From contig NZ_JARUBF010000001.1 of the NCBI RefSeq assembly GCF_029626025.1, positions 3,968,001 through 4,032,000 on the forward strand: a stretch of 64,000 nucleotides of DNA, written 5' to 3'. This document shows positions 1 through 64,000 of this stretch, piece by piece. Within the stretch, counting starts at the first letter, position 1. Each line of letters opens with the position of its first letter. This stretch comes from Solwaraspora sp. WMMD406. GTDB taxonomy: Bacteria; Actinomycetota; Actinomycetes; Mycobacteriales; Micromonosporaceae. The notes under the pieces are model-generated. The model did no database searches. It was not told the origin of the DNA and worked only from the letters and a program-made list of their open reading frames with translations. The position numbers were made by a program, and so were the translations under genes.

Positions 1-123
1 CGACACGATCTGCAGCAGCACCGCCAGGACCAGTTGGACCCGGATCGGAGCCAACAGCGCGGCGAGCGCCCTGGGGTCGGACAGCGTCGCCCGTTCGGTG
101 GTGTCCGTGGTGTTCGTGCTCAT
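1..123 (-). CDS. ABC transporter, N-terminal fragment (runs off left edge)
   Basis: Only the first 41 codons are inside the window. The ATG at 123-121 opens a frame that stays open to base 1. The peptide begins MSTNTTDTTERATLSD and continues into a hydrophobic stretch (LAALLAPIRVQLVLAVLLQ). This resembles the first transmembrane segment of the IrtA/YbtP-type ABC protein encoded at 28866, where a similar segment follows the words FFAPVRGSL. I infer a metallophore-type ABC half-transporter. The TetR gene lies upstream on the same strand and a DtxR-like box sits about 110 bp before the start. The rest of the gene, including its ATPase domain, is not visible, so another membrane protein family cannot be excluded. 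Confidence 0.55.
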   Translation of the reverse strand, partial: MSTNTTDTTERATLSDPRALAALLAPIRVQLVLAVLLQIVS

Positions 124-231
124 GCCGAGGCCTCGGGTATGCCGGTGCCCCGCGTTGGTGGCGGGTCGGCGGGAAGGTTCGGAAAAGCCATGGCCTCTCT
201 CCGGATCACCATCGCTGCGTACGGTGTAAAC

Positions 232-250
232 AGAGGACAGGCTTACCTAA
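232..250 (-). promoter_or_regulatory. Candidate DtxR/IdeR (DmdR) iron box
   Basis: Read on the minus strand, this 19-mer is TTAGGTAAGCCTGTCCTCT. It matches 13 of 19 positions of the actinobacterial iron-box consensus TTAGGTTAGGCTAACCTAA, with the left half (TTAGGT-AG) best conserved. It lies between the TetR gene and the ABC transporter start, where an iron-dependent repressor could act. The right half is poor, so this may be a weak or single-half site. Confidence 0.4.
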
Positions 251-316
251 TTAACCGGCATCGTCAAGGTCGCATCGGCACGTGGGGCAACAACGGCCGT
301 ACGGGCGAACCGCCGA

Positions 317-964
317 TCAACCGTTCGGACGGTCGGCGGGCAGCGCACCCCGGATCAACGCGGTGAGTCCCGCCGCGTAGACCGCTTCCGCGTCGAACTC
401 GGCCAACAGCGGCATGATCGACCGCACCCGGGGAAGCTCGTCCAGCGGTGCCCGGTTGGCCAGCTCGTCACGGCGGGCCCGGACGGCCGGGTCCTTCGGG
501 TGCGCCGCCGCCAGATGCCCCAGCGTGTACTGCCACAGCGCGGCGTACACCCCCAACGCGTCACGGCCGTGCAGCCCCGCGACGGCCAGTGCCTCCAGCA
601 CCGCTTCGGTGAACCGCAGCGCCTGCGGCGCGAACAGTTCACCCTCCCGGAGCACGTCGACCACCCATGGAAACCCACCGAGATATTCGTGCAAGGAATC
701 GAACAGCGCGAACAACCGCCGGCTCGGTGGGCCATCGACGAGCGGCAACGGTAAGCCGGACGCCACATCGTCGAGCACCAGGATCAACAACTCACGCTTG
801 TCCGACACGTGTCGATACAGCGCCATCGCCGAGCAGCCCAGCTCTGCCGCCACTCTCCGCATCGACACCGCGTCGACGCCCTCGCTCTGCGCCAGCCGCC
901 GCCCGGCACCGACGATCGTCGTCCGACTCAGGTCCCTGCCGCCCATACCCGCCGACGATGCCAT
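317..964 (-). CDS. TetR family transcriptional regulator
   Basis: This 215-residue protein has a typical TetR N-terminal helix-turn-helix (VSMRRVAAELGCSAMALYRHVSDKR, quoted in part: RVAAELGCSAMALYRHV) at about residues 35-60. An all-helical ligand-binding half with a TetR_C-like end follows. I chose ATG 964; GTG 979 and ATG 949 are in frame and also possible, and no start has a strong ribosome site. It lies upstream of, and reads in the same direction as, the ABC transporter fragment at the left edge, with about 190 bp between them. It is therefore a plausible local repressor, but its ligand cannot be told from sequence. Confidence 0.85.
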   Translation of the reverse strand: MASSAGMGGRDLSRTTIVGAGRRLAQSEGVDAVSMRRVAAELGCSAMALYRHVSDKRELLILVLDDVASGLPLPLVDGPPSRRLFALFDSLHEYLGGFPWVVDVLREGELFAPQALRFTEAVLEALAVAGLHGRDALGVYAALWQYTLGHLAAAHPKDPAVRARRDELANRAPLDELPRVRSIMPLLAEFDAEAVYAAGLTALIRGALPADRPNG

Positions 965-983
965 GCCGTCTACCCGCACGCGC

Positions 984-1018
984 GGAGGGAGCGCCGGGAA
1001 CGGTCCGGCGCTCCCTCC
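984..1018 (-). terminator. Strong hairpin terminator after the ThuA-family gene
   Basis: GGAGGGAGCGCCGG (984-997) and CCGGCGCTCCCTCC (1005-1018) form a perfect 14-bp stem with a 7-nt loop, five bases past the TAA stop of the minus-strand gene ending at 1023. No T-tract follows, as is usual in high-GC actinomycetes. It also separates that gene from the TetR gene downstream. Confidence 0.75.
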
Positions 1019-1022
1019 GTGG

Positions 1023-4000
1023 TTACCTGCCGAACACTTCGAGGTTGAACAGGGAGTATCCCCATTCGGTGGCGCGGGTGGTGCCGTACATCCGGATGTA
1101 GCGGCCGGTGGCGTCGAGACCGGTGAGGTCGTCGGTGCCGCCGTCGCCGTTGGTGATGGTGCGTGCGGTGGTCCAGGTCTGTCCGTCTGGTGAGACCTGG
1201 ATCTGGTAGGCGGTTCCGTAGGCGGCTTCCCAGGTCAGGCGTACGCGTTCGACGGTGTACGTCTGGCCGAGGTCGATCTGGAGCCATTGTGGGTCGGCGA
1301 ATTGGCTGGACCAGCGGGTGGTGGTGGAGGCGTCGACGGCGGCCGACGCCGGGTAGGCGTCCGCTTCGACGCTCGACGCGGTCGCCGGCTTGCCCGCCGC
1401 GACGTTGCTGAGCGCGGGCGGTGCGTCACCGAACACTTCGAGGTTGAACAGGGAGTATCCCCATTCGGTGGCGCGGGTGGTGCCGTACATCCGGATGTAG
1501 CGGCCGTTGGCGTCGAGACCGGTGAGGTCGTCGGTGCCGCCGTCGCCGTTGGTGATGGTGCGTGCGGTGGTCCAGGTCTGTCCGTCTGGTGAGACCTGGA
1601 TCTGGTAGGCGGTTCCGTAGGCGGCTTCCCAGGTCAGGCGTACGCGTTCGACGGTGTACGTCTGGCCGAGGTCGATCTGGAGCCATTGTGGGTCGGCGAA
1701 TTGGCTGGACCAGCGGGTGGTGGTGGAGGCGTCGACGGCGGCCGACGCCGGGTAGGCGTCCGCTTCGACGCTCGACGCCGTCGCCGGCTTGTTCAGCGCC
1801 AGGTTCGATCCCGTGGGCGGCTGCCCGGAGGTGAGGTGCAACGAGTCGACGTTGAACAGGTTCGACCCCGTACCGCCGGTGAAGACCAGGTAGAGCGGGG
1901 CCGAACCGCCCGGCGGCGCGGTGACGGCACCGGTCACCGTGAGGTACGTGTCGAGCGAGCCGGTTGGCGTGACCGCCGCCGTGCCGACCACTGTGCCGGT
2001 CGCCGAACCCGACCGCAGCGTGATGGTCCCGCCGCCGCCGGGCGCGGCCGACACCCGGGCCGAGAAGCCGGTGACACCGGCGAGATGGTACGGCGTGAAC
2101 GAGATCCAGTCGCCGTTGTCGATGCCGCCGACCACATTGCCGCCCTGCGCGCCGGCCACCGGCAATACGCTCACCCCTTGCTGGGTGCTGAAATGCTCGG
2201 CCTGACGCAGGCGCGGTTGGAGTAGCACCGGCTCGGCGTTGATCGCTGTGGTCGAGCCGGGCGGCGTGTAGGCGGCGTTGATGATGCCGAAGATGTTGGC
2301 CGAGGCGTCGTGTTCGCCGTCCACGGTGGTCTGGATCGTGCCCGAGCAGCCGTCGACACTGGTGATCGGATGTCCGTGGGTGTCGTGCCCGAGGACGTAG
2401 GTGACCCGTACCCGGGAACAGTCCACGACCTGATGCGCCGGGTCGGAGACCGACACGGAGAACGGCACCGCGTCGCCGAAGTTGAACAGCTGTCCGTCCT
2501 GCGGCGCGGTGACCGTCACCGCCGGACCACCCGCCGCGATGACGACGCTCGCGGTGGCGGTGAGGCCGCCGCTGTCGCGGACCGTCAACGTCGCCGTGTA
2601 CCGCCCGTTGACCGGGTAGGTGAACGTGGTGTCCGGGGTTGTCGCATCGGTCGAGCCGTCGCTGGTGAAGTCCCACGCGAAGCTGAGCGGGTCGCCGTCG
2701 GGGTCGCTGCTGCCCGCGGCCGAGAACGTCACTGTCAGCGGCGTGTTGCCGCTGGTCGGATTGGCCGCCGCGACCGCGACCGGCGGGCGGTTGTTGCCGG
2801 AGATCCGGTACTCGATCCGGTATACCGCCGAGTTGGCGTCGCCGCCGAACCAGCCGGTGCCGTAGTCGAGCACGTAGAGCGCGCCGTCAGGCCCGAACTC
2901 GTAGTCCATCACCTGTGTACCGGACCAGGGGAACGGGGTGATGGTGCCGGGTGACCCGTCCGCCCCGATGGCGATCGTCTTGATCCAGCGTCGGCCGAAT
3001 TCGGTGGCGAACAGCTTGCCGTGGTACGACGGTGGGAACTTGACATCGGAGTCGAGTGAGGCGCTGTAACGGTAGACCTCGCCGCCCATCGGTGACAGGC
3101 TCCCGCAGCACAGGCTCGGCGGATCCTGGCCGCCACCATACGGCAGCCACGCGGACCGTGCCGGCGGCAACCTGGTCAGACCGCTGTTGTTGGGCGAGTT
3201 GTTGGTCGGGCCGCCGGCGCAGTCGAACGGCCCGGCTGAGGGACCACTCGGGAAGGCGTACTCCTGGTACGGCGTGTTGCGGTTGTTGCAGTACGGCCAG
3301 CCGTAGAAGCCGGGCTCGGTGATCCGCTCGAAGGAGACGTCACCGGCTGGTCCCCGCTCGGGGTCGGCGGTGCCCGCGTCGGGACCGTAGTCGCCGAGGT
3401 AGACGTCGCCGGTGGCCGAGTCCACGCTCATCCGGAACGGGTTGCGGAATCCCATGGCGTAGATCTCCGGCCGGGTTCCGGCGGTCCCGGCCGGAAACAT
3501 GTTCCCCGCCGGGACGGTGTAGCCGCCGGCAGCGGACGGCCTGATCCGTAGTACCTTGCCGCGCAGATCGTTGGTGTTGGCCGAGGTCCGTTGGGCGTCG
3601 AAGGCGGGGTTGCGACCGGCTCGTTCGTCGATCGGCGCGTAGCCGGCGGAGTCGAACGGGTTCGTGTCGTCTCCGGTCGACAGGTAGAGGTTGCCGGCGG
3701 CGTCGAAGTCGATGTCGCCACCGACGTGACAGCACTGGCCCCGGCTGCTCGGTACGTCGAGGATGGTGACCGCCGACGCCGGGTCGATCGTGTGGTCGGC
3801 TCGGACCGTGAACCGGCTCAGCCGGTTGACACCGTCGAAGGGCGCGAGCTGTGCCGGCGTGCCGCTGGTCGGGGCGTCGCCGGCCGGAGTGGACAGCGGC
3901 GGAGCGTAGTAGAGATAGACCCACCGGTTGGTGACGAAACCGGGGTCGGCTTTGATGCTCTGCAGTCCTTCCTCGTCGTGCGTGTAGACCGGCAGGGTCA

Positions 4001-4922
4001 GCGCGACCTTGGTGTTGCCGGCCGGATCGGTGTAACGGACCACGCCGTCGCGCGAGGTGTGCAGCACGCCCCGGTCGGGCAATACGGTCATGCCCATCGG
4101 CTCGCCGGTCTCGGCGACGCCTTTGGCGAGGGTCACCTGGGAGAACTCGCCGGGTGGGTCGACAGGTCCGGTGCCGGTCGCGCAGTCGCCGAGGCCCTGC
4201 GCGGCGTACCGGATGCCGCCGAGCAGGTGGGTACGGAAGTGTGCCTCGCTGTAGCTCTCCTGGGTGTGACCCATGCCGGTGTACCAACTGCGCCCGCCGT
4301 CGTACGGCCGGCACCAGGCGATCGGGTGGTCGTCGCCCATCGTCCCGCCGGTGTAGGTGGTCTCGTCGAGGTTGGCCAGCACGTGTACGGCGTCGCGTGG
4401 GTTGTGGCGGTAGTCGTACCACTCGTCGGTGCGGACCCAGTCGGTTGGCAGCCCGGCCGTGGAGGGGTGTTCGTGGTCCTCGATCCGTACCGTCGCGGGT
4501 TGGATGTGCGGGTGGCTGGCGAAGTACGCGCCGACCAGGTCGCCGTACCAGGGCCATTCGTACTCGGTGTCGGACGCGGCGTGTACGCCGACGTAGCCGC
4601 CGCCGGCGCGGACGTAGCGTTCGAACGCCGATTGCTGGCTGGCGTTGAGCACATCGCCGGTGGTCGAGAGCCAGATGACGGCCTGGAATCGGGACAGGTT
4701 GGCGTCGGTGAACGCGGTGGCGTCCTCGGTCGCTTCCACGGTGAAGTTGCTCTGCGTGCCCAGCTGCCGGATCGCGGCGATGCCCGCCGGGATCGAATCG
4801 TGCCGGTATCCCGCGGTCTTGCTGAAGACCAGTACGGAGAAGTCGGCCGCGATCGCGGGAGTCGCCGGGATGGCAACACCCGCCAGGACGAGGGCGACGC
4901 AGAGCGCGGCTCTGCGCAACAT
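1023..4922 (-). CDS. Secreted ThuA / soluble sugar dehydrogenase / PKD / CBM protein
   Basis: This is a 1299-residue exported multidomain protein. Residues 1-25 are a signal peptide (basic MLRR, hydrophobic core, cleavage near PAIA-AD). A ThuA/glutamine-amidotransferase-like domain follows (about 28-245). Next is a six-bladed propeller of the PQQ-type glucose/sorbosone dehydrogenase family (about 255-690; motifs HDEEGLQ, DGALYVLDYG). A PKD domain (about 705-790), a CBM6-like module (about 905-1030) and two nearly identical F5/8 type C (discoidin) modules (about 1035-1165 and 1170-1299) complete it. Proteins of this layout in Streptomyces are annotated as ThuA domain proteins. I infer oxidation or binding of extracellular polysaccharide, but no substrate is identifiable. 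It is monocistronic, with a hairpin terminator directly after the stop. Confidence 0.85.
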   Translation of the reverse strand: MLRRAALCVALVLAGVAIPATPAIAADFSVLVFSKTAGYRHDSIPAGIAAIRQLGTQSNFTVEATEDATAFTDANLSRFQAVIWLSTTGDVLNASQQSAFERYVRAGGGYVGVHAASDTEYEWPWYGDLVGAYFASHPHIQPATVRIEDHEHPSTAGLPTDWVRTDEWYDYRHNPRDAVHVLANLDETTYTGGTMGDDHPIAWCRPYDGGRSWYTGMGHTQESYSEAHFRTHLLGGIRYAAQGLGDCATGTGPVDPPGEFSQVTLAKGVAETGEPMGMTVLPDRGVLHTSRDGVVRYTDPAGNTKVALTLPVYTHDEEGLQSIKADPGFVTNRWVYLYYAPPLSTPAGDAPTSGTPAQLAPFDGVNRLSRFTVRADHTIDPASAVTILDVPSSRGQCCHVGGDIDFDAAGNLYLSTGDDTNPFDSAGYAPIDERAGRNPAFDAQRTSANTNDLRGKVLRIRPSAAGGYTVPAGNMFPAGTAGTRPEIYAMGFRNPFRMSVDSATGDVYLGDYGPDAGTADPERGPAGDVSFERITEPGFYGWPYCNNRNTPYQEYAFPSGPSAGPFDCAGGPTNNSPNNSGLTRLPPARSAWLPYGGGQDPPSLCCGSLSPMGGEVYRYSASLDSDVKFPPSYHGKLFATEFGRRWIKTIAIGADGSPGTITPFPWSGTQVMDYEFGPDGALYVLDYGTGWFGGDANSAVYRIEYRISGNNRPPVAVAAANPTSGNTPLTVTFSAAGSSDPDGDPLSFAWDFTSDGSTDATTPDTTFTYPVNGRYTATLTVRDSGGLTATASVVIAAGGPAVTVTAPQDGQLFNFGDAVPFSVSVSDPAHQVVDCSRVRVTYVLGHDTHGHPITSVDGCSGTIQTTVDGEHDASANIFGIINAAYTPPGSTTAINAEPVLLQPRLRQAEHFSTQQGVSVLPVAGAQGGNVVGGIDNGDWISFTPYHLAGVTGFSARVSAAPGGGGTITLRSGSATGTVVGTAAVTPTGSLDTYLTVTGAVTAPPGGSAPLYLVFTGGTGSNLFNVDSLHLTSGQPPTGSNLALNKPATASSVEADAYPASAAVDASTTTRWSSQFADPQWLQIDLGQTYTVERVRLTWEAAYGTAYQIQVSPDGQTWTTARTITNGDGGTDDLTGLDANGRYIRMYGTTRATEWGYSLFNLEVFGDAPPALSNVAAGKPATASSVEADAYPASAAVDASTTTRWSSQFADPQWLQIDLGQTYTVERVRLTWEAAYGTAYQIQVSPDGQTWTTARTITNGDGGTDDLTGLDATGRYIRMYGTTRATEWGYSLFNLEVFGR
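1031..1790 (-). repeat. Tandem intragenic duplication encoding two discoidin modules
   Basis: Bases 1031-1391 and 1430-1790 are almost identical direct repeats with a 399-bp offset (133 codons), so the duplication keeps frame. They differ at only a few bases (for example gtcgagaccg preceded by cggtgg versus cgttgg). The near-identity at synonymous sites indicates a recent duplication or gene conversion. Confidence 0.9.
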
Positions 4923-5642
4923 GATCGGAGTTCCGCCTTTCTGGTGGGGAGGGTGGTCAGACGTGCGCCGATCACGTCGGGGCGAGTCGGTAAGCGCCGA
5001 GTTACCGCTCGTACAGACACGATCGTCGATAGAGCGCTCTCTGTCAATACCAAAGCGACAAACTGGACGAGGATGATCGTTGCTGCCCCGTGTCCCGGCG
5101 TCGTCGCGTCACCGGAGCGTGTCGGGGTGCGGCCTTCGCTCGGTCGGGTGAGCGTCAGCTCCGTCGGCGCGATCGTGATCCTGGCGGGCATCGCCTGCCG
5201 GCTCCGCATCTCACCAATGCCGTCGAATGGTCCGGGTTGTTGGTTGCGGCGATCGTACGCAATCGGGTTTCTGGTCTTGCTGGTTTCTGGTCTTGCTGAT
5301 TTCTGGTCTTGCTGATTTCTGGTCTTGCAGATTTCGCGAATCCGTGAGGTCGAAAAGATCATTTATCGAGAATTGGCAGCGCTTATCTACCCACTGGTGG
5401 TCGTCGCGCGCTGTCGGACGCAGTGCTGGATACCACACTCTCGGTCGCGATCACGCTATGGATGCGCCCAATCGCAGATGATAGACTTCTGTGAATCTGT
5501 TAATATTGCTTTCTATCTTCCTTTCGTGATGACAGGCGGGTGATCGTCTGGTGGCCGTCGAGGGTAATCGTCTTGAACCGTACTGATGGATGCCGTGCGA
5601 ATGACGTCGTCGAACCCCGGAGTGACTACCGGAGGGATTATC
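4923..5642. other. Divergent intergenic region with 16-bp tandem repeats
   Basis: This 720-bp gap separates the ThuA-family gene (minus) from the SARP regulator (plus). I see no convincing gene: open frames here lack ribosome sites and family features. It should hold both promoters. It is more AT-rich between about 5320 and 5530 than its surroundings. The only clear structure is four tandem 16-bp units at 5268-5331 (listed separately). Confidence 0.6.
5268..5331. repeat. Four tandem 16-bp units (tttctggtcttgctga)
   Basis: Units start at 5268, 5284, 5300 and 5316. They differ only in the last two or three bases of units 1 and 4. They lie in the divergent promoter region, about 310 bp before the SARP start and 350 bp before the ThuA-family start. 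They could be an iterated operator or simple slippage; nothing in the sequence decides between these. Confidence 0.8.
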
Positions 5643-7700
5643 GTGCACGTACAGATCCTGGGGCCCCTTCGCGTCGGCTACGGTGGGCAGCAATTCCGCT
5701 TACCGGGCCGCCGCAGCCACGTGATCATGGCGCTTCTGGCGCTGGAGGCCAACCGCGTCGTACCGATGGAACGGCTCATCGACGCGGTGTGGGAGGACGC
5801 GCCTCCCTCGACCGCGCGCGGACAGGTGCAGATCTGCCTGTCTTCCCTGCGTCGTACCTTCACCGGCCGCGACCTCGACAGCCCGTTCGAAACCCACCAC
5901 TCCGGATACCTGCTCCGGGTCGCCGACGGTCAACTCGACGTCGACGTGTTCGGCCGGCTCATCGCCGAGGCTCGCTCCATCGCCGCCAGCGGTGACCTGG
6001 CTGCCGCCGCCGAGCGGCTGCGCGCGGCCTTGGCATTGTGGGGCGGTCCGGCCCTGGCCGGCTTGCCGGGGCGGATCGTCGACGCGGGCCGCAAGAGGCT
6101 GGAGGAGCTCCGGACCGCCGCGATCGAGGAACGGATCCGTCTCGATCTGGCGTTGGGCCATCACGAAGAGGTGATCGGCGAGCTGATCTGGCTCATCGAA
6201 CGCGATCGGCTCCGCGAGCGGTTGTACGCGCTGCTGATGGTGGCGTTGTACCGCTCGGGTCGGCAGGCGGAGGCACTGGAGATCTACCACGCCGCGCGGA
6301 CCGCCTTCGTCGACACGCTCGGCATCGAACCGAGCGACGAGCTGCGTCGGCTCGAACAGGGCATCCTCCTCGGCGATCCAGAGCTGGACCTTTCCACGCA
6401 CCGTGCCCCCACGCACCGTGCCCCCACGCACCGTGTCTACCGGCCGGCGGCGTCGCGCCCCGCGCCGCACCAGCTGCCGTCCGACACGGCCGATTTCATC
6501 GGCCGAGCCGACGACGTCGCCGCCGCCTGCGCCGCACTGGCCCCGGGTCGAGTCGACGTACGGGCCGTGCCGGTGGTCTGCGTCACCGGCCGGGCCGGCA
6601 TCGGCAAGTCCGCCCTGGCCATTCACGTGGCACATCGGATGCTCGCGGGTTATCCGGACGGACAGCTTTACGCGTCGCTCGACGCGACGCCTGGTCTGAC
6701 GCAACAGGTGCTGCGACGCTTCCTTCGCGACCTCGGTGTCGACCGGGCCGAGATTCCCGGGGGCATCGACGAGCAGGCCCACCTGTACCGGAGTCGACTA
6801 GCGGGTCGACGTGTCCTTGTCGTCCTCGACGGCGTCATCGACGAGTCGCAGGTGCAACCGTTGTTGCCGGGCAGCGGCAGCTGCGGAGTGCTCGTCACGA
6901 GCCGGTCCGCGTTGGTGGCCCTGCCCGGCGCGCACCATATCCGGCCCCGGCTGCTCGGCTCGGCCGACGGGCTGCGCCTACTCGGCAGGATCATCGGTCG
7001 CCAGCGCGTCGACGCCGAGGCAAGCACCGCAGCCGGGCTCGTCGCCCTCTGCGGTGGGCTGCCCCTCGCCCTACGGATCGCCGGTGCCCGGCTGACCGCC
7101 CGGGAGCACTGGGGGATAGGTCAGCTCTTGGCGCGCATGCGCGACGACAGACGACTGCTTGACGAACTGGAACACGGCTCGCTCAGTGTTCGGCTGAGTT
7201 TGGCCGGTAGCTACCGAGCTCTGCCTGACGGCACCCGACGTCTGCTGCGGCGGCTCGCGCTGCTGGACTGCGTCCAGCTTCCCGCCTGGGTGGCGGCGGC
7301 GGTGCTGGACACCGAGCCGGCCGTCGCGGAGGACCTGCTCGAACAGTTGGCCGACGCGCAGCTGGTGGAGGCGGACCGCGCGCCAGGCGGCGGTCAGCCG
7401 CTGTACCGGCTGCCGGCGCTGGTGCGCGTGTTCGCCCTGGAACGTGCCGAGGTCGAGGACACCGCCGCGGTGCGCGAGCAGTCACTGCGTCGGGTCTGGG
7501 CCACCTGCCTGTACCTGACCGGTACGGCGAGCCGGCACGCGGACGGCGCCGGTGGCGACGTGCCCTCCCCGATGGTGGTCGACGCGGCCGTCGATCGGCT
7601 GCGTGCTGATCCGGTCAGCTGGCTGACCGCTGAACTGCCCACCCTGATGGCGGCGGTGCACCAAGCCGCCCGGCTCGGCTGGCCGGACCCGACCGGATAG
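5643..7700 (+). CDS. SARP/AfsR-family regulator with BTAD and NB-ARC ATPase domains
   Basis: I chose GTG 5643 (685 residues) because GGAGGG at 5631-5636 sits six bases before it; an upstream ATG at 5586 lacks this. The protein starts VHVQILGPLRV, a typical OmpR-like SARP DNA-binding domain (residues about 1-95). A bacterial transcriptional activation domain (about 96-245; TAAIEERIRLDLALG, EPSDELRRLEQGIL) and a STAND NB-ARC ATPase domain with P-loop GRAGIGKSAL (about 310-560) follow. AfsR-type proteins usually continue into a TPR sensor, but this one stops about 120 residues after the ATPase, so that sensor is reduced or missing. A 15-bp repeat in the linker encodes THRAP repeats. It probably acts as a pathway activator; the adjacent glycolipid operon on the same strand is the obvious candidate target. 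Confidence 0.85.
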   Translation: MHVQILGPLRVGYGGQQFRLPGRRSHVIMALLALEANRVVPMERLIDAVWEDAPPSTARGQVQICLSSLRRTFTGRDLDSPFETHHSGYLLRVADGQLDVDVFGRLIAEARSIAASGDLAAAAERLRAALALWGGPALAGLPGRIVDAGRKRLEELRTAAIEERIRLDLALGHHEEVIGELIWLIERDRLRERLYALLMVALYRSGRQAEALEIYHAARTAFVDTLGIEPSDELRRLEQGILLGDPELDLSTHRAPTHRAPTHRVYRPAASRPAPHQLPSDTADFIGRADDVAAACAALAPGRVDVRAVPVVCVTGRAGIGKSALAIHVAHRMLAGYPDGQLYASLDATPGLTQQVLRRFLRDLGVDRAEIPGGIDEQAHLYRSRLAGRRVLVVLDGVIDESQVQPLLPGSGSCGVLVTSRSALVALPGAHHIRPRLLGSADGLRLLGRIIGRQRVDAEASTAAGLVALCGGLPLALRIAGARLTAREHWGIGQLLARMRDDRRLLDELEHGSLSVRLSLAGSYRALPDGTRRLLRRLALLDCVQLPAWVAAAVLDTEPAVAEDLLEQLADAQLVEADRAPGGGQPLYRLPALVRVFALERAEVEDTAAVREQSLRRVWATCLYLTGTASRHADGAGGDVPSPMVVDAAVDRLRADPVSWLTAELPTLMAAVHQAARLGWPDPTG
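6396..6435 (+). repeat. 15-bp in-frame tandem repeat in the SARP linker
   Basis: Two full copies and one partial copy of acgcaccgtgccccc encode the THRAP repeats in the linker between the BTAD and NB-ARC domains. The unit length is a multiple of three, so slippage here changes linker length without breaking the frame. Confidence 0.85.
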
Positions 7701-7889
7701 GTCGCAGCCACCTGGGTCGTGGCGGCGAAGACCGGACGGACGCACGTCGCTTCCTCCGGCGGCGCCTTATGCGATCGCTATCAATTCTGTATCGACCGAT
7801 TTCGCTGTGTCGTCTGGTGGCCGGGCGTTCTCCGAACCCGACGGTGCGGCGATATCCCATCGAAGCTCCTGACTGCTTCGCTGGATCGC

Positions 7890-9737
7890 ATGGCCCTCAC
7901 CGTTTCCGTGGTCATCCCCAACCACAACTACGCCAGGACCCTCGACGCCTGCCTGAGTTCGGTATACGGGCAGACGTACCCGCCGCACGAGGTGATCGTC
8001 GTCGACGACCACAGCACGGACGGCTCGCCGGAGATCGCCCGGCGGTTCCCGTGCCGGATCGTGGTACACCCGGAAAACCGGGGCGTCTCCGCCGCCCGCA
8101 ACACCGGAGCCGCCCTCGCCTCCGGTGACGTGCTGTTCTTCCTCGACTCCGACGAGGCGCTGGAGCCGGACGCCATCGCCAACGCGGTAGCGATCCTGCG
8201 CGACACCCCGGACGTCGGCTGCGTGCACGGAGTCATCGCGCCAGAGCCGCTCATCGACGACGGGCCGGTCGAGTGGTACCGCACGCTCCACGCGTACTGG
8301 TGGCGTCGGCGTCACGTCGGCGTGGTCCAGACCGCCTTCTTCGCGCAGACGGCGATCCGCCGCTCGGTGTTCGAGGAGACCGGCCCCTTCGACGAACAGC
8401 TGCGCGACTCCGAGGACCTGGAATACAGCGACCGCCTCGCCCCGCGTACCCGGATCGTGCTCAGCGAGCGCGTCGTCGCCCGGCACGACGAGGTCTCCCG
8501 GCTCGGCCCGCTGCTGTCCGAGCAGTTCCGCCGATCCCAGCTGCTCGCCCGAACCGTACTCGCCGCCCGCCGCGAGGGCCGCGCCAGCCTGACCGCGAAC
8601 CGCCCCGCCGGGATCCTCGCCGTGGCGGGGGCCCTGGGCATGCTTCCGCTAACCCTGATCCATCCGGCGTTCGCCCTCGCCTCCGCGCTGCTGGTCGCCG
8701 TCTTCGCGGTCTGCGACATCGGGCTGCTGCGGTTCGTCGCCCGTCACCGGGGTCCCCGGTTCCTGCCCTTCTTCCTCGGCGTGCATCTGCTGCTGCACGT
8801 CGCGCTGGTCGCCGGGGCGGTGCTGGGCTGCGTACGGCTGCTGCTCGGTCCCCGGCCGACGCGCTGGCTCACCCCGCTGGTGCTGGTCGCCGCCGTGGTC
8901 GCGCTCGGGTTCACCGTACGCGCCGCCGGCACCGCGCCGCTGGTGGCGCTGAGCCGCCCGGCCGGCCTGCCGCTGCTGCTGGCGGCGACCGCCGCCAACC
9001 TGACCGGGCTGTTGATCGGGATGGTGGCCTGGCGGGTCCTGGTCCCGGTCCGTGGGCTCGCGGCGGCCCGGATCTTCTTCCTCGGCCAGCTCGGCAAGTA
9101 CCTGCCCGGGCGGGTGTGGGGAGTGGTCACCCACGTGGACCTGGGCCGGCAGGCCGGCGCGCCCGCCGAACGCATGATCACCGCCTACCTGGTCAGCATC
9201 GGACTCACGATCCTCGCCGGGGCCGGGGTGGGACTGCTCGCCGCGCCGGGTCCCTGGATCCTGGTGCCCCTGGTCGGCTTCGTCGCCCTGCTGCGCCGTC
9301 CGGCGCTGCTCGACCGACCCATCGCCCTGGTCGCCCGGCTGGTCCGGCGCCCGGCCACCCCGCTGCCCACGAGGGCGGTCCGCGCCGCGCTGGCGTTGGC
9401 GCTGCTCTCCTGGGTCGTCTCCGGCCTGCACCTGTGGGCGCTGGTGGTGGCGCTCGGCGCGCCGGCCGACCGTTCGGCGGCGGTCGCCGTCGGCGCGTTC
9501 GCACTGGCCACCGTCGCCGGCAGCCTGTCGATCGTCGCACCCGACGGCTGGGGTGTCCGCGAGTTCGCACTCGCCGCCGCCCTGGCCACCGTCCTGCCGT
9601 GGGGAGTGGCCGGCACCGCCGCCCTCGCCAGCCGGCTGATCTGCGTCGTCGTCGAGATCGGCACCTCCCTCGCCGTACTCGGCATCTTTCGTTTCCTGCA
9701 CCGAGGAGAGTCACATGTCCGAATTGCTCACCCTTGA
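7890..9737 (+). CDS. GT2 glycosyltransferase fused to LPG-synthase-like membrane domain
   Basis: I start this at ATG 7890 (615 residues), where the family begins (MALTVSVVIPNHNY); the 57 in-frame codons upstream are not conserved-looking. Residues 3-225 are a GT-A family 2 domain with VVIPNHN, VVDDHSTDGS and the metal-binding FFLDSDEAL. Residues about 240-330 hold two or three membrane helices. Residues about 335-600 resemble the UPF0104/lysylphosphatidylglycerol-synthase transmembrane domain (LGQLGKYLPGRVWGV). I infer transfer of a sugar to a lipid carrier together with lipid or glycolipid movement across the membrane. It opens a six-gene operon and its last 23 bases overlap the aminotransferase gene. 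Confidence 0.8.
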   Translation: MALTVSVVIPNHNYARTLDACLSSVYGQTYPPHEVIVVDDHSTDGSPEIARRFPCRIVVHPENRGVSAARNTGAALASGDVLFFLDSDEALEPDAIANAVAILRDTPDVGCVHGVIAPEPLIDDGPVEWYRTLHAYWWRRRHVGVVQTAFFAQTAIRRSVFEETGPFDEQLRDSEDLEYSDRLAPRTRIVLSERVVARHDEVSRLGPLLSEQFRRSQLLARTVLAARREGRASLTANRPAGILAVAGALGMLPLTLIHPAFALASALLVAVFAVCDIGLLRFVARHRGPRFLPFFLGVHLLLHVALVAGAVLGCVRLLLGPRPTRWLTPLVLVAAVVALGFTVRAAGTAPLVALSRPAGLPLLLAATAANLTGLLIGMVAWRVLVPVRGLAAARIFFLGQLGKYLPGRVWGVVTHVDLGRQAGAPAERMITAYLVSIGLTILAGAGVGLLAAPGPWILVPLVGFVALLRRPALLDRPIALVARLVRRPATPLPTRAVRAALALALLSWVVSGLHLWALVVALGAPADRSAAVAVGAFALATVAGSLSIVAPDGWGVREFALAAALATVLPWGVAGTAALASRLICVVVEIGTSLAVLGIFRFLHRGESHVRIAHP

Positions 9738-11124
9738 CGACGCCGAGCGACTCGGCGTGGGCGAGATCCACGACCTGTACCGACGACACGTCAACGCCTC
9801 GCAGGTGTCGCTGATGACTTCATTCGGCTTCGGCCGGGAACTGGTCGACCGTGCCGAAGGCGCCTACCTCTACCAACGGGACGGCCGCCGGATCCTCGAC
9901 ATCACCGGCGGGGTCGGCGTGCTCAACCACGGCCACAACCACCCACGGGTCCTGGCCGCCCGACGGCGCTACGCCGACCGGCACCGGATGGAGGTGCACA
10001 AGACCTACTTTTCCCCGTACCTGGCGGCGCTGTCCCACAACCTCGCCCAGGCGCTGCCGGGCGATCTGAACATGTCGTTCCTGCCGAACTCCGGCGCGGA
10101 AGCGGTGGAGGGGGCGGTCAAGCTGGCGTACAAGTACCACGACGGGCGGCGCACAACGGTGCTGCGCGCCGACATCAGCTTCCACGGCAAGCTCCTCGGT
10201 TCCGGTGGCCTCACCGGGCAGAACCAGTACGCCTTCCCGACCATCCCCGGCATCGACACGTTCACCTACGGCGATCTGGAGTCGGTACGCGCCGCCGTCG
10301 CCCGCCACCGCGGCGACGTCTACGCCATCCTCATCGAACCGTTCAGCGCGTCGACGATCCGCTGGTGCTCCGCAGAGTTCCTCTACGGGCTGCGCCGGCT
10401 CTGCTCCGAGCAGGACATCGTCCTGATCTTCGACGAGATCTACACCGGCTGGGGCAAGACCGGCAGCCTTTTCTACTTCATGCGCCACGACGGGCTGATC
10501 CCCGACGTACTGACCACGTCGAAATCGTTCGGCGGCGGCAAGTCCTCGATCTCCGCGTTCGTGGCCCGGGAACCGCTGTACCGCAAGGCCTACGACAACC
10601 TCGGCGACGCCCTGCTGCAGAGTACCAGCACCACCTACTACGGCTTCGGCGAGGAGTGCGCCACCGCTCTGGAAGCGGTCAACGTCGCGATCGGCGATGA
10701 CTACCCGGCCCTGGCCCGTGACCTGGAACGGGTCCTGCGCCCTGGCCTGAGCCGCATCGCCAAGCAGTACCCGGACATCGTCAGCCATGTGGCGGGTGCC
10801 GGTGCGCTCTGGGGGATCTTCATCGACGGAGGACCACGGATTCTCGACCTCGTCGCCAAGCTGGCACCCGGCGGCATGGCCAAGGACCCACGGTTCAAGA
10901 CCAAGCTCGTCACCTGCGCGGTGATCAACGCGCTTTACCACGACCACGACGTGTTCGCCTACTACACCCTCAACGGACGCAACCCGTTGATCTTCGCACC
11001 GAGTCTGGTGACCGTGCCGGCGGACGTCGAACGCGCCGTGGACAGCCTGGACCGCACCCTCGCCCACGGGCTCGGACGGCTGGTCACCCGGTTCGTCCGC
11101 GAGAAAGTGAGCACGCTGTGGTGA
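9715..11124 (+). CDS. Class III PLP-dependent aminotransferase
   Basis: This 469-residue protein has the class III fold signature: substrate-side GGVGVLNHGHNHP near residue 65, LPNSGAEAVEGAVKLA (PLP-phosphate binding), the aspartate of LIFDEIYTGWGKTG and the Schiff-base lysine in TTSKSFGGGKS. Relatives include diaminobutyrate, acetylornithine and amino-sugar or polyol aminotransferases; the substrate is not evident. AGGAGAG lies just before the ATG, inside the end of the upstream gene. In this operon it could aminate a sugar or polyol before or after transfer to the lipid carrier, which is inference from context. Confidence 0.85.
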   Translation: MSELLTLDDAERLGVGEIHDLYRRHVNASQVSLMTSFGFGRELVDRAEGAYLYQRDGRRILDITGGVGVLNHGHNHPRVLAARRRYADRHRMEVHKTYFSPYLAALSHNLAQALPGDLNMSFLPNSGAEAVEGAVKLAYKYHDGRRTTVLRADISFHGKLLGSGGLTGQNQYAFPTIPGIDTFTYGDLESVRAAVARHRGDVYAILIEPFSASTIRWCSAEFLYGLRRLCSEQDIVLIFDEIYTGWGKTGSLFYFMRHDGLIPDVLTTSKSFGGGKSSISAFVAREPLYRKAYDNLGDALLQSTSTTYYGFGEECATALEAVNVAIGDDYPALARDLERVLRPGLSRIAKQYPDIVSHVAGAGALWGIFIDGGPRILDLVAKLAPGGMAKDPRFKTKLVTCAVINALYHDHDVFAYYTLNGRNPLIFAPSLVTVPADVERAVDSLDRTLAHGLGRLVTRFVREKVSTLW

Positions 11125-12152
11125 GCCGGACCATCGTCGTCACCGGAGCCGCCGGCATGCTCGGCTCCCACCTCGCCGCCCGGCTGCGCGCCGACGGCCA
11201 CCACGTACGCGGCGTCGATCTACGCCCCGGTGTCGACGTCGAGGTCACCGGCGACGTGCGGGACCCGGCCGCCATGTCCCGGGCGGTTGCCGGCGCCGAC
11301 TCCGTCGTGCACTGCGCGTCGGCGCTGCCCAGCTACCCGGCCGCCGAAATCCGGTCGATCATCGTCGATGGCACGCGAACCGTGCTGACCGCAGCGGTCC
11401 GGGCCGGGGTGGCCCGGGTGGTGCACATCTCGTCGACCGCCGTCTACGGCCTGCCTCGCACCGTACCCACCACCGAGGAACACCCCCGGGAGCCGGTCGA
11501 CCCCTACAGCGCAGCGAAGACAGCCGCCGAGGAGTACGCAGAACGGCTGCGCGCCGACGGTGCCTGTCTGCCGATCGTGCGGCCCAAGACGTTTCTCGGC
11601 CCCGGCCGGATGGGGCTGTTCTCCATGCTGTTCGAATGGGCCGAGGAAGGCCGTAACTTCCCGGTCATCGGCCGTGGCGACGTGCGGATCCAGATGCTCG
11701 CCCTGTCCGACCTCGCCGACGCGGTGACCACCGTGCTGGACGCACCCGACCCGGTGGCCAACGACACCTACAACATCGGCGCGGCCTCCTTCGGCACCCT
11801 GCGCGAGGACTTCCAGGCCGTACTCGACGCCGCCGGCCACGGCGGGCGGGTGGTGTCGGTGCCGAGCCGCCCGGCGCTCGCGCTGCTCGGCACGCTCGAA
11901 CGGCTGCGACTGTCCCCGGTGTACGGGCGCCTGCTGCACAAACTCACCGCCGACTCGTACGTCTGCATAGACAAGGCCCGGGACCGGCTCGGATTCACCC
12001 CGCGTATGTCCAACCAGGACGCCATCCTCGACACCTACGCCTGGTGGCGTGACCAGCGCAAGGAGCCCCGTGATGCTGCCCAGAACACCGGACGTACCAG
12101 CCGCGATCCGTGGAGACAGGGCGCTCTCGCCGCCGCCAAGGTCTTCTTCTGA
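11118..12152 (+). CDS. NAD-dependent epimerase/dehydratase (extended SDR)
   Basis: This is 344 residues starting at GTG 11118, overlapping the aminotransferase stop by seven bases; GTG 11121 is an equal alternative. The N-terminal nucleotide site is TGAAGMLGSHLA and the catalytic pair is in the motif YSAAK (about residue 133), with a serine in VVHISSTAVYG. This is the extended SDR family that epimerises, dehydrates or reduces nucleotide sugars, and it also includes DprE2-like enzymes. With a UbiA-type transferase next door, modification of a nucleotide- or prenyl-linked pentose or hexose is plausible but unproven. Confidence 0.85.
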   Translation: MVSRTIVVTGAAGMLGSHLAARLRADGHHVRGVDLRPGVDVEVTGDVRDPAAMSRAVAGADSVVHCASALPSYPAAEIRSIIVDGTRTVLTAAVRAGVARVVHISSTAVYGLPRTVPTTEEHPREPVDPYSAAKTAAEEYAERLRADGACLPIVRPKTFLGPGRMGLFSMLFEWAEEGRNFPVIGRGDVRIQMLALSDLADAVTTVLDAPDPVANDTYNIGAASFGTLREDFQAVLDAAGHGGRVVSVPSRPALALLGTLERLRLSPVYGRLLHKLTADSYVCIDKARDRLGFTPRMSNQDAILDTYAWWRDQRKEPRDAAQNTGRTSRDPWRQGALAAAKVFF

Positions 12153-13008
12153 TCGTCCGGGCCGCACCGGCCTCGCCCGCGACCTGCTCGTCCTCCTGCG
12201 GCCCGGACAGTGGCCGAAGAACCTGGTCGTCCTGCTCGCGCTGCTGGACCCCGCGCTGATGGAGTGGTCTGCCGTCGGCCGGCTCGGCGTCGCGGTCGGT
12301 GCGTTCGTCCTCGCCGCCGGTGCCGTCTACGTGCTCAACGACATCGCCGACCGCGAACGGGACCGGGCCAGCCTGACCAAACAACACCGGCCCGTCGCCG
12401 CCGGTCGGGTCACACCCAGGGCGGCGGCGCTGCTCGGAGTGCTGCTGCTGGCCGTCCTCGCGGTGATCGTCGGCGACGCGGTGACCACCTGGTGGCCGCT
12501 GCTGGTATACCTTCCGCTGAACCTCGCGTACAGCTTCGGGCTCAAGCACGTACCGCTGGTGGACCTGTTCGTCGTCGCCGCCGGCTTCGTGCTGCGGCTG
12601 GTGCAGGGCTACACGACGGTCGGGGCACGTCCGCCCGGCTGGCTGGTCCTGTGTGTGCTGTCGGTGTGCCTGCTGCTCGTCCTCGGCAAACGCCGCCACG
12701 AGCTGCTCGCCGGCGAGACGGCCCACCGGCCGTCGTTGGCCGGCTACAACCAGCACCTCGTCGATCAACTGCTGGTGCTCACCGCCGCCGCCACCCTCGT
12801 CACCTACCTGGCGTACGCCGCGACAGTCAGCACCACCGGGCTGCTGACCGTCCCGTGCGCGTTGTTCGCCCTCTTTCGCTACCTGCAGGTCGTGTTCGTC
12901 GACTCGGGTGGCGGCAACCCGGTCTCGGTGCTGCTGCGCGACCGGGTCCTGCTCGTCAACGCCGCACTGTGGCTGTTGCTGCTGGAAGGGAGCCTGTTAC
13001 ATGGATGA
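12073..13008 (+). CDS. UbiA-family polyprenyl-phosphate transferase (DPPR-synthase-like)
   Basis: This is 311 residues. ATG 12073 is preceded by AGGAG at 12061-12065 with a seven-base spacer; the overlap with the upstream gene is 80 bp. The sequence has eight or nine membrane helices and starts with LLRPGQWPKNLVV. It has the aspartate-rich NDIADRERD (prenyl-phosphate/Mg site) and a second loop GKRRHELL. These match decaprenyl-phosphate phosphoribosyltransferase (UbiA/Rv3806c) more than quinone prenyltransferases. Expected reaction: attach a phosphorylated pentose from PRPP to polyprenyl phosphate. No other arabinan genes are visible here, so the product may be different from mycobacterial DPA. 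Confidence 0.75.
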   Translation: MLPRTPDVPAAIRGDRALSPPPRSSSDRPGRTGLARDLLVLLRPGQWPKNLVVLLALLDPALMEWSAVGRLGVAVGAFVLAAGAVYVLNDIADRERDRASLTKQHRPVAAGRVTPRAAALLGVLLLAVLAVIVGDAVTTWWPLLVYLPLNLAYSFGLKHVPLVDLFVVAAGFVLRLVQGYTTVGARPPGWLVLCVLSVCLLLVLGKRRHELLAGETAHRPSLAGYNQHLVDQLLVLTAAATLVTYLAYAATVSTTGLLTVPCALFALFRYLQVVFVDSGGGNPVSVLLRDRVLLVNAALWLLLLEGSLLHG

Positions 13009-14002
13009 GCCGAAGGTGTCGGTCGTCGTCCCGATGTACAACGACAGCCGGACCATCGACCTGTGCCTGGCGTCGGTCGCGACCCAGACCTACCCCGCGC
13101 ACGAGATCATCGTGGTCGACGACGCCAGTACCGACGACAGCGCCGTACGCGCCGCCCGGCACGCCTGCACCCTCGTCCGGGCCGACCGCAACGGCGGACC
13201 CGGCGCCGCCCGCAACCTCGGCGTCCGGCACGCCAAGGGCGACGTCGTCTTCTTCATCGACGCGGACATGATCATGTATCCGGACGCGATCGAGAACGCG
13301 GTCGCGCTGCTGTCCGGCCCGCAGGGGTACGGCGCGGTCTTCGGCGTACCGGACAAGGTACCGCTGTTCCCCGAAGGTCCGGTCGGGCAGTACCGCATCC
13401 TCCAGTACCACTACTGGCGGGTCAGTGCGCAGGGCGAGGTCAGCGGCGGCTTCTACGCGCTCGGGGCGGTGACCCGCGCGGCGTTCGACGCCGCCGGCTG
13501 GTTCAACCCGGCGCTGCGCCAGACCGAGGAGATCGACCACGCGGAGCGGCTGTCCCAGCGGTACCCGATGCTGCTCACCGCCCGCGTCAGCGGCCGGCTC
13601 TCCGACGAGAGCCGCCTGGTGCCCCTGCTGCGCAAGGCGTTTCGCCGCAGTCGGCTGCGGGTGCCGTTCTATCTGCGACGCGGCCGGGCCATGCAGGGCA
13701 TGGAGACCGGTGGCCGGGCCGCCGCCTCGGTCCTGGCACTGCTCACCCTGCTCAGCGCGCCAACGGCGGTGCTTCACCCGCCGGTGCTGGTCGGCACCGC
13801 GCTGCTGCTGGCCGCGTTCGTCACCGTCGACGCCGGCCAGTACGCGTTCGTCCGCCGCGAGCGGGGCTGGTCCTTCCTTGCCTTCTTCACCGCGGTACAC
13901 CTGCTGGTCAACGCCACCGTCGCCAGTGGGCTTGCCGTCGGCGTCCTCACCTGGCTCGCCAGCCCACGGTTTCGTCGCATGTACGAAAGGACCGCGCCGT
14001 GA
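13001..14002 (+). CDS. GT2 glycosyltransferase with C-terminal membrane helices
   Basis: ATG 13001 begins MDEPKVSVVVPMYND, the canonical start of a family 2 transferase, and overlaps the UbiA stop by eight bases; 333 residues. GT-A motifs: VVDDASTDDS, VVFFIDADM (metal-binding DxD). After about residue 230 there are three hydrophobic segments like those in the middle of the first GT2 protein of this operon, so the two are probably paralogues with the flippase-like domain missing here. The role is inferred as adding a second sugar to the lipid-linked intermediate. Confidence 0.8.
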   Translation: MDEPKVSVVVPMYNDSRTIDLCLASVATQTYPAHEIIVVDDASTDDSAVRAARHACTLVRADRNGGPGAARNLGVRHAKGDVVFFIDADMIMYPDAIENAVALLSGPQGYGAVFGVPDKVPLFPEGPVGQYRILQYHYWRVSAQGEVSGGFYALGAVTRAAFDAAGWFNPALRQTEEIDHAERLSQRYPMLLTARVSGRLSDESRLVPLLRKAFRRSRLRVPFYLRRGRAMQGMETGGRAAASVLALLTLLSAPTAVLHPPVLVGTALLLAAFVTVDAGQYAFVRRERGWSFLAFFTAVHLLVNATVASGLAVGVLTWLASPRFRRMYERTAP

Positions 14003-15204
14003 CGCTCCACGACATCGCCGCGTCCCCCGCACCGCCCCCGGCCCCGCCGGCCACCGGTCCGACCGGTCCACGATGGCGGCGCGCGGCCCGCGCCCTGCGC
14101 CGGTGGTACGGCTGGTTGCTGATCGCGACGGCCGCGCTGTGGCTGGTCTACAACGTCGTACGCCGGGCCACCACCGGCCGATGGCACTGGTCCATCCTGC
14201 TCGACGCGGTGCCACCGGTGTTACTCGTCGCCGTGCCGCTGCTGCTGCTCGGGCTCGGCGCCGCCGCGTGCGGCCGGCGCCGTCGGTGGGCCGTTGCCCT
14301 GGCCCTGGCCGGCCTGCTGCCCGGCATCGACCAGACCGGCGTCAACCTCCACGCGCTGCGCCCCGGTGACCGGCCCGTCCCCGCCGACGCGATCCACGTG
14401 GTGAGCTGGAACACCAACTACTGGGGCATGAGCAACGAGGATCCGCAGGCGCAGATCAGGTTCCTGCGGCGGCAGGACGCCGACGTTTACCTGCTGCAGG
14501 AGCACGTCATCTGGGTGCCCGGCACCGGCGAGGTCGGCTACTTCCCGATCCCCGACGACGCCAGGTTGCGGGCCGAGTTCCCCGGCTACCACATCGTGCG
14601 CCGCAGCGAACTCGTCACCATCTCCCGCTTCCCGGTCGTGGCCACGCCGATGTTCGGTCCTGCCGCGCACCTGCCCCCGGACGCACCGTTCAACGAGGTG
14701 TTCAGCCGGGACAAGGTGCTCCGCACCGACCTGCGCGTGGGCGACACCGTCGTGTCGGTCTACAACGTACACGTCACCGTGCCCACCGCCATCGACCTGA
14801 GTGTCCTGCGGCCACAGGTCGACCCGGACTCGTACTTTCGCCGCAAGTTCGACTGGCGCCAGGCCGAGGTGCGGGGCCTCGTCGAGGACCTGAAAACCAA
14901 TCCCCATCCGTCGATCATCTCCGGTGACTTCAACGCCACGTCGTCGATGGGGACACTCGACCCGCTGCGGGAGGTGGCCGAGGACGCGACCGCGGCGAGT
15001 CGCCAACCGCTGCCCATGAGCTGGCGGTTCGACGCCCCGATGACCTTCCGGTGGGACAGCCCACTGGCAGGTCTGCCGCTGCCGTTCTGGCGGATCGACT
15101 GGACGTTCACCAGAGGACCGGTCACGGCGCACCGGTACGAACTGGCGTCCGCCGAGCACCTGTCCGACCACCGGCCGCAACACCTGTGGTTCTCGATAGC
15201 TTGA
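13999..15204 (+). CDS. Membrane-anchored endonuclease/exonuclease/phosphatase-family protein
   Basis: GTG 13999 overlaps the previous stop (GTGA) and has GAAAGGA at 13984-13990; 401 residues. Two or three N-terminal membrane helices (about residues 35-110) precede an EEP catalytic domain outside the membrane. Motifs: SWNTNYWG, YLLQEH (metal-binding Glu), YNVHVTVP, SGDFNATSS (DxN), and the terminal catalytic SDHRPQ. EEP members cleave phosphodiesters in nucleic acids or lipids. In this operon a lipid-phosphate or phosphodiester substrate is more likely than DNA; that is inference. It ends the operon and is followed by two hairpins. Confidence 0.8.
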   Translation: MTLHDIAASPAPPPAPPATGPTGPRWRRAARALRRWYGWLLIATAALWLVYNVVRRATTGRWHWSILLDAVPPVLLVAVPLLLLGLGAAACGRRRRWAVALALAGLLPGIDQTGVNLHALRPGDRPVPADAIHVVSWNTNYWGMSNEDPQAQIRFLRRQDADVYLLQEHVIWVPGTGEVGYFPIPDDARLRAEFPGYHIVRRSELVTISRFPVVATPMFGPAAHLPPDAPFNEVFSRDKVLRTDLRVGDTVVSVYNVHVTVPTAIDLSVLRPQVDPDSYFRRKFDWRQAEVRGLVEDLKTNPHPSIISGDFNATSSMGTLDPLREVAEDATAASRQPLPMSWRFDAPMTFRWDSPLAGLPLPFWRIDWTFTRGPVTAHRYELASAEHLSDHRPQHLWFSIA

Positions 15205-15227
15205 CGCCCAGGCGGGCAGTGTGGGTG

Positions 15228-15288
15228 CCCGGCGCGGAGCGCACCTCCGCGCCGGGGCCGAGGTGCCCGTCGGCCACAGGTGGCCGAC
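15228..15288 (+). terminator. Two tandem hairpins ending the glycolipid operon
   Basis: Hairpin 1: CCCGGCGCGGAG (15228-15239) with CTCCGCGCCGGG (15245-15256), a perfect 12-bp stem. Hairpin 2: GTCGGCCA (15269-15276) with TGGCCGAC (15281-15288), 8 bp with a 4-nt loop. They lie 24-84 bases past the stop at 15204 and just before the GTPase gene. Confidence 0.7.
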
Positions 15289-15301
15289 CTGTCCGTCAGA
15301 T

Positions 15302-16088
15302 GTGCGTGTGAGACGAGGAAGGTTGAGTGCCGAAGAGGCAGGGAAGCTGAGGCGGGCGTGGGAATCCGAACTCGCCCGCAAGCCACCGACGATCGGTGTG
15401 GTGGGTGTGTCCGGGGTGGGGAAGAGCTCCACGATCAACACGATGTTCCGGACCGGTCTCCCGATCAGTCACACCGCGGCATGCACCAAAGAGTTCACCG
15501 AGGTCCCGCTGCGGGTCGCGCCCAGCAGCGGCCCAGGCGCCGGCGACCAGGTGCGGCTCGTCGTCGTCGACGCATCCGGGCTCGGCGAGGACGTACGGCG
15601 GGACCCGCACTACCTGGAGATGTACGAGCGTCATCTCCCCGAGTGCGACGTGGTGCTGTGGGTCACCGCGGCCCGTAACCGTGCCGTCGCCCTCGAACAG
15701 CAGTATCTACGACGATGTCCCGCCGGAGACGCACAAGCCCGGTGGGCTGTTCGGGCGCTTGCGGCAGCGCCCTGCGGAACAGGCCAGCGCATGCGGAAGC
15801 GGCGGACACCGTAGGCAGTTTGGCGGACAAGGCAGCAGGGGCGGGGTCATCCCGGACAGCATCATCGCGCTTCTCTTCGAGCTTCTCCGCGAGTTTCGCG
15901 ACTGGAGTCGCTCCGCCGCCGGAAGCGTGCGGCAGCACAACGACATCAGCCTGGCGTTGCGCGAGGTCTTCGGCCATGACGAACTCATACTGCGCGACCC
16001 CACCGAGCAGGAACTGGACGTCCTGGAGCGGTACCTGAACGACGCGCGCGTCCAACGCAACCGACGTGATCTGGAGAACGACCGGTGA
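15302..16088 (+). pseudogene. P-loop GTPase gene, frameshifted and missing its G4 region
   Basis: From GTG 15302 or 15308 one frame reads a good GTPase N-terminus: G1 GVSGVGKSS, switch threonines near TAACTKEFTE, G3 DASG, then CDVVLWVTAARNRAVALEQQYL. At about 15705 this frame runs into low-quality sequence and stops at 15814. Real-looking sequence continues in the +1 frame (YDDVPPETHKPGGLFGRL), possibly switches frame once more near 15770-15830 (HAEAADTVGSLADKA), and resumes as IPDSIIALLFELLREFRDW to a TGA at 16086-16088. The G4 motif (NKxD) expected after LEQQYL is absent. I read this as an internal deletion plus one or more frameshifts. The stop overlaps the next GTG (GTGA), so the tail was once coupled to the small gene downstream. 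Sequencing error is possible but would not restore the missing G4 part. Confidence 0.6.
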
Positions 16089-16285
16089 CAACGAGCGGCA
16101 GCCTCAGCGACGACGACCTCGACCGGATGGAACGGTACGTCCGCGACATGCGCCGCAAGCGCGCCCTTGGCCAGGCGCTCTCGCGGGACGACTTCGTCGA
16201 GTGGGCCCGGCATGCAGCCGCGTGGCTGCTGGACCGGATCGACGATGCCTGGAACTGGGTTCGGCGACAGCTCGGCCTGAACTGA
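16085..16285 (+). CDS. Small protein between GTPase and CHAT genes
   Basis: This is 66 residues from GTG 16085, which shares GTGA with the upstream stop, so translational coupling is likely. The peptide is highly charged and helical (DDLDRMERYVRDMRRKRALG), followed by a tryptophan-rich amphipathic helix (EWARHAAAWLLDRIDDAWNW, quoted in part). I recognise no family. By position it belongs to the GTPase-CHAT module, possibly as a membrane-surface or adaptor subunit. Confidence 0.6.
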   Translation: MTTSGSLSDDDLDRMERYVRDMRRKRALGQALSRDDFVEWARHAAAWLLDRIDDAWNWVRRQLGLN

Positions 16286-16315
16286 CCGAGCTCGGACAGA
16301 GAACACGACACGGAC

Positions 16316-18007
16316 GTGACCAAGCGCCGCGACAGAGATATGGCCCAAAGCCTGGTACGGGCGGCAATCGACCACAACCAGGCTGGACGGCCGGGGGACG
16401 CCCTAGCCGCGTACCGGGAAGCGCTGCGGCTCGACCCGGACAACAGCCTGGCAGCCAACGGCATCGCACTGCTGATGTCGGCGTTCGCCAGCGAGCCCGC
16501 GCACCTCGACGAGGCACTGCGGGTGGCCGAGGGTGCCATTCTCGCGGCCAAGGACCCAGTGACGAAGGCGCTGTTGGTGAGCACCCTGGCGGAGGTCCGG
16601 CTTCGTCGTGGAGAACTACAGCAGGCGATTCAGGACTCGGTCGCCTGCCTGCGGATGCTCGGGGCGAAGGCGTCGCCGATGACCAAGGCGACCGTGTTTC
16701 GGCGGATCGGCACCGCTCACCAGTTCCTGGGCAACACAGATTGGGCGATGCAGGCGTTCCGGCTGGCCGTCGCCGCGAACCCCGCCGACGTCAACTGCCG
16801 GATGTCGCTGGCCCGGCTGGCCAACGACCGGCGCGACCACGCCACGGCGATCGCCGAATACACCAGCGCGATCTCGACTGTGGCCGGCGCGCGCGACCAG
16901 TTCGCCAAGCCCGATCAGCTGCTCTCAACGCTGCTGAACGACCGAGGATGCGTGTACCTTGCGGTCGGTGACTACGGCAGATCGCAGGCCGACTTCCACC
17001 TCGCGGCCCAGGTGGATCCGCAGCAGCCCTACCCGTACGTCAACATCGCGTTCGACGCCGGCCGGCACGGCGACCGCGCGGGGATGCGCCAGCACCTCGA
17101 CACCGGGCTGCGGCTGGCCGGCCGGGGCGACTTCCACCTCATGAACATGCTCCTGACCGAGGTGGCCGTCGGCCTCAATGGCGACGTGATCCTCGAAGCG
17201 CTGTTCGCCAACGGCCGGATCACCGAGCAGCTCTACCAGAAACACCGGGAGGGGCTCCGAATGCGCGGCTGGCAGGCACATCCTCAACCGGTCAACGCGC
17301 TGCCGATCGGTACCCCGTGGGCTGCGGGAGCCGACGCCGACCCGATGGCTGGAGGACGGCCGAAGGCCCGCATCGTGGTGTTCGCGGCCAATCCGTTGAC
17401 CAGCGACCGGCTCGCCCTCGACGAGGAGATCCGGGAGATTGTCGCCGCCCTGCGGGCGACCACGCGACGGGACGCGTTCGAACTGGTGCCCTGCCTGGCC
17501 GCCCGCGCCAACGATCTGCTGCAATACCTCAACCAGTACACGCCGCACATCGTCCATTTCAGCGCCCACGGCAGCCAGACAGGGGAGATCGTGTTGGTCG
17601 CTGACGGCACCTTCACGCAGAGCCGCGAAATCACTCCGGCGAGCGGATACCCGACCCTGTATCGGGCCGGTGAGCACGCCGTCAGCGCCGCCGCCCTCGG
17701 CGAACTGTTCCGGGTCATGAAGGACAACGTCCAGGTCGTCGTCCTCAACGCCTGCTATTCGGTCACACAAGCCAAGGCGATCAGCGAACACATCGACTAC
17801 GTGGTAGGGATGCGCCGGTCGATCCGCGACGACGCCGCCACCGTCTTCGCCGCCGCGTTCTATTCGGCACTCGGCGAGAACCGCGCCATCGTAGACGCCT
17901 TCGACCAAGGGCGCGTGGCGCTGCTCGTCAATGGTATTCCGGAACAGGACGTACCCGAGTTGCTCGTCCGGCCAGGTGCGTCACCGAAACTCGTCTTCGG
18001 CGCCTGA
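16316..18007 (+). CDS. TPR-CHAT caspase-like protease
   Basis: This is 563 residues from GTG 16316 (ATG 16340 is an alternative). Residues about 5-300 are TPR repeats (AIDHNQAGRPGDALAAYREA; AIAEYTSAIS; YLAVGDYGRSQADFHLA). Residues about 350-563 are a CHAT domain of the caspase/separase clan: the catalytic histidine is in VHFSAHGSQ (H418) and the cysteine in VVLNACYS (C480). CHAT proteases paired with NTPases and small adaptors act as triggered effectors in bacterial conflict systems. Its GTPase partner upstream looks broken, while another GTPase is encoded convergently at 18133. Substrate and trigger are unknown. Confidence 0.8.
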   Translation: MTKRRDRDMAQSLVRAAIDHNQAGRPGDALAAYREALRLDPDNSLAANGIALLMSAFASEPAHLDEALRVAEGAILAAKDPVTKALLVSTLAEVRLRRGELQQAIQDSVACLRMLGAKASPMTKATVFRRIGTAHQFLGNTDWAMQAFRLAVAANPADVNCRMSLARLANDRRDHATAIAEYTSAISTVAGARDQFAKPDQLLSTLLNDRGCVYLAVGDYGRSQADFHLAAQVDPQQPYPYVNIAFDAGRHGDRAGMRQHLDTGLRLAGRGDFHLMNMLLTEVAVGLNGDVILEALFANGRITEQLYQKHREGLRMRGWQAHPQPVNALPIGTPWAAGADADPMAGGRPKARIVVFAANPLTSDRLALDEEIREIVAALRATTRRDAFELVPCLAARANDLLQYLNQYTPHIVHFSAHGSQTGEIVLVADGTFTQSREITPASGYPTLYRAGEHAVSAAALGELFRVMKDNVQVVVLNACYSVTQAKAISEHIDYVVGMRRSIRDDAATVFAAAFYSALGENRAIVDAFDQGRVALLVNGIPEQDVPELLVRPGASPKLVFGA

Positions 18008-18069
18008 CGTTGTAAGCAGCAGGGGGTGTCGCAGACCCTCCCATCCCGCTGCGTACGAATTGCCATAGG

Positions 18070-18112
18070 CCAGCGCTTGGCTACCTGATCAGGTCTTGTA
18101 CCCAAGCGCTGG
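18070..18112. terminator. Bidirectional hairpin between convergent genes
   Basis: CCAGCGCTTGG (18070-18080) and CCAAGCGCTGG (18102-18112) form a perfect 11-bp stem around a 21-nt loop that itself contains the palindrome CCTGATCAGG. It lies between the convergent TPR-CHAT and GTPase genes and can serve both. Confidence 0.65.
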
Positions 18113-18132
18113 ACTGACATGGTTGCTGACCG

Positions 18133-19386
18133 TCACTCGGCTCGCTGTTTGTCGAAGTCACGTTTCACGTCGTCCATCTGCCGTCTTTCGATGTAGAAGG
18201 CGGACGCTGCGGTCCCGATCGCGGTTGTGCCTGCGACCGCGATACCAGCTGATACCACGCTGCCAGCCACCGGCAGGAGCTTCACCAGCGCGCGGGCGAC
18301 CTCGCGCAGAGCCATTCCGCCCACGAAGTTCAGCCCGAGCCCGACAAAGAACTTACCCACCGATTCCTTGGACAGGCGTTCGCCGCTGATATAGGCGATC
18401 ACCAGAACCAACGTCGCCTGGATGGTCGTGATGATCGGGAGGTCTGCGACGGGGATCGGTTCAGCGGCCACGAGGCCCGATGCGCCAGCGCAGATGAAAG
18501 TGACGTTCTTTGCAATATTCCTCTGAACGCGGCGAAACCTCGCAAGTCGGACGAACGCGAGCTGTGCCTCGTTGGGCAGGTTCTCGGAGATCCTCAGAGC
18601 GAGCAGTTCGATGTTCCACCGGTAGTCGCGCGAAGGGATGATCTCGCCGCTCTCGCGGTCATAGAACGCGAGCGCGCTGACCGGTATGATCTCGGGGATC
18701 AGGTGCTCGCGGAGCGTCGGGCGGGTCGCCAAGTGTCGCGCGAGTACGGCTATGGCGGCGTCGATCGTCTCCTGCTTTTCTGGGTCTTGGTCCGTCTCCG
18801 ATAGGCGAACATCTATGGGCTGGAGCTTGTCGCACTGGTTGAGTACGGGCAGGATCTTTAGCGTGGTTCCGTAGAGGCGCAGGACTTCGGCCTGGACGGC
18901 CTCCAGGGCGAGGAGGTCACCCTCGATCGCCGAGTCGACATCTTCCGCCTTGACGACGAAAACGATCACATCCGGACATGTCTTGCGTATCGCCAACAGC
19001 AAGGACTCCTCAGCGGAAGCCGCCGAGTCCTCTTCGGTTGGGCGCGACCCCTCTTGTACTCCGCGGGTGTCGAGTAGATCCATCTTTCGTCCCGCGTAGT
19101 TGCACGTCACCCACCGTGCTGCACCGGTCGTGGCGTTGACCGCACCGGTCTTCTGAACGAACGAGCCGAACAGCGCGTTGATCACCGAGGATTTCCCTGA
19201 GCCTCGGCGGCCCATGATCATCACGCGGGGGTTGCGACTGTCCTTCACCATGTCGATCAGCGGCTGGATCTTATCTATCAGCTGCGAGCGCAACATCGAC
19301 GGGATGCGCTCGGTGTGCGCGAGGAGTTCGTCGAGAACTTCCCCGACGCGCCTTATCTCGTCGTCTGGGCTCCGATTGGCTGCCAT
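18133..19386 (-). CDS. Membrane-associated dynamin/Era-like GTPase
   Basis: This is 417 residues from ATG 19386; an upstream in-frame ATG at 19422 would add 12 residues. An N-terminal helix (1-50) precedes a GTPase domain: G1 GRRGSGKSS (59-67), G3 DTRG, G4 NQCD, and a G5-like PVSAL. The C-terminal third has several hydrophobic segments (LPIITTIQATLVLVIAYISG; AGIAVAGTTAIG), as in DUF697/EcsC-like or mitofusin-like GTPases that insert in membranes. All key nucleotide-binding motifs are intact, unlike the plus-strand GTPase upstream. It is convergent with the CHAT protease and may be its functional partner or an independent membrane-stress GTPase. Confidence 0.7.
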   Translation of the reverse strand: MAANRSPDDEIRRVGEVLDELLAHTERIPSMLRSQLIDKIQPLIDMVKDSRNPRVMIMGRRGSGKSSVINALFGSFVQKTGAVNATTGAARWVTCNYAGRKMDLLDTRGVQEGSRPTEEDSAASAEESLLLAIRKTCPDVIVFVVKAEDVDSAIEGDLLALEAVQAEVLRLYGTTLKILPVLNQCDKLQPIDVRLSETDQDPEKQETIDAAIAVLARHLATRPTLREHLIPEIIPVSALAFYDRESGEIIPSRDYRWNIELLALRISENLPNEAQLAFVRLARFRRVQRNIAKNVTFICAGASGLVAAEPIPVADLPIITTIQATLVLVIAYISGERLSKESVGKFFVGLGLNFVGGMALREVARALVKLLPVAGSVVSAGIAVAGTTAIGTAASAFYIERRQMDDVKRDFDKQRAE

Positions 19387-19964
19387 GTTTTGATCGTATG
19401 ACCACAGTGTAGCGAGGGCCATCGGCCTAACAGATGACGAGATACCTGGCGCCCATCAAGCGCGAACCCGTCGGCATAGACGCGCTGCGCTTCCGGGGAG
19501 GTCGGGTCGTACAAAACCGGCCTGCTTCTATTCGGAGGGTATCTTCGGCAAGCCTACGCCTTCCAAGATCTGCTGATGGGGGTGCTGGCGATTGTCCGGT
19601 CGTCGCGCTGCGGCATCGGGGTGCCGAGGGCCTGTTGTCCGTTTGAGCGTCGACGGACCGGTACGAACCCGGGCCGGTGTCGACCTTTCGAGGGCGTCCG
19701 CGTGACCCTGCGAGAGGCTCGGGCCGGGGACAAGAGCCTGGCGGTGCGAGGGGCGCGACCGTGGGCCGCTGTGTGGCGGCGCGTGCCCTGACTGATCCTG
19801 CGGTTTCGACTAGATGGTCTTGACAGGACGGTGGTTGGTCCCCTTGGATGAAGATGGAACTCATTTTCATCAGGCCCCGGAACGTGGAGCACGGGAAGGG
19901 GCGTTCCGCGTCGACCACGTACTCACCAGCGGCTTCAACCCAGCTAGCGAGAGGCGACCGAGAC
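19387..19964. other. Intergenic region upstream of surface-protein genes
   Basis: This is 578 bp without a supported gene. Open frames here lack ribosome sites and family features. It contains the promoter of the minus-strand GTPase at its left end and, at 19849-19869, a Zur-like operator for the plus-strand genes. Confidence 0.55.
19849..19869 (+). promoter_or_regulatory. Candidate Zur (zinc) operator
   Basis: On the minus strand this reads TGAAAATGAGTTCCATCTTCA. Its first 15 bases match 13 of 15 positions of the 7-1-7 Zur-type consensus TGAAAATGATTTTCA, and the 21-mer is a 9-3-9 imperfect inverted repeat. It lies 95 bp before the ATG at 19965. Surface proteins of the choice-of-anchor-M kind occur with zinc/manganese ABC transporters in actinobacteria, which agrees with zinc control. 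Confidence 0.6.
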
Positions 19965-20636
19965 ATGACTGCTGTCCAGACACCGAGGAGAGCCCACCTC
20001 CTGCGTGGAGCGAGGCGGCGTGTACTCGCCACACTCGCTGCTGGCACCTGCGGATTTCTGCTGGCCGTAGCGGCGGGGTCGCCTGCCCATGCGGGCGTGT
20101 ACGCCACGAACGACATCGACGCCGGCCACATCGACATCGTCAACATCGAATGCCCGTCCAGCCCGACGCTCGCGCTGACCACGAAGATCGGCTCGGGTAC
20201 GCCGATCAACCCGGTGGACATGCACAACTACGCGTTCGTCTACGACGATTCCAGCACTGCGGTGACCTGGATGCCCACCACCGGGACCGCCGGCTACTGG
20301 AGCATCGACATCGGCTCGGCCACGCAGTCGTCCGCTCCCTGGGTCGGATTCAACTTCGAGGGATCCTGCCCCGGCAGTGGCGCGGTGTGGATGAGCGCGG
20401 CTGGCGCGAACGCGGGTGACGTCCGCCTGTTCAACGCGGCCGGCTCGCAGGTGCTGGGTACCGGGTCGGGGACCTATCCGCTCGGCTCGGGGGCACACAC
20501 CCACTTCGAGTGGCGCTTCTACGCCCCGTCGAAGGCGACTACGCCGCAGATCTACAACCTGTACTTCGGATTCTCCGCCTCCGCGCCGCTGTCTACCCAG
20601 AACTGGCTGGCCGCGAAGTTCGTCATCATCCCCTGA
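19965..20636 (+). CDS. Secreted choice-of-anchor-M-like surface protein (single domain)
   Basis: This is 223 residues from ATG 19965; upstream in-frame ATGs at 19848 and 19854 lie in the operator and are unlikely. A long signal peptide (twin-Arg-rich RGARRRVLATLAAG then a hydrophobic core, cleavage near AHA-GV) is followed by one domain starting YATNDIDAGHIDIVNIEC and ending with SGAHTHFEWRFYAPS. The His-x-His-Phe-x-Trp pattern is the hallmark of the actinobacterial surface-anchored repeat. The paired histidines suggest metal binding. No LPXTG sorting signal is present, so the protein is probably released. It shares the Zur-like promoter region and precedes a multi-domain relative. Confidence 0.65.
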   Translation: MTAVQTPRRAHLLRGARRRVLATLAAGTCGFLLAVAAGSPAHAGVYATNDIDAGHIDIVNIECPSSPTLALTTKIGSGTPINPVDMHNYAFVYDDSSTAVTWMPTTGTAGYWSIDIGSATQSSAPWVGFNFEGSCPGSGAVWMSAAGANAGDVRLFNAAGSQVLGTGSGTYPLGSGAHTHFEWRFYAPSKATTPQIYNLYFGFSASAPLSTQNWLAAKFVIIP

Positions 20637-20646
20637 GCTGTGGCAC

Positions 20647-20682
20647 GAGCTGGGGCCGCCGCGATCGCGGCGACCCCAGCTC
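20647..20682 (+). terminator. Long hairpin between the two surface-protein genes
   Basis: GAGCTGGGG (20647-20655) pairs with CCCCAGCTC (20674-20682), and inside it CGCCGC pairs with GCGGCG around GATC. It starts ten bases past the stop of the first gene and so may cap the first transcript, leaving the second gene to read-through or its own promoter. Confidence 0.7.
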
Positions 20683-20718
20683 TGGGCGGACAGGGCCGTA
20701 GCGTTCGAAGGGAATCCC

Positions 20719-23700
20719 GTGGAGTCTGGTGGTCGGTGTCGGCGGACACCCAGGTCGAGGTACGCGGTGCTGGCGGCGGCTGTCGTCGTAGCCGCGCTGA
20801 TCTCTGCTCCGTCACCGGCTGTCGCGACCGCGTCGCCGGAGGTCTCCGCAGGTGAGTACGAGCTGACCTCGTATCCCGTCGAAGGCGGTCGGATGGTCAT
20901 CGGTGTCGCCGACCGGGGGGAGATCACCGAGGTAACGGGCGGCGTCCTCCGGTTCCGGCTCCCGGAGCAGGCGTCCTATCCGGTGCCTGACGCCGAGGCG
21001 TACGCCTGGCTCGGCGCGGCGGGGTCACCTGGCTACGCGACCGAGGGTTGGCTGACCGGCTCGCCAGCGGTCAAGCTGTCGCTGTCCACCCGGGGCGTCG
21101 CCGGCTACGACTACTACGACCACCTGCTCGCCGACGGCGGCCGCATCTCCGTCGCCTTCTCGGAGGTGACAGGTCCGGGCGACTTCGCCTTCTACCAGCT
21201 TCCCGACCTGCCGTTCCTGTCCCCGGAGCCGAACGCACCGGCCGGCGCGCGGTTCGGCACCGGTGTCCAGCGCGACGGCGCCCCTCAGGGGGCGACCCCG
21301 ATCGAGCTGGCGCCCCGTACGACGATCAACGACCGCTTTCGCTTCTCAACGGTCGGGATGTACTGCCTGACCGTGACGACGAGCGCGCCGCTGTCGGACG
21401 GCACCACCGCGAGTGCCACTGTGCGGCTGCGGGTCGCGGTGGGCGACGAGATCACCTCCGACGCCGGGTGCGGTGACAGCCCTGGCAACACCGACCCTGG
21501 TGATCCGACCGATCCGACCGATCCGACGGACCCAGGTGACCCGACCGATCCCGGTGATCCGGGGGTCGCCGACTGGGTGATCCGCGACGGCCACATCGAC
21601 GCCGTCGCGGCACGGATCGACCCGGTCGACGGTGTCGACAGGTTGTCGCTACAGGCCAGGTACGACGTACCCGGCGAGTTCCGGACCGAATGGATCGAGT
21701 ACGACGACCTGGTCGTGGTCGTTCCCGACTCCGTCAAACTGACGACTCCAGCCGCGTACGGCCGTGGTGACGACTGGTCCTTCATCGCCCCGCCGGCCAC
21801 GTCGTACTGGAACCTGCCGCTGGGTCAACAGGCCGGCGCGCCGTGGGCCGGACTCAGCACCGAATCACCGACCCTGGCCGGGCTGGGACAGGACCGGGTG
21901 CTGTGGCGGGTCGACGCCGTCACCGGGCCGGGCGACCAGACAGCCCCCGGCGACGTCGTCCTGTGGGAGGGCCATCCCCAGCGGGCCGGCGTCGGAATGG
22001 AGCGCATCGACCTGCCGGTGTTCAGCACCAAACTCGGCCTACCCGCGGCGCGCTGGGTTCCGTTGCACACCCACGCCCACTTCAACTGGTCGATCACCCG
22101 GCCCGGTGTCTACTGCATCGCGATGACCCTCGAAGCGCAGACCGCGCAGGGACAGCGGGTCTCGGCCGCACGGCAGCTCACCCTCGCCGTCGGCGACGAC
22201 GTCGACGCGTCCACCGTCACGCCGTGCGGGCGGACCCGGGACTACCCCGAGCGCGGCGCCGCCGCGCCGGCACCGGACCCGGTGTCGACGCCGTTCGTGC
22301 TCGGCCCTGCCGCGTCCTCCCTGGTCAGCACGATCGCTGACGGAGACCTGGCGACCCAGCTCGCGGCCCTCGACCCGACGCTGTCAGCGCCCGGCACCGT
22401 CCACGACCCGGAAAGCGTGATCTTCCACCGTCCGGCGGCGTTGTTCCGGGCCGGCACCGGGAACGTACCCGGCTTCGACACCGGCGTGTACGGCAACTCC
22501 ATGCAGGTCATTCGCTGGGACACCACCGGAATCCGGCCCGAGCAACTCCACGGTGACCTGCGATGGTCGCTGCACTCGGTGGCGGGTCCGGGAAACGTGG
22601 CGCTGTCGCACGGCCCCACCCAGACCGGGCCGTTCGTGTTCAACACCGCCACCGGCCAGAGCGAGCCCCACCGATTGTGGCCGGGCGCCGGTGGTGGTGA
22701 GACGAACAGCGCCGTCCTGTGGTCCTTCAGCCGGCCGGGGAAGTACTGCCTGACTCTGGAGTGGGCGGCAGACCTGCCCAGCGGCCACGAAGCGGTGGAT
22801 CGTCGGACGCTCACCTTCGTCGTGGACGGCCCACTCGACCCCACCGTCCGCGCCAATCCGGACGGCACCTACCCGGGTACGGCCTTCACCCACGACGCCG
22901 AGACGCTGACGAAGACCTGTGCCGACGGGGGACGACCTACCCGACCGGATGAGGTGCCCGTCCCCGGCGGTGAACCTGACCCGGTCGACGACCCGTGGAA
23001 CGTGCCGAACTGGTCCCGGACCGCATCCGGCGCGGTCATCCTCAACCGGGGGCACGTCGACGTCGCCTCGACCCTCGACGACGGCGGGCTCCGTACCCGG
23101 GTGAAGGACACCACCACCGAGGGGATGTCCCAGTCACCCGCCGGCAGCGCCGCGTACTGGCATGAGACGTCGGACGTGGTGCTGCAGTTGCTTCCGGAGT
23201 CCGCGACAACCGTGCCGGATGACGCGTACGGCTTCCTCGGGCCGGTCGGAAGCCGGATCTGGAACCTGCCGCAGACCGAGCAGCCAGGACTACTCTGGCC
23301 GGGCTGGTCGGCGGAGACGATCCGCCCGGTCGACCTCTTCGGAGGCGGTCTGGACTGGACTCTCACCGCGGCCCGTGGACCCGGCGACGTGTTCGTCCAT
23401 CAGACCGGCCCGCTCGGTGCTCCGGTGCACGTCTTCGACTCCGCCGACGGGTTGCCGGACACGACCCGGATCGGCGCCGGCTCGCACGTACACGCCAACT
23501 GGACGTTCACGGCACAGGGCAGCTACTGCCTCGCGTTCGCCCGTACCGGCAGCCGGCCCGACGGCACCGCGCTGTCGGACGCCTTCACCCTGGCGGTCGT
23601 CGTCGGTGAGGTCGACCCGACCGGAGCCGACCCGCAGGCCTGCGCTGACCTGCTACCCGGCACCGATCCGGACCCGGGGAACGAGCCGTGGAACGTGCCG

Positions 23701-24348
23701 AACTGGTCCCGGACCGCATCTGGTGCGGTCATCCTGAACCGTGGATACGTCGACATCGCCTCGGTCCTCGACGACGACGGCCTGCGCACCACGGTGCGGG
23801 ACCTGACCGTCGAAGGGCTCGCACACTCCCCGCAGAGCAACGCCGCGTACCCGCACGAGACCTCGGACGTGGTGCTCCAGCTGGTGCCGGCGGCCCGGAC
23901 GACGGTGCCGAGCGAGACGTACTCCTTCATCGGACCGGTGGGCAGCCACGCCTGGGGTCTGCCGCAGGCCGAACAGGCGGGCTTGCTCTGGCTGGGCTGG
24001 TCAGCGAAGACCATCGGCCCGGCCGACCTCGCCGGGCACGGGCTGACCTGGTCGTTGACCGCCGCCGACGGACCCGGCGACGTGTTCGTCCATCAGACCG
24101 GCCCGCTCGGTGCTCCGGTGCACGTCTTCGACTCCGCCGACGGGTTGCCGGACACGACCCGGATCGGCGCCGGCTCGCACGTACACGCCAACTGGACGTT
24201 CACGGCACAGGGCAGCTACTGCCTCGCGTTCGCCCGTACCGGCAGCCGGCCCGACGGCACCGCGCTGTCGGACGCCTTCACCCTGGCGGTTGTCGTCGGT
24301 GAGGTCGACCCGACCGGCGTCGACCCACGCGACTGCTACGGTTCGTAA
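20719..24348 (+). CDS. Secreted multi-domain choice-of-anchor-M surface protein
   Basis: GTG 20719 is preceded by GAAGGGA (20707-20713), giving 1209 residues; the longer open frame to 20416 overlaps the previous gene and is rejected. A signal peptide (SRYAVLAAAVVVAALIS, cleavage near AVA-TA) is followed by about five copies of the surface-anchored domain. Each ends in a metal-like motif such as HTHAHFNWSITRPGVYCIA or SHVHANWTFTAQGSYCLAF. A proline/aspartate linker (PTDPTDPTDPGDP) separates the first two copies. The last two copies begin with the words WNVPNWSRTASGAV and share almost identical DNA. There is no LPXTG or C-terminal membrane helix. The probable role is extracellular zinc capture or a zinc-controlled surface coat, inferred from the Zur-like box. 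Confidence 0.7.
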   Translation: MESGGRCRRTPRSRYAVLAAAVVVAALISAPSPAVATASPEVSAGEYELTSYPVEGGRMVIGVADRGEITEVTGGVLRFRLPEQASYPVPDAEAYAWLGAAGSPGYATEGWLTGSPAVKLSLSTRGVAGYDYYDHLLADGGRISVAFSEVTGPGDFAFYQLPDLPFLSPEPNAPAGARFGTGVQRDGAPQGATPIELAPRTTINDRFRFSTVGMYCLTVTTSAPLSDGTTASATVRLRVAVGDEITSDAGCGDSPGNTDPGDPTDPTDPTDPGDPTDPGDPGVADWVIRDGHIDAVAARIDPVDGVDRLSLQARYDVPGEFRTEWIEYDDLVVVVPDSVKLTTPAAYGRGDDWSFIAPPATSYWNLPLGQQAGAPWAGLSTESPTLAGLGQDRVLWRVDAVTGPGDQTAPGDVVLWEGHPQRAGVGMERIDLPVFSTKLGLPAARWVPLHTHAHFNWSITRPGVYCIAMTLEAQTAQGQRVSAARQLTLAVGDDVDASTVTPCGRTRDYPERGAAAPAPDPVSTPFVLGPAASSLVSTIADGDLATQLAALDPTLSAPGTVHDPESVIFHRPAALFRAGTGNVPGFDTGVYGNSMQVIRWDTTGIRPEQLHGDLRWSLHSVAGPGNVALSHGPTQTGPFVFNTATGQSEPHRLWPGAGGGETNSAVLWSFSRPGKYCLTLEWAADLPSGHEAVDRRTLTFVVDGPLDPTVRANPDGTYPGTAFTHDAETLTKTCADGGRPTRPDEVPVPGGEPDPVDDPWNVPNWSRTASGAVILNRGHVDVASTLDDGGLRTRVKDTTTEGMSQSPAGSAAYWHETSDVVLQLLPESATTVPDDAYGFLGPVGSRIWNLPQTEQPGLLWPGWSAETIRPVDLFGGGLDWTLTAARGPGDVFVHQTGPLGAPVHVFDSADGLPDTTRIGAGSHVHANWTFTAQGSYCLAFARTGSRPDGTALSDAFTLAVVVGEVDPTGADPQACADLLPGTDPDPGNEPWNVPNWSRTASGAVILNRGYVDIASVLDDDGLRTTVRDLTVEGLAHSPQSNAAYPHETSDVVLQLVPAARTTVPSETYSFIGPVGSHAWGLPQAEQAGLLWLGWSAKTIGPADLAGHGLTWSLTAADGPGDVFVHQTGPLGAPVHVFDSADGLPDTTRIGAGSHVHANWTFTAQGSYCLAFARTGSRPDGTALSDAFTLAVVVGEVDPTGVDPRDCYGS
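23377..24317 (+). repeat. Intragenic direct repeat, 248 bp, 693 bp apart
   Basis: Bases 23377-23624 and 24070-24317 differ at a single position that I can see (ggcggtcgtc versus ggcggttgtc). The sequence between the copies is much more divergent, so gene conversion of the C-terminal half of the domain is likelier than a simple recent duplication of the whole module. Confidence 0.9.
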
Positions 24349-24352
24349 CTAT

Positions 24353-25120
24353 ATGGCTCCCATCGCCGATCTCGGCGGCGGGACCGGAAGGGATAGTCCA
24401 TTGCTCGATCAATATCAGGACTCCGGCGAGTTTCTCGACCTGCTGAGTATCGACGCCTGGCTGGCGCTGCGGGCACCGGTCCAACAGGCCCTCACCGGTG
24501 CCCACCCGGATGCGCCCGCTGTGGACCTGGGCGCGGGTAGCGGGCGCGGCGTTCGAATCCTGGCCGAAGCCATACCAGGATGCGACATCATCGCGGTCGA
24601 GCCGTCGCCGGTGCAGCGAGCGGCCCTGCACGCGCGGATCGTCGACGATCCTGATCTCGCTTCCCGTACGAGCGTGGTCGCCGCGACCGCGGAGCAGGTC
24701 GATCTGCCGGAGACGATCGGTGCGGCGCTGGCGATGAACATGATCGGACATCTGTCGGTAGCGGACCGCCGGGTGCTCTGGCAGCGGCTGGCCGGTCGGC
24801 TGCCGGCCGGTGCCCCGCTGGTGGTGAACCTGCAGCCGCCGTCGGAAGCGGTCGCGGTCGCCGAAGCCGAATTCACCACGGTACGAGTCGGCCGGTTGCG
24901 CTACCAAGGCAGCGGATCCGCGCAACCGGCCGGACCCGATCAGGTCACGTGGCGGATGCGCTACCGGGTGCTCGACGACGAGGATCGGCCGGTACGTGAG
25001 GTCTCGGCCGAGTACCCCTGGCAGGTGATGTCACAGGGTCAGCTGCTCGACGAACTGTCAGCTGCCGGGTTCACCACCGAGATCGGCCAACTCGGCGTCG
25101 TACGAGCGGTTCGGGCCTGA
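24353..25120 (+). CDS. Class I SAM-dependent methyltransferase
   Basis: ATG 24353 starts five bases after the surface-protein stop; 255 residues. The SAM-binding motif I is VDLGAGSGRG (about residue 58), motif II-like acidic loop IIAVEPS, then ALAMNMIGHLS. The N-terminal words LADLGGG-like PIADLGGGTGRDSPLLDQYQ (quoted in part) are unusual for the family and could mean that the real start is slightly downstream, for example near the codon for L at 24401. Substrate unknown; it is the first of four methyltransferases in 3.5 kb. Confidence 0.75.
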   Translation: MAPIADLGGGTGRDSPLLDQYQDSGEFLDLLSIDAWLALRAPVQQALTGAHPDAPAVDLGAGSGRGVRILAEAIPGCDIIAVEPSPVQRAALHARIVDDPDLASRTSVVAATAEQVDLPETIGAALAMNMIGHLSVADRRVLWQRLAGRLPAGAPLVVNLQPPSEAVAVAEAEFTTVRVGRLRYQGSGSAQPAGPDQVTWRMRYRVLDDEDRPVREVSAEYPWQVMSQGQLLDELSAAGFTTEIGQLGVVRAVRA

Positions 25121-25257
25121 ACGAAGCCCTCGGCGGCAGTGGTGGTCACCGGCTGGTCGCCGGTCGGCAAGAGGCGCGCCGGAGGCAGGTGGGATGGATG
25201 CCGTCGTGAGCGAGGGGCCAACGACCTTTGGAGCGCAGCCACGATGAAGGTCAGCAG

Positions 25258-26157
25258 ATGAGCACCGGAATGCCCGTCGACTGGTCCAGTCTGGCGTCGC
25301 AGCTGGTCGACGCGGCCCGGCGGGACCGGCCCTGGTATCTGGCGCGTGCCCGTGAGCTGGTCGGTTCCGCCGACCGGCTCGCCGTCGACATCGGCTGCGG
25401 CGCCGGCGGGATGACCCTGGCCATCGCCCGGACCATGACCTGCGGCCGGATCGTCGCCGTGGACGCGAGCCAGGACATCCTCGACGCCGCCCGCGACCAC
25501 ATCAGCGACGAATGGTCCGACCCCCGGGTAAGTGTGGAACTGTCACGGGTCGACATCCCCGCCGGAACCGCGACTTTGCGGCAGACGCTCGGCGGACCAG
25601 CCGACCTGGTCTGGGCATCAGCTGCGGTGCACCACGTCGGTGACCAGCAGGCTGCGGTCACCGCTCTCGCCGGGCTGCTCGCACCTGGCGGACGACTCGC
25701 TCTTGCCGAGGGTGGTCTGCCGGAGCAACACCTTCCCTGGGACGTCGGCCTGGGTGAACCCGGTCTGGAAGGCCGGCTTCACGCGGCCCAGGACCGCTGG
25801 TTCGCCCAGATGCGGGCGGCGCTGCCCGACAGCCGTCGGATGCCGTACGGGTGGACCGAGACGCTTCGGCGTGCCGGGCTGTCGTCAGTGACGACCAGCA
25901 GCACCTTGCTCGAACGGCCAGCACCGCTGACCGACGCCGACCGGGGAGTGGTACTTGCCAACCTTGCACATCGGGTCGGCTGGTTGAGGCCCACCGGCCT
26001 GGTCGCAACCGACGACCTCGACGCCTGGGACCGCCTTCTCGACCCTGCGGACGAACACTGGCTGGGTCTCCGCCTCGACCTGTTTCGGCTATCCGTCCGC
26101 AGCGTGCACCTCGGAGTGCGCCACGCGGGTCAGGCAGGAGCCAACCCGGATCTCTGA
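25258..26157 (+). CDS. Class I SAM-dependent methyltransferase
   Basis: ATG 25258 is chosen over 25228 because GAAGG (25246-25250) is seven bases upstream; 299 residues. Motif I VDIGCGAGGM, motif II VAVDASQDIL, post-I acidic residues DLVWASAAVHHVGD and a C-terminal cap domain. This layout resembles small-molecule (UbiE/Coq5-like or natural-product) methyltransferases. Its last 28 bases overlap the convergent methyltransferase gene at 26130. Confidence 0.8.
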   Translation: MSTGMPVDWSSLASQLVDAARRDRPWYLARARELVGSADRLAVDIGCGAGGMTLAIARTMTCGRIVAVDASQDILDAARDHISDEWSDPRVSVELSRVDIPAGTATLRQTLGGPADLVWASAAVHHVGDQQAAVTALAGLLAPGGRLALAEGGLPEQHLPWDVGLGEPGLEGRLHAAQDRWFAQMRAALPDSRRMPYGWTETLRRAGLSSVTTSSTLLERPAPLTDADRGVVLANLAHRVGWLRPTGLVATDDLDAWDRLLDPADEHWLGLRLDLFRLSVRSVHLGVRHAGQAGANPDL

Positions 26158-26891
26158 CGTGGAACCGGGTCTGCCGGCGACGGCCGGAACGCCATCAGGG
26201 TTTGGTCTGCCTGCCGGTGGAGCACCGTCGCTTCGCCGAACCCGGCTTGTCGGGCAGTCGCACGGTGCCAGTCGACCGGAGCGACGAACTCGGCGCAGGC
26301 GATTCCGCTCATCGCCACCGCTCGCTCGCTCAGCAGCGACGCCATCGCTGGCTCGCGGCCGAGGCTGGTCCACCAGGCGGTCCACGGGGCGTCCCCACCG
26401 TTCGAGGGCCGTGTCGGGGCAGTGGCATCCGGCATGACGTCGCCGACGAGAAGCACCCCGCCGGGTCGTAGCAGTTGTCGGGCCTCGGCGTACCAGGTCC
26501 GAACCCGGTCCTGGCTGAGGTAATGCACGGTCATCAGGGCCAACACCAGGTCATAGGGCCCGTCTGCGCACGAGATCCAGCCAGGGGAGTTGATGTCGGC
26601 GCGGATGGTGTGTAGCTGCGTCACCGCGGTGTCTGCCAGTGCGAGCAGCGCCGGGTCGATGTCCAGCACGGTGACATGCGCGTCGGGCCACCGGCCCAGG
26701 ATCGCTTCGGCGGTGGTGCCCGGGCCGCCTCCGATGTCGAGAACCCGATCGGGTGTCCGCCCGTGGACCTGTTCGGCGGCGGCGAGGCCGGCGATGAGCT
26801 GTTCGGCGCGGCCGGGTTGGTAGCGGTGCATCATCGTCTCCCAGTCGCCGCGCCACCGGGAGACGCGGTCCGGGTCGAGGGCGGCCGCCAT
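26130..26891 (-). CDS. Class I SAM-dependent methyltransferase (minus strand)
   Basis: This is 253 residues from ATG 26891. Motif I is VLDIGGGPGTTAE and motif II VTVLDIDPALL, followed by DLVLALMTVHYLS. The N-terminus (RWRGDWETMMHRYQPGR) resembles small-molecule methyltransferases that bind substrate with an N-terminal lid. It is convergent and overlapping with the plus-strand methyltransferase before it, and divergent from the one after it. The substrate cannot be predicted. Confidence 0.8.
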   Translation of the reverse strand: MAAALDPDRVSRWRGDWETMMHRYQPGRAEQLIAGLAAAEQVHGRTPDRVLDIGGGPGTTAEAILGRWPDAHVTVLDIDPALLALADTAVTQLHTIRADINSPGWISCADGPYDLVLALMTVHYLSQDRVRTWYAEARQLLRPGGVLLVGDVMPDATAPTRPSNGGDAPWTAWWTSLGREPAMASLLSERAVAMSGIACAEFVAPVDWHRATARQAGFGEATVLHRQADQTLMAFRPSPADPVPRQRSGLAPA

Positions 26892-26996
26892 CGTCGGTCA
26901 GGAATCGGGCCGGGGTTGCCAGATGATCGACCGCGACATCTTCTGCTTCGTCGGGGCCACGGCATCTCCGATCGTGAGACGGCTGAGCGTCAGCTT

Positions 26997-27019
26997 ACCA
27001 GTACTGGTTATCGTTTGCA
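26997..27019. promoter_or_regulatory. Palindrome plus Fur-like motif in a divergent promoter
   Basis: ACCAGTACTGGT (26997-27008) is a perfect 12-bp palindrome. Overlapping it, TGGTTATCGTTTGCA (27005-27019) matches 12 of 15 positions of the motif at 28826-28840 in front of the ABC/ECF operon. The site lies about 106 bp from the minus-strand methyltransferase start and 127 bp from the plus-strand one. A shared metal-responsive regulator is possible. Confidence 0.35.
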
Positions 27020-27145
27020 TCAGCGTCGTCGTCTGGCCGGTCGTGTCCCCTGGCGGGTGCTGCAGGTGCAGCCTGCACGGCGGGCGCCGAGCCGAAGGTC
27101 TTGTCACACTCGGTAACCAATGAAATTCGGAAGGACAAGAACGCG

Positions 27146-27853
27146 ATGACATATTCGGAGGATGCCCAGGCGGTTGTCACGGAGTACTGGAGCAAAGCAG
27201 GGGAGGCCTACGACGTACATCCGACCAGCGTGCTGCACGCCGGTGCGGCGGCCGAGCTTTGGCGAGGCCTCTGGGCCTCTCGGCTGCCGAATCCGCCGGC
27301 CGATGTGCTCGACGTAGGCACCGGCACCGGGCTGGTGGCGATGGAGCTGTGGCGACTCGGCCATCGTGTGACCGGCGTCGACCTCGCCGAGGGCATGCTC
27401 GACTTCGCCCGTGCCAAAGCACGTCAAGTACAGAACGCGCCTGTCTTCGTGGTCGGCGACGCCGTCTCGCCACCCTTCCCGGAGGGCGGCTTCGACGCGA
27501 TCACGGCGCGTTACGTGCTCTGGACTTTGCGCGAACCCGAACGGGCGCTGAGCAACTGGCGACGTCTCCTGCGCCCCGGCGGTCGCATCGCCATCGTAGA
27601 TGGTACTTGGGGCGATATGTACACGAGCACCTACGATCAGGACACCGCAGCTGCCCTGACTTTGGCTAGCGCGACCTCCGCCGGGGAATACGCGACCGCG
27701 ATCGAAGTCGCCGGTTTCCATGATGTCGCTGTACAAGAACTCACCGAACTCTACGAGATCGAGCTTCGGCACAGCGTCGAAAACGAAGACGTCGATTCGT
27801 CCAAGGTTCGCTTGCAGTATCTGATCACTGCGGCCAGAGGAGATGCGGCGTAA
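27146..27853 (+). CDS. Class I SAM-dependent methyltransferase
   Basis: ATG 27146 follows GGAAGGA (27129-27135); 235 residues. Motif I is VLDVGTGTGLVAM, motif II VTGVDLAEGML, with DAITARYVLWTLREPERAL matching the UbiE/Menaquinone-type and natural-product methyltransferases. The gene continues into a small ORF that overlaps its stop, then the TetR gene converges. It is close to the metal-uptake operon and shares an operator-like motif with it, so a role in making or tailoring a small metallophore is conceivable but unproven. Confidence 0.8.
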   Translation: MTYSEDAQAVVTEYWSKAGEAYDVHPTSVLHAGAAAELWRGLWASRLPNPPADVLDVGTGTGLVAMELWRLGHRVTGVDLAEGMLDFARAKARQVQNAPVFVVGDAVSPPFPEGGFDAITARYVLWTLREPERALSNWRRLLRPGGRIAIVDGTWGDMYTSTYDQDTAAALTLASATSAGEYATAIEVAGFHDVAVQELTELYEIELRHSVENEDVDSSKVRLQYLITAARGDAA

Positions 27854-28022
27854 GTACGAGGTGCTCCTGGACGTGAACGACGTGACCCTCGGCTACGGGG
27901 TCCGGATGCGGGTGGACCGACAAGGACTCGATGACGCCGTGGTGCGCTGCACCAGCGAACGCCAGGCGCACCTGGTACGTCAGGCGATCGAGGACAGGTG
28001 GGGCACTACCCCGCGGTGCTGA
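27843..28022 (+). CDS. Small hypothetical protein (59 residues)
   Basis: ATG 27843 overlaps the methyltransferase stop by 11 bases; AGAGG lies two bases before it, which is too close for a strong site. The peptide starts MRRKYEVLLDVNDVTLGYGV and ends in a TGA at 28020, overlapping the 3' end of the convergent TetR gene by 17 bases. The composition is protein-like and codon third positions are G/C rich. No family is recognised. Confidence 0.35.
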   Translation: MRRKYEVLLDVNDVTLGYGVRMRVDRQGLDDAVVRCTSERQAHLVRQAIEDRWGTTPRC

Positions 28023-28713
28023 CTCCTGCCCGCCCGATGGTGGCGTCAAGTCCGGCGATCGTGATGTCCACCACGAACCGGTAATAGTCCCAGCGCATCT
28101 TCATCGCGATTTCGCCACCCTCCGCAAACGGGCGGATGACCTCCTGACCCATCGCTCGTACCCCGGCTGACGAGGTGGGCATCTGCTCGAACTCGGCCAT
28201 CATCGAGGCGTGGTCGCGTGGGCCGTCACCCTCGTGTTGGAGCCGATCGTCGCCCATCGACACCGTGAGCATGGCGTTGTTGAGCAGCGCTGCGTAGGCC
28301 ATACCTGACCGGGTGCTGAAGCCCGCGCCGTGGAGAACGGCCATGCCGGCCTCGAGAACGGGCAGTGCCGCAGGAAGCGTCGGGCCGTGCATGAGCATCC
28401 ACTTCGCCGCCCCGGGATACTCTGCGGCTCGCGGGCCGGCGGTGTAGAGGAGGGCGCGGAACCACTCCTGCCAGGGCAGGTCTGACCCAGGTGGCTCGAT
28501 CCGTTCAAGCATCCGCTCGACGACCCTCCGGCACAGGAGATCCTTCCCGCCGACGTGGTGGTAGATCACGGACGCGGCTACACCGAGCCGCCCTGCGAGG
28601 TCACGGATAGACCAACTCATCAGATGCGTCTCCCGGGTCAGCTCCGTCGCCGCGTCGACGACGCGCTGTGGGGTGAGGCCGACATGGAACCGCTCGGGGT
28701 TCGTCGTGGTCAC
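28006..28713 (-). CDS. TetR family transcriptional regulator
   Basis: This is 235 residues. The helix-turn-helix is WSIRDLAGRLGVAASVIYHHV (quoted in part: LAGRLGVAASVIYHHV) at about residues 35-55, followed by a TetR_C-like helical half. It is divergent from the ABC/ECF operon with about 150 bp between starts. The 11-bp palindrome GAACACTGTTC in that gap is a typical TetR-size operator. It probably represses the transporter operon until a ligand, perhaps the imported compound, is present. Confidence 0.85.
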   Translation of the reverse strand: MTTTNPERFHVGLTPQRVVDAATELTRETHLMSWSIRDLAGRLGVAASVIYHHVGGKDLLCRRVVERMLERIEPPGSDLPWQEWFRALLYTAGPRAAEYPGAAKWMLMHGPTLPAALPVLEAGMAVLHGAGFSTRSGMAYAALLNNAMLTVSMGDDRLQHEGDGPRDHASMMAEFEQMPTSSAGVRAMGQEVIRPFAEGGEIAMKMRWDYYRFVVDITIAGLDATIGRAGVSTAG

Positions 28714-28764
28714 AGTGGCTCCTCCGGCTCGACGCGCGTCGACTCATTATGCGCGACCGGCTGT

Positions 28765-28783
28765 TGAGGTAAGGCTTGCCTTA
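28765..28783. promoter_or_regulatory. Candidate DtxR/IdeR iron box
   Basis: TGAGGTAAGGCTTGCCTTA matches 14 of 19 bases of the iron-box consensus TTAGGTTAGGCTAACCTAA. It contains the perfect palindrome GTAAGGC-TT-GCCTTAC (28769-28784). It lies about 80 bp before the ABC start and about 55 bp before the TetR start. Confidence 0.65.
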
Positions 28784-28805
28784 CTGTACCTTCGCGGCTA
28801 GATTA

Positions 28806-28816
28806 GAACACTGTTC
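28806..28816. promoter_or_regulatory. Candidate TetR operator
   Basis: GAACACTGTTC is a perfect 5-1-5 palindrome between the divergent TetR and ABC genes. Position and size fit autoregulation by the adjacent TetR protein. Confidence 0.4.
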
Positions 28817-28825
28817 AGTCGGGTA

Positions 28826-28840
28826 TGGTAATCGTTGTCA
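28826..28840 (+). promoter_or_regulatory. Candidate Fur/Zur-family 7-1-7 site
   Basis: TGGTAATCGTTGTCA matches 12 of 15 bases of the general Fur-family 7-1-7 pattern TGATAATCATTATCA. It is 26 bp before the GTG of the ABC operon and so covers the likely transcription start or leader. A related motif lies at 27005-27019. Confidence 0.4.
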
Positions 28841-28865
28841 ACACCAGCTGGAGGAGAGTGTGCGC

Positions 28866-30653
28866 GTGGCCGAGGAGCGGACCGGGACCTTGGGGAGGCA
28901 GTCGACGGGGGAGTCGTTCTTCGCGCCGGTGCGCGGCAGTCTCGCCGGGATCGTCTCGTTGAGCGTGCTCGGGGCAGTCAGCGGCGTGATCCCCTTCGTC
29001 GCGATCGTCGAGCTGGCACGTGCGCTCCTGCCCGCGCTGTCCGGTGGCGAGATCGACGCCGTCCGGGTGTGGATCATCGTCGCGGTCGCTGTGGCGGCCC
29101 TGTTCGTGAGCTTCGGGGCGGCGTTCCTATCAGGGCTGGTGAGTCACTTCGCTGACGCGGAACTGCAGCTGTCACTGCGTAAGCGCATCGTGCGGCATCT
29201 GCAGCGGTTGCCGTTGGGCTGGTTCGACCGGCGCACATCCGGTACGGTGCGCAAGCTCGTCGAGAACGACGTCGTCGCGCTACATCAGTTGGTCGCTCAC
29301 GCGATTCACGACGTCGTCACCGCGGTCACGGTACCCGTGGTCAGTCTCGTCTACCTGTTCGTCGTGCAGTGGCAACTTGCGTTGGCTGCGCTCGTGCCGC
29401 TCGTCGCCACGGCGATCATGTATCCGCTGCTGATGCGCGGAGGCGCGGAGAAGTATCGGCAGTACGACGATTCCACCGCCGCGCTGTCAGGGGCGACGGT
29501 TGAGTTCGTGCATGGCATCGCGGTGGTGAAGCGGTTCGGGCAGCTCGGACGCAGTCACCGACGGTACCGGGACGAGACGAGGAAGTACGTCCGGTTCGTC
29601 GCTGAATGGACCCGCGAGACCGCGGCGATGTTCACCGTCATCGAGATCATCACATCCCCGGTGGTCGTCTTGGTATGGCTTCTCGCCGTCGGCTCCTGGC
29701 TCGTGAACGCCGGGGCCGCGGATCCGATCGAGGTGCTGCCCGGCCTGCTGCTCGGGCTCGGCCTGACCAGCCCGCTGATGAAGCTCGGGGCATCGGCGCA
29801 GTTTCTGCGCAATGCCACGAAGGCGCGGCAATCACTCGCCGAGTTTCTGGACCTGCCCTCCATTCCGGACCCGGACCTCCCGCGTAGTCCTGAGGGGCAC
29901 GACGTCGCGTTCGACGGTCTCTCGTTCGGCTACGACCGCGACCACCGGGTGTTGCATGAGATCACCGCAGCGTGTGCACCCGGCACCGTCACCGCACTGG
30001 TCGGTGCCTCCGGGTCCGGAAAATCGACGCTCGCCAAGCTCGTGCCCCGCTTCTATGACGCCCAGGAGGGCCGGGTGGCGATCGGCTCCGCCGACGTGCG
30101 ACATGTCGGCTCGGCCGAGCTGTACAGGTCGGCCGGGTTCGTGTTCCAGGACGTGCAACTGCTGCGGGCGAGCTTGCGCGACAACATTCGGCTCACCCGT
30201 CCTGAAGCGACGGACGAGGAGGTGGAGACGGCGGCGCGCGCCGCGCAGATCCACGACCGGATTCTCCGGTTCGAGCGTGGCTATGATGCCGTGGTCGGTG
30301 AGGACGCCAACCTCTCTGGAGGCGAGGCGCAGCGCGTGACGATCGCCCGCGCTCTGCTCGCTGATACACCGGTGCTTGTGCTGGATGAGGCGACCGCGTT
30401 CGCTGATCCCGACTCTGAATCGGCGATCCAGCGGGCGCTGTCGACGCTCGCCGCGGACAGGACCGTGTTGGTGATCGCACACCGCCTGCACACCATCACC
30501 GGTGCCGATCAGATCCTCGTGCTCGACGACGGTCGGATCGTTGAGCGGGGGACGCATGCGCAGCTCGTCACCGACAATGGCCGGTTCGCCCGCATGTGGG
30601 CCGACTACCAGGCGAACCATGCCCGCACTCTTCCCGAAGGGGCCCAGCGATGA
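28866..30653 (+). CDS. ABC transporter, fused permease-ATPase (IrtA/YbtP-like subunit)
   Basis: GTG 28866 is preceded by GGAGGAGAG with a seven-base spacer, giving 595 residues. The N-terminal half has six membrane helices of the type IV exporter fold. The C-terminal half is an ATPase with Walker A GASGSGKST (about 380), signature LSGGEAQR (about 483) and Walker B VLVLDEATAF. The partner follows with an ATGA overlap, so the two form a heterodimer. IrtAB/YbtPQ-type heterodimers have exporter folds but import ferric siderophores. With an iron box and an ECF importer in the same operon I infer metallophore uptake; drug export remains possible. Confidence 0.8.
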   Translation: MAEERTGTLGRQSTGESFFAPVRGSLAGIVSLSVLGAVSGVIPFVAIVELARALLPALSGGEIDAVRVWIIVAVAVAALFVSFGAAFLSGLVSHFADAELQLSLRKRIVRHLQRLPLGWFDRRTSGTVRKLVENDVVALHQLVAHAIHDVVTAVTVPVVSLVYLFVVQWQLALAALVPLVATAIMYPLLMRGGAEKYRQYDDSTAALSGATVEFVHGIAVVKRFGQLGRSHRRYRDETRKYVRFVAEWTRETAAMFTVIEIITSPVVVLVWLLAVGSWLVNAGAADPIEVLPGLLLGLGLTSPLMKLGASAQFLRNATKARQSLAEFLDLPSIPDPDLPRSPEGHDVAFDGLSFGYDRDHRVLHEITAACAPGTVTALVGASGSGKSTLAKLVPRFYDAQEGRVAIGSADVRHVGSAELYRSAGFVFQDVQLLRASLRDNIRLTRPEATDEEVETAARAAQIHDRILRFERGYDAVVGEDANLSGGEAQRVTIARALLADTPVLVLDEATAFADPDSESAIQRALSTLAADRTVLVIAHRLHTITGADQILVLDDGRIVERGTHAQLVTDNGRFARMWADYQANHARTLPEGAQR

Positions 30654-32383
30654 TCCGCCGGCTGCTGCACTATTCGTCCCCTGACGCCCGGCGACTGCTC
30701 ATCGCCGAGCTGGTGTTCATCGTCACCACCGCCGTTCTGCAGGGCATCGCGTTCCTTCTGCTTGTGCCGCTGCTGCGCGCCCTGTTCGCTGCCGACACCG
30801 CTGCGGCGGGGACCTGGCTGATCGCCGTGACCGTCGTCGGGGTCGGATACATGCTGACGACATGGTTCGCCAGTCAGATCGGGATGAAGGCCAGCAGCGC
30901 GCTACTCGACTCCCTGCTGACCCGGCTCGGCGACCGGCTGGTCGAACTTCCGGTGGCCTGGTTCGGCGCTGACCGCTCCGGGCTCATCGCCGGTATCGCC
31001 ACCCAGGGGGCGATGTTCGTTTCCACCCTGCCGTACGCGATCCTGCGGCAGATCATCATCGGGTTCGTCACGCCCGGCACGGTGCTGGTCGGAATGTACT
31101 TCTTCGACTGGCGCCTCGCACTGGCGATGACCGTCATGGTGCCCGTCCTGCTCATCGGCTACCGGTGGCTGCGCGCCGCGATCGGCCGCAGCGACGCAGT
31201 GCACGCCGAGGCCGTGACGGACGCGTCGAACCGGGTCATCGAGTTCGCCCGGGTCCAGCCTGCGCTGCGGACCGCAGGCGAGGGGTCGGTGGCGGACCGG
31301 CTGGTCGAAGACGCACTCCAGAACCAGCACCGCGCATACCGGGGCATGCTCGTCACCGGCGGCGCGGGCATCGCGACCTTCGCAGGCCTCGTACAACTCT
31401 CCCTGACGCTGCTGCTCGTCGTCGGCGCGTATCTTGCCGTCGGCGGTACCGTGGACATCGCCACGCTCATCGCGCTGCTCGTGCTCGGCGTGCGCTTCAA
31501 CGAGCCCATCGTCGCCGCCGGAGACCTCGGGGGCGGCGTCGCCGTCGCCCGCACCACCCTCGACCAGCTCGACCGCCTCGCCGCTGTCGCCGCGCTGCCT
31601 GAGCCGGAGACCGCCGCGTCGCCCACAGACTGGAGCATCGAGTTCGACGACGTTACCTTCGGCTACGGACACGCGCCGGTACTGCGGAACATCTCCTTCG
31701 TCGCGCCCTCAGGAGCGATGACGGCCATCGTCGGACCGTCCGGCTCCGGCAAGACGACGATCACGAAACTCATCGCCCGCCTCTACGACCCTGAGTCCGG
31801 CACCGTCTCCCTCGGCGGCGTGCCCCTGCCCGAACTCGGCACTGCCGTCGTCGAGGCCGCGGTGGCTCCCGTGTTCCAGGACGTGTACCTGTTCGATGAC
31901 ACGATCCTGAACAATGTGTGGATCGGGAACCCCGACCTGCCCCGGGAGGAGGTCATCGCCGCCGCAACGCGCGCGCGGGTCGATGAGATCGCCGACCGAC
32001 TTCCGGGGGGATGGGACGCCCGGGTCGGCGAAGGCGGAACCAATCTTTCCGGCGGCGAGCGCCAGCGCGTTTCCATCGCCCGCGCTCTGCTGAAAGACGC
32101 GCCTGTCGTGCTGCTGGACGAGGCCACCGCGGCTCTGGACATCGGTAATGAGATCGCGATCGGCGAGGCGCTGGACGCCATCCGCGCCGACCGGACTCTG
32201 ATCGTGGTCGCTCACCGGCTCCAGACGATTGTGACGGCCGATCGGATCATCATGCTCGACGGCGACGGCGGCATCCGCGAAACCGGAAGCCACGCCGAGC
32301 TGCTCGCCGTTGGCGGCGTCTACGCGGGTTACTGGCACGAACGTGTCGAGTCTGCCGGCTGGCAGCTGGCCCCACACAACTGA
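30650..32383 (+). CDS. ABC transporter, fused permease-ATPase (IrtB/YbtQ-like subunit)
   Basis: This is 577 residues from ATG 30650, which overlaps the previous TGA. It has six membrane helices, then an ATPase with Walker A GPSGSGKTT (about 363), signature LSGGERQR and Walker B VVLLDEATAAL. Both nucleotide sites of the predicted heterodimer look intact. The gap to the next gene is only 31 bp, consistent with one transcript through the ECF genes. Confidence 0.8.
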   Translation: MIRRLLHYSSPDARRLLIAELVFIVTTAVLQGIAFLLLVPLLRALFAADTAAAGTWLIAVTVVGVGYMLTTWFASQIGMKASSALLDSLLTRLGDRLVELPVAWFGADRSGLIAGIATQGAMFVSTLPYAILRQIIIGFVTPGTVLVGMYFFDWRLALAMTVMVPVLLIGYRWLRAAIGRSDAVHAEAVTDASNRVIEFARVQPALRTAGEGSVADRLVEDALQNQHRAYRGMLVTGGAGIATFAGLVQLSLTLLLVVGAYLAVGGTVDIATLIALLVLGVRFNEPIVAAGDLGGGVAVARTTLDQLDRLAAVAALPEPETAASPTDWSIEFDDVTFGYGHAPVLRNISFVAPSGAMTAIVGPSGSGKTTITKLIARLYDPESGTVSLGGVPLPELGTAVVEAAVAPVFQDVYLFDDTILNNVWIGNPDLPREEVIAAATRARVDEIADRLPGGWDARVGEGGTNLSGGERQRVSIARALLKDAPVVLLDEATAALDIGNEIAIGEALDAIRADRTLIVVAHRLQTIVTADRIIMLDGDGGIRETGSHAELLAVGGVYAGYWHERVESAGWQLAPHN

Positions 32384-32414
32384 CCCGACCCCAATCCTGT
32401 GCAGAGGACCCGAT

Positions 32415-33047
32415 ATGACCGATGAGACCCTCGCCGCGCCCGCCGTCGAACGGCAGCGCTTCTCGATCAAGCTCAGTGCGCGCGATCTGCTGAACGTGGC
32501 GATCTTCGCCGTCATCTACTTCGTGATCATCTTTGCCGTCGCAATGATCGGCATCATCAGTCCAGTCCTGATGCTCATCACGCTGCCGCTGGGGCCGATC
32601 GCGGCCGGCATCCCGTACATGCTCTTCCTCACGCGAATCCGTCATCCCGGCATGGTCTCGCTGTTCGGCGTCGTCGTCGCACTCCTCTACCTCATGATGG
32701 GACACCCCTGGCAGAGCGCCGTCGTCACCATCATGCTTTCCGTGGTGGCGGAACTAGTGCTCTGGGCCGGAAAGTACCGCTCGAAATGGGCCGCGATCTG
32801 GACGTACGTCGTGTTCTCCGCCTGGTTCGTCGGCCCTTGGATTCCGTTCTTCCTGGATCCCGCCGGCTATCTGGAGTCATCCGGGAGCCAGGCGATGGGC
32901 GAGGCGTACATGCGCGACTTCGAGCAGGTCGTCACCGTCACCACCGTCAGCATCATGGTCGCGGCCACCCTGGTGTGCGGATTCCTCGGAGCGCTACTGG
33001 GCACCGCGTTGCTAGGCAAGCACTTCCGGAGAGCGGGCCTGGCATGA
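32415..33047 (+). CDS. ECF transporter S component, MptD-like family (copy 1)
   Basis: This is 210 residues from ATG 32415 with AGAGGA nearby upstream. It has five or six membrane helices and starts RFSIKLSARDLLNVAIFAVIYF, quoted here in part as RDLLNVAIFAVIYF. The family is recognised by short helices and G-x-P-Y-M-L-F-L-T-R-I/V loops (GIPYMLFLTRIRHPG). S components give substrate specificity to ECF importers. It is about 45 percent similar by eye to the next gene, so the operon encodes two related S subunits. Confidence 0.75.
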   Translation: MTDETLAAPAVERQRFSIKLSARDLLNVAIFAVIYFVIIFAVAMIGIISPVLMLITLPLGPIAAGIPYMLFLTRIRHPGMVSLFGVVVALLYLMMGHPWQSAVVTIMLSVVAELVLWAGKYRSKWAAIWTYVVFSAWFVGPWIPFFLDPAGYLESSGSQAMGEAYMRDFEQVVTVTTVSIMVAATLVCGFLGALLGTALLGKHFRRAGLA

Positions 33048-33068
33048 GCATCGACACCAGCCCAACCG

Positions 33069-33674
33069 GTGCCGACCCAGCCACGGTTCTCGCTGCGGTT
33101 CCCAGCACGAGACCTCGTCAACGTAGCGATCTTCGCCAGCGTCTTCATCGTCGCCACCTACGCGATCGGCATGGTCGGCCTCATCTCCCCGCTGACCTGG
33201 CTGCTCGTGGTGCCTGCCTCGATCATCGTCAACGGGATCCCGTTCATGCTCTTCCTGACCCGGGTGAAGCATGCCGGTACGGTGGCCCTCTTCGGTGTGA
33301 TCGTCGGGCTGTTCTATCTCCTCACCGGGAACACACTGGTCAGCACGATGGCCATCGTGCTACTCGGGATGGCCGCCGAACTCATTCTGCTCGCCGCCCA
33401 CTACCGGTCGAGGTGGGCCGCCATCTGGGCGTACACAGTGTTCAGCCTGGGCTTCTTCTCTCCGTTCCTGCCGTTGTTGTACGACCGCGAGGGCTACTTC
33501 GCGACCGCCGGTTGGACCCGGATGGGCGACGACTACGTGCGGGCGTCCGACGAGATGCACTCTGCCCCGGTGCTCGGCCTGCTCGCGCTGGGCATCCTCA
33601 TCGCTGGATTCCTGGGAGGGCTGCTGGGCTCGGCGGTCCTAGGCAAGCACTTTGTCCGCGCCGGCCTTGCCTGA
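33069..33674 (+). CDS. ECF transporter S component, MptD-like family (copy 2; start unclear)
   Basis: The frame with family similarity (RDLVNVAIF, GIPFMLFLTRVKHAG) can only start at GTG 33069, giving 201 residues and no good ribosome site. An ATG at 33044 overlaps the upstream stop (ATGA), which is the spacing used elsewhere in this operon. It reads MSIDTSPTGADPAT, which fits the expected N-terminus, but in another frame. A single-base shift near 33075-33095 would join the two. The rest of the protein is intact with about six membrane helices. Confidence 0.7.
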   Translation: MPTQPRFSLRFPARDLVNVAIFASVFIVATYAIGMVGLISPLTWLLVVPASIIVNGIPFMLFLTRVKHAGTVALFGVIVGLFYLLTGNTLVSTMAIVLLGMAAELILLAAHYRSRWAAIWAYTVFSLGFFSPFLPLLYDREGYFATAGWTRMGDDYVRASDEMHSAPVLGLLALGILIAGFLGGLLGSAVLGKHFVRAGLA

Positions 33675-34404
33675 CATCGACGCTCAGGTCGAGGTAGTGA
33701 ATCGGACCCGGCCGGGCCTCGACCCCCGTACCAAGATCATCCTTGTCGTCCTCGTCAGCGCGGTCGTGATGAGCCCGGGAGGGCTGCGCTTCGTACCGGT
33801 CGGGCTGCTGCTGGCCATGGCGCTGGCCGTGTGGGAACGTGCGTGGCTGCGTGCGGTCGGCCTGCCGGTGGCGGCTGGGGCGACGTGGATGCTCGGGTGG
33901 CTGCTGCCGCTGGGGTGGGAGAACGCTTTCACCGCGATCGTGTCGATCGCGTGCGTATACCTGATCAGGTTCGTCGTCGCGATCGGCACCGGCATGCACC
34001 TGATCGTCACCACCTCGCCCACGCAGCTATCTGCGGCCTGCCGCGCCTGGAGAATCCCGCGCGCCATTTCGGTGACTCTCGCGGTGATGCTCCGATTCTT
34101 CCCCGTGGTCGCCTCGGAAGCCGTCGCCGTGCTCGACGCGATGCGGCTGCGTGGCCTGACCGGCCCGACCGGATTCCTACGCCACCCCATCCTGAGCCTC
34201 GAGCGTTTCACCGTACCGATGATCGCCGCGAGCCTGAACGCCAGCGACGACCTATCCGCCTCCGCGATCCTCCGCGGCCTAGGCTCCCGTCGCACGCCCA
34301 CCTCGATGAATCCGCCGCGCTTCGCCATGCCCGACCTGATCCTGCTCCTGACCGTCCTGGTGTTGGCTGCCTGGGCGCTCCGCACACCGTCGCCGCTGAC
34401 ATGA
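33652..34404 (+). CDS. ECF transporter T component (EcfT)
   Basis: This is 250 residues from TTG 33652, overlapping copy 2 of the S gene by 23 bases; TTG 33667 is an alternative. It has five hydrophobic segments with the usual EcfT start (NRTRPGLDPRTKIILV). Two cytosolic coupling helices carry short Ala/Leu-Arg-Gly motifs (AMRLRGLTG and ILRGLGSRR) that contact the ATPases. It couples the S components to the ATPase encoded next. Confidence 0.75.
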   Translation: MSAPALPDIDAQVEVVNRTRPGLDPRTKIILVVLVSAVVMSPGGLRFVPVGLLLAMALAVWERAWLRAVGLPVAAGATWMLGWLLPLGWENAFTAIVSIACVYLIRFVVAIGTGMHLIVTTSPTQLSAACRAWRIPRAISVTLAVMLRFFPVVASEAVAVLDAMRLRGLTGPTGFLRHPILSLERFTVPMIAASLNASDDLSASAILRGLGSRRTPTSMNPPRFAMPDLILLLTVLVLAAWALRTPSPLT

Positions 34405-35891
34405 TCCGACTCGACAACGTCACCTGGACCTACCCGCACGCCGACGCCCCGAGCCTGCGGAGTGTCGACCTGCACATCACGTCGGGCGAGTTCGTCATCC
34501 TGTGCGGCGCGTCGGGATCCGGCAAGTCCACCGCGCTGCGGCTGATGAACGGCCTCATCCCGCACTTCCACGACGAAGGCGCCCTCACCGGCACCGTCAC
34601 CGTGAACGGGACCATCACCAGGAAAGCAGAGCTGGACGAGATCGGACTGGTTACCGGCACCGTACTGCAGCATCCCCGCCGTCAGTTCTTCACCGACAGT
34701 GCCGCCGAGGAGCTCGCGTTCGCGATGGAGAACTTCGGATTCGAACCTCGGCGCATGCTCGCCCGCGTCACCCGTGGCCTGTCCGCCCTCGCCGTCGGCG
34801 TCCCCGTCCAACAGCGTCTGTCCGAGCTCTCCGGAGGCCAGCAGCAGCAGGTTGCCATCGCCGCCGCCACGGCACACGACCCCAGGGTGCTGCTGCTCGA
34901 CGAGCCAAGCTCCAATCTCTCCGCCGACGCCGTCGACCGTCTCGTCCGTACCCTCACTGACCTCAAGGCAAGCGGTATCACCATCGTCGTTGCCGAGCAC
35001 CGGCTGCGCTACCTGCAGGATCTCGTTGACCGGGTGATCGTCATGCGGGACGGAACGATCGACCTCGAATGGGACGCCGCGACGTTCCGGGCAGTGTCCG
35101 ACGATGAGCTCGCCCGTGAAGGGCTGCGCGGGAGGATTCGCCCCGCCGCGCTGCCCCCGTTGGCCGCAGCCGGCGGGAGTATCGCCGGTCCCGCCCAGGT
35201 CGGCGAGGTACGCCCCGGCTCCCTGGAGCTGTCCGGCATTCGTTGTCGGATCAGCGGGCGCACGATCCTCGACATCGAGCGGGTCGTCTTCACCGCTGGC
35301 GAAGTCACCGCGATCCGCGGTGTCAACGGTGCCGGCAAGTCGACCCTCGCCCGCGTCGTCACCGGGCTGCAGCGGTGCGCTGGGAGTGTACGGCTGGACG
35401 GGCGCGCGCTGAGCCGCCGGGCCAGGCAGCGGGTGAGTGCGATCGTTATGCAGGACGTACAACGGCAACTGTTCACCGACAGCGTCGAGGCCGAGATCGA
35501 TCTAGCCGGTGCCGACGCCGCTGATTCCCGCCACACGTCCGCAGTGCTCGATGCGCTGGGCCTCGAAGGGCTCGCCGAACGGCATCCGCTGTCGCTGTCC
35601 GGCGGCCAGCAGCAGCGGCTCGTCGTCGCAGCCGTCCGCGTCGCGGGTCGCCGCATCGTGATCTTCGACGAGCCCAGCTCCGGCGTCGACCGGCGCCACC
35701 TCAAGTCGATCTCCGACCAGATCCGGCAGGTCGCTGCCGACGGCGCGGTCGTGCTCCTGATCAGCCACGACGACGATCTGCTCAGTCTTGCCGCCGACCG
35801 GCAACTCACCCTGGTCCCGATAGGTAGCGGCTCACGCCCGCCCACCCCGGCCGGAACGAATGAAGGAGCCGATGCTCGACAACTTCGGTAG
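34401..35891 (+). CDS. ECF transporter fused A1-A2 ATPase
   Basis: This is 496 residues from ATG 34401 (ATGA overlap with ecfT). Two complete ABC ATPase domains occur in tandem: Walker A GASGSGKST (about 36) with LSGGQQQ (about 144), and Walker A GVNGAGKST (about 307) with LSGGQQQR (about 400). Each has an H-loop (VVAEHRL; LISHDDD). The fusion replaces the usual EcfA/EcfA' pair. The last 20 or so codons run into insertion-sequence debris; an AAGGAG with ATG 35872 just before the stop looks like the start of a lost next gene. Confidence 0.85.
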   Translation: MIRLDNVTWTYPHADAPSLRSVDLHITSGEFVILCGASGSGKSTALRLMNGLIPHFHDEGALTGTVTVNGTITRKAELDEIGLVTGTVLQHPRRQFFTDSAAEELAFAMENFGFEPRRMLARVTRGLSALAVGVPVQQRLSELSGGQQQQVAIAAATAHDPRVLLLDEPSSNLSADAVDRLVRTLTDLKASGITIVVAEHRLRYLQDLVDRVIVMRDGTIDLEWDAATFRAVSDDELAREGLRGRIRPAALPPLAAAGGSIAGPAQVGEVRPGSLELSGIRCRISGRTILDIERVVFTAGEVTAIRGVNGAGKSTLARVVTGLQRCAGSVRLDGRALSRRARQRVSAIVMQDVQRQLFTDSVEAEIDLAGADAADSRHTSAVLDALGLEGLAERHPLSLSGGQQQRLVVAAVRVAGRRIVIFDEPSSGVDRRHLKSISDQIRQVAADGAVVLLISHDDDLLSLAADRQLTLVPIGSGSRPPTPAGTNEGADARQLR

Positions 35892-35929
35892 TCGCTTCGG
35901 CGTGTCCACAGTGCATGTAGAGCTAGAGA

Positions 35930-36060
35930 CGCGGATGAGCTCCTCGTCGGAGGTGTCGGCCGGGTCGCAGCACAGGTAGTAGGCCACCTTGGTGGGCTCC
36001 GTGATGCTGTGACGGCTCAGCAGCCAGCGGCGGTAGCCGTGCTCGGCGGTGCCGGTGTCG
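35930..36060 (-). pseudogene. IS701-family transposase fragment
   Basis: On the minus strand the frame reads EHGYRRWLLSRHSITEPT followed by KVAYYLCCDPADTSDEELIRV, the conserved internal block of IS701-type DDE transposases. Both ends are lost: left of about 35930 the reading frame no longer resembles the family, and to the right it joins IS3 sequence. It is only about 45 codons and cannot be active. Confidence 0.6.
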
Positions 36061-36061
36061 G

Positions 36062-36266
36062 GACGCCATGATCCAGTCGTTGTTGCAGCGCGGGCCGGAA
36101 ATTGCCGCTCTTGCCGTACGCCTCGTCGGCGGCGGCTCGGGCCTGCCGGGCGGATTCGCCGCCGGTCCAACGGTAGAACCCGGAGCGGGACACCGCCAGG
36201 CTCCGGCACAGCCGCTTGACGCCGAAGCGGCGCGGTGGGTGGAGATGAAACCCGGAAGTGGCTCGT
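36062..36266 (-). pseudogene. IS3-family transposase OrfB, N-terminal fragment
   Basis: A minus-strand frame reads GVKRLCRSLAVSRSGFYRWT and then ESARQARAAADEAYG, the start of IS3 OrfB, before running into the IS701 fragment. The DDE integrase core is absent. Frameshifts are present between this piece and its expected start. Confidence 0.6.
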
Positions 36267-36270
36267 CACC

Positions 36271-36625
36271 GATCCATCTCCTTCGCGAACAGACGGCCGC
36301 CTTGCGGAGAATCCTTCTCCTGCCGCAGCTCGGTCACCTCGCGCCGGAGACGGGCGATCTCGGCGTCTTTGTCCGCCACCGCCACCGCCACCGCGTCGCC
36401 GGAGGCCGCCGGTCCGTCGCGGCCCGCCGCAGCTGCTTACGGACCCAGTTCCGCAGGGTCTCGTGACTCATCCCCCGCTCAGGGGCGACCTGGTTGATCG
36501 GTCGCCCCGACGAGCGGACCAGATCGACCGCGTCGCGCTGGAACTCTTCCGTGTACTTCGAGGGACGCCCCAACGGGACACCCCTTCCTCTGGACCAACG
36601 TCCAGTCTCAGGATGTCCACATCTC
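36271..36625 (-). pseudogene. IS3-family transposase OrfA, frameshifted, with a likely IS end
   Basis: The N-terminus (GRPSKYTEEFQRDAVDLVRS, then SHETLRNWVRK) is a clear IS3 OrfA helix-turn-helix. The frame then breaks near 36435. The leucine-zipper part continues in another frame (DKDAEIARLRREVTELRQEK) and breaks again before FAKEMDR. The sequence around 36597-36625 resembles an IS3 terminal inverted repeat (begins near tggacatcctgagactgga on the minus strand). The element is dead. Confidence 0.65.
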
Positions 36626-36695
36626 AGGGGGAGGCCCAGTGTTCAAAGACGCTTGAACATGAGCGCGTGAATCTGTGCGTAGCTGCGGGAACCTG

Positions 36696-36779
36696 TGTCC
36701 GAGGGGGGACTTGAACCCCCACGCCCTATACGGGCACTAGCACCTCAAGCTAGCGCGTCTGCCATTCCGCCACCCGGAC
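36696..36779 (-). tRNA. tRNA-Leu (anticodon GAG)
   Basis: The minus strand folds as a class II tRNA of 84 nt. The acceptor stem GTCCGGG pairs with CTCGGAC (one G-U pair). The anticodon stem CTAGC/GCTAG encloses loop TTGAGGT, anticodon GAG, and a long variable arm (TGCCCGTATAGGGCG) follows. The T arm is GGGGG-TTCAAGT-CCCCC. The discriminator is A and CCA is not encoded. The GAG anticodon, a long variable arm and A73 together identify leucine. Confidence 0.95.
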
Positions 36780-37008
36780 TTGCATGGACCACTCTACCGT
36801 CCCATCCGGCAGGTCGACACCGCAGGGGCCGGCGGCTGAGGGCCGCACGGGGCAAGACTGTACACGAACGGGTCGGACGGTGCACAACCCTCCTGGCGGT
36901 GGTGAACCCGGGTCGGTTCACCTGGCCTTTCATGGGGACTGGCGGCCCCCGTGTGGGTGCGGTTCCGCCGCCGAAACCTGATCCGCGGTCGCACCCGATC
37001 GGTCTCGG

Positions 37009-37254
37009 CTAGCCGGGCAGGAACGCCTGGATGGTCCCGGCCACGGTGGTCACCGCGTCGAGCACGGTTTCCGTCAACCGGCAGACAGCCACGCCCAGCA
37101 GCAGCCAGAGGCTCCGGCCGAGTGGCTCCACCCTGACCGTGAGCCGCACCTCAACCGGCCGGCGTGCGTGCGACTCTGGGCCATTCTCGCCGGCTTCGGT
37201 GGCTCGGCGGGGCCTGTGTCGCCGCCGCCGATCGGCCGGTGCCGTGCCGCTCAC
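37009..37254 (-). CDS. Small protein with C-terminal hydrophobic segment
   Basis: This is 81 residues from GTG 37254, which shares GTGA with the stop of the AraC gene, implying coupled translation. The N-terminal half is basic and probably disordered (ADRRRRHRPRRA). The C-terminal half reads VRLTVRVEPLGRSLWLLLGV and then LTETVLDAVTTVAGTIQAFL. That could be one membrane-associated helix pair. No family is recognised, and the overlap is the main evidence that it is a gene. Confidence 0.45.
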   Translation of the reverse strand: MSGTAPADRRRRHRPRRATEAGENGPESHARRPVEVRLTVRVEPLGRSLWLLLGVAVCRLTETVLDAVTTVAGTIQAFLPG

Positions 37255-38243
37255 GGTCGTTCCCGATCGCCAGCCGGCCGTCGCCGGACCGACTGACGCG
37301 TCTCGGTGGCCGACATGCCGAACAGCTGCCGGAAGTCCCGGGCGAACTGGTCCGGACGCGCGTAGCCGTGCGCGAAGACGATGTCGTTCACGGTGGTCGA
37401 CAGAAGGGCCGGATTCTGTAGGCTGCGCCGGCATTCCTCCAGCCGTAGCCGTTTGACGAGTTGCATAGGTGTCGTCTCGGCATCTTCGAACACCTTGAAC
37501 AAATAGCGTGGTGAAATCCCGACGGCCCGAGCGATCCGATCCACGTCGAGGAACGGATCGGCGAGGTGCCGTCGTATCACCGCGCGGACATGGGAGCGGA
37601 GTAGAAGCCGACGGGTGCCTGGACTGATCCCGTACCGCTCATCGATGCGCTGCCGAAGAATCCCGGTGACGCACTCCGAGAGCGCCTCGCCGAGCTCTGG
37701 GTTCGTCGCCGGGTCCGCGTCTTGGGCGATGCCGGTCAGGAACGCCGCGACGAGATCCCGGCCCGGCATCCGTCTCGGTATCGTCATGCCGACGATCGGC
37801 CGTACGGCTGTCTCGCGCAGTGGCACCAGCGTTCGCGGGACGGTGACCATGGCGAGCCGCAGGGGCGTCCGCCCGGGCACATGCCGAGCGTCCCACTCGC
37901 GTGACGTGTCGTAGAGCCCGATGTCACGTGGACGCAGCCGTCCCCGACTTCCGTTCTGCTCGACCCACAGCTCCCCGCTGATCGGCACACAGATCCGGTA
38001 ACATTCGGGATCACTGGTACGGATCATTTTCTTCGTTCGGAGGGCGACTCCTTCGGTGTCACAGATCCAGCTCGTCGCTTCGATCTCGAATCGACCAATC
38101 TGAGCGACACTCATCGCGGCGGTGAGGGATACCGACGATCGGCCGCGGATTTCCACCGGCGCGACCTCGGCCGTAGCCCCGGTTCGGTAGTACTCGTAGC
38201 GGTCCAGTGCGGGGACATCACCGGTGTCGTAGAGGATATGCAC
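37251..38243 (-). CDS. AraC-family transcriptional regulator
   Basis: This is 330 residues from GTG 38243. The N-terminal 180 residues resemble the AraC-binding-like (NitR/FeaR-type) cupin domain (LRPRDIGLYDTSREW). The C-terminal 110 residues hold the double helix-turn-helix: FLDVDRIARAVGISPRYLFK and VNDIVFAHGYARPDQFARDF. It is divergent from phosphoketolase with a 214-bp gap, so it may regulate that gene, although this is not shown by any visible operator. The co-translated 81-residue protein follows. Confidence 0.85.
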   Translation of the reverse strand: MHILYDTGDVPALDRYEYYRTGATAEVAPVEIRGRSSVSLTAAMSVAQIGRFEIEATSWICDTEGVALRTKKMIRTSDPECYRICVPISGELWVEQNGSRGRLRPRDIGLYDTSREWDARHVPGRTPLRLAMVTVPRTLVPLRETAVRPIVGMTIPRRMPGRDLVAAFLTGIAQDADPATNPELGEALSECVTGILRQRIDERYGISPGTRRLLLRSHVRAVIRRHLADPFLDVDRIARAVGISPRYLFKVFEDAETTPMQLVKRLRLEECRRSLQNPALLSTTVNDIVFAHGYARPDQFARDFRQLFGMSATETRQSVRRRPAGDRERP

Positions 38244-38457
38244 CGCAGATCACTTCCTCCTCGTACCTCTGCTGACAAGAGAAGTGTGCGGCACCGCGGA
38301 CCGGTCGGAGTTGGCTGTGGACGCACAGGACCGTCGGTCCTGGTCTGTCAAGGGGCGGAGTTCCCCTCCCAGACAGGTACTGGAGCCGCGAAAACCCACG
38401 GTCGACGCCACTACGATCGAAGCCGACGGTGTTACCCGATGAGGGAGGAATCCGCTC

Positions 38458-40890
38458 GTGACTGCCCTGACCGAACCGCGCACGCACGCCGTACCGGGTG
38501 AGGAGCTGCTGCGCGTCCTCGCCGCGCCCGACGACGTCGAGCTGGCGCAGCTGGACGCGTGGTGGCGAGCCAACAACTACCTGACCGTGGGGCAGATCTA
38601 TCTGCGCGGCAACCCGCTGCTGCGCGAGCCGCTGACGCCTGAGCACATCAAGCCCCGGCTGCTCGGCCACTGGGGCACCAGCCCCGGCCTGTCGCTGATC
38701 TACGCCCACGTGTCCCGACTGATCCGGCACACCGGACAGCAGACGATCTACCTCACCGGTCCCGGTCACGGCGGCCCGGCGCTGGTCGCCGCCGGCTACC
38801 TGGAAGGAACCTACAGCGAGATCTACCCGGACGTCACCCAGGACGAGGCCGGCATGCTGCGGTTGTTCCGCCAGTTTTCCAGCCCGGGTGGCATCCCCAG
38901 CCACGTCTCGGTCACCACGCCCGGCTCCATCCATGAGGGCGGCGAACTCGGCTACGTCCTGGTGCACGCCTACGGCGCGGTGATGGACAACCCGGACCTG
39001 CTGGCGATCGCCGTGGTCGGTGACGGCGAAGCCGAGACCGGACCGCTGGAAGGCTCCTGGAAAGGCGTGTCGTTCATCAACCCGGCCCACGACGGCGCCG
39101 TACTGCCGATCCTGCACCTCAACGGCGCGAAGATCGCCGGCCCGACGGTGCTGGCCCGCAAGGAGCGCGGCGAGGTCCGTTCGCTGCTGGAAGGCCACGG
39201 GTACGAGGTCATCGAGGTCGAAGGTGACGACCTGCCCGGGATGCACTACCGGTTCGCCGCCGCCCTCGCCGACGCCTGGGGCAAGATCCGGGCGATCCAG
39301 TCGGCGGCCCGCTCCGGCGACTGGGACGGCTCCCGCCCCCGCTGGCCGCTGATCGTCCTGCGGTCGCCGAAGGGCTGGACCGGCCCCGAACAGGTCGACG
39401 GCATCACCGTCACCGGCACCTGGCGGTCGCACCAGGTGCCGCTGTCCGGTGTCCGCGACAACGCCGACCACCTGGCGATCCTGGAGACGTGGCTGCGTTC
39501 GTACCGGCCGGAGGAGCTGTTCGACGCGAACGGCGCACCGACCGCGACGGTGACCGGCGTCAACCCCGACGGTGGTCTGCGGATGAGCGCCAGCCCGCAC
39601 GCCAACGGCGGCCTGCTCACCCGCGACCTGGACATGCCCGACTTCCGGGAGTACGCCGTCGACGTGCCGCAGCCGGCCCGGCTGCGCGCCGAGTCGACCC
39701 GCAAACTCGGCGAACTGATGCGCGACATCTACACCCGCAACCCGGACCGGTTCCGGCTGTTCTGCCCGGACGAGACCAACAGCAACCGCCTCGGCGCCGT
39801 CTTCGAGGTCTCCGACCGGGGCTTCATGGAGCAGGTCTACCCGTCGGACACGGCGATCAGCCGCAACGGCCGGGTGATGGAGGTGCTCTCGGAGCACAAC
39901 TGCCACGGCTGGCTGGAGGGCTACAACCTGACCGGCCGGTACGGCATGTTCGCCACCTACGAGGCGTTCGCCATGGTCAGTGCTTCGCAGACGGTGCAGC
40001 ACGGCAAGTGGCTGCAGGAGGCGGCGCACCTGCCGTGGCGGGCCAAGGTGCCCAGCCTCAACATCCTGCTGACGTCGACCGCCTGGCGTAACGACCACAA
40101 CGGCTTCTCCCACCAGGGTCCCGGTCTGATCCAGGTGGTGCTCAACCAGCGGGGCACCGTCTCCCGGGTCTACCTGCCGCCGGACGCCAACTGCCTGCTG
40201 TCGGTCGCCGACCACTGCCTGCGGTCCAAGTCCTACGTCAACCTGGTCGTCATCGACAAGCAGCCGCAGCTGCAGTGGCTGACGATGGAGCAGGCCATCG
40301 AGCACTGCGCCAAGGGTGCCGACATCTGGGAGTGGGCCGGCACCGACGACGGCGCGACTGACCCGGACATCGTGCTCGCCTGCGCCGGCGACGTGGTCAC
40401 GATGGAAACGGTGGCCGCCGCGCAGATCCTGCGGGAACGCCTGCCCGGCCTGAAGGTACGGGTGGTCAACGTCGTCAACCTGATGACGCTGCCCCGGCCC
40501 AAGGACCACCCGCACGGGATGACCGAGACGATGTTCACCGAGCTGTTCACCGACTCGGTCGACGTGGTGTTCGCCTTCCACGGCTACCCGGGCGCGATCC
40601 ACCAGTTGGTGCACGGCCGTCCGGACGCCGACCGGTTCCGGGTGCGCGGCTTCATCGAGCAGGGCACCACGACCACCCCGTTCGACATGACGGTGCGCAA
40701 CCGGGCGTCGCGGTACCACCTGGTGATGGACGCGATCAACAACGCCCGGCGGCTGCCGCGCGGCGCCGCCGACCTCAAGGCGTGGTGCGAGGCCAAGCTC
40801 GCCGAGCACGAGGCGTACGTGGTGGAACACCTGGAGGACATGCCCGAGGTACGGGACTGGTCGCTGGGGGACTGGGCCAAGCAGGGCTGA
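38458..40890 (+). CDS. xfp: Xylulose-5-phosphate/fructose-6-phosphate phosphoketolase
   Basis: This is 810 residues from GTG 38458 with GGGAGGA (38443-38449) eight bases upstream; the length is normal for the family. The N-terminus has YLRGNPLLREPL and GHWGTSPGLS. Thiamine diphosphate binding is seen at GDGEAETGPLEGSWKG (about 188-203). Substrate-side histidines occur in GPGHGGPA and PGSIHEGGELGY, and the C-terminal part has FHGYPGAIHQL. It cleaves xylulose-5-phosphate (and/or fructose-6-phosphate) with phosphate to acetyl phosphate and a C3/C4 sugar phosphate. No acetate kinase is adjacent. Confidence 0.95.
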   Translation: MTALTEPRTHAVPGEELLRVLAAPDDVELAQLDAWWRANNYLTVGQIYLRGNPLLREPLTPEHIKPRLLGHWGTSPGLSLIYAHVSRLIRHTGQQTIYLTGPGHGGPALVAAGYLEGTYSEIYPDVTQDEAGMLRLFRQFSSPGGIPSHVSVTTPGSIHEGGELGYVLVHAYGAVMDNPDLLAIAVVGDGEAETGPLEGSWKGVSFINPAHDGAVLPILHLNGAKIAGPTVLARKERGEVRSLLEGHGYEVIEVEGDDLPGMHYRFAAALADAWGKIRAIQSAARSGDWDGSRPRWPLIVLRSPKGWTGPEQVDGITVTGTWRSHQVPLSGVRDNADHLAILETWLRSYRPEELFDANGAPTATVTGVNPDGGLRMSASPHANGGLLTRDLDMPDFREYAVDVPQPARLRAESTRKLGELMRDIYTRNPDRFRLFCPDETNSNRLGAVFEVSDRGFMEQVYPSDTAISRNGRVMEVLSEHNCHGWLEGYNLTGRYGMFATYEAFAMVSASQTVQHGKWLQEAAHLPWRAKVPSLNILLTSTAWRNDHNGFSHQGPGLIQVVLNQRGTVSRVYLPPDANCLLSVADHCLRSKSYVNLVVIDKQPQLQWLTMEQAIEHCAKGADIWEWAGTDDGATDPDIVLACAGDVVTMETVAAAQILRERLPGLKVRVVNVVNLMTLPRPKDHPHGMTETMFTELFTDSVDVVFAFHGYPGAIHQLVHGRPDADRFRVRGFIEQGTTTTPFDMTVRNRASRYHLVMDAINNARRLPRGAADLKAWCEAKLAEHEAYVVEHLEDMPEVRDWSLGDWAKQG

Positions 40891-40896
40891 CCGGTC

Positions 40897-40956
40897 GGTC
40901 GCGGCGGGGCCGCCCCGGGGGATGGGTGACATCGCCCCGGCGGTCCCGCCGCGACC
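40897..40956 (+). terminator. Large hairpin terminator after xfp
   Basis: Bases 40897-40914 (GGTCGCGGCGGGGCCGCC) and 40939-40956 (GGCGGTCCCGCCGCGACC) pair over 18 positions with one mismatch around a 24-nt loop, seven bases after the xfp stop. Confidence 0.8.
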
Positions 40957-41024
40957 GTTCCGTCGGCAGGCCGACAGTCCGCCAGGCGGAGGCCCCTGCT
41001 GGCCAGCGACTACCATCGGCGGGC

Positions 41025-41402
41025 ATGGCGACGCACACCGCAGCGGGTACGGACGCGGCCGGCCCGATCCCCGCCGCGCTGACCACGGAGGCGGTCCTGC
41101 TCCTGCGGGACGTGTATCGATGGCAGCACGCGGATGCCCAGTGGGCGGAGGTCGACGACCTGCTGGCCACGTTGGACCGCGCGTTCGTCGTCGGCGACGC
41201 CGCCGGGTTCCGGCAGGCGCTGGTGGATGTCGAGTTCGTCCAGGACCGTGTCTCGCCGGTCACCGGTCGGCCCCGGACCGCGCCGCCACCTCGGACCAGG
41301 GATCGGCTCAACCAGCTGGTGCACGCGTTGGCGCCGCCCGGCACCCACACCGACACCGCCGGCGGGACCGAGGGACGACATGACCGCCCCGGAGATCGTT
41401 GA
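41025..41402 (+). CDS. CATRA-associated small protein
   Basis: This is 125 residues from ATG 41025. The core reads LLLRDVYRWQHADAQWAEVD, then LLATLDRAFVVGDAAGFRQA and a tail RTRDRLNQLVHAL. As I recall the family, this matches the small protein encoded just before CATRA (caspase/TPR-associated) genes in actinobacterial conflict systems: a helix with Arg/Trp pairs, a loop, a short strand and a C-terminal RLN-LVH helix. Its stop lies 23 bases inside the next gene, so the two are co-translated. The function is unknown; it is presumed to be an adaptor or inhibitor. Confidence 0.7.
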   Translation: MATHTAAGTDAAGPIPAALTTEAVLLLRDVYRWQHADAQWAEVDDLLATLDRAFVVGDAAGFRQALVDVEFVQDRVSPVTGRPRTAPPPRTRDRLNQLVHALAPPGTHTDTAGGTEGRHDRPGDR

Positions 41403-43062
41403 CCAGCAGCTGGTGATTCACCAGTATTTCCCGCTCGACGGGCCGGCTGCCGCCGCCGCTGTCGACGAGGTCGAACTGATGTGGGCGTACTGCCGGCAGG
41501 TGTTCGGCATGACCGACCCGATCGCCGGCACCGGTCTGTCCGACCACCTACCGACGGGTTGGGCGGATGTGTCCGTGCCGCCGGGGGACGAGTCGGCGCT
41601 CGCCGCGCAGCAGCACCCGGTCGGCGGGTTCCAGTCGCTGCTGCGCCGCCATCATGACGTGGTGAACCTGTCGGTGGCGCTCGCACCGGGCATGGCGTTC
41701 GCACCGGGCATGGCGTCTGACGCCGACACCGATGCCGACACCGGTGCCGGCGCTGAAGCCGGTACCGGCACCGGCGAGGGTGGCTCGACCTGGCTGACTC
41801 TGGAACGACGCTGGCGTGACGTGCTTCGACTCACCGCCGCCGAGGCCGGGTCCGGCACCGGTACGGCGTCCGATGCCACCACCTCCGCCTTTGGCCAGGA
41901 CCGGCTGTTCGTCGCCCTTCTCGGATCTCCGGAGCCGACCTCGACCGCCCGGCTCGGCCGGCTCCTGGCGCGGGCCCTGCCGGTCGTCGAGACCGCTGAC
42001 TCCTGGTGGGAGCAGGGCGTCGAGATCGATCCGGCATTCGCGGTCTGGGAGCTGACTCCTCGGCGGGACTCGCGGGCGTACCGGCATCTGGTCGTCGCGG
42101 CCGGTTCCCGCCACGACGCGGACCTGAGCGACTGGCTGTGGTCCGACGGAGGCGTGGCGATCCCGCCGCTGGCCCGCTACCTGCTGCACACCGCCAAGCT
42201 GCGCTACCAGTTGAGGGTCTGGGAGCGCGATCGATCGGCGAGTATGACGGGCACGTCCGGTACGGCTGCGGCCCGACGAGCCGTGATGTTGCGGATGCGC
42301 CGCACGGTGGAGATCGCCCGGTCGAACATGGCCGCTGTCGTTGACGGCGCACCGACCACCGGCGCCGGCCCGTTCGCTGACGACCGTGCGATGGCGGACT
42401 GGTTCACCCGGCAGCTCGGCGACGACGCCGCCTACCAGGAGCTGCAGGTCCACGTCGACGACAGTCCGGCACGGTCGCCGGCCGACGACCCGCCGCCGCG
42501 CCCGGCGGACCATGACGCCAGCCGGGGCGTCTTCGTGGTACATGGCCGCGATGGAGTGGTCCGGGATCGGATGTTCGACTTCCTGCGTTCCCTGGACCTA
42601 CGCCCGCTGGAGTGGGAGTCCCTCGTCGCGGCCTCCGGCAGCGCCGCGCCGTACCTCGCAGACGTGGTCGGACGTGCGGTACGGCTGGCCCAGGCAGCCG
42701 TGGTCCTGCTGACTCCCGACGACGAGGTGAGTCTGCATCCGAGCTTGCGGACACCGGCGGACTCCGACGCGGAGTTCCACCGGGGCATGCAGGCCCGACC
42801 CAACGTGCTGCTGGAGCTGGGGATGGCGCTGGCGACGTACCCGACGCGTACCGTGGTCATCCAGGTCGGTGAGCTGCGACCGGTGGCCGACCTCGGTGGT
42901 CTCAACTTCATCCGGCTCGACGACGGACCCGAATGCCGCCGCAAGATCGCCGTACGGCTCAAGGAAGCCGGTTGCCCGGTCGACGACCGGGGCTCGGACT
43001 GGCTGGCACCGGGGCGGTTCGCCGACCTCGCCGCCTACCGACGCCGGCCCGGATCGCGCTGA
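41380..43062 (+). CDS. CATRA-domain protein fused to CAP12/Pycsar-like TIR domain
   Basis: This is 560 residues from ATG 41380 (GAGGGA nearby upstream). Residues 1-330 match the CATRA N-terminal region: LVIHQYFPLDGP, VDEVELMWAYCRQVFGMTDP, LLRRHHDVVNLSVALAPG and WLTLERRWRDVL. Residues about 380-555 are a TIR-like nucleotide-binding domain of the type found in Pycsar/CBASS effectors: RGVFVVHGRDGVVRDR, AAVVLLTPDDEVS, the catalytic-type glutamate in NVLLELG (E479) and GLNFIRLDDG. Such TIRs cleave NAD when triggered. CATRA proteins usually sit with caspase-like proteases and here a TPR-CHAT gene is 1.7 kb away. A repetitive linker (SDADTDADTGAGAEAGTG) lies near residue 115. Confidence 0.75.
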   Translation: MTAPEIVDQQLVIHQYFPLDGPAAAAAVDEVELMWAYCRQVFGMTDPIAGTGLSDHLPTGWADVSVPPGDESALAAQQHPVGGFQSLLRRHHDVVNLSVALAPGMAFAPGMASDADTDADTGAGAEAGTGTGEGGSTWLTLERRWRDVLRLTAAEAGSGTGTASDATTSAFGQDRLFVALLGSPEPTSTARLGRLLARALPVVETADSWWEQGVEIDPAFAVWELTPRRDSRAYRHLVVAAGSRHDADLSDWLWSDGGVAIPPLARYLLHTAKLRYQLRVWERDRSASMTGTSGTAAARRAVMLRMRRTVEIARSNMAAVVDGAPTTGAGPFADDRAMADWFTRQLGDDAAYQELQVHVDDSPARSPADDPPPRPADHDASRGVFVVHGRDGVVRDRMFDFLRSLDLRPLEWESLVAASGSAAPYLADVVGRAVRLAQAAVVLLTPDDEVSLHPSLRTPADSDAEFHRGMQARPNVLLELGMALATYPTRTVVIQVGELRPVADLGGLNFIRLDDGPECRRKIAVRLKEAGCPVDDRGSDWLAPGRFADLAAYRRRPGSR

Positions 43063-43112
43063 CGACGCCGGCCCGGATCGCGCTGACGACGCCGGCCCGG
43101 ATCGCGCTGACC
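43041..43112 (+). repeat. Three tandem 24-bp units across the CATRA-TIR stop codon
   Basis: Units start at 43041, 43065 and 43089 and are identical except for the last base of unit 3. Unit 1 carries the gene's last codons and its TGA; the other two copies are noncoding. A slippage duplication is likely. The units are GC-rich and each contains a small ggcccggatc motif, so they could also form a transcript-end structure. Confidence 0.85.
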
Positions 43113-43168
43113 ACTGCGAGAACCGAGCCGACGTCAAGACCATCTGACGGCGGCCGATCTGCCACAGG

Positions 43169-44479
43169 TCACAACGCTCGTACCGCCGCCGTCACCGCGA
43201 GCAGGTCGATCTGTCCGACGTCGCCGGGCCGTAGCACGATCCGCAACTCAGGGGTGACGAACTCGCGACGGGAGTGCGCGACGAACGACCGCGCGATCGT
43301 GGTCAGCAGGTCCCCTCGGCTCATCGAGTCGATCCGGGCCAGCCCGGTGCCGATCAGCGGCATGGCCACCACACCCAGTTGACCGTGGCGGCCCACCGCC
43401 GACCAGAGTCGATCGAGGCTGCGCCGCAGGTCGTCGGGGGTCGAGCGGGCGATCAGATCGTTGCCCATCTGGCTGTACGCGATGGCGAAGATCCGCCGCC
43501 CGTCCTGGTTGAGCACGGCGACCGTGCCGATCGGGTAGCGGGTGAGTTTGCCCCGCCGCTTCGTCGCCCGGGTCTCACCGCCCGCCTTGGGCGCGTGCTG
43601 CAGCGCGGTCCGCAGCTCCCGGTCGAGCAACCCCCGGTCGCCGCCGTACCGGCGGTGGAGCAGCTGGCCCTGCACACTGCCGCTGTTGATCACGACATCC
43701 TGGCTGGTGGCGGTGTCGAAGGTGTCGGTGAAGCCGACCACCAGGTGGGCGTCGTCCTGCGCGAACAGGTCACCGGTGAGCACGGTGAGCCGTACCCGTG
43801 GCGAGCCGACGTCGTGCCGCAGGATGCTGCGGGGCTGCTGGTCGGCCACCTCGCGCAGCGCGCCGACGATCGCGGCCAACTCGGCGTCGTCGGGATGTCG
43901 GGCCGTGAGCGTCCGACCCTCGTCGAGCGCCTTGTCGATCATCCCGATATCCCGGTACGCCAGCAGCAGGGCCCGGTTGGCGGCCGCCCGCATCGCGTGC
44001 AGCCGCCGGGCGGTCTGCTCGGCGTACGGATGCCCGGCGACGTCGAGCAGGGGCCGGCCACGCCACAGCCGTCGCGCGGTCTCCAGCATCTCGATCGTCT
44101 GCGGTGCGTCGGCGAGCTGTGCCCGGCTGACCAGGTCTTGGAACCGCCAGATGTCGACCTGGTCGGGGTCGAGCAGAAGCTGGTACGCCGAGGTGCGGCC
44201 ACGATCGGTACGCAGCACCTCGGAATTGTCGCCGGGCCGGTCCGGATCGAGGATCCGACGCAGATCCATGATCCGCTTCTGGACGCTAATCCGGTCCTCC
44301 CGACGGACCAGGCTGTCGCGGGAGAGCCAGACGTCGCGGAACAACTCGTCCACAGTGACGAGTTCTCCCTCGGCGAGGACCAGCCGGGTCAGCACGGCGG
44401 CTGCGGTCGGGGTCATCCGGCTCACCACGCCGTCACGCTCCACCGTGGCGCGACCGAAAAGCTGCACCCGCAGCGCCAC
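43169..44479 (-). CDS. SARP-BTAD regulator fused to a macro-like (DUF6430-type) domain
   Basis: GTG 44479 is chosen because GGGAGG (44494-44489) precedes it; TTG 44500 would add seven residues. The protein has 436 residues. The first 100 are an OmpR-like SARP domain (ALRVQLFGRATVERDGVV). Residues about 100-225 are BTAD (DIWRFQDLVSRAQLADAP; RALLLAYRDIGMIDKALDEG). Residues about 235-436 resemble the macro-like domain of Thoeris-type and DUF6430 proteins: VLTGDLFAQDDAHLVVGFTD, TSQDVVINSGSVQGQLLHR and GVVAMPLIGTGLARI. Macro domains bind ADP-ribose or related nucleotides. A NAD-derived signal from the adjacent TIR protein could therefore be its ligand, and its probable site lies in the divergent promoter. 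Confidence 0.75.
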   Translation of the reverse strand: MALRVQLFGRATVERDGVVSRMTPTAAAVLTRLVLAEGELVTVDELFRDVWLSRDSLVRREDRISVQKRIMDLRRILDPDRPGDNSEVLRTDRGRTSAYQLLLDPDQVDIWRFQDLVSRAQLADAPQTIEMLETARRLWRGRPLLDVAGHPYAEQTARRLHAMRAAANRALLLAYRDIGMIDKALDEGRTLTARHPDDAELAAIVGALREVADQQPRSILRHDVGSPRVRLTVLTGDLFAQDDAHLVVGFTDTFDTATSQDVVINSGSVQGQLLHRRYGGDRGLLDRELRTALQHAPKAGGETRATKRRGKLTRYPIGTVAVLNQDGRRIFAIAYSQMGNDLIARSTPDDLRRSLDRLWSAVGRHGQLGVVAMPLIGTGLARIDSMSRGDLLTTIARSFVAHSRREFVTPELRIVLRPGDVGQIDLLAVTAAVRAL

Positions 44480-44564
44480 CAGCCGACCCCTCCCGGACAA
44501 CGCACCCTCCGCGTTGTCCGAGCCTACCGACGGCTACCGAGCGCCAGCAATCCGGCAGCAACGC

Positions 44565-44600
44565 GGAAGCGGTCCGGAAGCGGACAGTCACTGGAAGCGG
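44565..44600. promoter_or_regulatory. Direct repeats with SARP-type 11-bp spacing
   Basis: GGAAGCGG occurs at 44565-44572, 44576-44583 and 44593-44600. The first two are 11 bp apart, one helical turn, which is the arrangement of SARP binding sites; the third is 17 bp further. The site lies between the SARP-macro gene (about 86 bp away) and the TPR-CHAT gene (about 158 bp away) and could control both. Confidence 0.55.
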
Positions 44601-44757
44601 ACAAGTCACGCGGGCCGGGCTCCCTCCCCGAGGGTTCGCGGCGGACGGGTCCGCCGTTCGTACGGCACGACGCTCCGGCCGGCGTGCTCCGGCCAACGTG
44701 CTGCGGGTCCGTCAGATCCGACGGACCGAGTGATCAGACGGCCGCGAAAGACCCAGA

Positions 44758-47700
44758 ATGACCACCGACCGCACGGCCGCCCCTGACCGGCACACCGCCA
44801 CCGGTCACCGCCTCGACACCACCGGAAAGGCCCGCGACATGCTCGACGCCCACCACATCGCGCAACGCTGGGACCAGTGGTGCGAGCTGCCCGACGAGGA
44901 CCCCGAAGCCGACGGGATCCTCGCCGAACTCGTCGGACACGCCGACGCCTGGGCCACGATGCCACCGGGTGACGACCGCGACATCGTCGCCTACTGCGTC
45001 GGGCTCGCACTGGTCGAGACCGGCGGCGACGACAACCTGCGGGCCGCCGTCGCCCCGCTCGCCTCGGTGGTCTGGCTACCCGAAGCCGACCCCGAGTCCC
45101 TGGTGCCCGCCGCGATGCGGCTGGTGTACGCGATCGTCGTCACCGGGGAACCGACCGGCGGCCCGGACCTGCGGGCCACCGTGCACCGCGCCGCCGACCT
45201 GGTCACGCCCGCCGACCGCTGGCAGGTCTGGCTGACCGCCACCACGATGTGCCAGCAGCAGCACAGCGTCGACGCCCGCCGCGAGCTGCGCGACGCCGCG
45301 CTGGAGTTCAGCACCACCGGGCTCGCCGAATCACCACCGGACGAGGACGTCCAGATCGAACTGCAGTTCCGCCGGCTGACGACGGCGCTGTCCGCCGCCG
45401 ATCACGCCGAACGCGTCCTGGCCCGGCCGGCGATCCTCACCGAGGCGTACCAGCTGTGGCGGACCACGGCACCCGGCCCGGCCCGCGACCAACTCGCTGC
45501 CGTTCTCGCGATGGCCGCGCACGTCGTCGCCGACTCCGGATGGCGTCCCATCCCACCGCCGGTGCTGCGCGACCTGCACGACGCCGGCGAGCGGGCACCC
45601 GGGCTGCCGCCCTCGGTACGGCTGTACCTGACCGGCACCCGTGGCCTGCTCGAAGCCATGGGCACCATCCCGGCCGGTCCGTCGCCGTACGCCGCACCGC
45701 AGGACCTGCGGCGCGCCCTGACCGAAACCGACGCGACCGCGTCCCACGAGGCGGCGGCCGAGGCAGCCGGGGCCGAGACAGCCGGGTCCGACACGGCGAG
45801 GGTCGACGCGGCCGGAACCGAGGGAGCCGAAACCGACGCGGCCGACGCGGCCGGTGCCCTCGACGCCAGCACCGCGAGCATGGCCGCCCTCGGCGAGCAG
45901 GCGATCCCGGCACTGCTGATGGCCAAGGCGCATCAGACCGGCGACCTCGGCGCGGTCGAGTCCGCCCTGGGAACGCTGGCCACCGGCGGTGCCGACCCCG
46001 GGGTCCGCCGACTCGCCGAACTGCTCCGCTCGGTCGATCCGGACGTCGCGGACGCCCGGCACGTCCACGCGCTGATCGACGCGATCGACACGCTCGCCAC
46101 CAGCACCGACGACCCCCGGACCCGGGAGCTGTTCGGCATGGCGCTGCCGGCGGTGACCGCCCTGCGTACCGGGGACGTGCCGGCACCGGCCAGCGGCGGC
46201 AGCGGACCGCTGCCGCCGCCGCTGCGGCTGATGACCCAGCTCATGCCGGCGGTCGCCGCGCAGCGTGACAGCGAAACCGACGAACGGACCCTGCGTCGGC
46301 TGATCGCCGACACCGGTCAGGTCGCGGCCGCGCCGGCCGCCGGCACGCAGATCCACGGGTACGCCGCCGAGCTGCTCGCCGAGCTGTGGCGCGCACTGGC
46401 CGACGCGACCCACCGACGCGACGACCTGGACCAGGCGGTACAGGCCGCGCGGACAGCCGCCGAAGCGGCTGGCGGACCGGCGAACATCCACTGGCGGGCG
46501 GCGACCCGCCGACTCGCCGCGCTGCTGCGGACCCGCGACGGCGGCCGGGGCGCGGATCGGCGGCAGGCACGAGAATTGCACCTGGCCAGCCTGCGCGGCG
46601 ACGCCTGGCAAGTGATGCTGCAGTCCGGCAGCGCGCACGCCGTACGGGCAGCTGGCTCGGCGGCCGCCGCCGCGACCCGGACCGCCGCGCTGTGCGTCCG
46701 GGACCGCGCCTTCGATGACGCCGTACGGGCGTTGGACGCCGGCCGGGGCCTGGTGGTGTACGCCGCGACCGCCGGCCGGTCGGTGCCGGATCAGCTACGC
46801 GCCGCCGGCCGAGCCGACCTGGCCGACGAGTGGCAGGCCGCCGGGGGCCCGGCCGCCGGACTCGCCGCCGGTGGCCCGGCTACCGAAACCGCAACGGCCG
46901 TCGGCGGCGATGTACCGGCCGGCGACGGCAACGGCTCCGGCGACGACGGACTGTCGTTGGACGACCTGCGACACCGGGTGCTGGACGTACTCTCCGCCCC
47001 GGCCGACACCCGGCAGCGGCTGCTGGACCCGCCGAGACCGGCGGAGATCCAGGCCACCCTCGACCACGCCGACCTGGACGCGATCGCCTACCTGCTGCCC
47101 GGTGCGCCGACCACCGGCGGCGTGATCCTGCTGGTCGGCGTCGGCCGGCAGACCGAGGTGGTGCGGTGCCCCGGCCTGATCGAGCATCCGCTGATCGCCG
47201 CCTACCGGCAGGCGGCGCACCACCGGCAGCGACCCGACCGCGCGGCGGACGCGATCAGACAATGGCGGACCGCGCTCGGCGCACTCTGCGACTGGGCCGG
47301 GCCGGCCGGCATGCGGCCACTCGTCCAGCACCTCGCCGGCTGGGACCTGGGCCGGCCGGCGCGGGTCGCGCTCGCCCCGATGGGACCCCTGGGCGTGGTG
47401 CCCTGGCACGCCGCCCGCGACCCGGCCACCGGCCGGTACGCCGTACAGGATCTGCAGGTCTCCTACCTGCCGTCGGCGCGGCTGCTGGCCAGCGTCACCC
47501 ATCCGGACGGTGCCGATCCGGCCACCTCTGCCACCTCTGCCGACCCGGCCACCGGGCCCACCGGTGAGGTGCTGATCGTCGGCGACCCGGACGGTTCACT
47601 GTCGGCGGCCGCAGACGAAGCCGCCCTGATCCGCGCCACCTTCTACCCGTACGGCCGGCACCTGGCCGCCGACGCCACCACCGAACGACTACGGCGGTGG

Positions 47701-48201
47701 CTGACCGCCGACACCGGCCGATCCGTGCTGCATCTGAGCTGCCACGGCTTCGCCCACACCGACCAGCCGTGGCGGTCGCGGGTCGTCCTCGCCGACGGAC
47801 AGGAGCTGACGGCCGGTGACCTGCTGGACATCGGTCGCCGGCAACGGCAGCTGGTCGACCTGGTGCTGTTGGCGGCCTGCGAGACCGGGGTGCCCGGCGA
47901 CGACCACGACGAGGTGTTCAGCCTCGCCACCGCGTTCCTCGCCGCCGGTGCGCGATCGGTGATCGCCACGATGTGGCGGGTACCTGACCGGCCGACCGCG
48001 ATGCTGACCTTCATGGTGCACCACTTCCTGCGTGAGGAAGGCCTGACTCCGGCCGCCGCGTTACGCGCCGCCCAGCTCTGGATGCTCGACCCGCACCGGC
48101 TGCCACCGGCCACGATGCCCGCCCCGCTGCGGGACCGGGTGGGCAGCGCCACCCTGGACGACCCGGCGAGCTGGGCGAGCTTCACCCACGCCGGCCGCTA
48201 G
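44758..48201 (+). CDS. Large TPR-CHAT caspase-like protease
   Basis: This is 1147 residues from ATG 44758 (ATG 44839 is an in-frame alternative, beginning MLDAHHIAQRWDQW). Most of the protein is TPR-like helices, interrupted by a degenerate Ala/Glu/Thr-rich stretch (about residues 330-370) and a glycine-rich linker (about 700-740). Residues about 850-1147 are the CHAT protease domain: LAPMGPLGVVPWHAA, catalytic histidine in LHLSCHGF (H996), cysteine in LLAACETG (C1041), and SVIATMWRVPD. It is the likely caspase-like effector of the CATRA module. It is divergent from the SARP-macro regulator and is followed closely by an unrelated haem oxygenase gene. Confidence 0.85.
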   Translation: MTTDRTAAPDRHTATGHRLDTTGKARDMLDAHHIAQRWDQWCELPDEDPEADGILAELVGHADAWATMPPGDDRDIVAYCVGLALVETGGDDNLRAAVAPLASVVWLPEADPESLVPAAMRLVYAIVVTGEPTGGPDLRATVHRAADLVTPADRWQVWLTATTMCQQQHSVDARRELRDAALEFSTTGLAESPPDEDVQIELQFRRLTTALSAADHAERVLARPAILTEAYQLWRTTAPGPARDQLAAVLAMAAHVVADSGWRPIPPPVLRDLHDAGERAPGLPPSVRLYLTGTRGLLEAMGTIPAGPSPYAAPQDLRRALTETDATASHEAAAEAAGAETAGSDTARVDAAGTEGAETDAADAAGALDASTASMAALGEQAIPALLMAKAHQTGDLGAVESALGTLATGGADPGVRRLAELLRSVDPDVADARHVHALIDAIDTLATSTDDPRTRELFGMALPAVTALRTGDVPAPASGGSGPLPPPLRLMTQLMPAVAAQRDSETDERTLRRLIADTGQVAAAPAAGTQIHGYAAELLAELWRALADATHRRDDLDQAVQAARTAAEAAGGPANIHWRAATRRLAALLRTRDGGRGADRRQARELHLASLRGDAWQVMLQSGSAHAVRAAGSAAAAATRTAALCVRDRAFDDAVRALDAGRGLVVYAATAGRSVPDQLRAAGRADLADEWQAAGGPAAGLAAGGPATETATAVGGDVPAGDGNGSGDDGLSLDDLRHRVLDVLSAPADTRQRLLDPPRPAEIQATLDHADLDAIAYLLPGAPTTGGVILLVGVGRQTEVVRCPGLIEHPLIAAYRQAAHHRQRPDRAADAIRQWRTALGALCDWAGPAGMRPLVQHLAGWDLGRPARVALAPMGPLGVVPWHAARDPATGRYAVQDLQVSYLPSARLLASVTHPDGADPATSATSADPATGPTGEVLIVGDPDGSLSAAADEAALIRATFYPYGRHLAADATTERLRRWLTADTGRSVLHLSCHGFAHTDQPWRSRVVLADGQELTAGDLLDIGRRQRQLVDLVLLAACETGVPGDDHDEVFSLATAFLAAGARSVIATMWRVPDRPTAMLTFMVHHFLREEGLTPAAALRAAQLWMLDPHRLPPATMPAPLRDRVGSATLDDPASWASFTHAGR

Positions 48202-48211
48202 GCTGACGCAC

Positions 48212-48538
48212 ATGGCAGTCGTGAAGATCAACGCGATCGAGGTGCCGGACGGTGCCGGCGAGGAACTCGAACGGCGGTTCGCCGCCCGGCTCGGCGCCGT
48301 GGAGAACGCGCCCGGTTTCCTCGGATTCGAACTGCTGCGGCCGGTGTGCGGGGACAACCGCTACTTCGTCTACACCCGGTGGGACAGCGAAGAGGCCTAC
48401 CAGGCGTGGGCCAACGGTCCGGCCCGGCAGGCGCACGCCGGCACCGGAGGCGGCGACGGCGAACGGCCGCGTCCACCGGTCGCCACCGGGGCCAGTCTGC
48501 TGGAGTTCGAGGTGGTGCAGTCCGTCCACCGCGGCTGA
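48212..48538 (+). CDS. mhuD: Haem-degrading monooxygenase MhuD
   Basis: This is 108 residues, an ABM ferredoxin-like fold. The start MAVVKINAIEVP and the words LGFELLRPV, AWANGPA and VATGASLLEFEVV are as in Mycobacterium MhuD. The residues known to matter there are all at their positions: N7, W66 and H75. It opens the haem ring to release iron (mycobilin-type products in MhuD). It is an apparently independent gene ten bases after the CHAT protease stop and is the clearest iron-utilisation enzyme in the window. Confidence 0.9.
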   Translation: MAVVKINAIEVPDGAGEELERRFAARLGAVENAPGFLGFELLRPVCGDNRYFVYTRWDSEEAYQAWANGPARQAHAGTGGGDGERPRPPVATGASLLEFEVVQSVHRG

Positions 48539-48574
48539 CCATACGCGCGCCCGCGACGGGGTATAGGCCAGCCC

Positions 48575-49702
48575 ATGACGTACCTGTGGGTGACGCTCGG
48601 CGTCGCGCTGATCGCGGCCGTGGTGATCGACATCTGGCTGACGATCCTGCATCCGGATGCCGAAGGAGCCATCGCCGGCGCGGTCCGCCGTCTGGTCTGG
48701 CGGGCCTCGTCGATCATCGCCGGCCGGCGTCGCGAACCACACCGTACGCCGTTGGTGTGGGCCGGTCCGGTGCTGGTCACCGGCACCTTCCTGGCCTGGA
48801 TCGCGCCGCTGGTGCTCGGTGTCGCACTCGTCGTCTGGCCCTACATCGACGGCTATCATCGGATCGCCGGCTACGGCCCGGCCGGCTTCGACGACGCGCT
48901 GTACTTCGCCGCCGGCACCCTGACCGTCCTCGGCTTCGGTGACCTCACCCCGGACACCCCGGCGCAGAAGCTGTTCACCGTCTGCGTCGGCGCGCTGGGC
49001 TTCGCCCTGTTCGCGGCCCTCGCCACCTACTTGATCGAGCTGATCACCGGCCTGTCCGTCCGCAACGGCTTCGCGCTCGCCGTACACGATCAGGTCCGGG
49101 GCACCGACGGCGTCGGCCTGCTGGCGCGCAGCCTGACCGACGAAGGCCTCGACGCGGCCCGGCAGCGCTGCGCCGCATGGGCGGAAAGCCTGCGGGCGAT
49201 CGACGACACCGTACGCCGGTATCCGCTGGTCGCCCTGACCTACCGGCCGCGTCGACCCGACTACGACATCGAACCGGCCCTGGAACAGGTCACCGAGGCG
49301 ACCGTCGCGGCGCTGCTCGCCGCCCGCTGTGACGCGTGGCGCGGCCTCGGCCCGCGCGCCGAGGAGTTGGCGTACGCCCTGCTGCGTACCCAGGACACGA
49401 TCGCCCGCCGCTACCTGGGCGGTACGGTGCCCGACGGCGTGGCCGTTCGCCCCACGGACCTGTCTGCGGACACGTCTGCGGACCTGTCTTCGGACGCCGA
49501 GCAGGCGTTGCGGCGCCTGCACCGCCGACTCGCCGACGAGCTGGACAGCCAACCGGGCGACGAGCCGGGCGGCGGATTCGACCAGCCGGTGCCGACCGAC
49601 GGGCTGGCCATGGAGGTGCTGTCCCGGTCGTTGACCTTCCTTGACGGGTTGCGCGGCTGGTCCGCGCCAGCGGTCCGGTTACGTCACCCCGACCGGTCCT
49701 GA
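48575..49702 (+). CDS. Two-helix potassium channel family protein
   Basis: This is 375 residues. Three N-terminal hydrophobic segments are followed by a pore helix and selectivity filter TVLGFGDLTPD (about residues 116-126), a variant of TVGYGD, and an inner helix (LFTVCVGALGFALFAALATY). The cytosolic C-terminal 220 residues are helical, not a recognisable RCK/TrkA domain. It is inferred to be a bacterial K+ or cation channel; the LGFGD filter is a common bacterial variant and may be less selective. There is no obvious operon partner. Confidence 0.8.
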   Translation: MTYLWVTLGVALIAAVVIDIWLTILHPDAEGAIAGAVRRLVWRASSIIAGRRREPHRTPLVWAGPVLVTGTFLAWIAPLVLGVALVVWPYIDGYHRIAGYGPAGFDDALYFAAGTLTVLGFGDLTPDTPAQKLFTVCVGALGFALFAALATYLIELITGLSVRNGFALAVHDQVRGTDGVGLLARSLTDEGLDAARQRCAAWAESLRAIDDTVRRYPLVALTYRPRRPDYDIEPALEQVTEATVAALLAARCDAWRGLGPRAEELAYALLRTQDTIARRYLGGTVPDGVAVRPTDLSADTSADLSSDAEQALRRLHRRLADELDSQPGDEPGGGFDQPVPTDGLAMEVLSRSLTFLDGLRGWSAPAVRLRHPDRS

Positions 49703-49853
49703 CGCCCCGGAAGCTGACCGGCCCTGACGCCTCGCCGCCGACCGCCGACCGCCGGGCGTCGCCGCCCCGCCGGACATCGACACCTTGTCGGTCGCCGGTG
49801 TCGATGTGGTTAGCTGACCGCTGCCGTGCTGTCGCTGGAAGGAGCGGTCGGAC

Positions 49854-51002
49854 GTGTCCGACATCCTGGTAAGCATCGCGATCATTGTCGGAGCGGCGCT
49901 CGGGGCGGCGTTGGCCGTCACCGTCGTCTACCGGATCCTGCGGATCGCCGGACGCAAGTCGACCCTGCTGGCCGAGGCCGCGCGACGGGCCTACTGGCCG
50001 AGCGCGATCATCGCCGCGTTGCTCGCCGTCCGGTTCGCCATCCCGGTCGCCACCAGCAACGGCTGGCACGAACCCGTCCTGCACACGATCATGCTGGCCA
50101 GCGTCGCCACCGGCGGCTGGCTGGTCGCGACCCTGATCGGCCTGGCTGCCGACACGGCGCTGCGGCGTTACCCCATCGATGTCAACGACAACCTGGCCGC
50201 CCGGCGCGTACACACCCAGATCACCGTGATCCGCCGGGTCAGCTTCGCTGTCGTCGCCGTACTCACCGTCGGCGCGATGCTGGTCACCTTCCCGGCGGCC
50301 CGGGCCGCCGGCGCCAGCGTGCTCGCCTCCGCCGGTCTGGTCGGCGTGGTCGCCGCGCTGGCCGCGCAGAGCACCCTGGGCAACCTCTTCGCCGGACTGC
50401 AGCTGGCCTTCGGTGACGCGTTGCGCCTCGACGACGTGGTGGTCGTCGAGGGGGAGTGGGGTCGTATCGAGGAGATGACCCTCGGGTACGTGGTGGTGAA
50501 GATCTGGGACGAGCGGCGGCTGATCCTGCCGTCGTCGTACTTCACCACGACCCCGTTCCAGAACTGGACCCGTACGGGCGCGTCGGTGCTGGGCACCGTC
50601 GAGGTCGACGTCGACTGGACCCTGCCGGTCGAGTCGATGCGTGCCGAGTTGCGCCGGCTCGTCGAGTCCGAGGCCGCCGCCGGGCTGTGGGACGGCCGGG
50701 TCTGCGTCCTGCAGGTCACTGATGCCACCGGCGGCAACGTCCGTACCCGTTCCCTGGTCAGTGCCGGGAATTCGTCCGCTTTGTGGGATTTGCGGTGTCT
50801 GGTGCGGGAGCAGCTCGTCAGTTGGGTCCAGGAACAGCACCCGCAGTCGCGGCCCCGGGTCCGCGCCGAGGTCGGCGAACCGTCCGGCGGTACCCCTGCG
50901 CCGCCGCCCAGCCAACGCACCACCGAGACCACCCCCGGAGTCGGGGACAACGACGGCAGCTCGCCCGGCCGCGACAACAACAGCGCGGTGCAGCACCGGT
51001 AA
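49854..51002 (+). CDS. MscS-family mechanosensitive channel
   Basis: This is 382 residues from GTG 49854 with GGAAGGAG (49837-49844) upstream. It has four N-terminal membrane helices. The pore-lining segment is glycine/alanine-rich (ASVLASAGLVGVVAALAAQS), then LGNLFAGLQLAFGDALRLDD. The beta domain VVVEGEWGRIEEMTLGYVVV and PFQNWTRTG are typical of MscS family proteins. It releases solutes on hypo-osmotic shock. The C-terminal 60 residues are disordered and proline/threonine-rich. Confidence 0.9.
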   Translation: MSDILVSIAIIVGAALGAALAVTVVYRILRIAGRKSTLLAEAARRAYWPSAIIAALLAVRFAIPVATSNGWHEPVLHTIMLASVATGGWLVATLIGLAADTALRRYPIDVNDNLAARRVHTQITVIRRVSFAVVAVLTVGAMLVTFPAARAAGASVLASAGLVGVVAALAAQSTLGNLFAGLQLAFGDALRLDDVVVVEGEWGRIEEMTLGYVVVKIWDERRLILPSSYFTTTPFQNWTRTGASVLGTVEVDVDWTLPVESMRAELRRLVESEAAAGLWDGRVCVLQVTDATGGNVRTRSLVSAGNSSALWDLRCLVREQLVSWVQEQHPQSRPRVRAEVGEPSGGTPAPPPSQRTTETTPGVGDNDGSSPGRDNNSAVQHR

Positions 51003-51055
51003 CAACTGCCCACGCCCGGTAGCGGTAGCGCCTGGATCCCGGCGCCGGCAGAGCC

Positions 51056-52108
51056 TCAGTCGGTGCCGGACCGGCTACGCAGCAGCGCCACCGCCTCGTC
51101 GAGCCGACCCTGCCGGGTCAACAGGGTCAGCAGCAGCCCCACCCCACGCCAGTCGTCGTCGGCGACCCCGGCCTGCAGCAACGCGATCGCCTCGCCGGGC
51201 TCGCCCCGCTCGGCGAGCACGGTCGCCAACTCGGTCCGCGCGCTCGGCTCACCCTGATCGGCGGCGATCCGCCAAAAATGCTCGGCCTCGGCGGCCTCGC
51301 CCTGCTGGTGCAGCAGCGCCGCCAGCCTCGACGCCGCGTGCCAGTCACCGCGCTGCGCCAACGTCCGCAACTCGTCGACGTGGCCCCGGTCGGCCAGCAG
51401 GTCGGCGAGGATCCGCCCGGCGGGGGACTCGCCCGCCTCGGCCAAGCCCCGCAGATAGCCGGTCGGGTCCGGCACCGGAGACATGCCGGCGGACTCCGCG
51501 TCAAAGAACCGACTGCCGCCGAACTCCTGCCGCAGCAGGTCGTCGAGGTCGTCGGCCAACTTCTTCATCGCCTTGATGGCGAACAGCAGATGTGTCGGCT
51601 GGAAATCGACCCCCAGCACCGGGATCGACGCCCACACCGTGTCACCGGTGCAATAGATCCGACCCGCCGGCATCGTGTTGGTCAACTCCGACAACCGGCG
51701 ATACAGCATCTCGGTCGGCTGCACCACGGTCAGCAGCGGCGAGAAGACGTCCACCAGCGGCGGATCCTCCTGCGCCCGTACGAGGATGATCGCGGAACCG
51801 GCGCGGATGCCGATGTCACCGTCGGAGTCCAGCCGCAGCTGGTCCACAGTAGTGTCCAGCAGCCCGGCGACGACCAGCTTGACCTGCCCGGTCAGCTTGT
51901 CGCCGACGACGCCGTGGCCGAGCCTGCGGGTCACCCCGACCACGCCCGATCCGGTGGGGGCGGTCCCCGATCGGGCGACGACCGGGCGGGCCGCCAGGGC
52001 TGCGGCCAGCCGGGTCGTGGCCGGCAACGGTACGGACGCGGTGGTGGCGGCCGGTCGGGCGGCCAACGCGGCGATCAGCCGGGAGAAGAGTCCGTCACTG
52101 CTCGTCAT
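51056..52108 (-). CDS. YbjN/TY-chaperone-like domain with TPR/Sel1 tail
   Basis: This is 350 residues from ATG 52108, overlapping the upstream 121-residue gene by 14 bases. Residues about 75-200 resemble T3SS-chaperone-like/YbjN domains (DGDIGIRAGSAIILVRAQED, VDVFSPLLT, LYRRLSELTN). Residues about 225-345 are helix pairs of the TPR/Sel1 kind (AGRILADLLADRG; LAALLHQQGEAAEAEHFWRI). Such YbjN proteins in actinomycetes are thought to be adaptor or chaperone proteins; the partner is unknown. Confidence 0.65.
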   Translation of the reverse strand: MTSSDGLFSRLIAALAARPAATTASVPLPATTRLAAALAARPVVARSGTAPTGSGVVGVTRRLGHGVVGDKLTGQVKLVVAGLLDTTVDQLRLDSDGDIGIRAGSAIILVRAQEDPPLVDVFSPLLTVVQPTEMLYRRLSELTNTMPAGRIYCTGDTVWASIPVLGVDFQPTHLLFAIKAMKKLADDLDDLLRQEFGGSRFFDAESAGMSPVPDPTGYLRGLAEAGESPAGRILADLLADRGHVDELRTLAQRGDWHAASRLAALLHQQGEAAEAEHFWRIAADQGEPSARTELATVLAERGEPGEAIALLQAGVADDDWRGVGLLLTLLTRQGRLDEAVALLRSRSGTD

Positions 52109-52460
52109 CGCCCCGCTCCCGTCCGGGCACCGGCTGCTTCGGTGGCTGGTCGACCACCCGGACCTGGTCGAACATCTTGGCGATGAACAGTGGCGCGACG
52201 ACCCCGAAGGTGAAGGTGGCGAAGGCGGTGGTCGCCAGGCCGCCGGCGGCCGCCGCCGCAGCCAGGCCGGTGCCGGCGATCGCCCGCAACATCACCGCGA
52301 AGATGATGATGGGCCGGTCGCGTTTGCTCCGCCAGGGCCACTGCCAGCGACCTTTGGACTCGGTGGTCGGTCGCATCATTCCGTAGAGGTTCAACGCTTC
52401 GGCAACGATGCTGCCGACCAGTCCCCACGTCGCTGCGATCCATAGAGACACAGACCTCAC
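52095..52460 (-). CDS. Small membrane protein, hypothetical
   Basis: This is 121 residues from GTG 52460. It has an N-terminal hydrophobic helix (SLWIAATWGLVGSIVAEALN), a basic loop (KGRWQWPWRSKRDRP) and two further hydrophobic segments (AIAGTGLAAAAAAGGLATTA, then FGVVAPLFIA). It overlaps the YbjN/TPR gene by 14 bases, so the two are co-translated. No family is known to me. Confidence 0.6.
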   Translation of the reverse strand: MRSVSLWIAATWGLVGSIVAEALNLYGMMRPTTESKGRWQWPWRSKRDRPIIIFAVMLRAIAGTGLAAAAAAGGLATTAFATFTFGVVAPLFIAKMFDQVRVVDQPPKQPVPGRERGDDEQ

Positions 52461-52699
52461 TCTACTGATCGTGGTCGCCCGTTCACGTCACGGGGACCGC
52501 CCGGCGGAACAACCTCCGCTCGGAGCGGTCGGCCACTTCAGCAACGGTAGCCCAGCGCCGCAATCGCGCTGCCAGGCGAAGTGGTCAACTTCTAGGGTGT
52601 GGGGTACTGGCGGAGCCTGGTGCGGGAATGAGAAGGTATGCGCCGCATGGCAATGAGATGTCCGGGGCGCCGTGCGGCCGGCACGCGGGAGGTCCATCG

Positions 52700-54046
52700 A
52701 TGTCCGATGAGGACGACGTCCAGCAGCTTCCGCTGCGGATCGGTGGATGGCTGCCCGCCCCGGACGGCACGCTCAAGCCCGCCCCTGACAACCCGGCCAA
52801 ACCCGACGACCAGGCCAAGCCCGGTAAACGGACCAAACCCGACAGTCGGGGTGCGCCTGCCGGCCGGCACAGCGCGAACCCGCCGCCCAGCCGACCCGGC
52901 CAACGCCCGACCACCAGACAGGGCAAAGGAACCCCCGGCCGCCTCGGCAACGTCGCCTGGTCCGTCTCACCCACCCCGGTCAGCGACTCCGCCGGCGACT
53001 GGCCCACCGCCGACCAGCCGACCGTCAGCACCTCGACACCCGGCCGGCCGTCCGGCACCACCAACGCCGCCGCGCCCGGCAGCACCGGCAGTCAGAGCAG
53101 CCAGGGCGGTCAGACCAGCCCCGGCAAAATGGACGGACCGCCCGCGCCGGACCGTCTCGCCGGCCGTACCCTCCCGCCCCGCCGCACCATGCTCGGCGCC
53201 GCCGCGCTCCTCACCCTGACGATCCTCGTCACCGCCAGCCTCACCAACCGGGGCGGCAGCCAGGAACCCATCCGGGGCGAGTTCGTCGCCGGCGCGTCCA
53301 GCGGTGCCAGCAACGCACCCGCGTTCCCCGACCCGACCGGCGACCCCGGCTCACCCGCCGCCCGGACACCCGACCCGGACGCCACCCCCACCCCCACCCC
53401 CACCCCCACCCCCACCCCCACCCCCGACGCCACGCCCAGCCCGGCCGCCGACCCCACCGTGGACACCCCGGCCGGGCCGCCCGCCGCCGGCGGCGACAAC
53501 CCCACCAGCCCGGACCCGGCCCCGCCGACCCCCGGCTCCGGCGCGAACCCGCCACCGGCCAACCCCCCGCCGGCGCCGGCACCCACCACCAAGCCCCCCG
53601 CGACGCTCACCCCCGGAGCCCGGATCGGCCTGGAAGTCGCCGCCCTGCCCGGCCACCGGATCCGGCACCGCGACGGCATCGCCGTCGTCGAACCCGCCAG
53701 CGCCGGCAGCACCACCAGCGTCAAAGCGTCCGCGACGTTCATCGTCCGCGCCGGCCTGGCCAGCAGCGGCTGCGTCTCGTTCGAGTCGGTCAGCCTGCCC
53801 GGACAATACCTGCGGCACTACGAGTTCCGGATCTTCCTCGACCGGCCCGACGGCAGCGACCTGTTCCGCGCCGACGCCACCTTCTGCCCGGTCAACGGCA
53901 TCGGCGGCGCACACACCTCGCTCCGGTCGCACAACTACCCGGACCGCTACCTGCGCCACGACACCCACAAACAGATGCGGATCTCACCGATCGGCGACGG
54001 CGCGTCCGCCGCGACCGCCACGTTCATCGTCCGCCACCCGCTCTGA
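52700..54046 (+). CDS. Membrane-anchored AbfB-domain (CBM42-like) protein
   Basis: ATG 52700 is preceded by GGGAGG (52687-52692), giving 448 residues; the earlier in-frame ATG at 52628 lacks this. The first 175 residues are disordered, then one membrane helix (TMLGAAALLTLTILVTASL), a Pro/Thr-rich spacer with seven TP dipeptides, and a C-terminal AbfB domain. That domain has two visible repeats (VSLPGQYLRHYEFRIFL; SHNYPDRYLRHDTHKQMRI, quoted in part). AbfB modules bind arabinofuranose-containing polysaccharide, so the protein is probably a cell-envelope arabinan or plant-hemicellulose binding protein. The opening sequence lacks a signal peptide, so it is a type II membrane protein. Confidence 0.75.
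   Translation: MSDEDDVQQLPLRIGGWLPAPDGTLKPAPDNPAKPDDQAKPGKRTKPDSRGAPAGRHSANPPPSRPGQRPTTRQGKGTPGRLGNVAWSVSPTPVSDSAGDWPTADQPTVSTSTPGRPSGTTNAAAPGSTGSQSSQGGQTSPGKMDGPPAPDRLAGRTLPPRRTMLGAAALLTLTILVTASLTNRGGSQEPIRGEFVAGASSGASNAPAFPDPTGDPGSPAARTPDPDATPTPTPTPTPTPTPDATPSPAADPTVDTPAGPPAAGGDNPTSPDPAPPTPGSGANPPPANPPPAPAPTTKPPATLTPGARIGLEVAALPGHRIRHRDGIAVVEPASAGSTTSVKASATFIVRAGLASSGCVSFESVSLPGQYLRHYEFRIFLDRPDGSDLFRADATFCPVNGIGGAHTSLRSHNYPDRYLRHDTHKQMRISPIGDGASAATATFIVRHPL
53384..53425 (+). repeat. Seven tandem ACCCCC hexamers
   Basis: This is a 42-bp microsatellite that encodes the TP dipeptides of the spacer between the membrane helix and the AbfB domain. The six-base unit keeps frame, so slippage would change only the length of the stalk. 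Confidence 0.9.
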
Positions 54047-54731
54047 CCCGCGCAGTCGGTGACCCCGACGACCCCGGCTGTGGCGACCCCGACGACGCCG
54101 GGTCGCGGCGCAGCGACCACAACGCCGGCCCGGCGGGGGAGAGGTGCCGGGGACCGGGCGTACGGTATCCGCGCCGGACCAGCAGATCCCGCACGTACTC
54201 CTCGTCGGTGACGGCGTGCCCGACGATCCCGGCGGCGTCCAGCACCCGGTGCCGGTCGTCGAGCAACGCCGCACCGATCGACCGCCGCCGCAACCACGGT
54301 GCCGCCGCCAGATAGACCAGCTCCTGACCGACCGGATGCCGGTCCGCCGACCGGTCCAGGCCCGGTGTCGGCAACCGCAACGCGGCGGTACGGTGCTCGT
54401 CGCGCGCCGCCCGCAGATCGGCGAAGCGCGGCCAGTGGACGCCGGCCGCGCCGAGCAGCCGACGTTCGTGTTCGGTCACGGCCTCCAACGCCAGCGGGTA
54501 CGGCTGCCACACGGCGACCCCTTCGCAGTCGCCGGCCACCTGCACGAACCCGTGCGCCAGGGCATGTTCCAGCTCGACGCCGAACACCCGCAGGAACGTC
54601 ACGTAGCGGCTGGAGACGTCGCTGATCAGCCAGGACGCCACCGGGTTGGTCAGGAACGCCTCGGCCAGCAGCGAGGCCAGCCGGTCGACCTCAGCGGGCC
54701 GGGCGGAACGGACGACGATGTCGGGTGTCAC
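54024..54731 (-). CDS. GNAT-family acetyltransferase
   Basis: This is 235 residues from GTG 54731 (GGAGGA nearby, GTGA overlap with the upstream stop). N-terminus SARPAEVDRLASLLAEAF and a C-terminal acetyl-CoA region LVYLAAAPWLRRRSIGAALL (R/Q-x-x-G-x-G/A pattern weakened to RRRSIGAAL). The final 23 bases overlap the convergent AbfB gene. The substrate is unknown; the upstream genes give no hint. Confidence 0.75.
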   Translation of the reverse strand: MTPDIVVRSARPAEVDRLASLLAEAFLTNPVASWLISDVSSRYVTFLRVFGVELEHALAHGFVQVAGDCEGVAVWQPYPLALEAVTEHERRLLGAAGVHWPRFADLRAARDEHRTAALRLPTPGLDRSADRHPVGQELVYLAAAPWLRRRSIGAALLDDRHRVLDAAGIVGHAVTDEEYVRDLLVRRGYRTPGPRHLSPAGPALWSLRRDPASSGSPQPGSSGSPTARVRAGGGR

Positions 54732-55060
54732 GAAGGATCCTCCGCAGGGGTCGACGAGGCAGGGGACAGGCGCTGGTCAGCGGCGCGCCGATGCGCGTCG
54801 CGCGCCCAGGTCAGGAAGCGGGGGAACAGCTGCGCGGGCGTCAGTTCGGGCAGGTCGGCGGCGGCGTCGGCGAGCTGCAGCGCGGCGTACAGGCACAGAC
54901 CGATCCGGTCGAAGTCGGCGACGAGCTGGTCCTTGGCCGGCGGACACGGCCACGGTTCGCCGCACGCCCGGCAGCACCACGACGGACGCCGCGCCACATG
55001 CTCGACCCGGCCGCCGACGTCGCCACCGCTGGTCGCGCCGAGCACCTTCGGGGCGGTCAT
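54728..55060 (-). CDS. Actinomycete WCCRACGEPWPC-motif protein
   Basis: This is 110 residues from ATG 55060. It carries a short cysteine motif (WCCRACGEPWPCPPAK) followed by helices DFDRIGLCLYAALQLAD and PAQLFPRFLTWAR. Such proteins are common next to XRE/DUF397 genes in actinomycetes and are often labelled flavin reductase without good support. The cysteines (C-x-x-C plus one) could bind zinc. It is coupled to the genes on both sides by ATGA and GTGA overlaps. Confidence 0.6.
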   Translation of the reverse strand: MTAPKVLGATSGGDVGGRVEHVARRPSWCCRACGEPWPCPPAKDQLVADFDRIGLCLYAALQLADAAADLPELTPAQLFPRFLTWARDAHRRAADQRLSPASSTPAEDPS

Positions 55061-55260
55061 CGGCCCACCGCGCCGGGCAGCCACCGCCGACGCGGCACAT
55101 TCCTGATCTTGTAGGTCCGGAATTGTCGGGAACCGCATTCCGGACAACGCAGCGTGTGCCCGCAGGACGGGCACCACCGCCGCCGCAGACGGCACAGCAG
55201 CAGACCCGGCGGAATCCCCAACACGAAACCGACGACAATGAACGCGAACGCGTCGAGCAT
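55057..55260 (-). CDS. Small membrane protein with zinc-ribbon-like cysteines
   Basis: ATG 55260 is chosen over 55281 because GAGAGG precedes it; 67 residues. One N-terminal membrane helix (FAFIVVGFVLGIPPGLLL) precedes two CxxC pairs (CPSCGHTLRCPECG), a zinc-ribbon arrangement. The stop overlaps the next ATG (ATGA), making a three-gene operon with the CGEPWPC protein and the acetyltransferase. Confidence 0.6.
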   Translation of the reverse strand: MLDAFAFIVVGFVLGIPPGLLLCRLRRRWCPSCGHTLRCPECGSRQFRTYKIRNVPRRRWLPGAVGR

Positions 55261-55566
55261 TGTTCTTTTCCTCTCGGGCAAAGATCAAGAGCCACGCGAG
55301 CAGGAGTACGCCTGGACCGGCCCCGCCGCAGCCGGTTACGGGGGCTCACGGCTGCGGCGGGTGACTATGGACAGCGCCGGCATGAGTTATCTAACGTGGA
55401 CGCCATGCAAAAGACAAGGCGTCCTGCGCCACCATCCGCATAATATTCGCCAGTTGAGGAGCAACCTATTTATGGAGAGCGCCTTCACGGCTGTGAATGC
55501 GCTAGTCAGTTGATTGTTCGCCACGTGGGTGACTACACTCGCCACAAGGATGAAGGGGGCAGCTAC
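55261..55566. other. Divergent intergenic region before the XRE regulator
   Basis: This is 306 bp with no supported gene. The right half is relatively AT-rich (cataatattcgcc, ctatttatgg) and probably holds the XRE gene promoter. An inverted repeat at 55478-55503 is listed separately. Confidence 0.5.
55478..55503. promoter_or_regulatory. Inverted repeat, candidate XRE operator
   Basis: AGCGC-C-TTCAC (55478-55488) and GTGAA-T-GCGCT (55493-55503) are arms of a 26-bp interrupted palindrome, about 64 bp before the likely XRE start. Position suits autoregulation. Confidence 0.4.
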
Positions 55567-56475
55567 TTGTCCGGCTCGATCGGCACAACCCTGCTTCGCC
55601 GACACATCGGCCGCTGGCTCACCGTGCTCCGGGAGTCCGCCGGCATCAGCCAGGACGCCGCCGCGCGGGCGCTGCAACGCGGCTCGTCGACCATCTGGCG
55701 CATCGAGGCAGGTGACGAACGGGTCCGCTTCCGCGACATCGACGTCACCGCCATGTGCGACCTTTACCAGGTCTCGCCGGAAACCCGGGCACGCCTGCTC
55801 GACCTGACCCGCGAGACCCGCGACGCCCCCAAGAAGGCGTGGTGGCACGACTACACCTCGTCCGCCCTGCCCGCCTGGTTCGGCCTCTACGTCTCCCTCG
55901 AAGACAGTGCCGACACCATACGCCAGTACGAGTCGGAGCTCGTGCCAGGACTGCTTCAAACCCGCCGGTACGCCGAGGCGGTCAATCGTGTGCTGCTCGG
56001 CTATGTCACCGAGGAGGACATCGACCGTCGAGTCACGGTCCGGATGGAGCGACAGGCGTTACTCAGGGCACCCCGACCGCCGCATCTTCGCGTGATCCTC
56101 AACGAAGCGGTGCTACGCCGGCAGGTTGGCGGACGTGAAGCGATGGCAGAGCAATTGCGCCACCTGCTGGACGTCATCCAGCGCTACTCGGTCTCCATCA
56201 GGATCCTGCCCTACTCTGCGGGGGTTCATGGCGGGATGACCGCCACCTTCACCATCCTGAACTTCCCGAACGCTCCGCTGAGCAGAGATCCAGTGGAGCC
56301 GCCACTGGCCTACGTGGATACTCTTACCGGCGCACTCTACCTGAACAAGGCTGATGAGATCCGAGCCTACGAGATGGTCTGGAGTGACATGGAGAGCCGT
56401 GTCCTTGACGAGGAATCGTCGAGACACATGATCAGCGACGCATTGGAGGCACTAGCCGGTGACCAGCCTGACTAA
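55567..56475 (+). CDS. XRE-family regulator with Scr1-type DUF5753 domain
   Basis: TTG 55567 is chosen because AAGGGGG is seven bases upstream and the family begins SGSIGTTLLRRH; TTG 55510 would add 19 residues. The protein has 302 residues. The helix-turn-helix is ESAGISQDAAARALQRG plus STIWRIEAG (residues about 20-55). The remainder is DUF5753: YESELVPGLLQTRRYAEAV, RQALLRAPRPPHLRVILNEA (quoted in part), VSIRILPYSAGVHGGM. These regulators pair with DUF397 proteins, affect development and secondary metabolism in Streptomyces, and may be toxin-antitoxin-like. Confidence 0.9.
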   Translation: MSGSIGTTLLRRHIGRWLTVLRESAGISQDAAARALQRGSSTIWRIEAGDERVRFRDIDVTAMCDLYQVSPETRARLLDLTRETRDAPKKAWWHDYTSSALPAWFGLYVSLEDSADTIRQYESELVPGLLQTRRYAEAVNRVLLGYVTEEDIDRRVTVRMERQALLRAPRPPHLRVILNEAVLRRQVGGREAMAEQLRHLLDVIQRYSVSIRILPYSAGVHGGMTATFTILNFPNAPLSRDPVEPPLAYVDTLTGALYLNKADEIRAYEMVWSDMESRVLDEESSRHMISDALEALAGDQPD

Positions 56476-56647
56476 CGCCGAGTGGCGCACGAGCACCCGC
56501 AGTGGTGCAGGGGGCAATTGTGTCGAGGTGGCGACGAACGTGCCCGACGTGGTCGCCGTACGGGACAGCAAGGACACGACCGGCCCGGTCCTCACCTTCG
56601 CCCCCGCCCAGTGGGCCACCTTCATCACCAACCCGCCCACACGTTGA
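56459..56647 (+). CDS. DUF397 family small protein
   Basis: This is 62 residues from GTG 56459, overlapping the XRE stop by 17 bases. The family pattern is complete: AEWRTSTRSGAGGNCVEVAT, VAVRDSKDTTGPVLTF and QWATFI. Together with the XRE/DUF5753 gene it forms the usual regulator pair. Confidence 0.92.
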   Translation: MTSLTNAEWRTSTRSGAGGNCVEVATNVPDVVAVRDSKDTTGPVLTFAPAQWATFITNPPTR

Positions 56648-56651
56648 CATC

Positions 56652-56692
56652 GGTGGTGGGTGCAGCCAGGTACCCTGCCTGCACCCACCACC
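56652..56692 (+). terminator. Terminator between DUF397 and the CRISPR leader
   Basis: GGTGGTGGGTGCAG (56652-56665) pairs perfectly with CTGCACCCACCACC (56679-56692), a 14-bp stem with a 13-nt loop. It insulates the array from upstream transcription. Confidence 0.8.
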
Positions 56693-56784
56693 CACAGCCG
56701 CGCACGTCGACCAAGGGGAGTAGCCTCCAAATGAAAGTGAACGAAAACTGGCTGGTAACCTCCTAAACTCCCTGGTCAGCAAGT
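56693..56784 (+). promoter_or_regulatory. Probable CRISPR leader
   Basis: This 92-bp stretch between the terminator and the first repeat is the least GC-rich DNA nearby (caaatgaaagtgaacgaaaa). It adjoins the end of the array with perfect repeats, as leaders do, and should contain the pre-crRNA promoter. Leaders can extend further upstream, but the terminator and gene leave little room. Confidence 0.65.
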
Positions 56785-59700
56785 CTGCTCCCCGCGCACG
56801 CGGGGATGGTCCCTGCTACACCTCCCGCCGCCACTGCTGGAAGAACTGCTCCCCGCGCACGCGGGGATGGTCCCCCGGCCACGACCGCCAGCTGCGCGTC
56901 GATGTCCTGCTCCCCGCGCACGCGGGGATGGTCCCGTGGTCGTAAGACAGGACCCGACGCAGGTCCTCTGCTCCCCGCGCACGCGGGGATGGTCCCAACA
57001 CGAACTCGCGGCCGCCGAGCCGATAGCGCTGCTCCCCGCGCACGCGGGGATGGTCCCACCACCAGCGTGACGATCACCGGAACCGCGTACTGCTCCCCGC
57101 GCACGCGGGGATGGTCCCTCCATCCGCCCACCGACAGCCCCGCACTCGTTCTGCTCCCCGCGCACGCGGGGATGGTCCCACAGCGCTCCTCGATGAGGCC
57201 GAGGCCCGCTACTGCTCCCCGCGCACGCGGGGATGGTCCCTGTACGGCAGGCGCACCGCGAACCATGCCGCTCTGCTCCCCGCGCACGCGGGGATGGTCC
57301 CTCCATCCGCCCACCGACAGCCCCGCACTCGTTCTGCTCCCCGCGCACGCGGGGATGGTCCTGAGGACTCCGGTGATCCGGAGTACACCGCGAACTGCTC
57401 CCCGCGCACGCGGGGATGGTCCCTCCCGATTCCCGCCACGGCTGGTCTGCTGCTCCTGCTCCCCGCGCACGCGGGGATGGTCCCAGGAACACGAGCACGG
57501 CCATGTAGACCACCAGCTGCTCCCCGCGCACGCGGGGATGGTCCCAGCAGGAACTCAGCGCTGACGCGGTCGTCGGCCTGCTCCCCGCGCACGCGGGGAT
57601 GGTCCCGGAATCGCAAGACGAATCGATGCCTTGTACGTCTGCTCCCCGCGCACGCGGGGATGGTCCCGAACCCCGCGAGTTCATCGCCCCCGACCCGCCC
57701 TGCTCCCCGCGCACGCGGGGATGGTCCCTGGGAAGCCGCGACCGCTCCGGGCCGGTCCATCTGCTCCCCGCGCACGCGGGGATGGTCCCGTCCTGCAGCG
57801 AGACAGCGGGTCCGGCTGGCACTGCTCCCCGCGCACGCGGGGATGGTCCCGTGATGCAGACCGCTCCGGACGACGTGGGTCGCTGCTCCCCGCGCACGCG
57901 GGGATGGTCCCGCGGCTGCGCTCGCCTCGGCAGACTTGAAGCCCTGCTCCCCGCGCACGCGGGGATGGTCCCCAGAACGCGGCGGCAACTTTCAAGCTCA
58001 AGCTCTGCTCCCCGCGCACGCGGGGATGGTCCCGTCTTACTGATCGCTTTGGTGCCCCGTTCGACCTGCTCCCCGCGCACGCGGGGATGGTCCCGGTGGC
58101 TCCGGATCGGGCCCGTAGTGCTTCCACTGCTCCCCGCGCACGCGGGGATGGTCCCGAGAATCGACCCGACGAAGGTGAGCCTGACTTCTGCTCCCCGCGC
58201 ACGCGGGGATGGTCCCGCGACCAGGCCGAGACCTGCCGCAGCGGCGATCTGCTCCCCGCGCACGCGGGGATGGTCCCGCGATCGCGCCGGCCAGGATGCC
58301 CAGACCGGTCTGCTCCCCGCGCACGCGGGGATGGTCCCGGGCACGCACTCTGGTGCGACCCGGCTAGTTGCTGCTCCCCGCGCACGCGGGGATGGTCCCG
58401 GGCCGCCTCGCTCGTCGCCGCAGCGCGAGCACTGCTCCCCGCGCACGCGGGGATGGTCCCCCAACATGAAAAGCCGTGGGGTTTTGCTCACCCTGCTCCC
58501 CGCGCACGCGGGGATGGTCCCGTATCTGACATTGCCCGTTCCGGCCCGTACGGCTGCTCCCCGCGCACGCGGGGATGGTCCCTGGGGAACGTCGTCCTCC
58601 AATCTCCTCGGACCCTGCTCCCCGCGCACGCGGGGATGGTCCCGAATGGCAGCCTTGACGAGCGCATGCGGGCCGCTGCTCCCCGCGCACGCGGGGATGG
58701 TCCCGCATTGCAGAAACGTAGGCTCGCCTTCGATCCCTGCTCCCCGCGCACGCGGGGATGGTCCCGGCTCGCTGCCACTCATTCGGCTACTCCGTAGCTG
58801 CTCCCCGCGCACGCGGGGATGGTCCTCCAGCAACACCTTGCCGAACACGCGCCGGAGGCTGCTCCCCGCGCACGCGGGGATGGTCCCGGCTCATCCTGCG
58901 CGGATGTGCCGCGATGGCCCTGCTCCCCGCGCACGCGGGGATGGTCCCAACCCGGCGAGATGAGCCGCCCGTGAGGTGACCTGCTCCCCGCGCACGCGGG
59001 GATGGTCCCCGTGTGGGCTCGGACGGCCCGAAGAGAAAGCACTGCTCCCCGCGCACGCGGGGATGGTCCCCGCATCTTTTCGGGCTGCTGTTCTTCGGAC
59101 ACCTGCTCCCCGCGCACGCGGGGATGGTCCCGACCTGGTTCCAGGACCTGTGGGACGTGGTCTCTGCTCCCCGCGCACGCGGGGATGGTCCCGTCGTCGC
59201 CTGTCGCGCGGTCATGTCGGGGAACTGCTCCCCGCGCACGCGGGGATGGTCCCCGAGATGTGTTCGGGCTGAAATTCGCCCCGTGCTGCTCCCCGCGCAC
59301 GCGGGGATGGTCCCTGGTGACCCGCCTCGGTCTGCAGCCGGATCAGCTGCTCCCCGCGCACGCGGGGATGGTCCCGGTGACGTTCGGCGGCGAGCTCGCC
59401 TACGAGCCTGCTCCCCGCGCACGCGGGGATGGTCCCAAACAGCTGCAGGCAGACCCGGTCGTCGGCCCCTGCTCCCCGCGCACGCGGGGATGGTCCCGCG
59501 CTCTACGAGGGCACCGCGCCGCTGCACTACTGCTCCCCGCGCACGCGGGGATGGTCCCAGTACCACCGAGAGATCACGACGCCTGACGCTCTGCTCCCCG
59601 CGCACGCGGGGATGGTCCCTGCAGGCCGCCTACGCCCGGCTCAAGGCCAAGCTGCTCCCCGCGCACGCGGGGATGGTCCCCTGTGGCCGCCGAAGCTGTC

Positions 59701-62700
59701 ACCGGCCGCACCCTGCTCCCCGCGCACGCGGGGATGGTCCCCGGCACCGCCACGCTGGGTGTGGCCCGCCTGGCTGCTCCCCGCGCACGCGGGGATGGTC
59801 CCGAGATCAACGGCAAGCACCGAAAGCTGATGAACTGCTCCCCGCGCACGCGGGGATGGTCCTGGTGGTCAGCGCTGTGCTGGCCGCTGTGTTGGCTGCT
59901 CCCCGCGCACGCGGGGATGGTCCCTGCGGGCGCAGGTCGCCCGCCTGAGCCGGCAGCTGCTCCCCGCGCACGCGGGGATGGTCCCGTGAGACAACGCCCC
60001 TGGCGGCCGTCGTGTGGCTGCTCCCCGCGCACGCGGGGATGGTCCCTCGGCCAGGGCGTCGAGCGACTCGGCGCGGCCCTGCTCCCCGCGCACGCGGGGA
60101 TGGTCCCTTGGTGGTGCCGCTCGCGGCCCTCAGCTTCTCCTGCTCCCCGCGCACGCGGGGATGGTCCCGCGATCGCGCCGGCCAGGATGCCCAGACCGGT
60201 CTGCTCCCCGCGCACGCGGGGATGGTCCCCAGATGGCGACGGTCATGAACGGCCTGCCGGCCTGCTCCCCGCGCACGCGGGGATGGTCCCGGATCCTTGC
60301 CCGTCCCCTTGGCGCCCCTCTTCTGCTCCCCGCGCACGCGGGGATGGTCCCCGGGCCGCCGCCACCATGTCCATGGCTCCGGCCTGCTCCCCGCGCACGC
60401 GGGGATGGTCCCGCCGGCACGATCCGCTCATAGGCGGCCCGCAACTGCTCCCCGCGCACGCGGGGATGGTCCCCGCGCGTTCAGCCCGGAGGAGCAGGGC
60501 CAGTGCTGCTCCCCGCGCACGCGGGGATGGTCCACACACCCCCACCCACGCCGGAGCCGCCGGTGAGCTGCTCCCCGCGCACGCGGGGATGGTCCGGTCC
60601 GAACGCGTTCGACTGCTCTGGACTGGTGCAATACGTCTGCTCCCCGCGCACGCGGGGATGGTCCCCCGCCGCCCGTCGTCCCCGGCCCACCCGCACCCTG
60701 CTCCCCGCGCACGCGGGGATGGTCCCGAAGCCGAGTTCGATCGGCTGGTGGCGCGGCTCTGCTCCCCGCGCACGCGGGGATGGTCCTACGTCGCCATCGT
60801 CGACGACCCGCCCGCCGACCTGCTCCCCGCGCACGCGGGGATGGTCCCCGGCCGACGACCTGCGGGAGGTCCGCAACCGCCTGCTCCCCGCGCACGCGGG
60901 GATGGTCCCGGGCAGCCGCCGGCGTGGCACGGGCTGGACGGCTGCTCCCCGCGCACGCGGGGATGGTCCCCGCGAGATCCCGATCGGTCGGGCCGGGCGT
61001 GCCTGCTCCCCGCGCACGCGGGGATGGTCCTCCGTACCGCCGTGACGGATTTCGTCAGTCGGTCTGCTCCCCGCGCACGCGGGGATGGTCCCCGCTGATC
61101 GACCAGATGCACCCGGCACCGGCACTGCTCCCCGCGCACGCGGGGATGGTCCCTTGATCCGCCCGGCTGCGTGTCGCCGTCTGGGCTGCTCCCCGCGCAC
61201 GCGGGGATGGTCCCTGTCCCGAAGGGACAGCCACCGAGCGTAGCGACTGCTCCCCGCGTACGCGGGGATGGTCCCTGGGCAGCGCGCGGACTGCCCGGAC
61301 TACTTGACTGCTCCCCGCGCACGCGGGGATGGTCCCATTTCCGGTGGTCGAGTAGCCGTATCTGACCGCTGCTCCCCGCGCACGCGGGGATGGTCCCCAC
61401 GGGTGTTCGCGGTTCGGCGCGATGTCGTCCTGCTCCCTGCGCACGCGGGGATGGTCCGTACAAGCTCAAGATCGACGGGATCGTGGGGCCCTGCTCCCCG
61501 CGCACGCGGGGATGGTCCCGATCACGACACGCCGAGAGGACACGTCATGACCTGCTCCCCGCGCACGCGGGGATGGTCCCTGGGAGACGGCGTTGCGCAG
61601 GTTCAACGGCAGCTGCTCCCCGCGCACGCGGGGATGGTCCCGGATCGGCGCAGCTTGTCGACGTCCACAGTTGCTGCTCCCCGCGCACGCGGGGATGGTC
61701 CCGAAGACAAGCCCGGCGCGGCCGCGTTCGTCGGCTGCTCCCTGCGCACGCGGGGATGGTCCCCTGCCAGTTGAGCTCGGACCGGACCGGGTTCACTGCT
61801 CCCCGCGTACGCGGGGATGGTCCCGCTTGGCCCGCGCCAGCTGGATGACCCGCTCACTGCTCCCCGCGCACGCGGGGATGGTCCCGTCAAGACCTCGGAC
61901 CTTCGGAAGTGCGTGCCCTGCTCCCCGCGCACGCGGGGATGGTCCCGCGCGGTCCTGTTCGCCGTGCTGGAACTGGCGCTGCTCCCCGCGCACGCGGGGA
62001 TGGTCCCTGTCCCTCGAGTGAGGTGCCGTGGAGATCGAGCTGCTCCCCGCGCACGCGGGGATGGTCCCCCGCTCGGCGACCCGCTGGCCGTGTCGATCAC
62101 CTGCTCCCCGCGCACGCGGGGATGGTCCCATGATGATCCAGTCCCTGTGTCGTCTCATCGACCTGCTCCCCGCGCACGCGGGGATGGTCCCGTTCCGCCG
62201 GTTTCGCGGCCCTGTTCGTAGGCCTGCTCCCCGCGCACGCGGGGATGGTCCCGCGAGTGAGGCGTCACGTTAGCGGTAGCGGGCCTGCTCCCCGCGCACG
62301 CGGGGATGGTCCCACTGTGCCGACGAGGTACTCCATGTACAGCTCCTGCTCCCCGCGCACGCGGGGATGGCCCCTCGATGTCGGCGCCGCACGTCTGGCA
62401 GCGGCCCTGCTCCCCGCGCACGCGGGGATGGTCCCTGGCCGAACTGCTGCCCCGGGGCAACCCTGACCTGCTCCCCGCGCACGCGGGGATGGTCCCACCT
62501 CCCGTGGCCGCCGGAGCGTCCAGCGGCCCTGCTCCCCGCGCACGCGGGGATGGTCCCGCTGACCGTCGTCCGCCGCAAAACTCAAGATCCTGCTCCCCGC
62601 GCACGCGGGGATGGTCCCGGCCGCGTCCGCGCCCCCGCGACGGCCAGCTCCTGCTCCCCGCGCACGCGAGGATGGTCCCTCCAGGGAGTCACACGTCAGC

Positions 62701-63595
62701 GTCGGGCTTCCCTGCTCCCCGCGCACGCGGGGATGGTCCCTGATCGCGGAGCTTGACGCGTCGGCAACGATGCTGCTCCCCGCGCACGCGGGGATGGTCC
62801 CCCCCGTTGACTCCGGAACTGATCGCGGAGCTTCTGCTCCCCGCGCACGCGGGGATGGTCCCTTCCGGTCCGCCTCGGTCTCTGGCTTCCCGTCCTGCTC
62901 CCCGCGCACGCGGGGATGGTCCCGGGCCGCGTACCTGCGCGGCTACGAAACGGGCCTGCTCCTCGCGCACGCGGGGAAGGTCCCGGAGACCCCAATGGAC
63001 GTAACGATCCCCGCAGCTGCTCCCCGCGCACGCGGGGATGGTCCGCAAGCCGCGTCGGCGACCGGTCAGAGTGTGCTCTGCTCCCCGCGCACGCGGGGAT
63101 GGTCCCCGCGCTGCGGCACTCGGCGGTGTGGGCATGCCCTGCTCCCCGCGCACGCGGGGATGGTCCCGCCCCTGATCCGATGGACCCTCGCGCAACCCTC
63201 TGCTCCCCGCGCACGCGGGGATGGTCCCGCCCTGGCAAAGCCGCGAGCCTCGGCGTCGGCCTGCTCCCCGCGCACGCGGGGATGGTCCCCGCCACCGTCG
63301 CCTGTCGTCAATCGGTCACGCCTGCTCCCCGCGCACGCGGGGGTGGTCCCGACCGGGTCCGACGCCTCGTAGGCGTCTCCGGCTGCTCCCCGCGCACGCG
63401 GGGATGGTCCCTGATCGAGGGTGCCGGCGAGCAACTGCGCCCCCTGCTCCCCGCGCACGCGGGGGATAGTCCCAGCCAGCCGGTCAGCCGGATGACGCAG
63501 CTTGACTGCTCCCCGCGCACGCGGGGATGGTCCCCGCCCGGCGACCTCTCGGTCGTTGTGGACATACTGCTCCCTGCGTACGCGGGGATGTTTCC
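56785..63595 (+). CRISPR. Type I-E CRISPR array, 112 repeats and 111 spacers
   Basis: Counting every repeat start gives 112 repeats of 29 nt (first 56785-56813, last 63567-63595). The repeat begins CTGCTCCCCGCGCACGCGGG and ends GATGGTCCC, with the CCCCGCG-CACGCGGGG stem typical of type I-E; the 8-nt crRNA handle would be ATGGTCCC. The period is 61 bp (32-nt spacers). The exceptions are three 33-nt spacers and one of 40 nt (60597-60636). Repeats are almost perfect on the left. Internal changes start at 61247 (cgtacg) and increase to the right, the last repeat being worst, so the leader is left and transcription runs left to right. No cas gene is in the window. All long open frames across this region, on both strands, are reading the repeats. 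Confidence 0.98.
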
Positions 63596-63634
63596 GCTCG
63601 TACCCAGCTGGCCGCCGTCGATGATCGCTTGTAC

Positions 63635-64000
63635 CTACTGCTGCGGTAGCAGTTGCAGGAAGCAGTAGCCATCCGAGTACTGCGTTCCTGCGTACGTGCC
63701 GATCACCCGGATGCAGTGGTCGCGCTGCCAGAGGTCCACGTCGCCGGTGCTGAGGACGAAGCGGTGCTTGGCCCAACCTCGGGCCTGATCGCGCACCACG
63801 CCGGTGTCCTGAGCCTTGATTCCGTCATGACGCCAGCCCGGCGCGAGGATCTCACTGCCCGAGTCGTACATGCTGACCTCGGTGATGGTCTGTCCCACCG
63901 CGCAGTAATAGATCATCGTCCAAAAGGTGTAGAGCGGGTCGCCGGCCGCCGAACTCCGCGAGTCCCAGCCTCTGGCGTACCAGCAGCCGTCAACGAGCGT
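63635..64000 (-). CDS. C-terminal part of a small, probably secreted protein
   Basis: The minus-strand frame is open from the right edge to TGA at 63635-63637, 121 residues. An internal ATG at 63916 is unlikely to be the start because protein-like sequence with cysteines (VDGCWYARGWDS) lies upstream of it. The fragment is rich in aromatic residues and has a few spaced cysteines (YYCAVG, DHCIRV, DGYCFLQ), as in secreted disulfide-bonded proteins of actinomycetes. It reads toward the CRISPR array. No family is recognised. Confidence 0.6.
   Translation of the reverse strand, partial: TLVDGCWYARGWDSRSSAAGDPLYTFWTMIYYCAVGQTITEVSMYDSGSEILAPGWRHDGIKAQDTGVVRDQARGWAKHRFVLSTGDVDLWQRDHCIRVIGTYAGTQYSDGYCFLQLLPQQ

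Follow-up and report, generated by a model that had tools for sequence, protein, structure and literature searches.

One question raised by a four-gene locus of Solwaraspora sp. WMMD406 is how a nucleotide signal made by a TIR domain might be linked to transcriptional regulation. The locus lies in a window of 64,000 nucleotides, the whole stretch analysed here (contig NZ_JARUBF010000001.1, positions 3,968,001 to 4,032,000), and profile searches of the translations confirm within window positions 41025-48201 the four adjacent genes that an earlier note on this DNA had reported, encoding a CATASP, a CATRA-TIR, a SARP-macro protein and a CHAT protease. All Pfam matches of the four proteins lie above the curated cut-offs, with the sole exception of the winged helix of the SARP-macro protein. 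The features are:

40894..48200, no strand assigned: inserted cassette with all four genes, its ends located to ~25 bp (left) and ~60 bp (right)
41025..41402, plus strand: CATASP, the CATRA-associated small protein, 125 aa (PF20271 3.4e-20, 72.1 bits against a cut-off of 29)
41380..43062, plus strand: CATRA-TIR, 560 aa, with CATRA-N, CATRA-C and a C-terminal CAP12/PCTIR-type TIR (PF20269 3.6e-52, PF20270 1.4e-25, PF10137 6.5e-23)
43169..44500, minus strand: SARP-macro, a winged helix and BTAD (SARP) fused to a ThsA-type macro (PF03704 3.2e-12, PF20016 4.5e-56)
44553..44581, minus strand: three direct repeats with an 11-bp period, GCTTCCG-N4-GCTTCCG-N4-GCTGCCG, a putative SARP operator in the intergenic region from which SARP-macro and CHAT diverge
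44758..48201, plus strand: CHAT-domain protease, 1147 aa, with His996 and Cys1041 (PF12770 2.4e-47)

The CATASP gene overlaps that of CATRA-TIR by 23 bp, CATRA-TIR is convergent with SARP-macro, and SARP-macro is separated from the divergent CHAT gene by 257 bp. The orientation of SARP-macro, opposite to that of its three neighbours, goes unmentioned in the earlier note. The cassette is bordered by a phosphoketolase gene ending at 40890 and an ABM monooxygenase gene starting at 48212. In 6/6 congeners the four-gene cassette is missing at the same site and the alignments break at window 40890-40914, restarting at 48152-48209; five of the sites are empty, and G060 has other cargo at this position. 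By this comparison of genomes, the four genes are a one-piece insertion.

The identity of the small protein and of the TIR fusion with its intact NVLLELG glutamate, both proposed in the earlier note, is upheld by the profile matches and by the presence of the catalytic-type Glu479 in this motif. The CATRA-TIR is the sole PF10137 match of the window genome, and among 14 genomes checked 13 have one such match and one (G024) has four. The glutamate is retained in 15/15 CATRA-TIRs near a SARP-macro gene, as against 4/10 of those with no macro within 8 kb. The window TIR also matches PADLOC PDC-S35 and none of the ThsB models of Pfam and PADLOC at E<=1; searching the PDB by sequence gave no useful match for CATRA-TIR, and Foldseek gave nothing at E<=0.001, the best hit being TIR-STING 9lmr (2.8e-3).

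The proposed fusion of a DNA-binding SARP with a macro domain is likewise borne out, by PF03704, PF20016 and fold matches. The predicted model (pLDDT 90.4) matches 8v6r (2.3e-14), 8r66 (1.6e-12), AfsR 8k60 (4.5e-7) and EmbR 2ff4 (2.2e-6), such that the macro half resembles ThsA structures containing ADPR or a signalling molecule, while the N-terminal half resembles AfsR and EmbR; the PADLOC model ThsA1 aligns at 1.5e-67 over profile positions 52-278 of 281. Although the winged helix scores below threshold with Trans_reg_C (25.5 bits, cut-off 26.2), the predicted fold supports it, and in this model an OmpR-type wHTH is followed by the BTAD, as the SARP family requires. The start codon is uncertain, between ~44467 and 44500. 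Of nine EcThsA pocket residues mapped, D83, D100, S175 and G218 are kept in the window protein, and N114 is changed to Gln, S217 to Thr, T220 to Ala, H259 to Arg and K262 to Asp. By alignment, the ADPR pocket is thus partly kept, and because five positions are altered the ligand may differ from that of EcThsA. A crude hydropathy scan flagged a TM stretch in 6/83 SARP-macro frames and left the window protein unflagged. Eleven plasmid records match part of the SARP-macro gene, none over 80% of it.

The SARP-macro family is actinobacterial. In a quick tree of 75 rows without bootstrap, for which one row in three was sampled from the second-macro group and from its TM-macros, and which omitted L163, L164, L165 and L170 (some of them also outside the pocket, TIR-Glu and CHAT-residue alignments), the SARP-macros group together with SH-aLRT 93, one PNP-macro (L064) lying inside. 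A PF10137-like TIR is encoded within 8 kb of SARP-macro in 63 of the 67 loci with flanks of at least 4 kb, and in 71/81 when loci with shorter flanks are included; the loci being related, such counts are not independent events. These neighbours were found with our own TIR profile, and PF10137 was confirmed for the window and 4/4 other loci scanned; L129 and L133 were dropped as duplicates of L054 and L070. G124 has a SARP-macro gene without a TIR neighbour, its sole PF10137 match being a CATRA-TIR elsewhere in the genome. Two types of neighbourhood stand out. CATRA or CATASP accompanies SARP-macro in 16 loci, of which 15 have a CATRA-TIR, 12 a CHAT gene and 11 all four gene types, so that the co-occurrence in other genomes, without which the earlier note would have given up its reading, was found. 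In 10/16 of these loci CATRA-TIR lies downstream of SARP-macro in the same direction, and in L121 and L127 SARP, macro and CATASP form a single frame. In 44 of the 67 full-flank loci, SARP-macro is paired instead with a lone TIR beside a second macro, which carries a TM stretch in 45/54 cases by the same crude scan.

This second type bears on whether a dedicated messenger is needed at all. The TIR could kill by NAD depletion, with the SARP-macro protein merely sensing the resulting ADPR and regulating the cassette; a bacterial TIR protein defends by NAD depletion (in sections of PMC12162218), the macro of EcThsA binds plain ADPR (in sections of PMC11204291), and CATRA-fused domains are said to sit in effector position (in part of PMC8195603). 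The pairing with a lone TIR and a second macro argues against this, since in those loci, where the second macro mostly has a TM stretch, a Thoeris-like signal offers the simpler explanation, and we regard the depletion reading as unlikely.

A putative operator lies in the SARP-macro promoter itself. Known SARP operators, as described in portions of PMC5930380 and PMC10936776, consist of heptamer repeats with 4-bp spacers or an 11-bp period, and the repeats of the window and of the CATRA-group promoters that carry them have this classic geometry, marking a putative binding site. In the window the array is immediately preceded on its own strand by an extra half-site, GCTTCCA, and the pair GCTTCCG-N4-GCTTCCG, found at 44564-44581, has no second exact copy in the 7.16-Mb genome. 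With <=2 mismatches the pair is found in 11/16 CATRA-group SARP-macro promoters (0.0 in first-order Markov resamples, 0 on the opposite strand), being absent from L095, L104, L138, L150 and L159; in G145 an exact pair, not counted in the 11/16, lies inside the SARP-macro stretch slightly past the chosen start. An exact 8-mer repeat at lag 11 occurs in 7/16 of these promoters, with 0 at lags 8-10 and 12-16 and 0.0 in resamples of the same kind. Across nine genomes 9 of 12 exact pairs are at SARP-macro promoters, as are 9 of 14 matches to an extended pattern in 10 genomes (reversed control, 1), a pattern absent from the window SARP-macro promoter. In L059, L092 and L100 the distance between the 3-prime repeat and a TAnnnT is 14 bp, as against 8 bp described for SARPs.

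The distribution of the heptamers has its limits. The pair is absent from 9/11 unclassified SARP-macro promoters, and a GCTTCCG operator was rejected for the second-macro loci (0/54 on the gene's strand and 1/54 on the other when <=2 mismatches are allowed), whose promoters share a conserved block and give small excesses of repeats at lags 10, 12 and 23, in 4, 4 and 5 of 54 (resamples 0.4, 0.9 and 0.2). Exact pairs are held by 34/200 genomes of the family; seven such loci elsewhere (L208-L213, L215) have no match to CATASP, CATRA, TIR, SARP, macro or CHAT and lack the RiPP end motif, and three more exact sites, one in G204 and two in G200, likewise showed no link to the system. The heptamers form tandem triples in L208-L210 and a ten-copy run in G039, and L214, chosen for a weak precursor match, has only a SARP-profile match (5.7e-8).

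Such evidence weighs on two further explanations. A chance neighbourhood of independent genes in a defence hotspot, with which the different cargo of G060 would agree, is exceedingly improbable given the TIR pairing, the one-piece insertion, the single SARP-macro-CATASP frame and the genome-unique exact operator. Alternatively, SARP-macro could be a repressor or a housekeeping regulator of NAD status, its link with the TIR reflecting no more than control over the dose of a toxic gene. For other conflict operons, one-component repressors of Nudix or WYL type that respond to ADPr-type ligands are predicted (in excerpts of PMC9503650), but the SARPs treated in the relevant portions of PMC5930380 and PMC10936776 are activators, and this explanation appears quite improbable.

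We consider it probable that the TIR makes an ADP-ribose-type signal which the SARP-macro protein reads in order to activate transcription, the locus being a CATRA-type conflict cassette that includes a branch into transcription. The TIR would be switched on by a trigger, probably one in which CHAT and CATASP act on CATRA, and would cleave NAD to an ADP-ribose-type nucleotide; its binding by the ThsA-type macro, probably favouring dimers or oligomers, would allow the SARP half to bind the 11-bp-spaced GCTTCCG repeats and activate its own promoter, and the whole may serve against phage. This activation could feed back on the TIR where CATRA-TIR follows SARP-macro on the same strand; no such feedback is seen in the window, where CATRA-TIR is convergent and no repeat-like sequence lies upstream of CATASP (best candidate, 5/14 mismatches). 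A TIR signal read by a promoter-controlling macro-SARP protein, as the earlier note envisaged, gains support from the ThsA macro fold, the partial ADPR pocket, the TIR neighbours and the operator.

The same note made the CHAT protein a TPR-CHAT protease that kills. The CHAT domain, the length of 1147 aa, and the His and Cys stand, whereas the TPR is not confirmed: no TPR model matches at E<=1, and the long N-terminal region has no Pfam match. SARP-macro loci contain 14 CHAT frames, and both residues align in 12 of them; L095 accounts for the remaining two, which are fragments. A CHAT protease that kills as the last step, its synthesis induced by SARP-macro after the signal has formed, would agree with these residues and with the divergent position of the gene across the repeats. 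CHAT is missing, however, from 4/16 CATRA-group stretches (the genome of L092 has one ~16 kb off) and lies within 8 kb of only 1/54 second-macro loci, for which reason its place in the conserved core was rejected. Moreover, parts of PMC8195603 describe CATRA systems as caspase-dependent, with the variable domain in effector position, which fits a protease acting as activator. The killer role is therefore somewhat unlikely, and on this analogy CHAT is more likely an activator.

Further targets of SARP-macro in the window genome may be the divergent CHAT gene and a cyclophane RiPP operon located far from the cassette. A related four-repeat array lies upstream of this radical-SAM operon, and RiPP homologues adjoin SARP-macro in three Streptomyces loci (L094, L121, L127). 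As the window array faces SARP-macro, control of CHAT or the RiPP genes on the other side is a guess. More tentatively, a TIR-made, NAD-derived messenger might let SARP-macro amplify both its own system and the distant RiPP, with a peptide product and protease synthesis as output instead of immediate NAD loss or membrane damage, and in Streptomyces a membrane ThsA and SARP-macro might read the same messenger in parallel.

Were a DNA-binding reader confirmed, TIR signalling could reprogramme transcription, an immune signal could switch genes on without killing directly, and the operator would allow targets to be predicted from sequence. The open-licence literature yielded no paper on a SARP-macro protein and none that deals with SARPs in defence against phage; Burroughs and Aravind 2020, outside that scope, may mention such partners, and reportedly describes CATRA ternary systems as CATRA-N/C with a variable domain, CATASP and a CHAT caspase-like protease. 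The cassette shares all these elements, the variable domain here being TIR, and differs in adding a SARP-macro transcription factor, not mentioned in the relevant part of PMC8195603. With CBASS CAP12 and Pycsar PCTIR effectors it shares the TIR family PF10137, but CBASS or Pycsar identity was rejected, no nucleotide cyclase being found in nine scanned proteins (four cassette and five flanking), which also contain no STING or SAVED domain. Csx29 of type III-E CRISPR, which is linked to a sigma-factor pathway, shares the CHAT domain by a weak match (chain 8d9f, 6.9e-8; NF041237 53.8 bits against a cut-off of 300) and differs in that no CRISPR gene is among the proteins scanned. Thoeris with a TM-macro ThsA has in common the ThsA macro fold (PF20016) with a TIR and the residues D83, D100, S175 and G218; however, in the window the fusion partner of the sensor is a DNA-binding SARP half and no TM stretch was flagged, and its TIR is a PF10137 domain fused to CATRA, not of ThsB type. 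Thoeris readers act on NAD or membranes in the covered portions of the surveyed literature. Finally, the wHTH-BTAD fold and the heptamer repeats with 4-bp spacers, bound here only putatively, are those of AfsR, PimR and EmbR; large SARPs carry additional domains (portions of PMC5930380 and PMC10936776), and that of the window protein is a ThsA-type macro, so that one cassette would unite CATRA systems, Thoeris-type sensing and SARP control.

The cassette and its SARP-macro gene, which encodes a SARP (winged helix and BTAD) fused to a ThsA-type macro domain, are placed as follows:

41025-48201: four genes, encoding CATASP, CATRA-TIR, SARP-macro and CHAT
within 41025-48201, minus strand: SARP-macro gene

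The earlier note had claimed these four gene types here, and all are present, the Pfam matches that name them being above cut-off and the sole part slightly below threshold being the SARP-macro winged helix (25.5 bits against 26.2). PADLOC labels the macro part ThsA1 (1.5e-67), in an alignment that starts only at profile position 52. As modelled by AlphaFold2 from 43 sequences (mean pLDDT 90.4, pTM 0.55), SARP-macro matches EcThsA with ADPR (8v6r, 2.3e-14), a ThsA macro domain bound to its signalling molecule (8r66, 1.6e-12), AfsR within a transcription complex (8k60, 4.5e-7) and EmbR (2ff4, 2.2e-6); since the pTM is low, the mutual placement of the two halves is not fixed by the model. For the CATRA-TIR model (pLDDT 80.3) a PDB comparison found nothing at E<=0.001. 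Elsewhere in the window lie:

5577-7697: SARP resembling AfsR, carrying NB-ARC
16316-18007: TPR protein, matching CHAT weakly (5.1e-10)
20416-24348: 1310-aa frame of gene-like composition, with no Pfam match at 0.001

Each of the seven genomes of the genus that were searched has the phosphoketolase gene that lies upstream of the cassette here. In six congeners the matches to the window end at 40890-40914 and restart at 48152-48209; five of these sites are empty, with no more than about 60 bp between the flanking matches, and G060 has about 4.9 kb of other genes instead of the cassette. The ion-channel gene farther downstream is present in five of the six and was not found in G079, whose site is nevertheless empty up to the ABM gene. 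PF20016 and CATASP gave zero matches genome-wide in all six congeners. The inserted piece, about 40894-48200, is the four cassette genes and nothing else. The G060 cargo (L220 360-4520), at the site of the window's cassette, includes a 785-aa protein without a Pfam match and a regulator that combines NUDIX with an NrtR-type winged helix, a fold known to sense ADP-ribose.

Among 200 family genomes, PF20016 occurs in 19 and CATASP in 33 (30 above cut-off). One scan of genome contigs with a SARP-macro alignment yielded 145 relatives, with 79 loci kept; adding loci from further genomes brings the total to 83 SARP-macro frames, or 81 less two duplicates; the loci are related, mostly from Streptomyces and close kin, and their counts are not independent events. 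With a search profile grown from the window's own TIR, a TIR was found within 8 kb of SARP-macro at 63 of the 67 loci having at least 4 kb on each side, 14 times as CATRA-TIR, and at 8 of the 14 loci with shorter flanks; the four full-flank loci without a TIR at that distance are L054, L069, L093 and L166. A second macro gene is near SARP-macro at 44 and CHAT at 12 of these 67. Pfam assigns PF10137 to all four stand-alone TIRs scanned (L067, L098, L103, L105), and this family is rare, with one match each in 13 of 14 SARP-macro genomes and four in G024. The one match in G124, the genome of L069, is a CATRA-TIR far from SARP-macro, and Acrocarpospora corrugata has two SARP-macros, L093 without and L095 with a TIR. 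The pairing recurs in three architectures: with CATRA-TIR, with a lone TIR beside a second macro, and with a lone TIR by itself. A widespread set, mostly in Streptomyces, consists of TIR, divergent second macro and SARP-macro (e.g. L103 7685-11437), and a TM stretch is flagged in 45 of 54 second macros of such sets. ThsA-type macro domains are also fused to a PNP-family phosphorylase (L064 9681-11288) and to an AAA/STAND-like NTPase (L062 9674-13330).

Sixteen SARP-macro loci with CATRA or CATASP form the CATRA group, of which 15 have CATRA-TIR and 12 CHAT; all four gene types occur together at 11, co-occurrence in other genomes being a check that the earlier note had put forward. SARP, macro and CATASP share a single open frame in L121 (9722-11713) and L127 (5298-7181), a link between the regulator and the CATRA machinery. 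All 15 CATRA-TIRs within 8 kb of SARP-macro keep the catalytic Glu; where no macro lies within 8 kb (n=10), Glu is kept in four, falls in an alignment gap in one and is Arg, Thr or Cys in five, and near another macro (n=2) it is kept in one. Loci without SARP-macro in which Arg, Thr or Cys replaces this Glu are L060, L063, L068, L073, L079 and L091. Both His and Cys are aligned in 12 of the 14 CHAT frames of the group, the other two being L095 fragments.

The EcThsA pocket residues, as named in PMC11204291, were mapped on 81 SARP-macros. The D83 position is Asp in all 81; at D100, 77 have Asp and 4 have Glu; S175 is Ser in 79 and G218 is Gly in 80. N114 corresponds to Gln in 80, S217 to Ser in 54, Ala in 24 and Thr in 3 including the window, T220 to Ala or Ser in all, and H259 to Arg in 63; at K262, 45 have Asp and 24 have Glu. 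Since the pocket residues are much alike in the 69 remaining macros, the actinobacterial readers, both membrane and DNA-binding, look, from residue alignment, tuned to similar ligands, not necessarily that of EcThsA.

PMC10936776 and PMC5930380 describe SARP operators as heptamers in direct repeat, separated by 4-bp spacers, with 11 or 22 bp from one repeat to another and 8 bp between the final repeat and the -10. Of the 16 CATRA-group promoters, 7 carry an exact 8-mer repeat at lag 11 (0.0 in first-order Markov resamples) and none has one at lags 8-10 or 12-16. The putative operator GCTTCCG-N4-GCTTCCG, with up to two mismatches and within 300 bp upstream, is found at 11 of 16 CATRA-group loci (resamples 0.0, opposite strand 0), at 2 of 11 unclassified loci and at none of 54 second-macro loci. 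Promoters of the second-macro set have a conserved block, without this pair. The exact pair occurs once in the 7.16-Mb window genome, at window 44564-44581; nine genomes hold 12, of which 9 are at SARP-macro promoters, and G201 and G205 have none. Pairs with at most one mismatch number 86 in these nine genomes against 82 for a reversed control, and therefore single sites of this kind carry no meaning. An extended pattern, in which the first heptamer is followed by AA and by further repeats at distances of 23 and 34 bp, is matched 14 times across 10 genomes, and 9 of these matches are at SARP-macro promoters; its reversed control is matched once. Since the SARP-macro promoters, together with the RiPP site discussed below, served to derive the pattern, only its rarity elsewhere is informative. 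The SARP-macro promoter of the window lacks it. G037 has a second extended site, which precedes a small EcsC-like gene (L230 10416-10967; PF12787 3.1e-6, below cut-off) adjoining CATRA-TIR; extra sites about 16 kb (G200) and about 1.4 kb (G201) from SARP-macro genes lack an evident target, and another, in G202, has no explanation. Ten GCTTCCG heptamers run with an 11-bp period at G039:C56:280431-280536.

The window genome's one extended site, with zero mismatches, is at 3644931-3644970 and overlaps a four-heptamer run at 3644965-3645004 with one mismatch per pair; this array, first spotted in the one-mismatch list as two matches 22 bp apart, begins about 56 bp upstream of a RiPP operon outside the window (L171 4932-8876):

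gene 1: precursor, 65 aa, ending RGSCQSGYSTWGD (GYSTWGD ending)
gene 2: frame without a family match
gene 3: GrrM/OscB-type cyclophane radical SAM enzyme (TIGR04261, 2.7e-100)
gene 4: protein with a weak asparagine-synthase match

In L094, L121 and L127 a homologous precursor gene and SARP-macro point in opposite directions, with the repeats between them; the radical SAM gene was confirmed in L127. A four-precursor profile, run on 200 genomes of the family, 394 of the class and 295 of Streptomyces, in sets that overlap, gave among the best candidates scored E<1e-30 only in G000, G202 (L094) and G772 (L121), which are source genomes of the profile and no independent test of co-occurrence, and three weak matches (5e-4 to 6e-4). 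This shows that, among the best candidates in the genome sets searched, the precursor is rare and was not encountered apart from SARP-macro. The array is oriented away from the RiPP genes, toward a gene for an RpiR-type regulator at a distance of about 166 bp, and the RiPP operon as a target of SARP-macro is therefore a proposal.

We propose that, on a trigger, CHAT and CATASP would act on CATRA-TIR, that NAD would be cleaved to an ADP-ribose-type product, that the macro domain of SARP-macro would bind this product and that a SARP dimer would sit on the repeats, leading to SARP-macro transcription. CATRA-TIR lies downstream of SARP-macro in the same direction at 10 of 16 CATRA-group loci (L066, L094, L095, L097, L100, L104, L121, L127, L152, L159), of which L095, L104 and L159 are without repeats. 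In the window the two genes are convergent, and in the 299 bp upstream of CATASP the best pair has 5 mismatches; here the targets would be CHAT and perhaps the RiPP operon. The cassette may act against phages.

In the literature searched we found no report of a TIR joined with a DNA-binding ThsA-type reader. The individual parts of the system are already known, and conflict-system transcription factors reading nucleotide or ADPr-type signals, with CARF, WYL and Nudix sensors, are described or predicted in PMC9503650.
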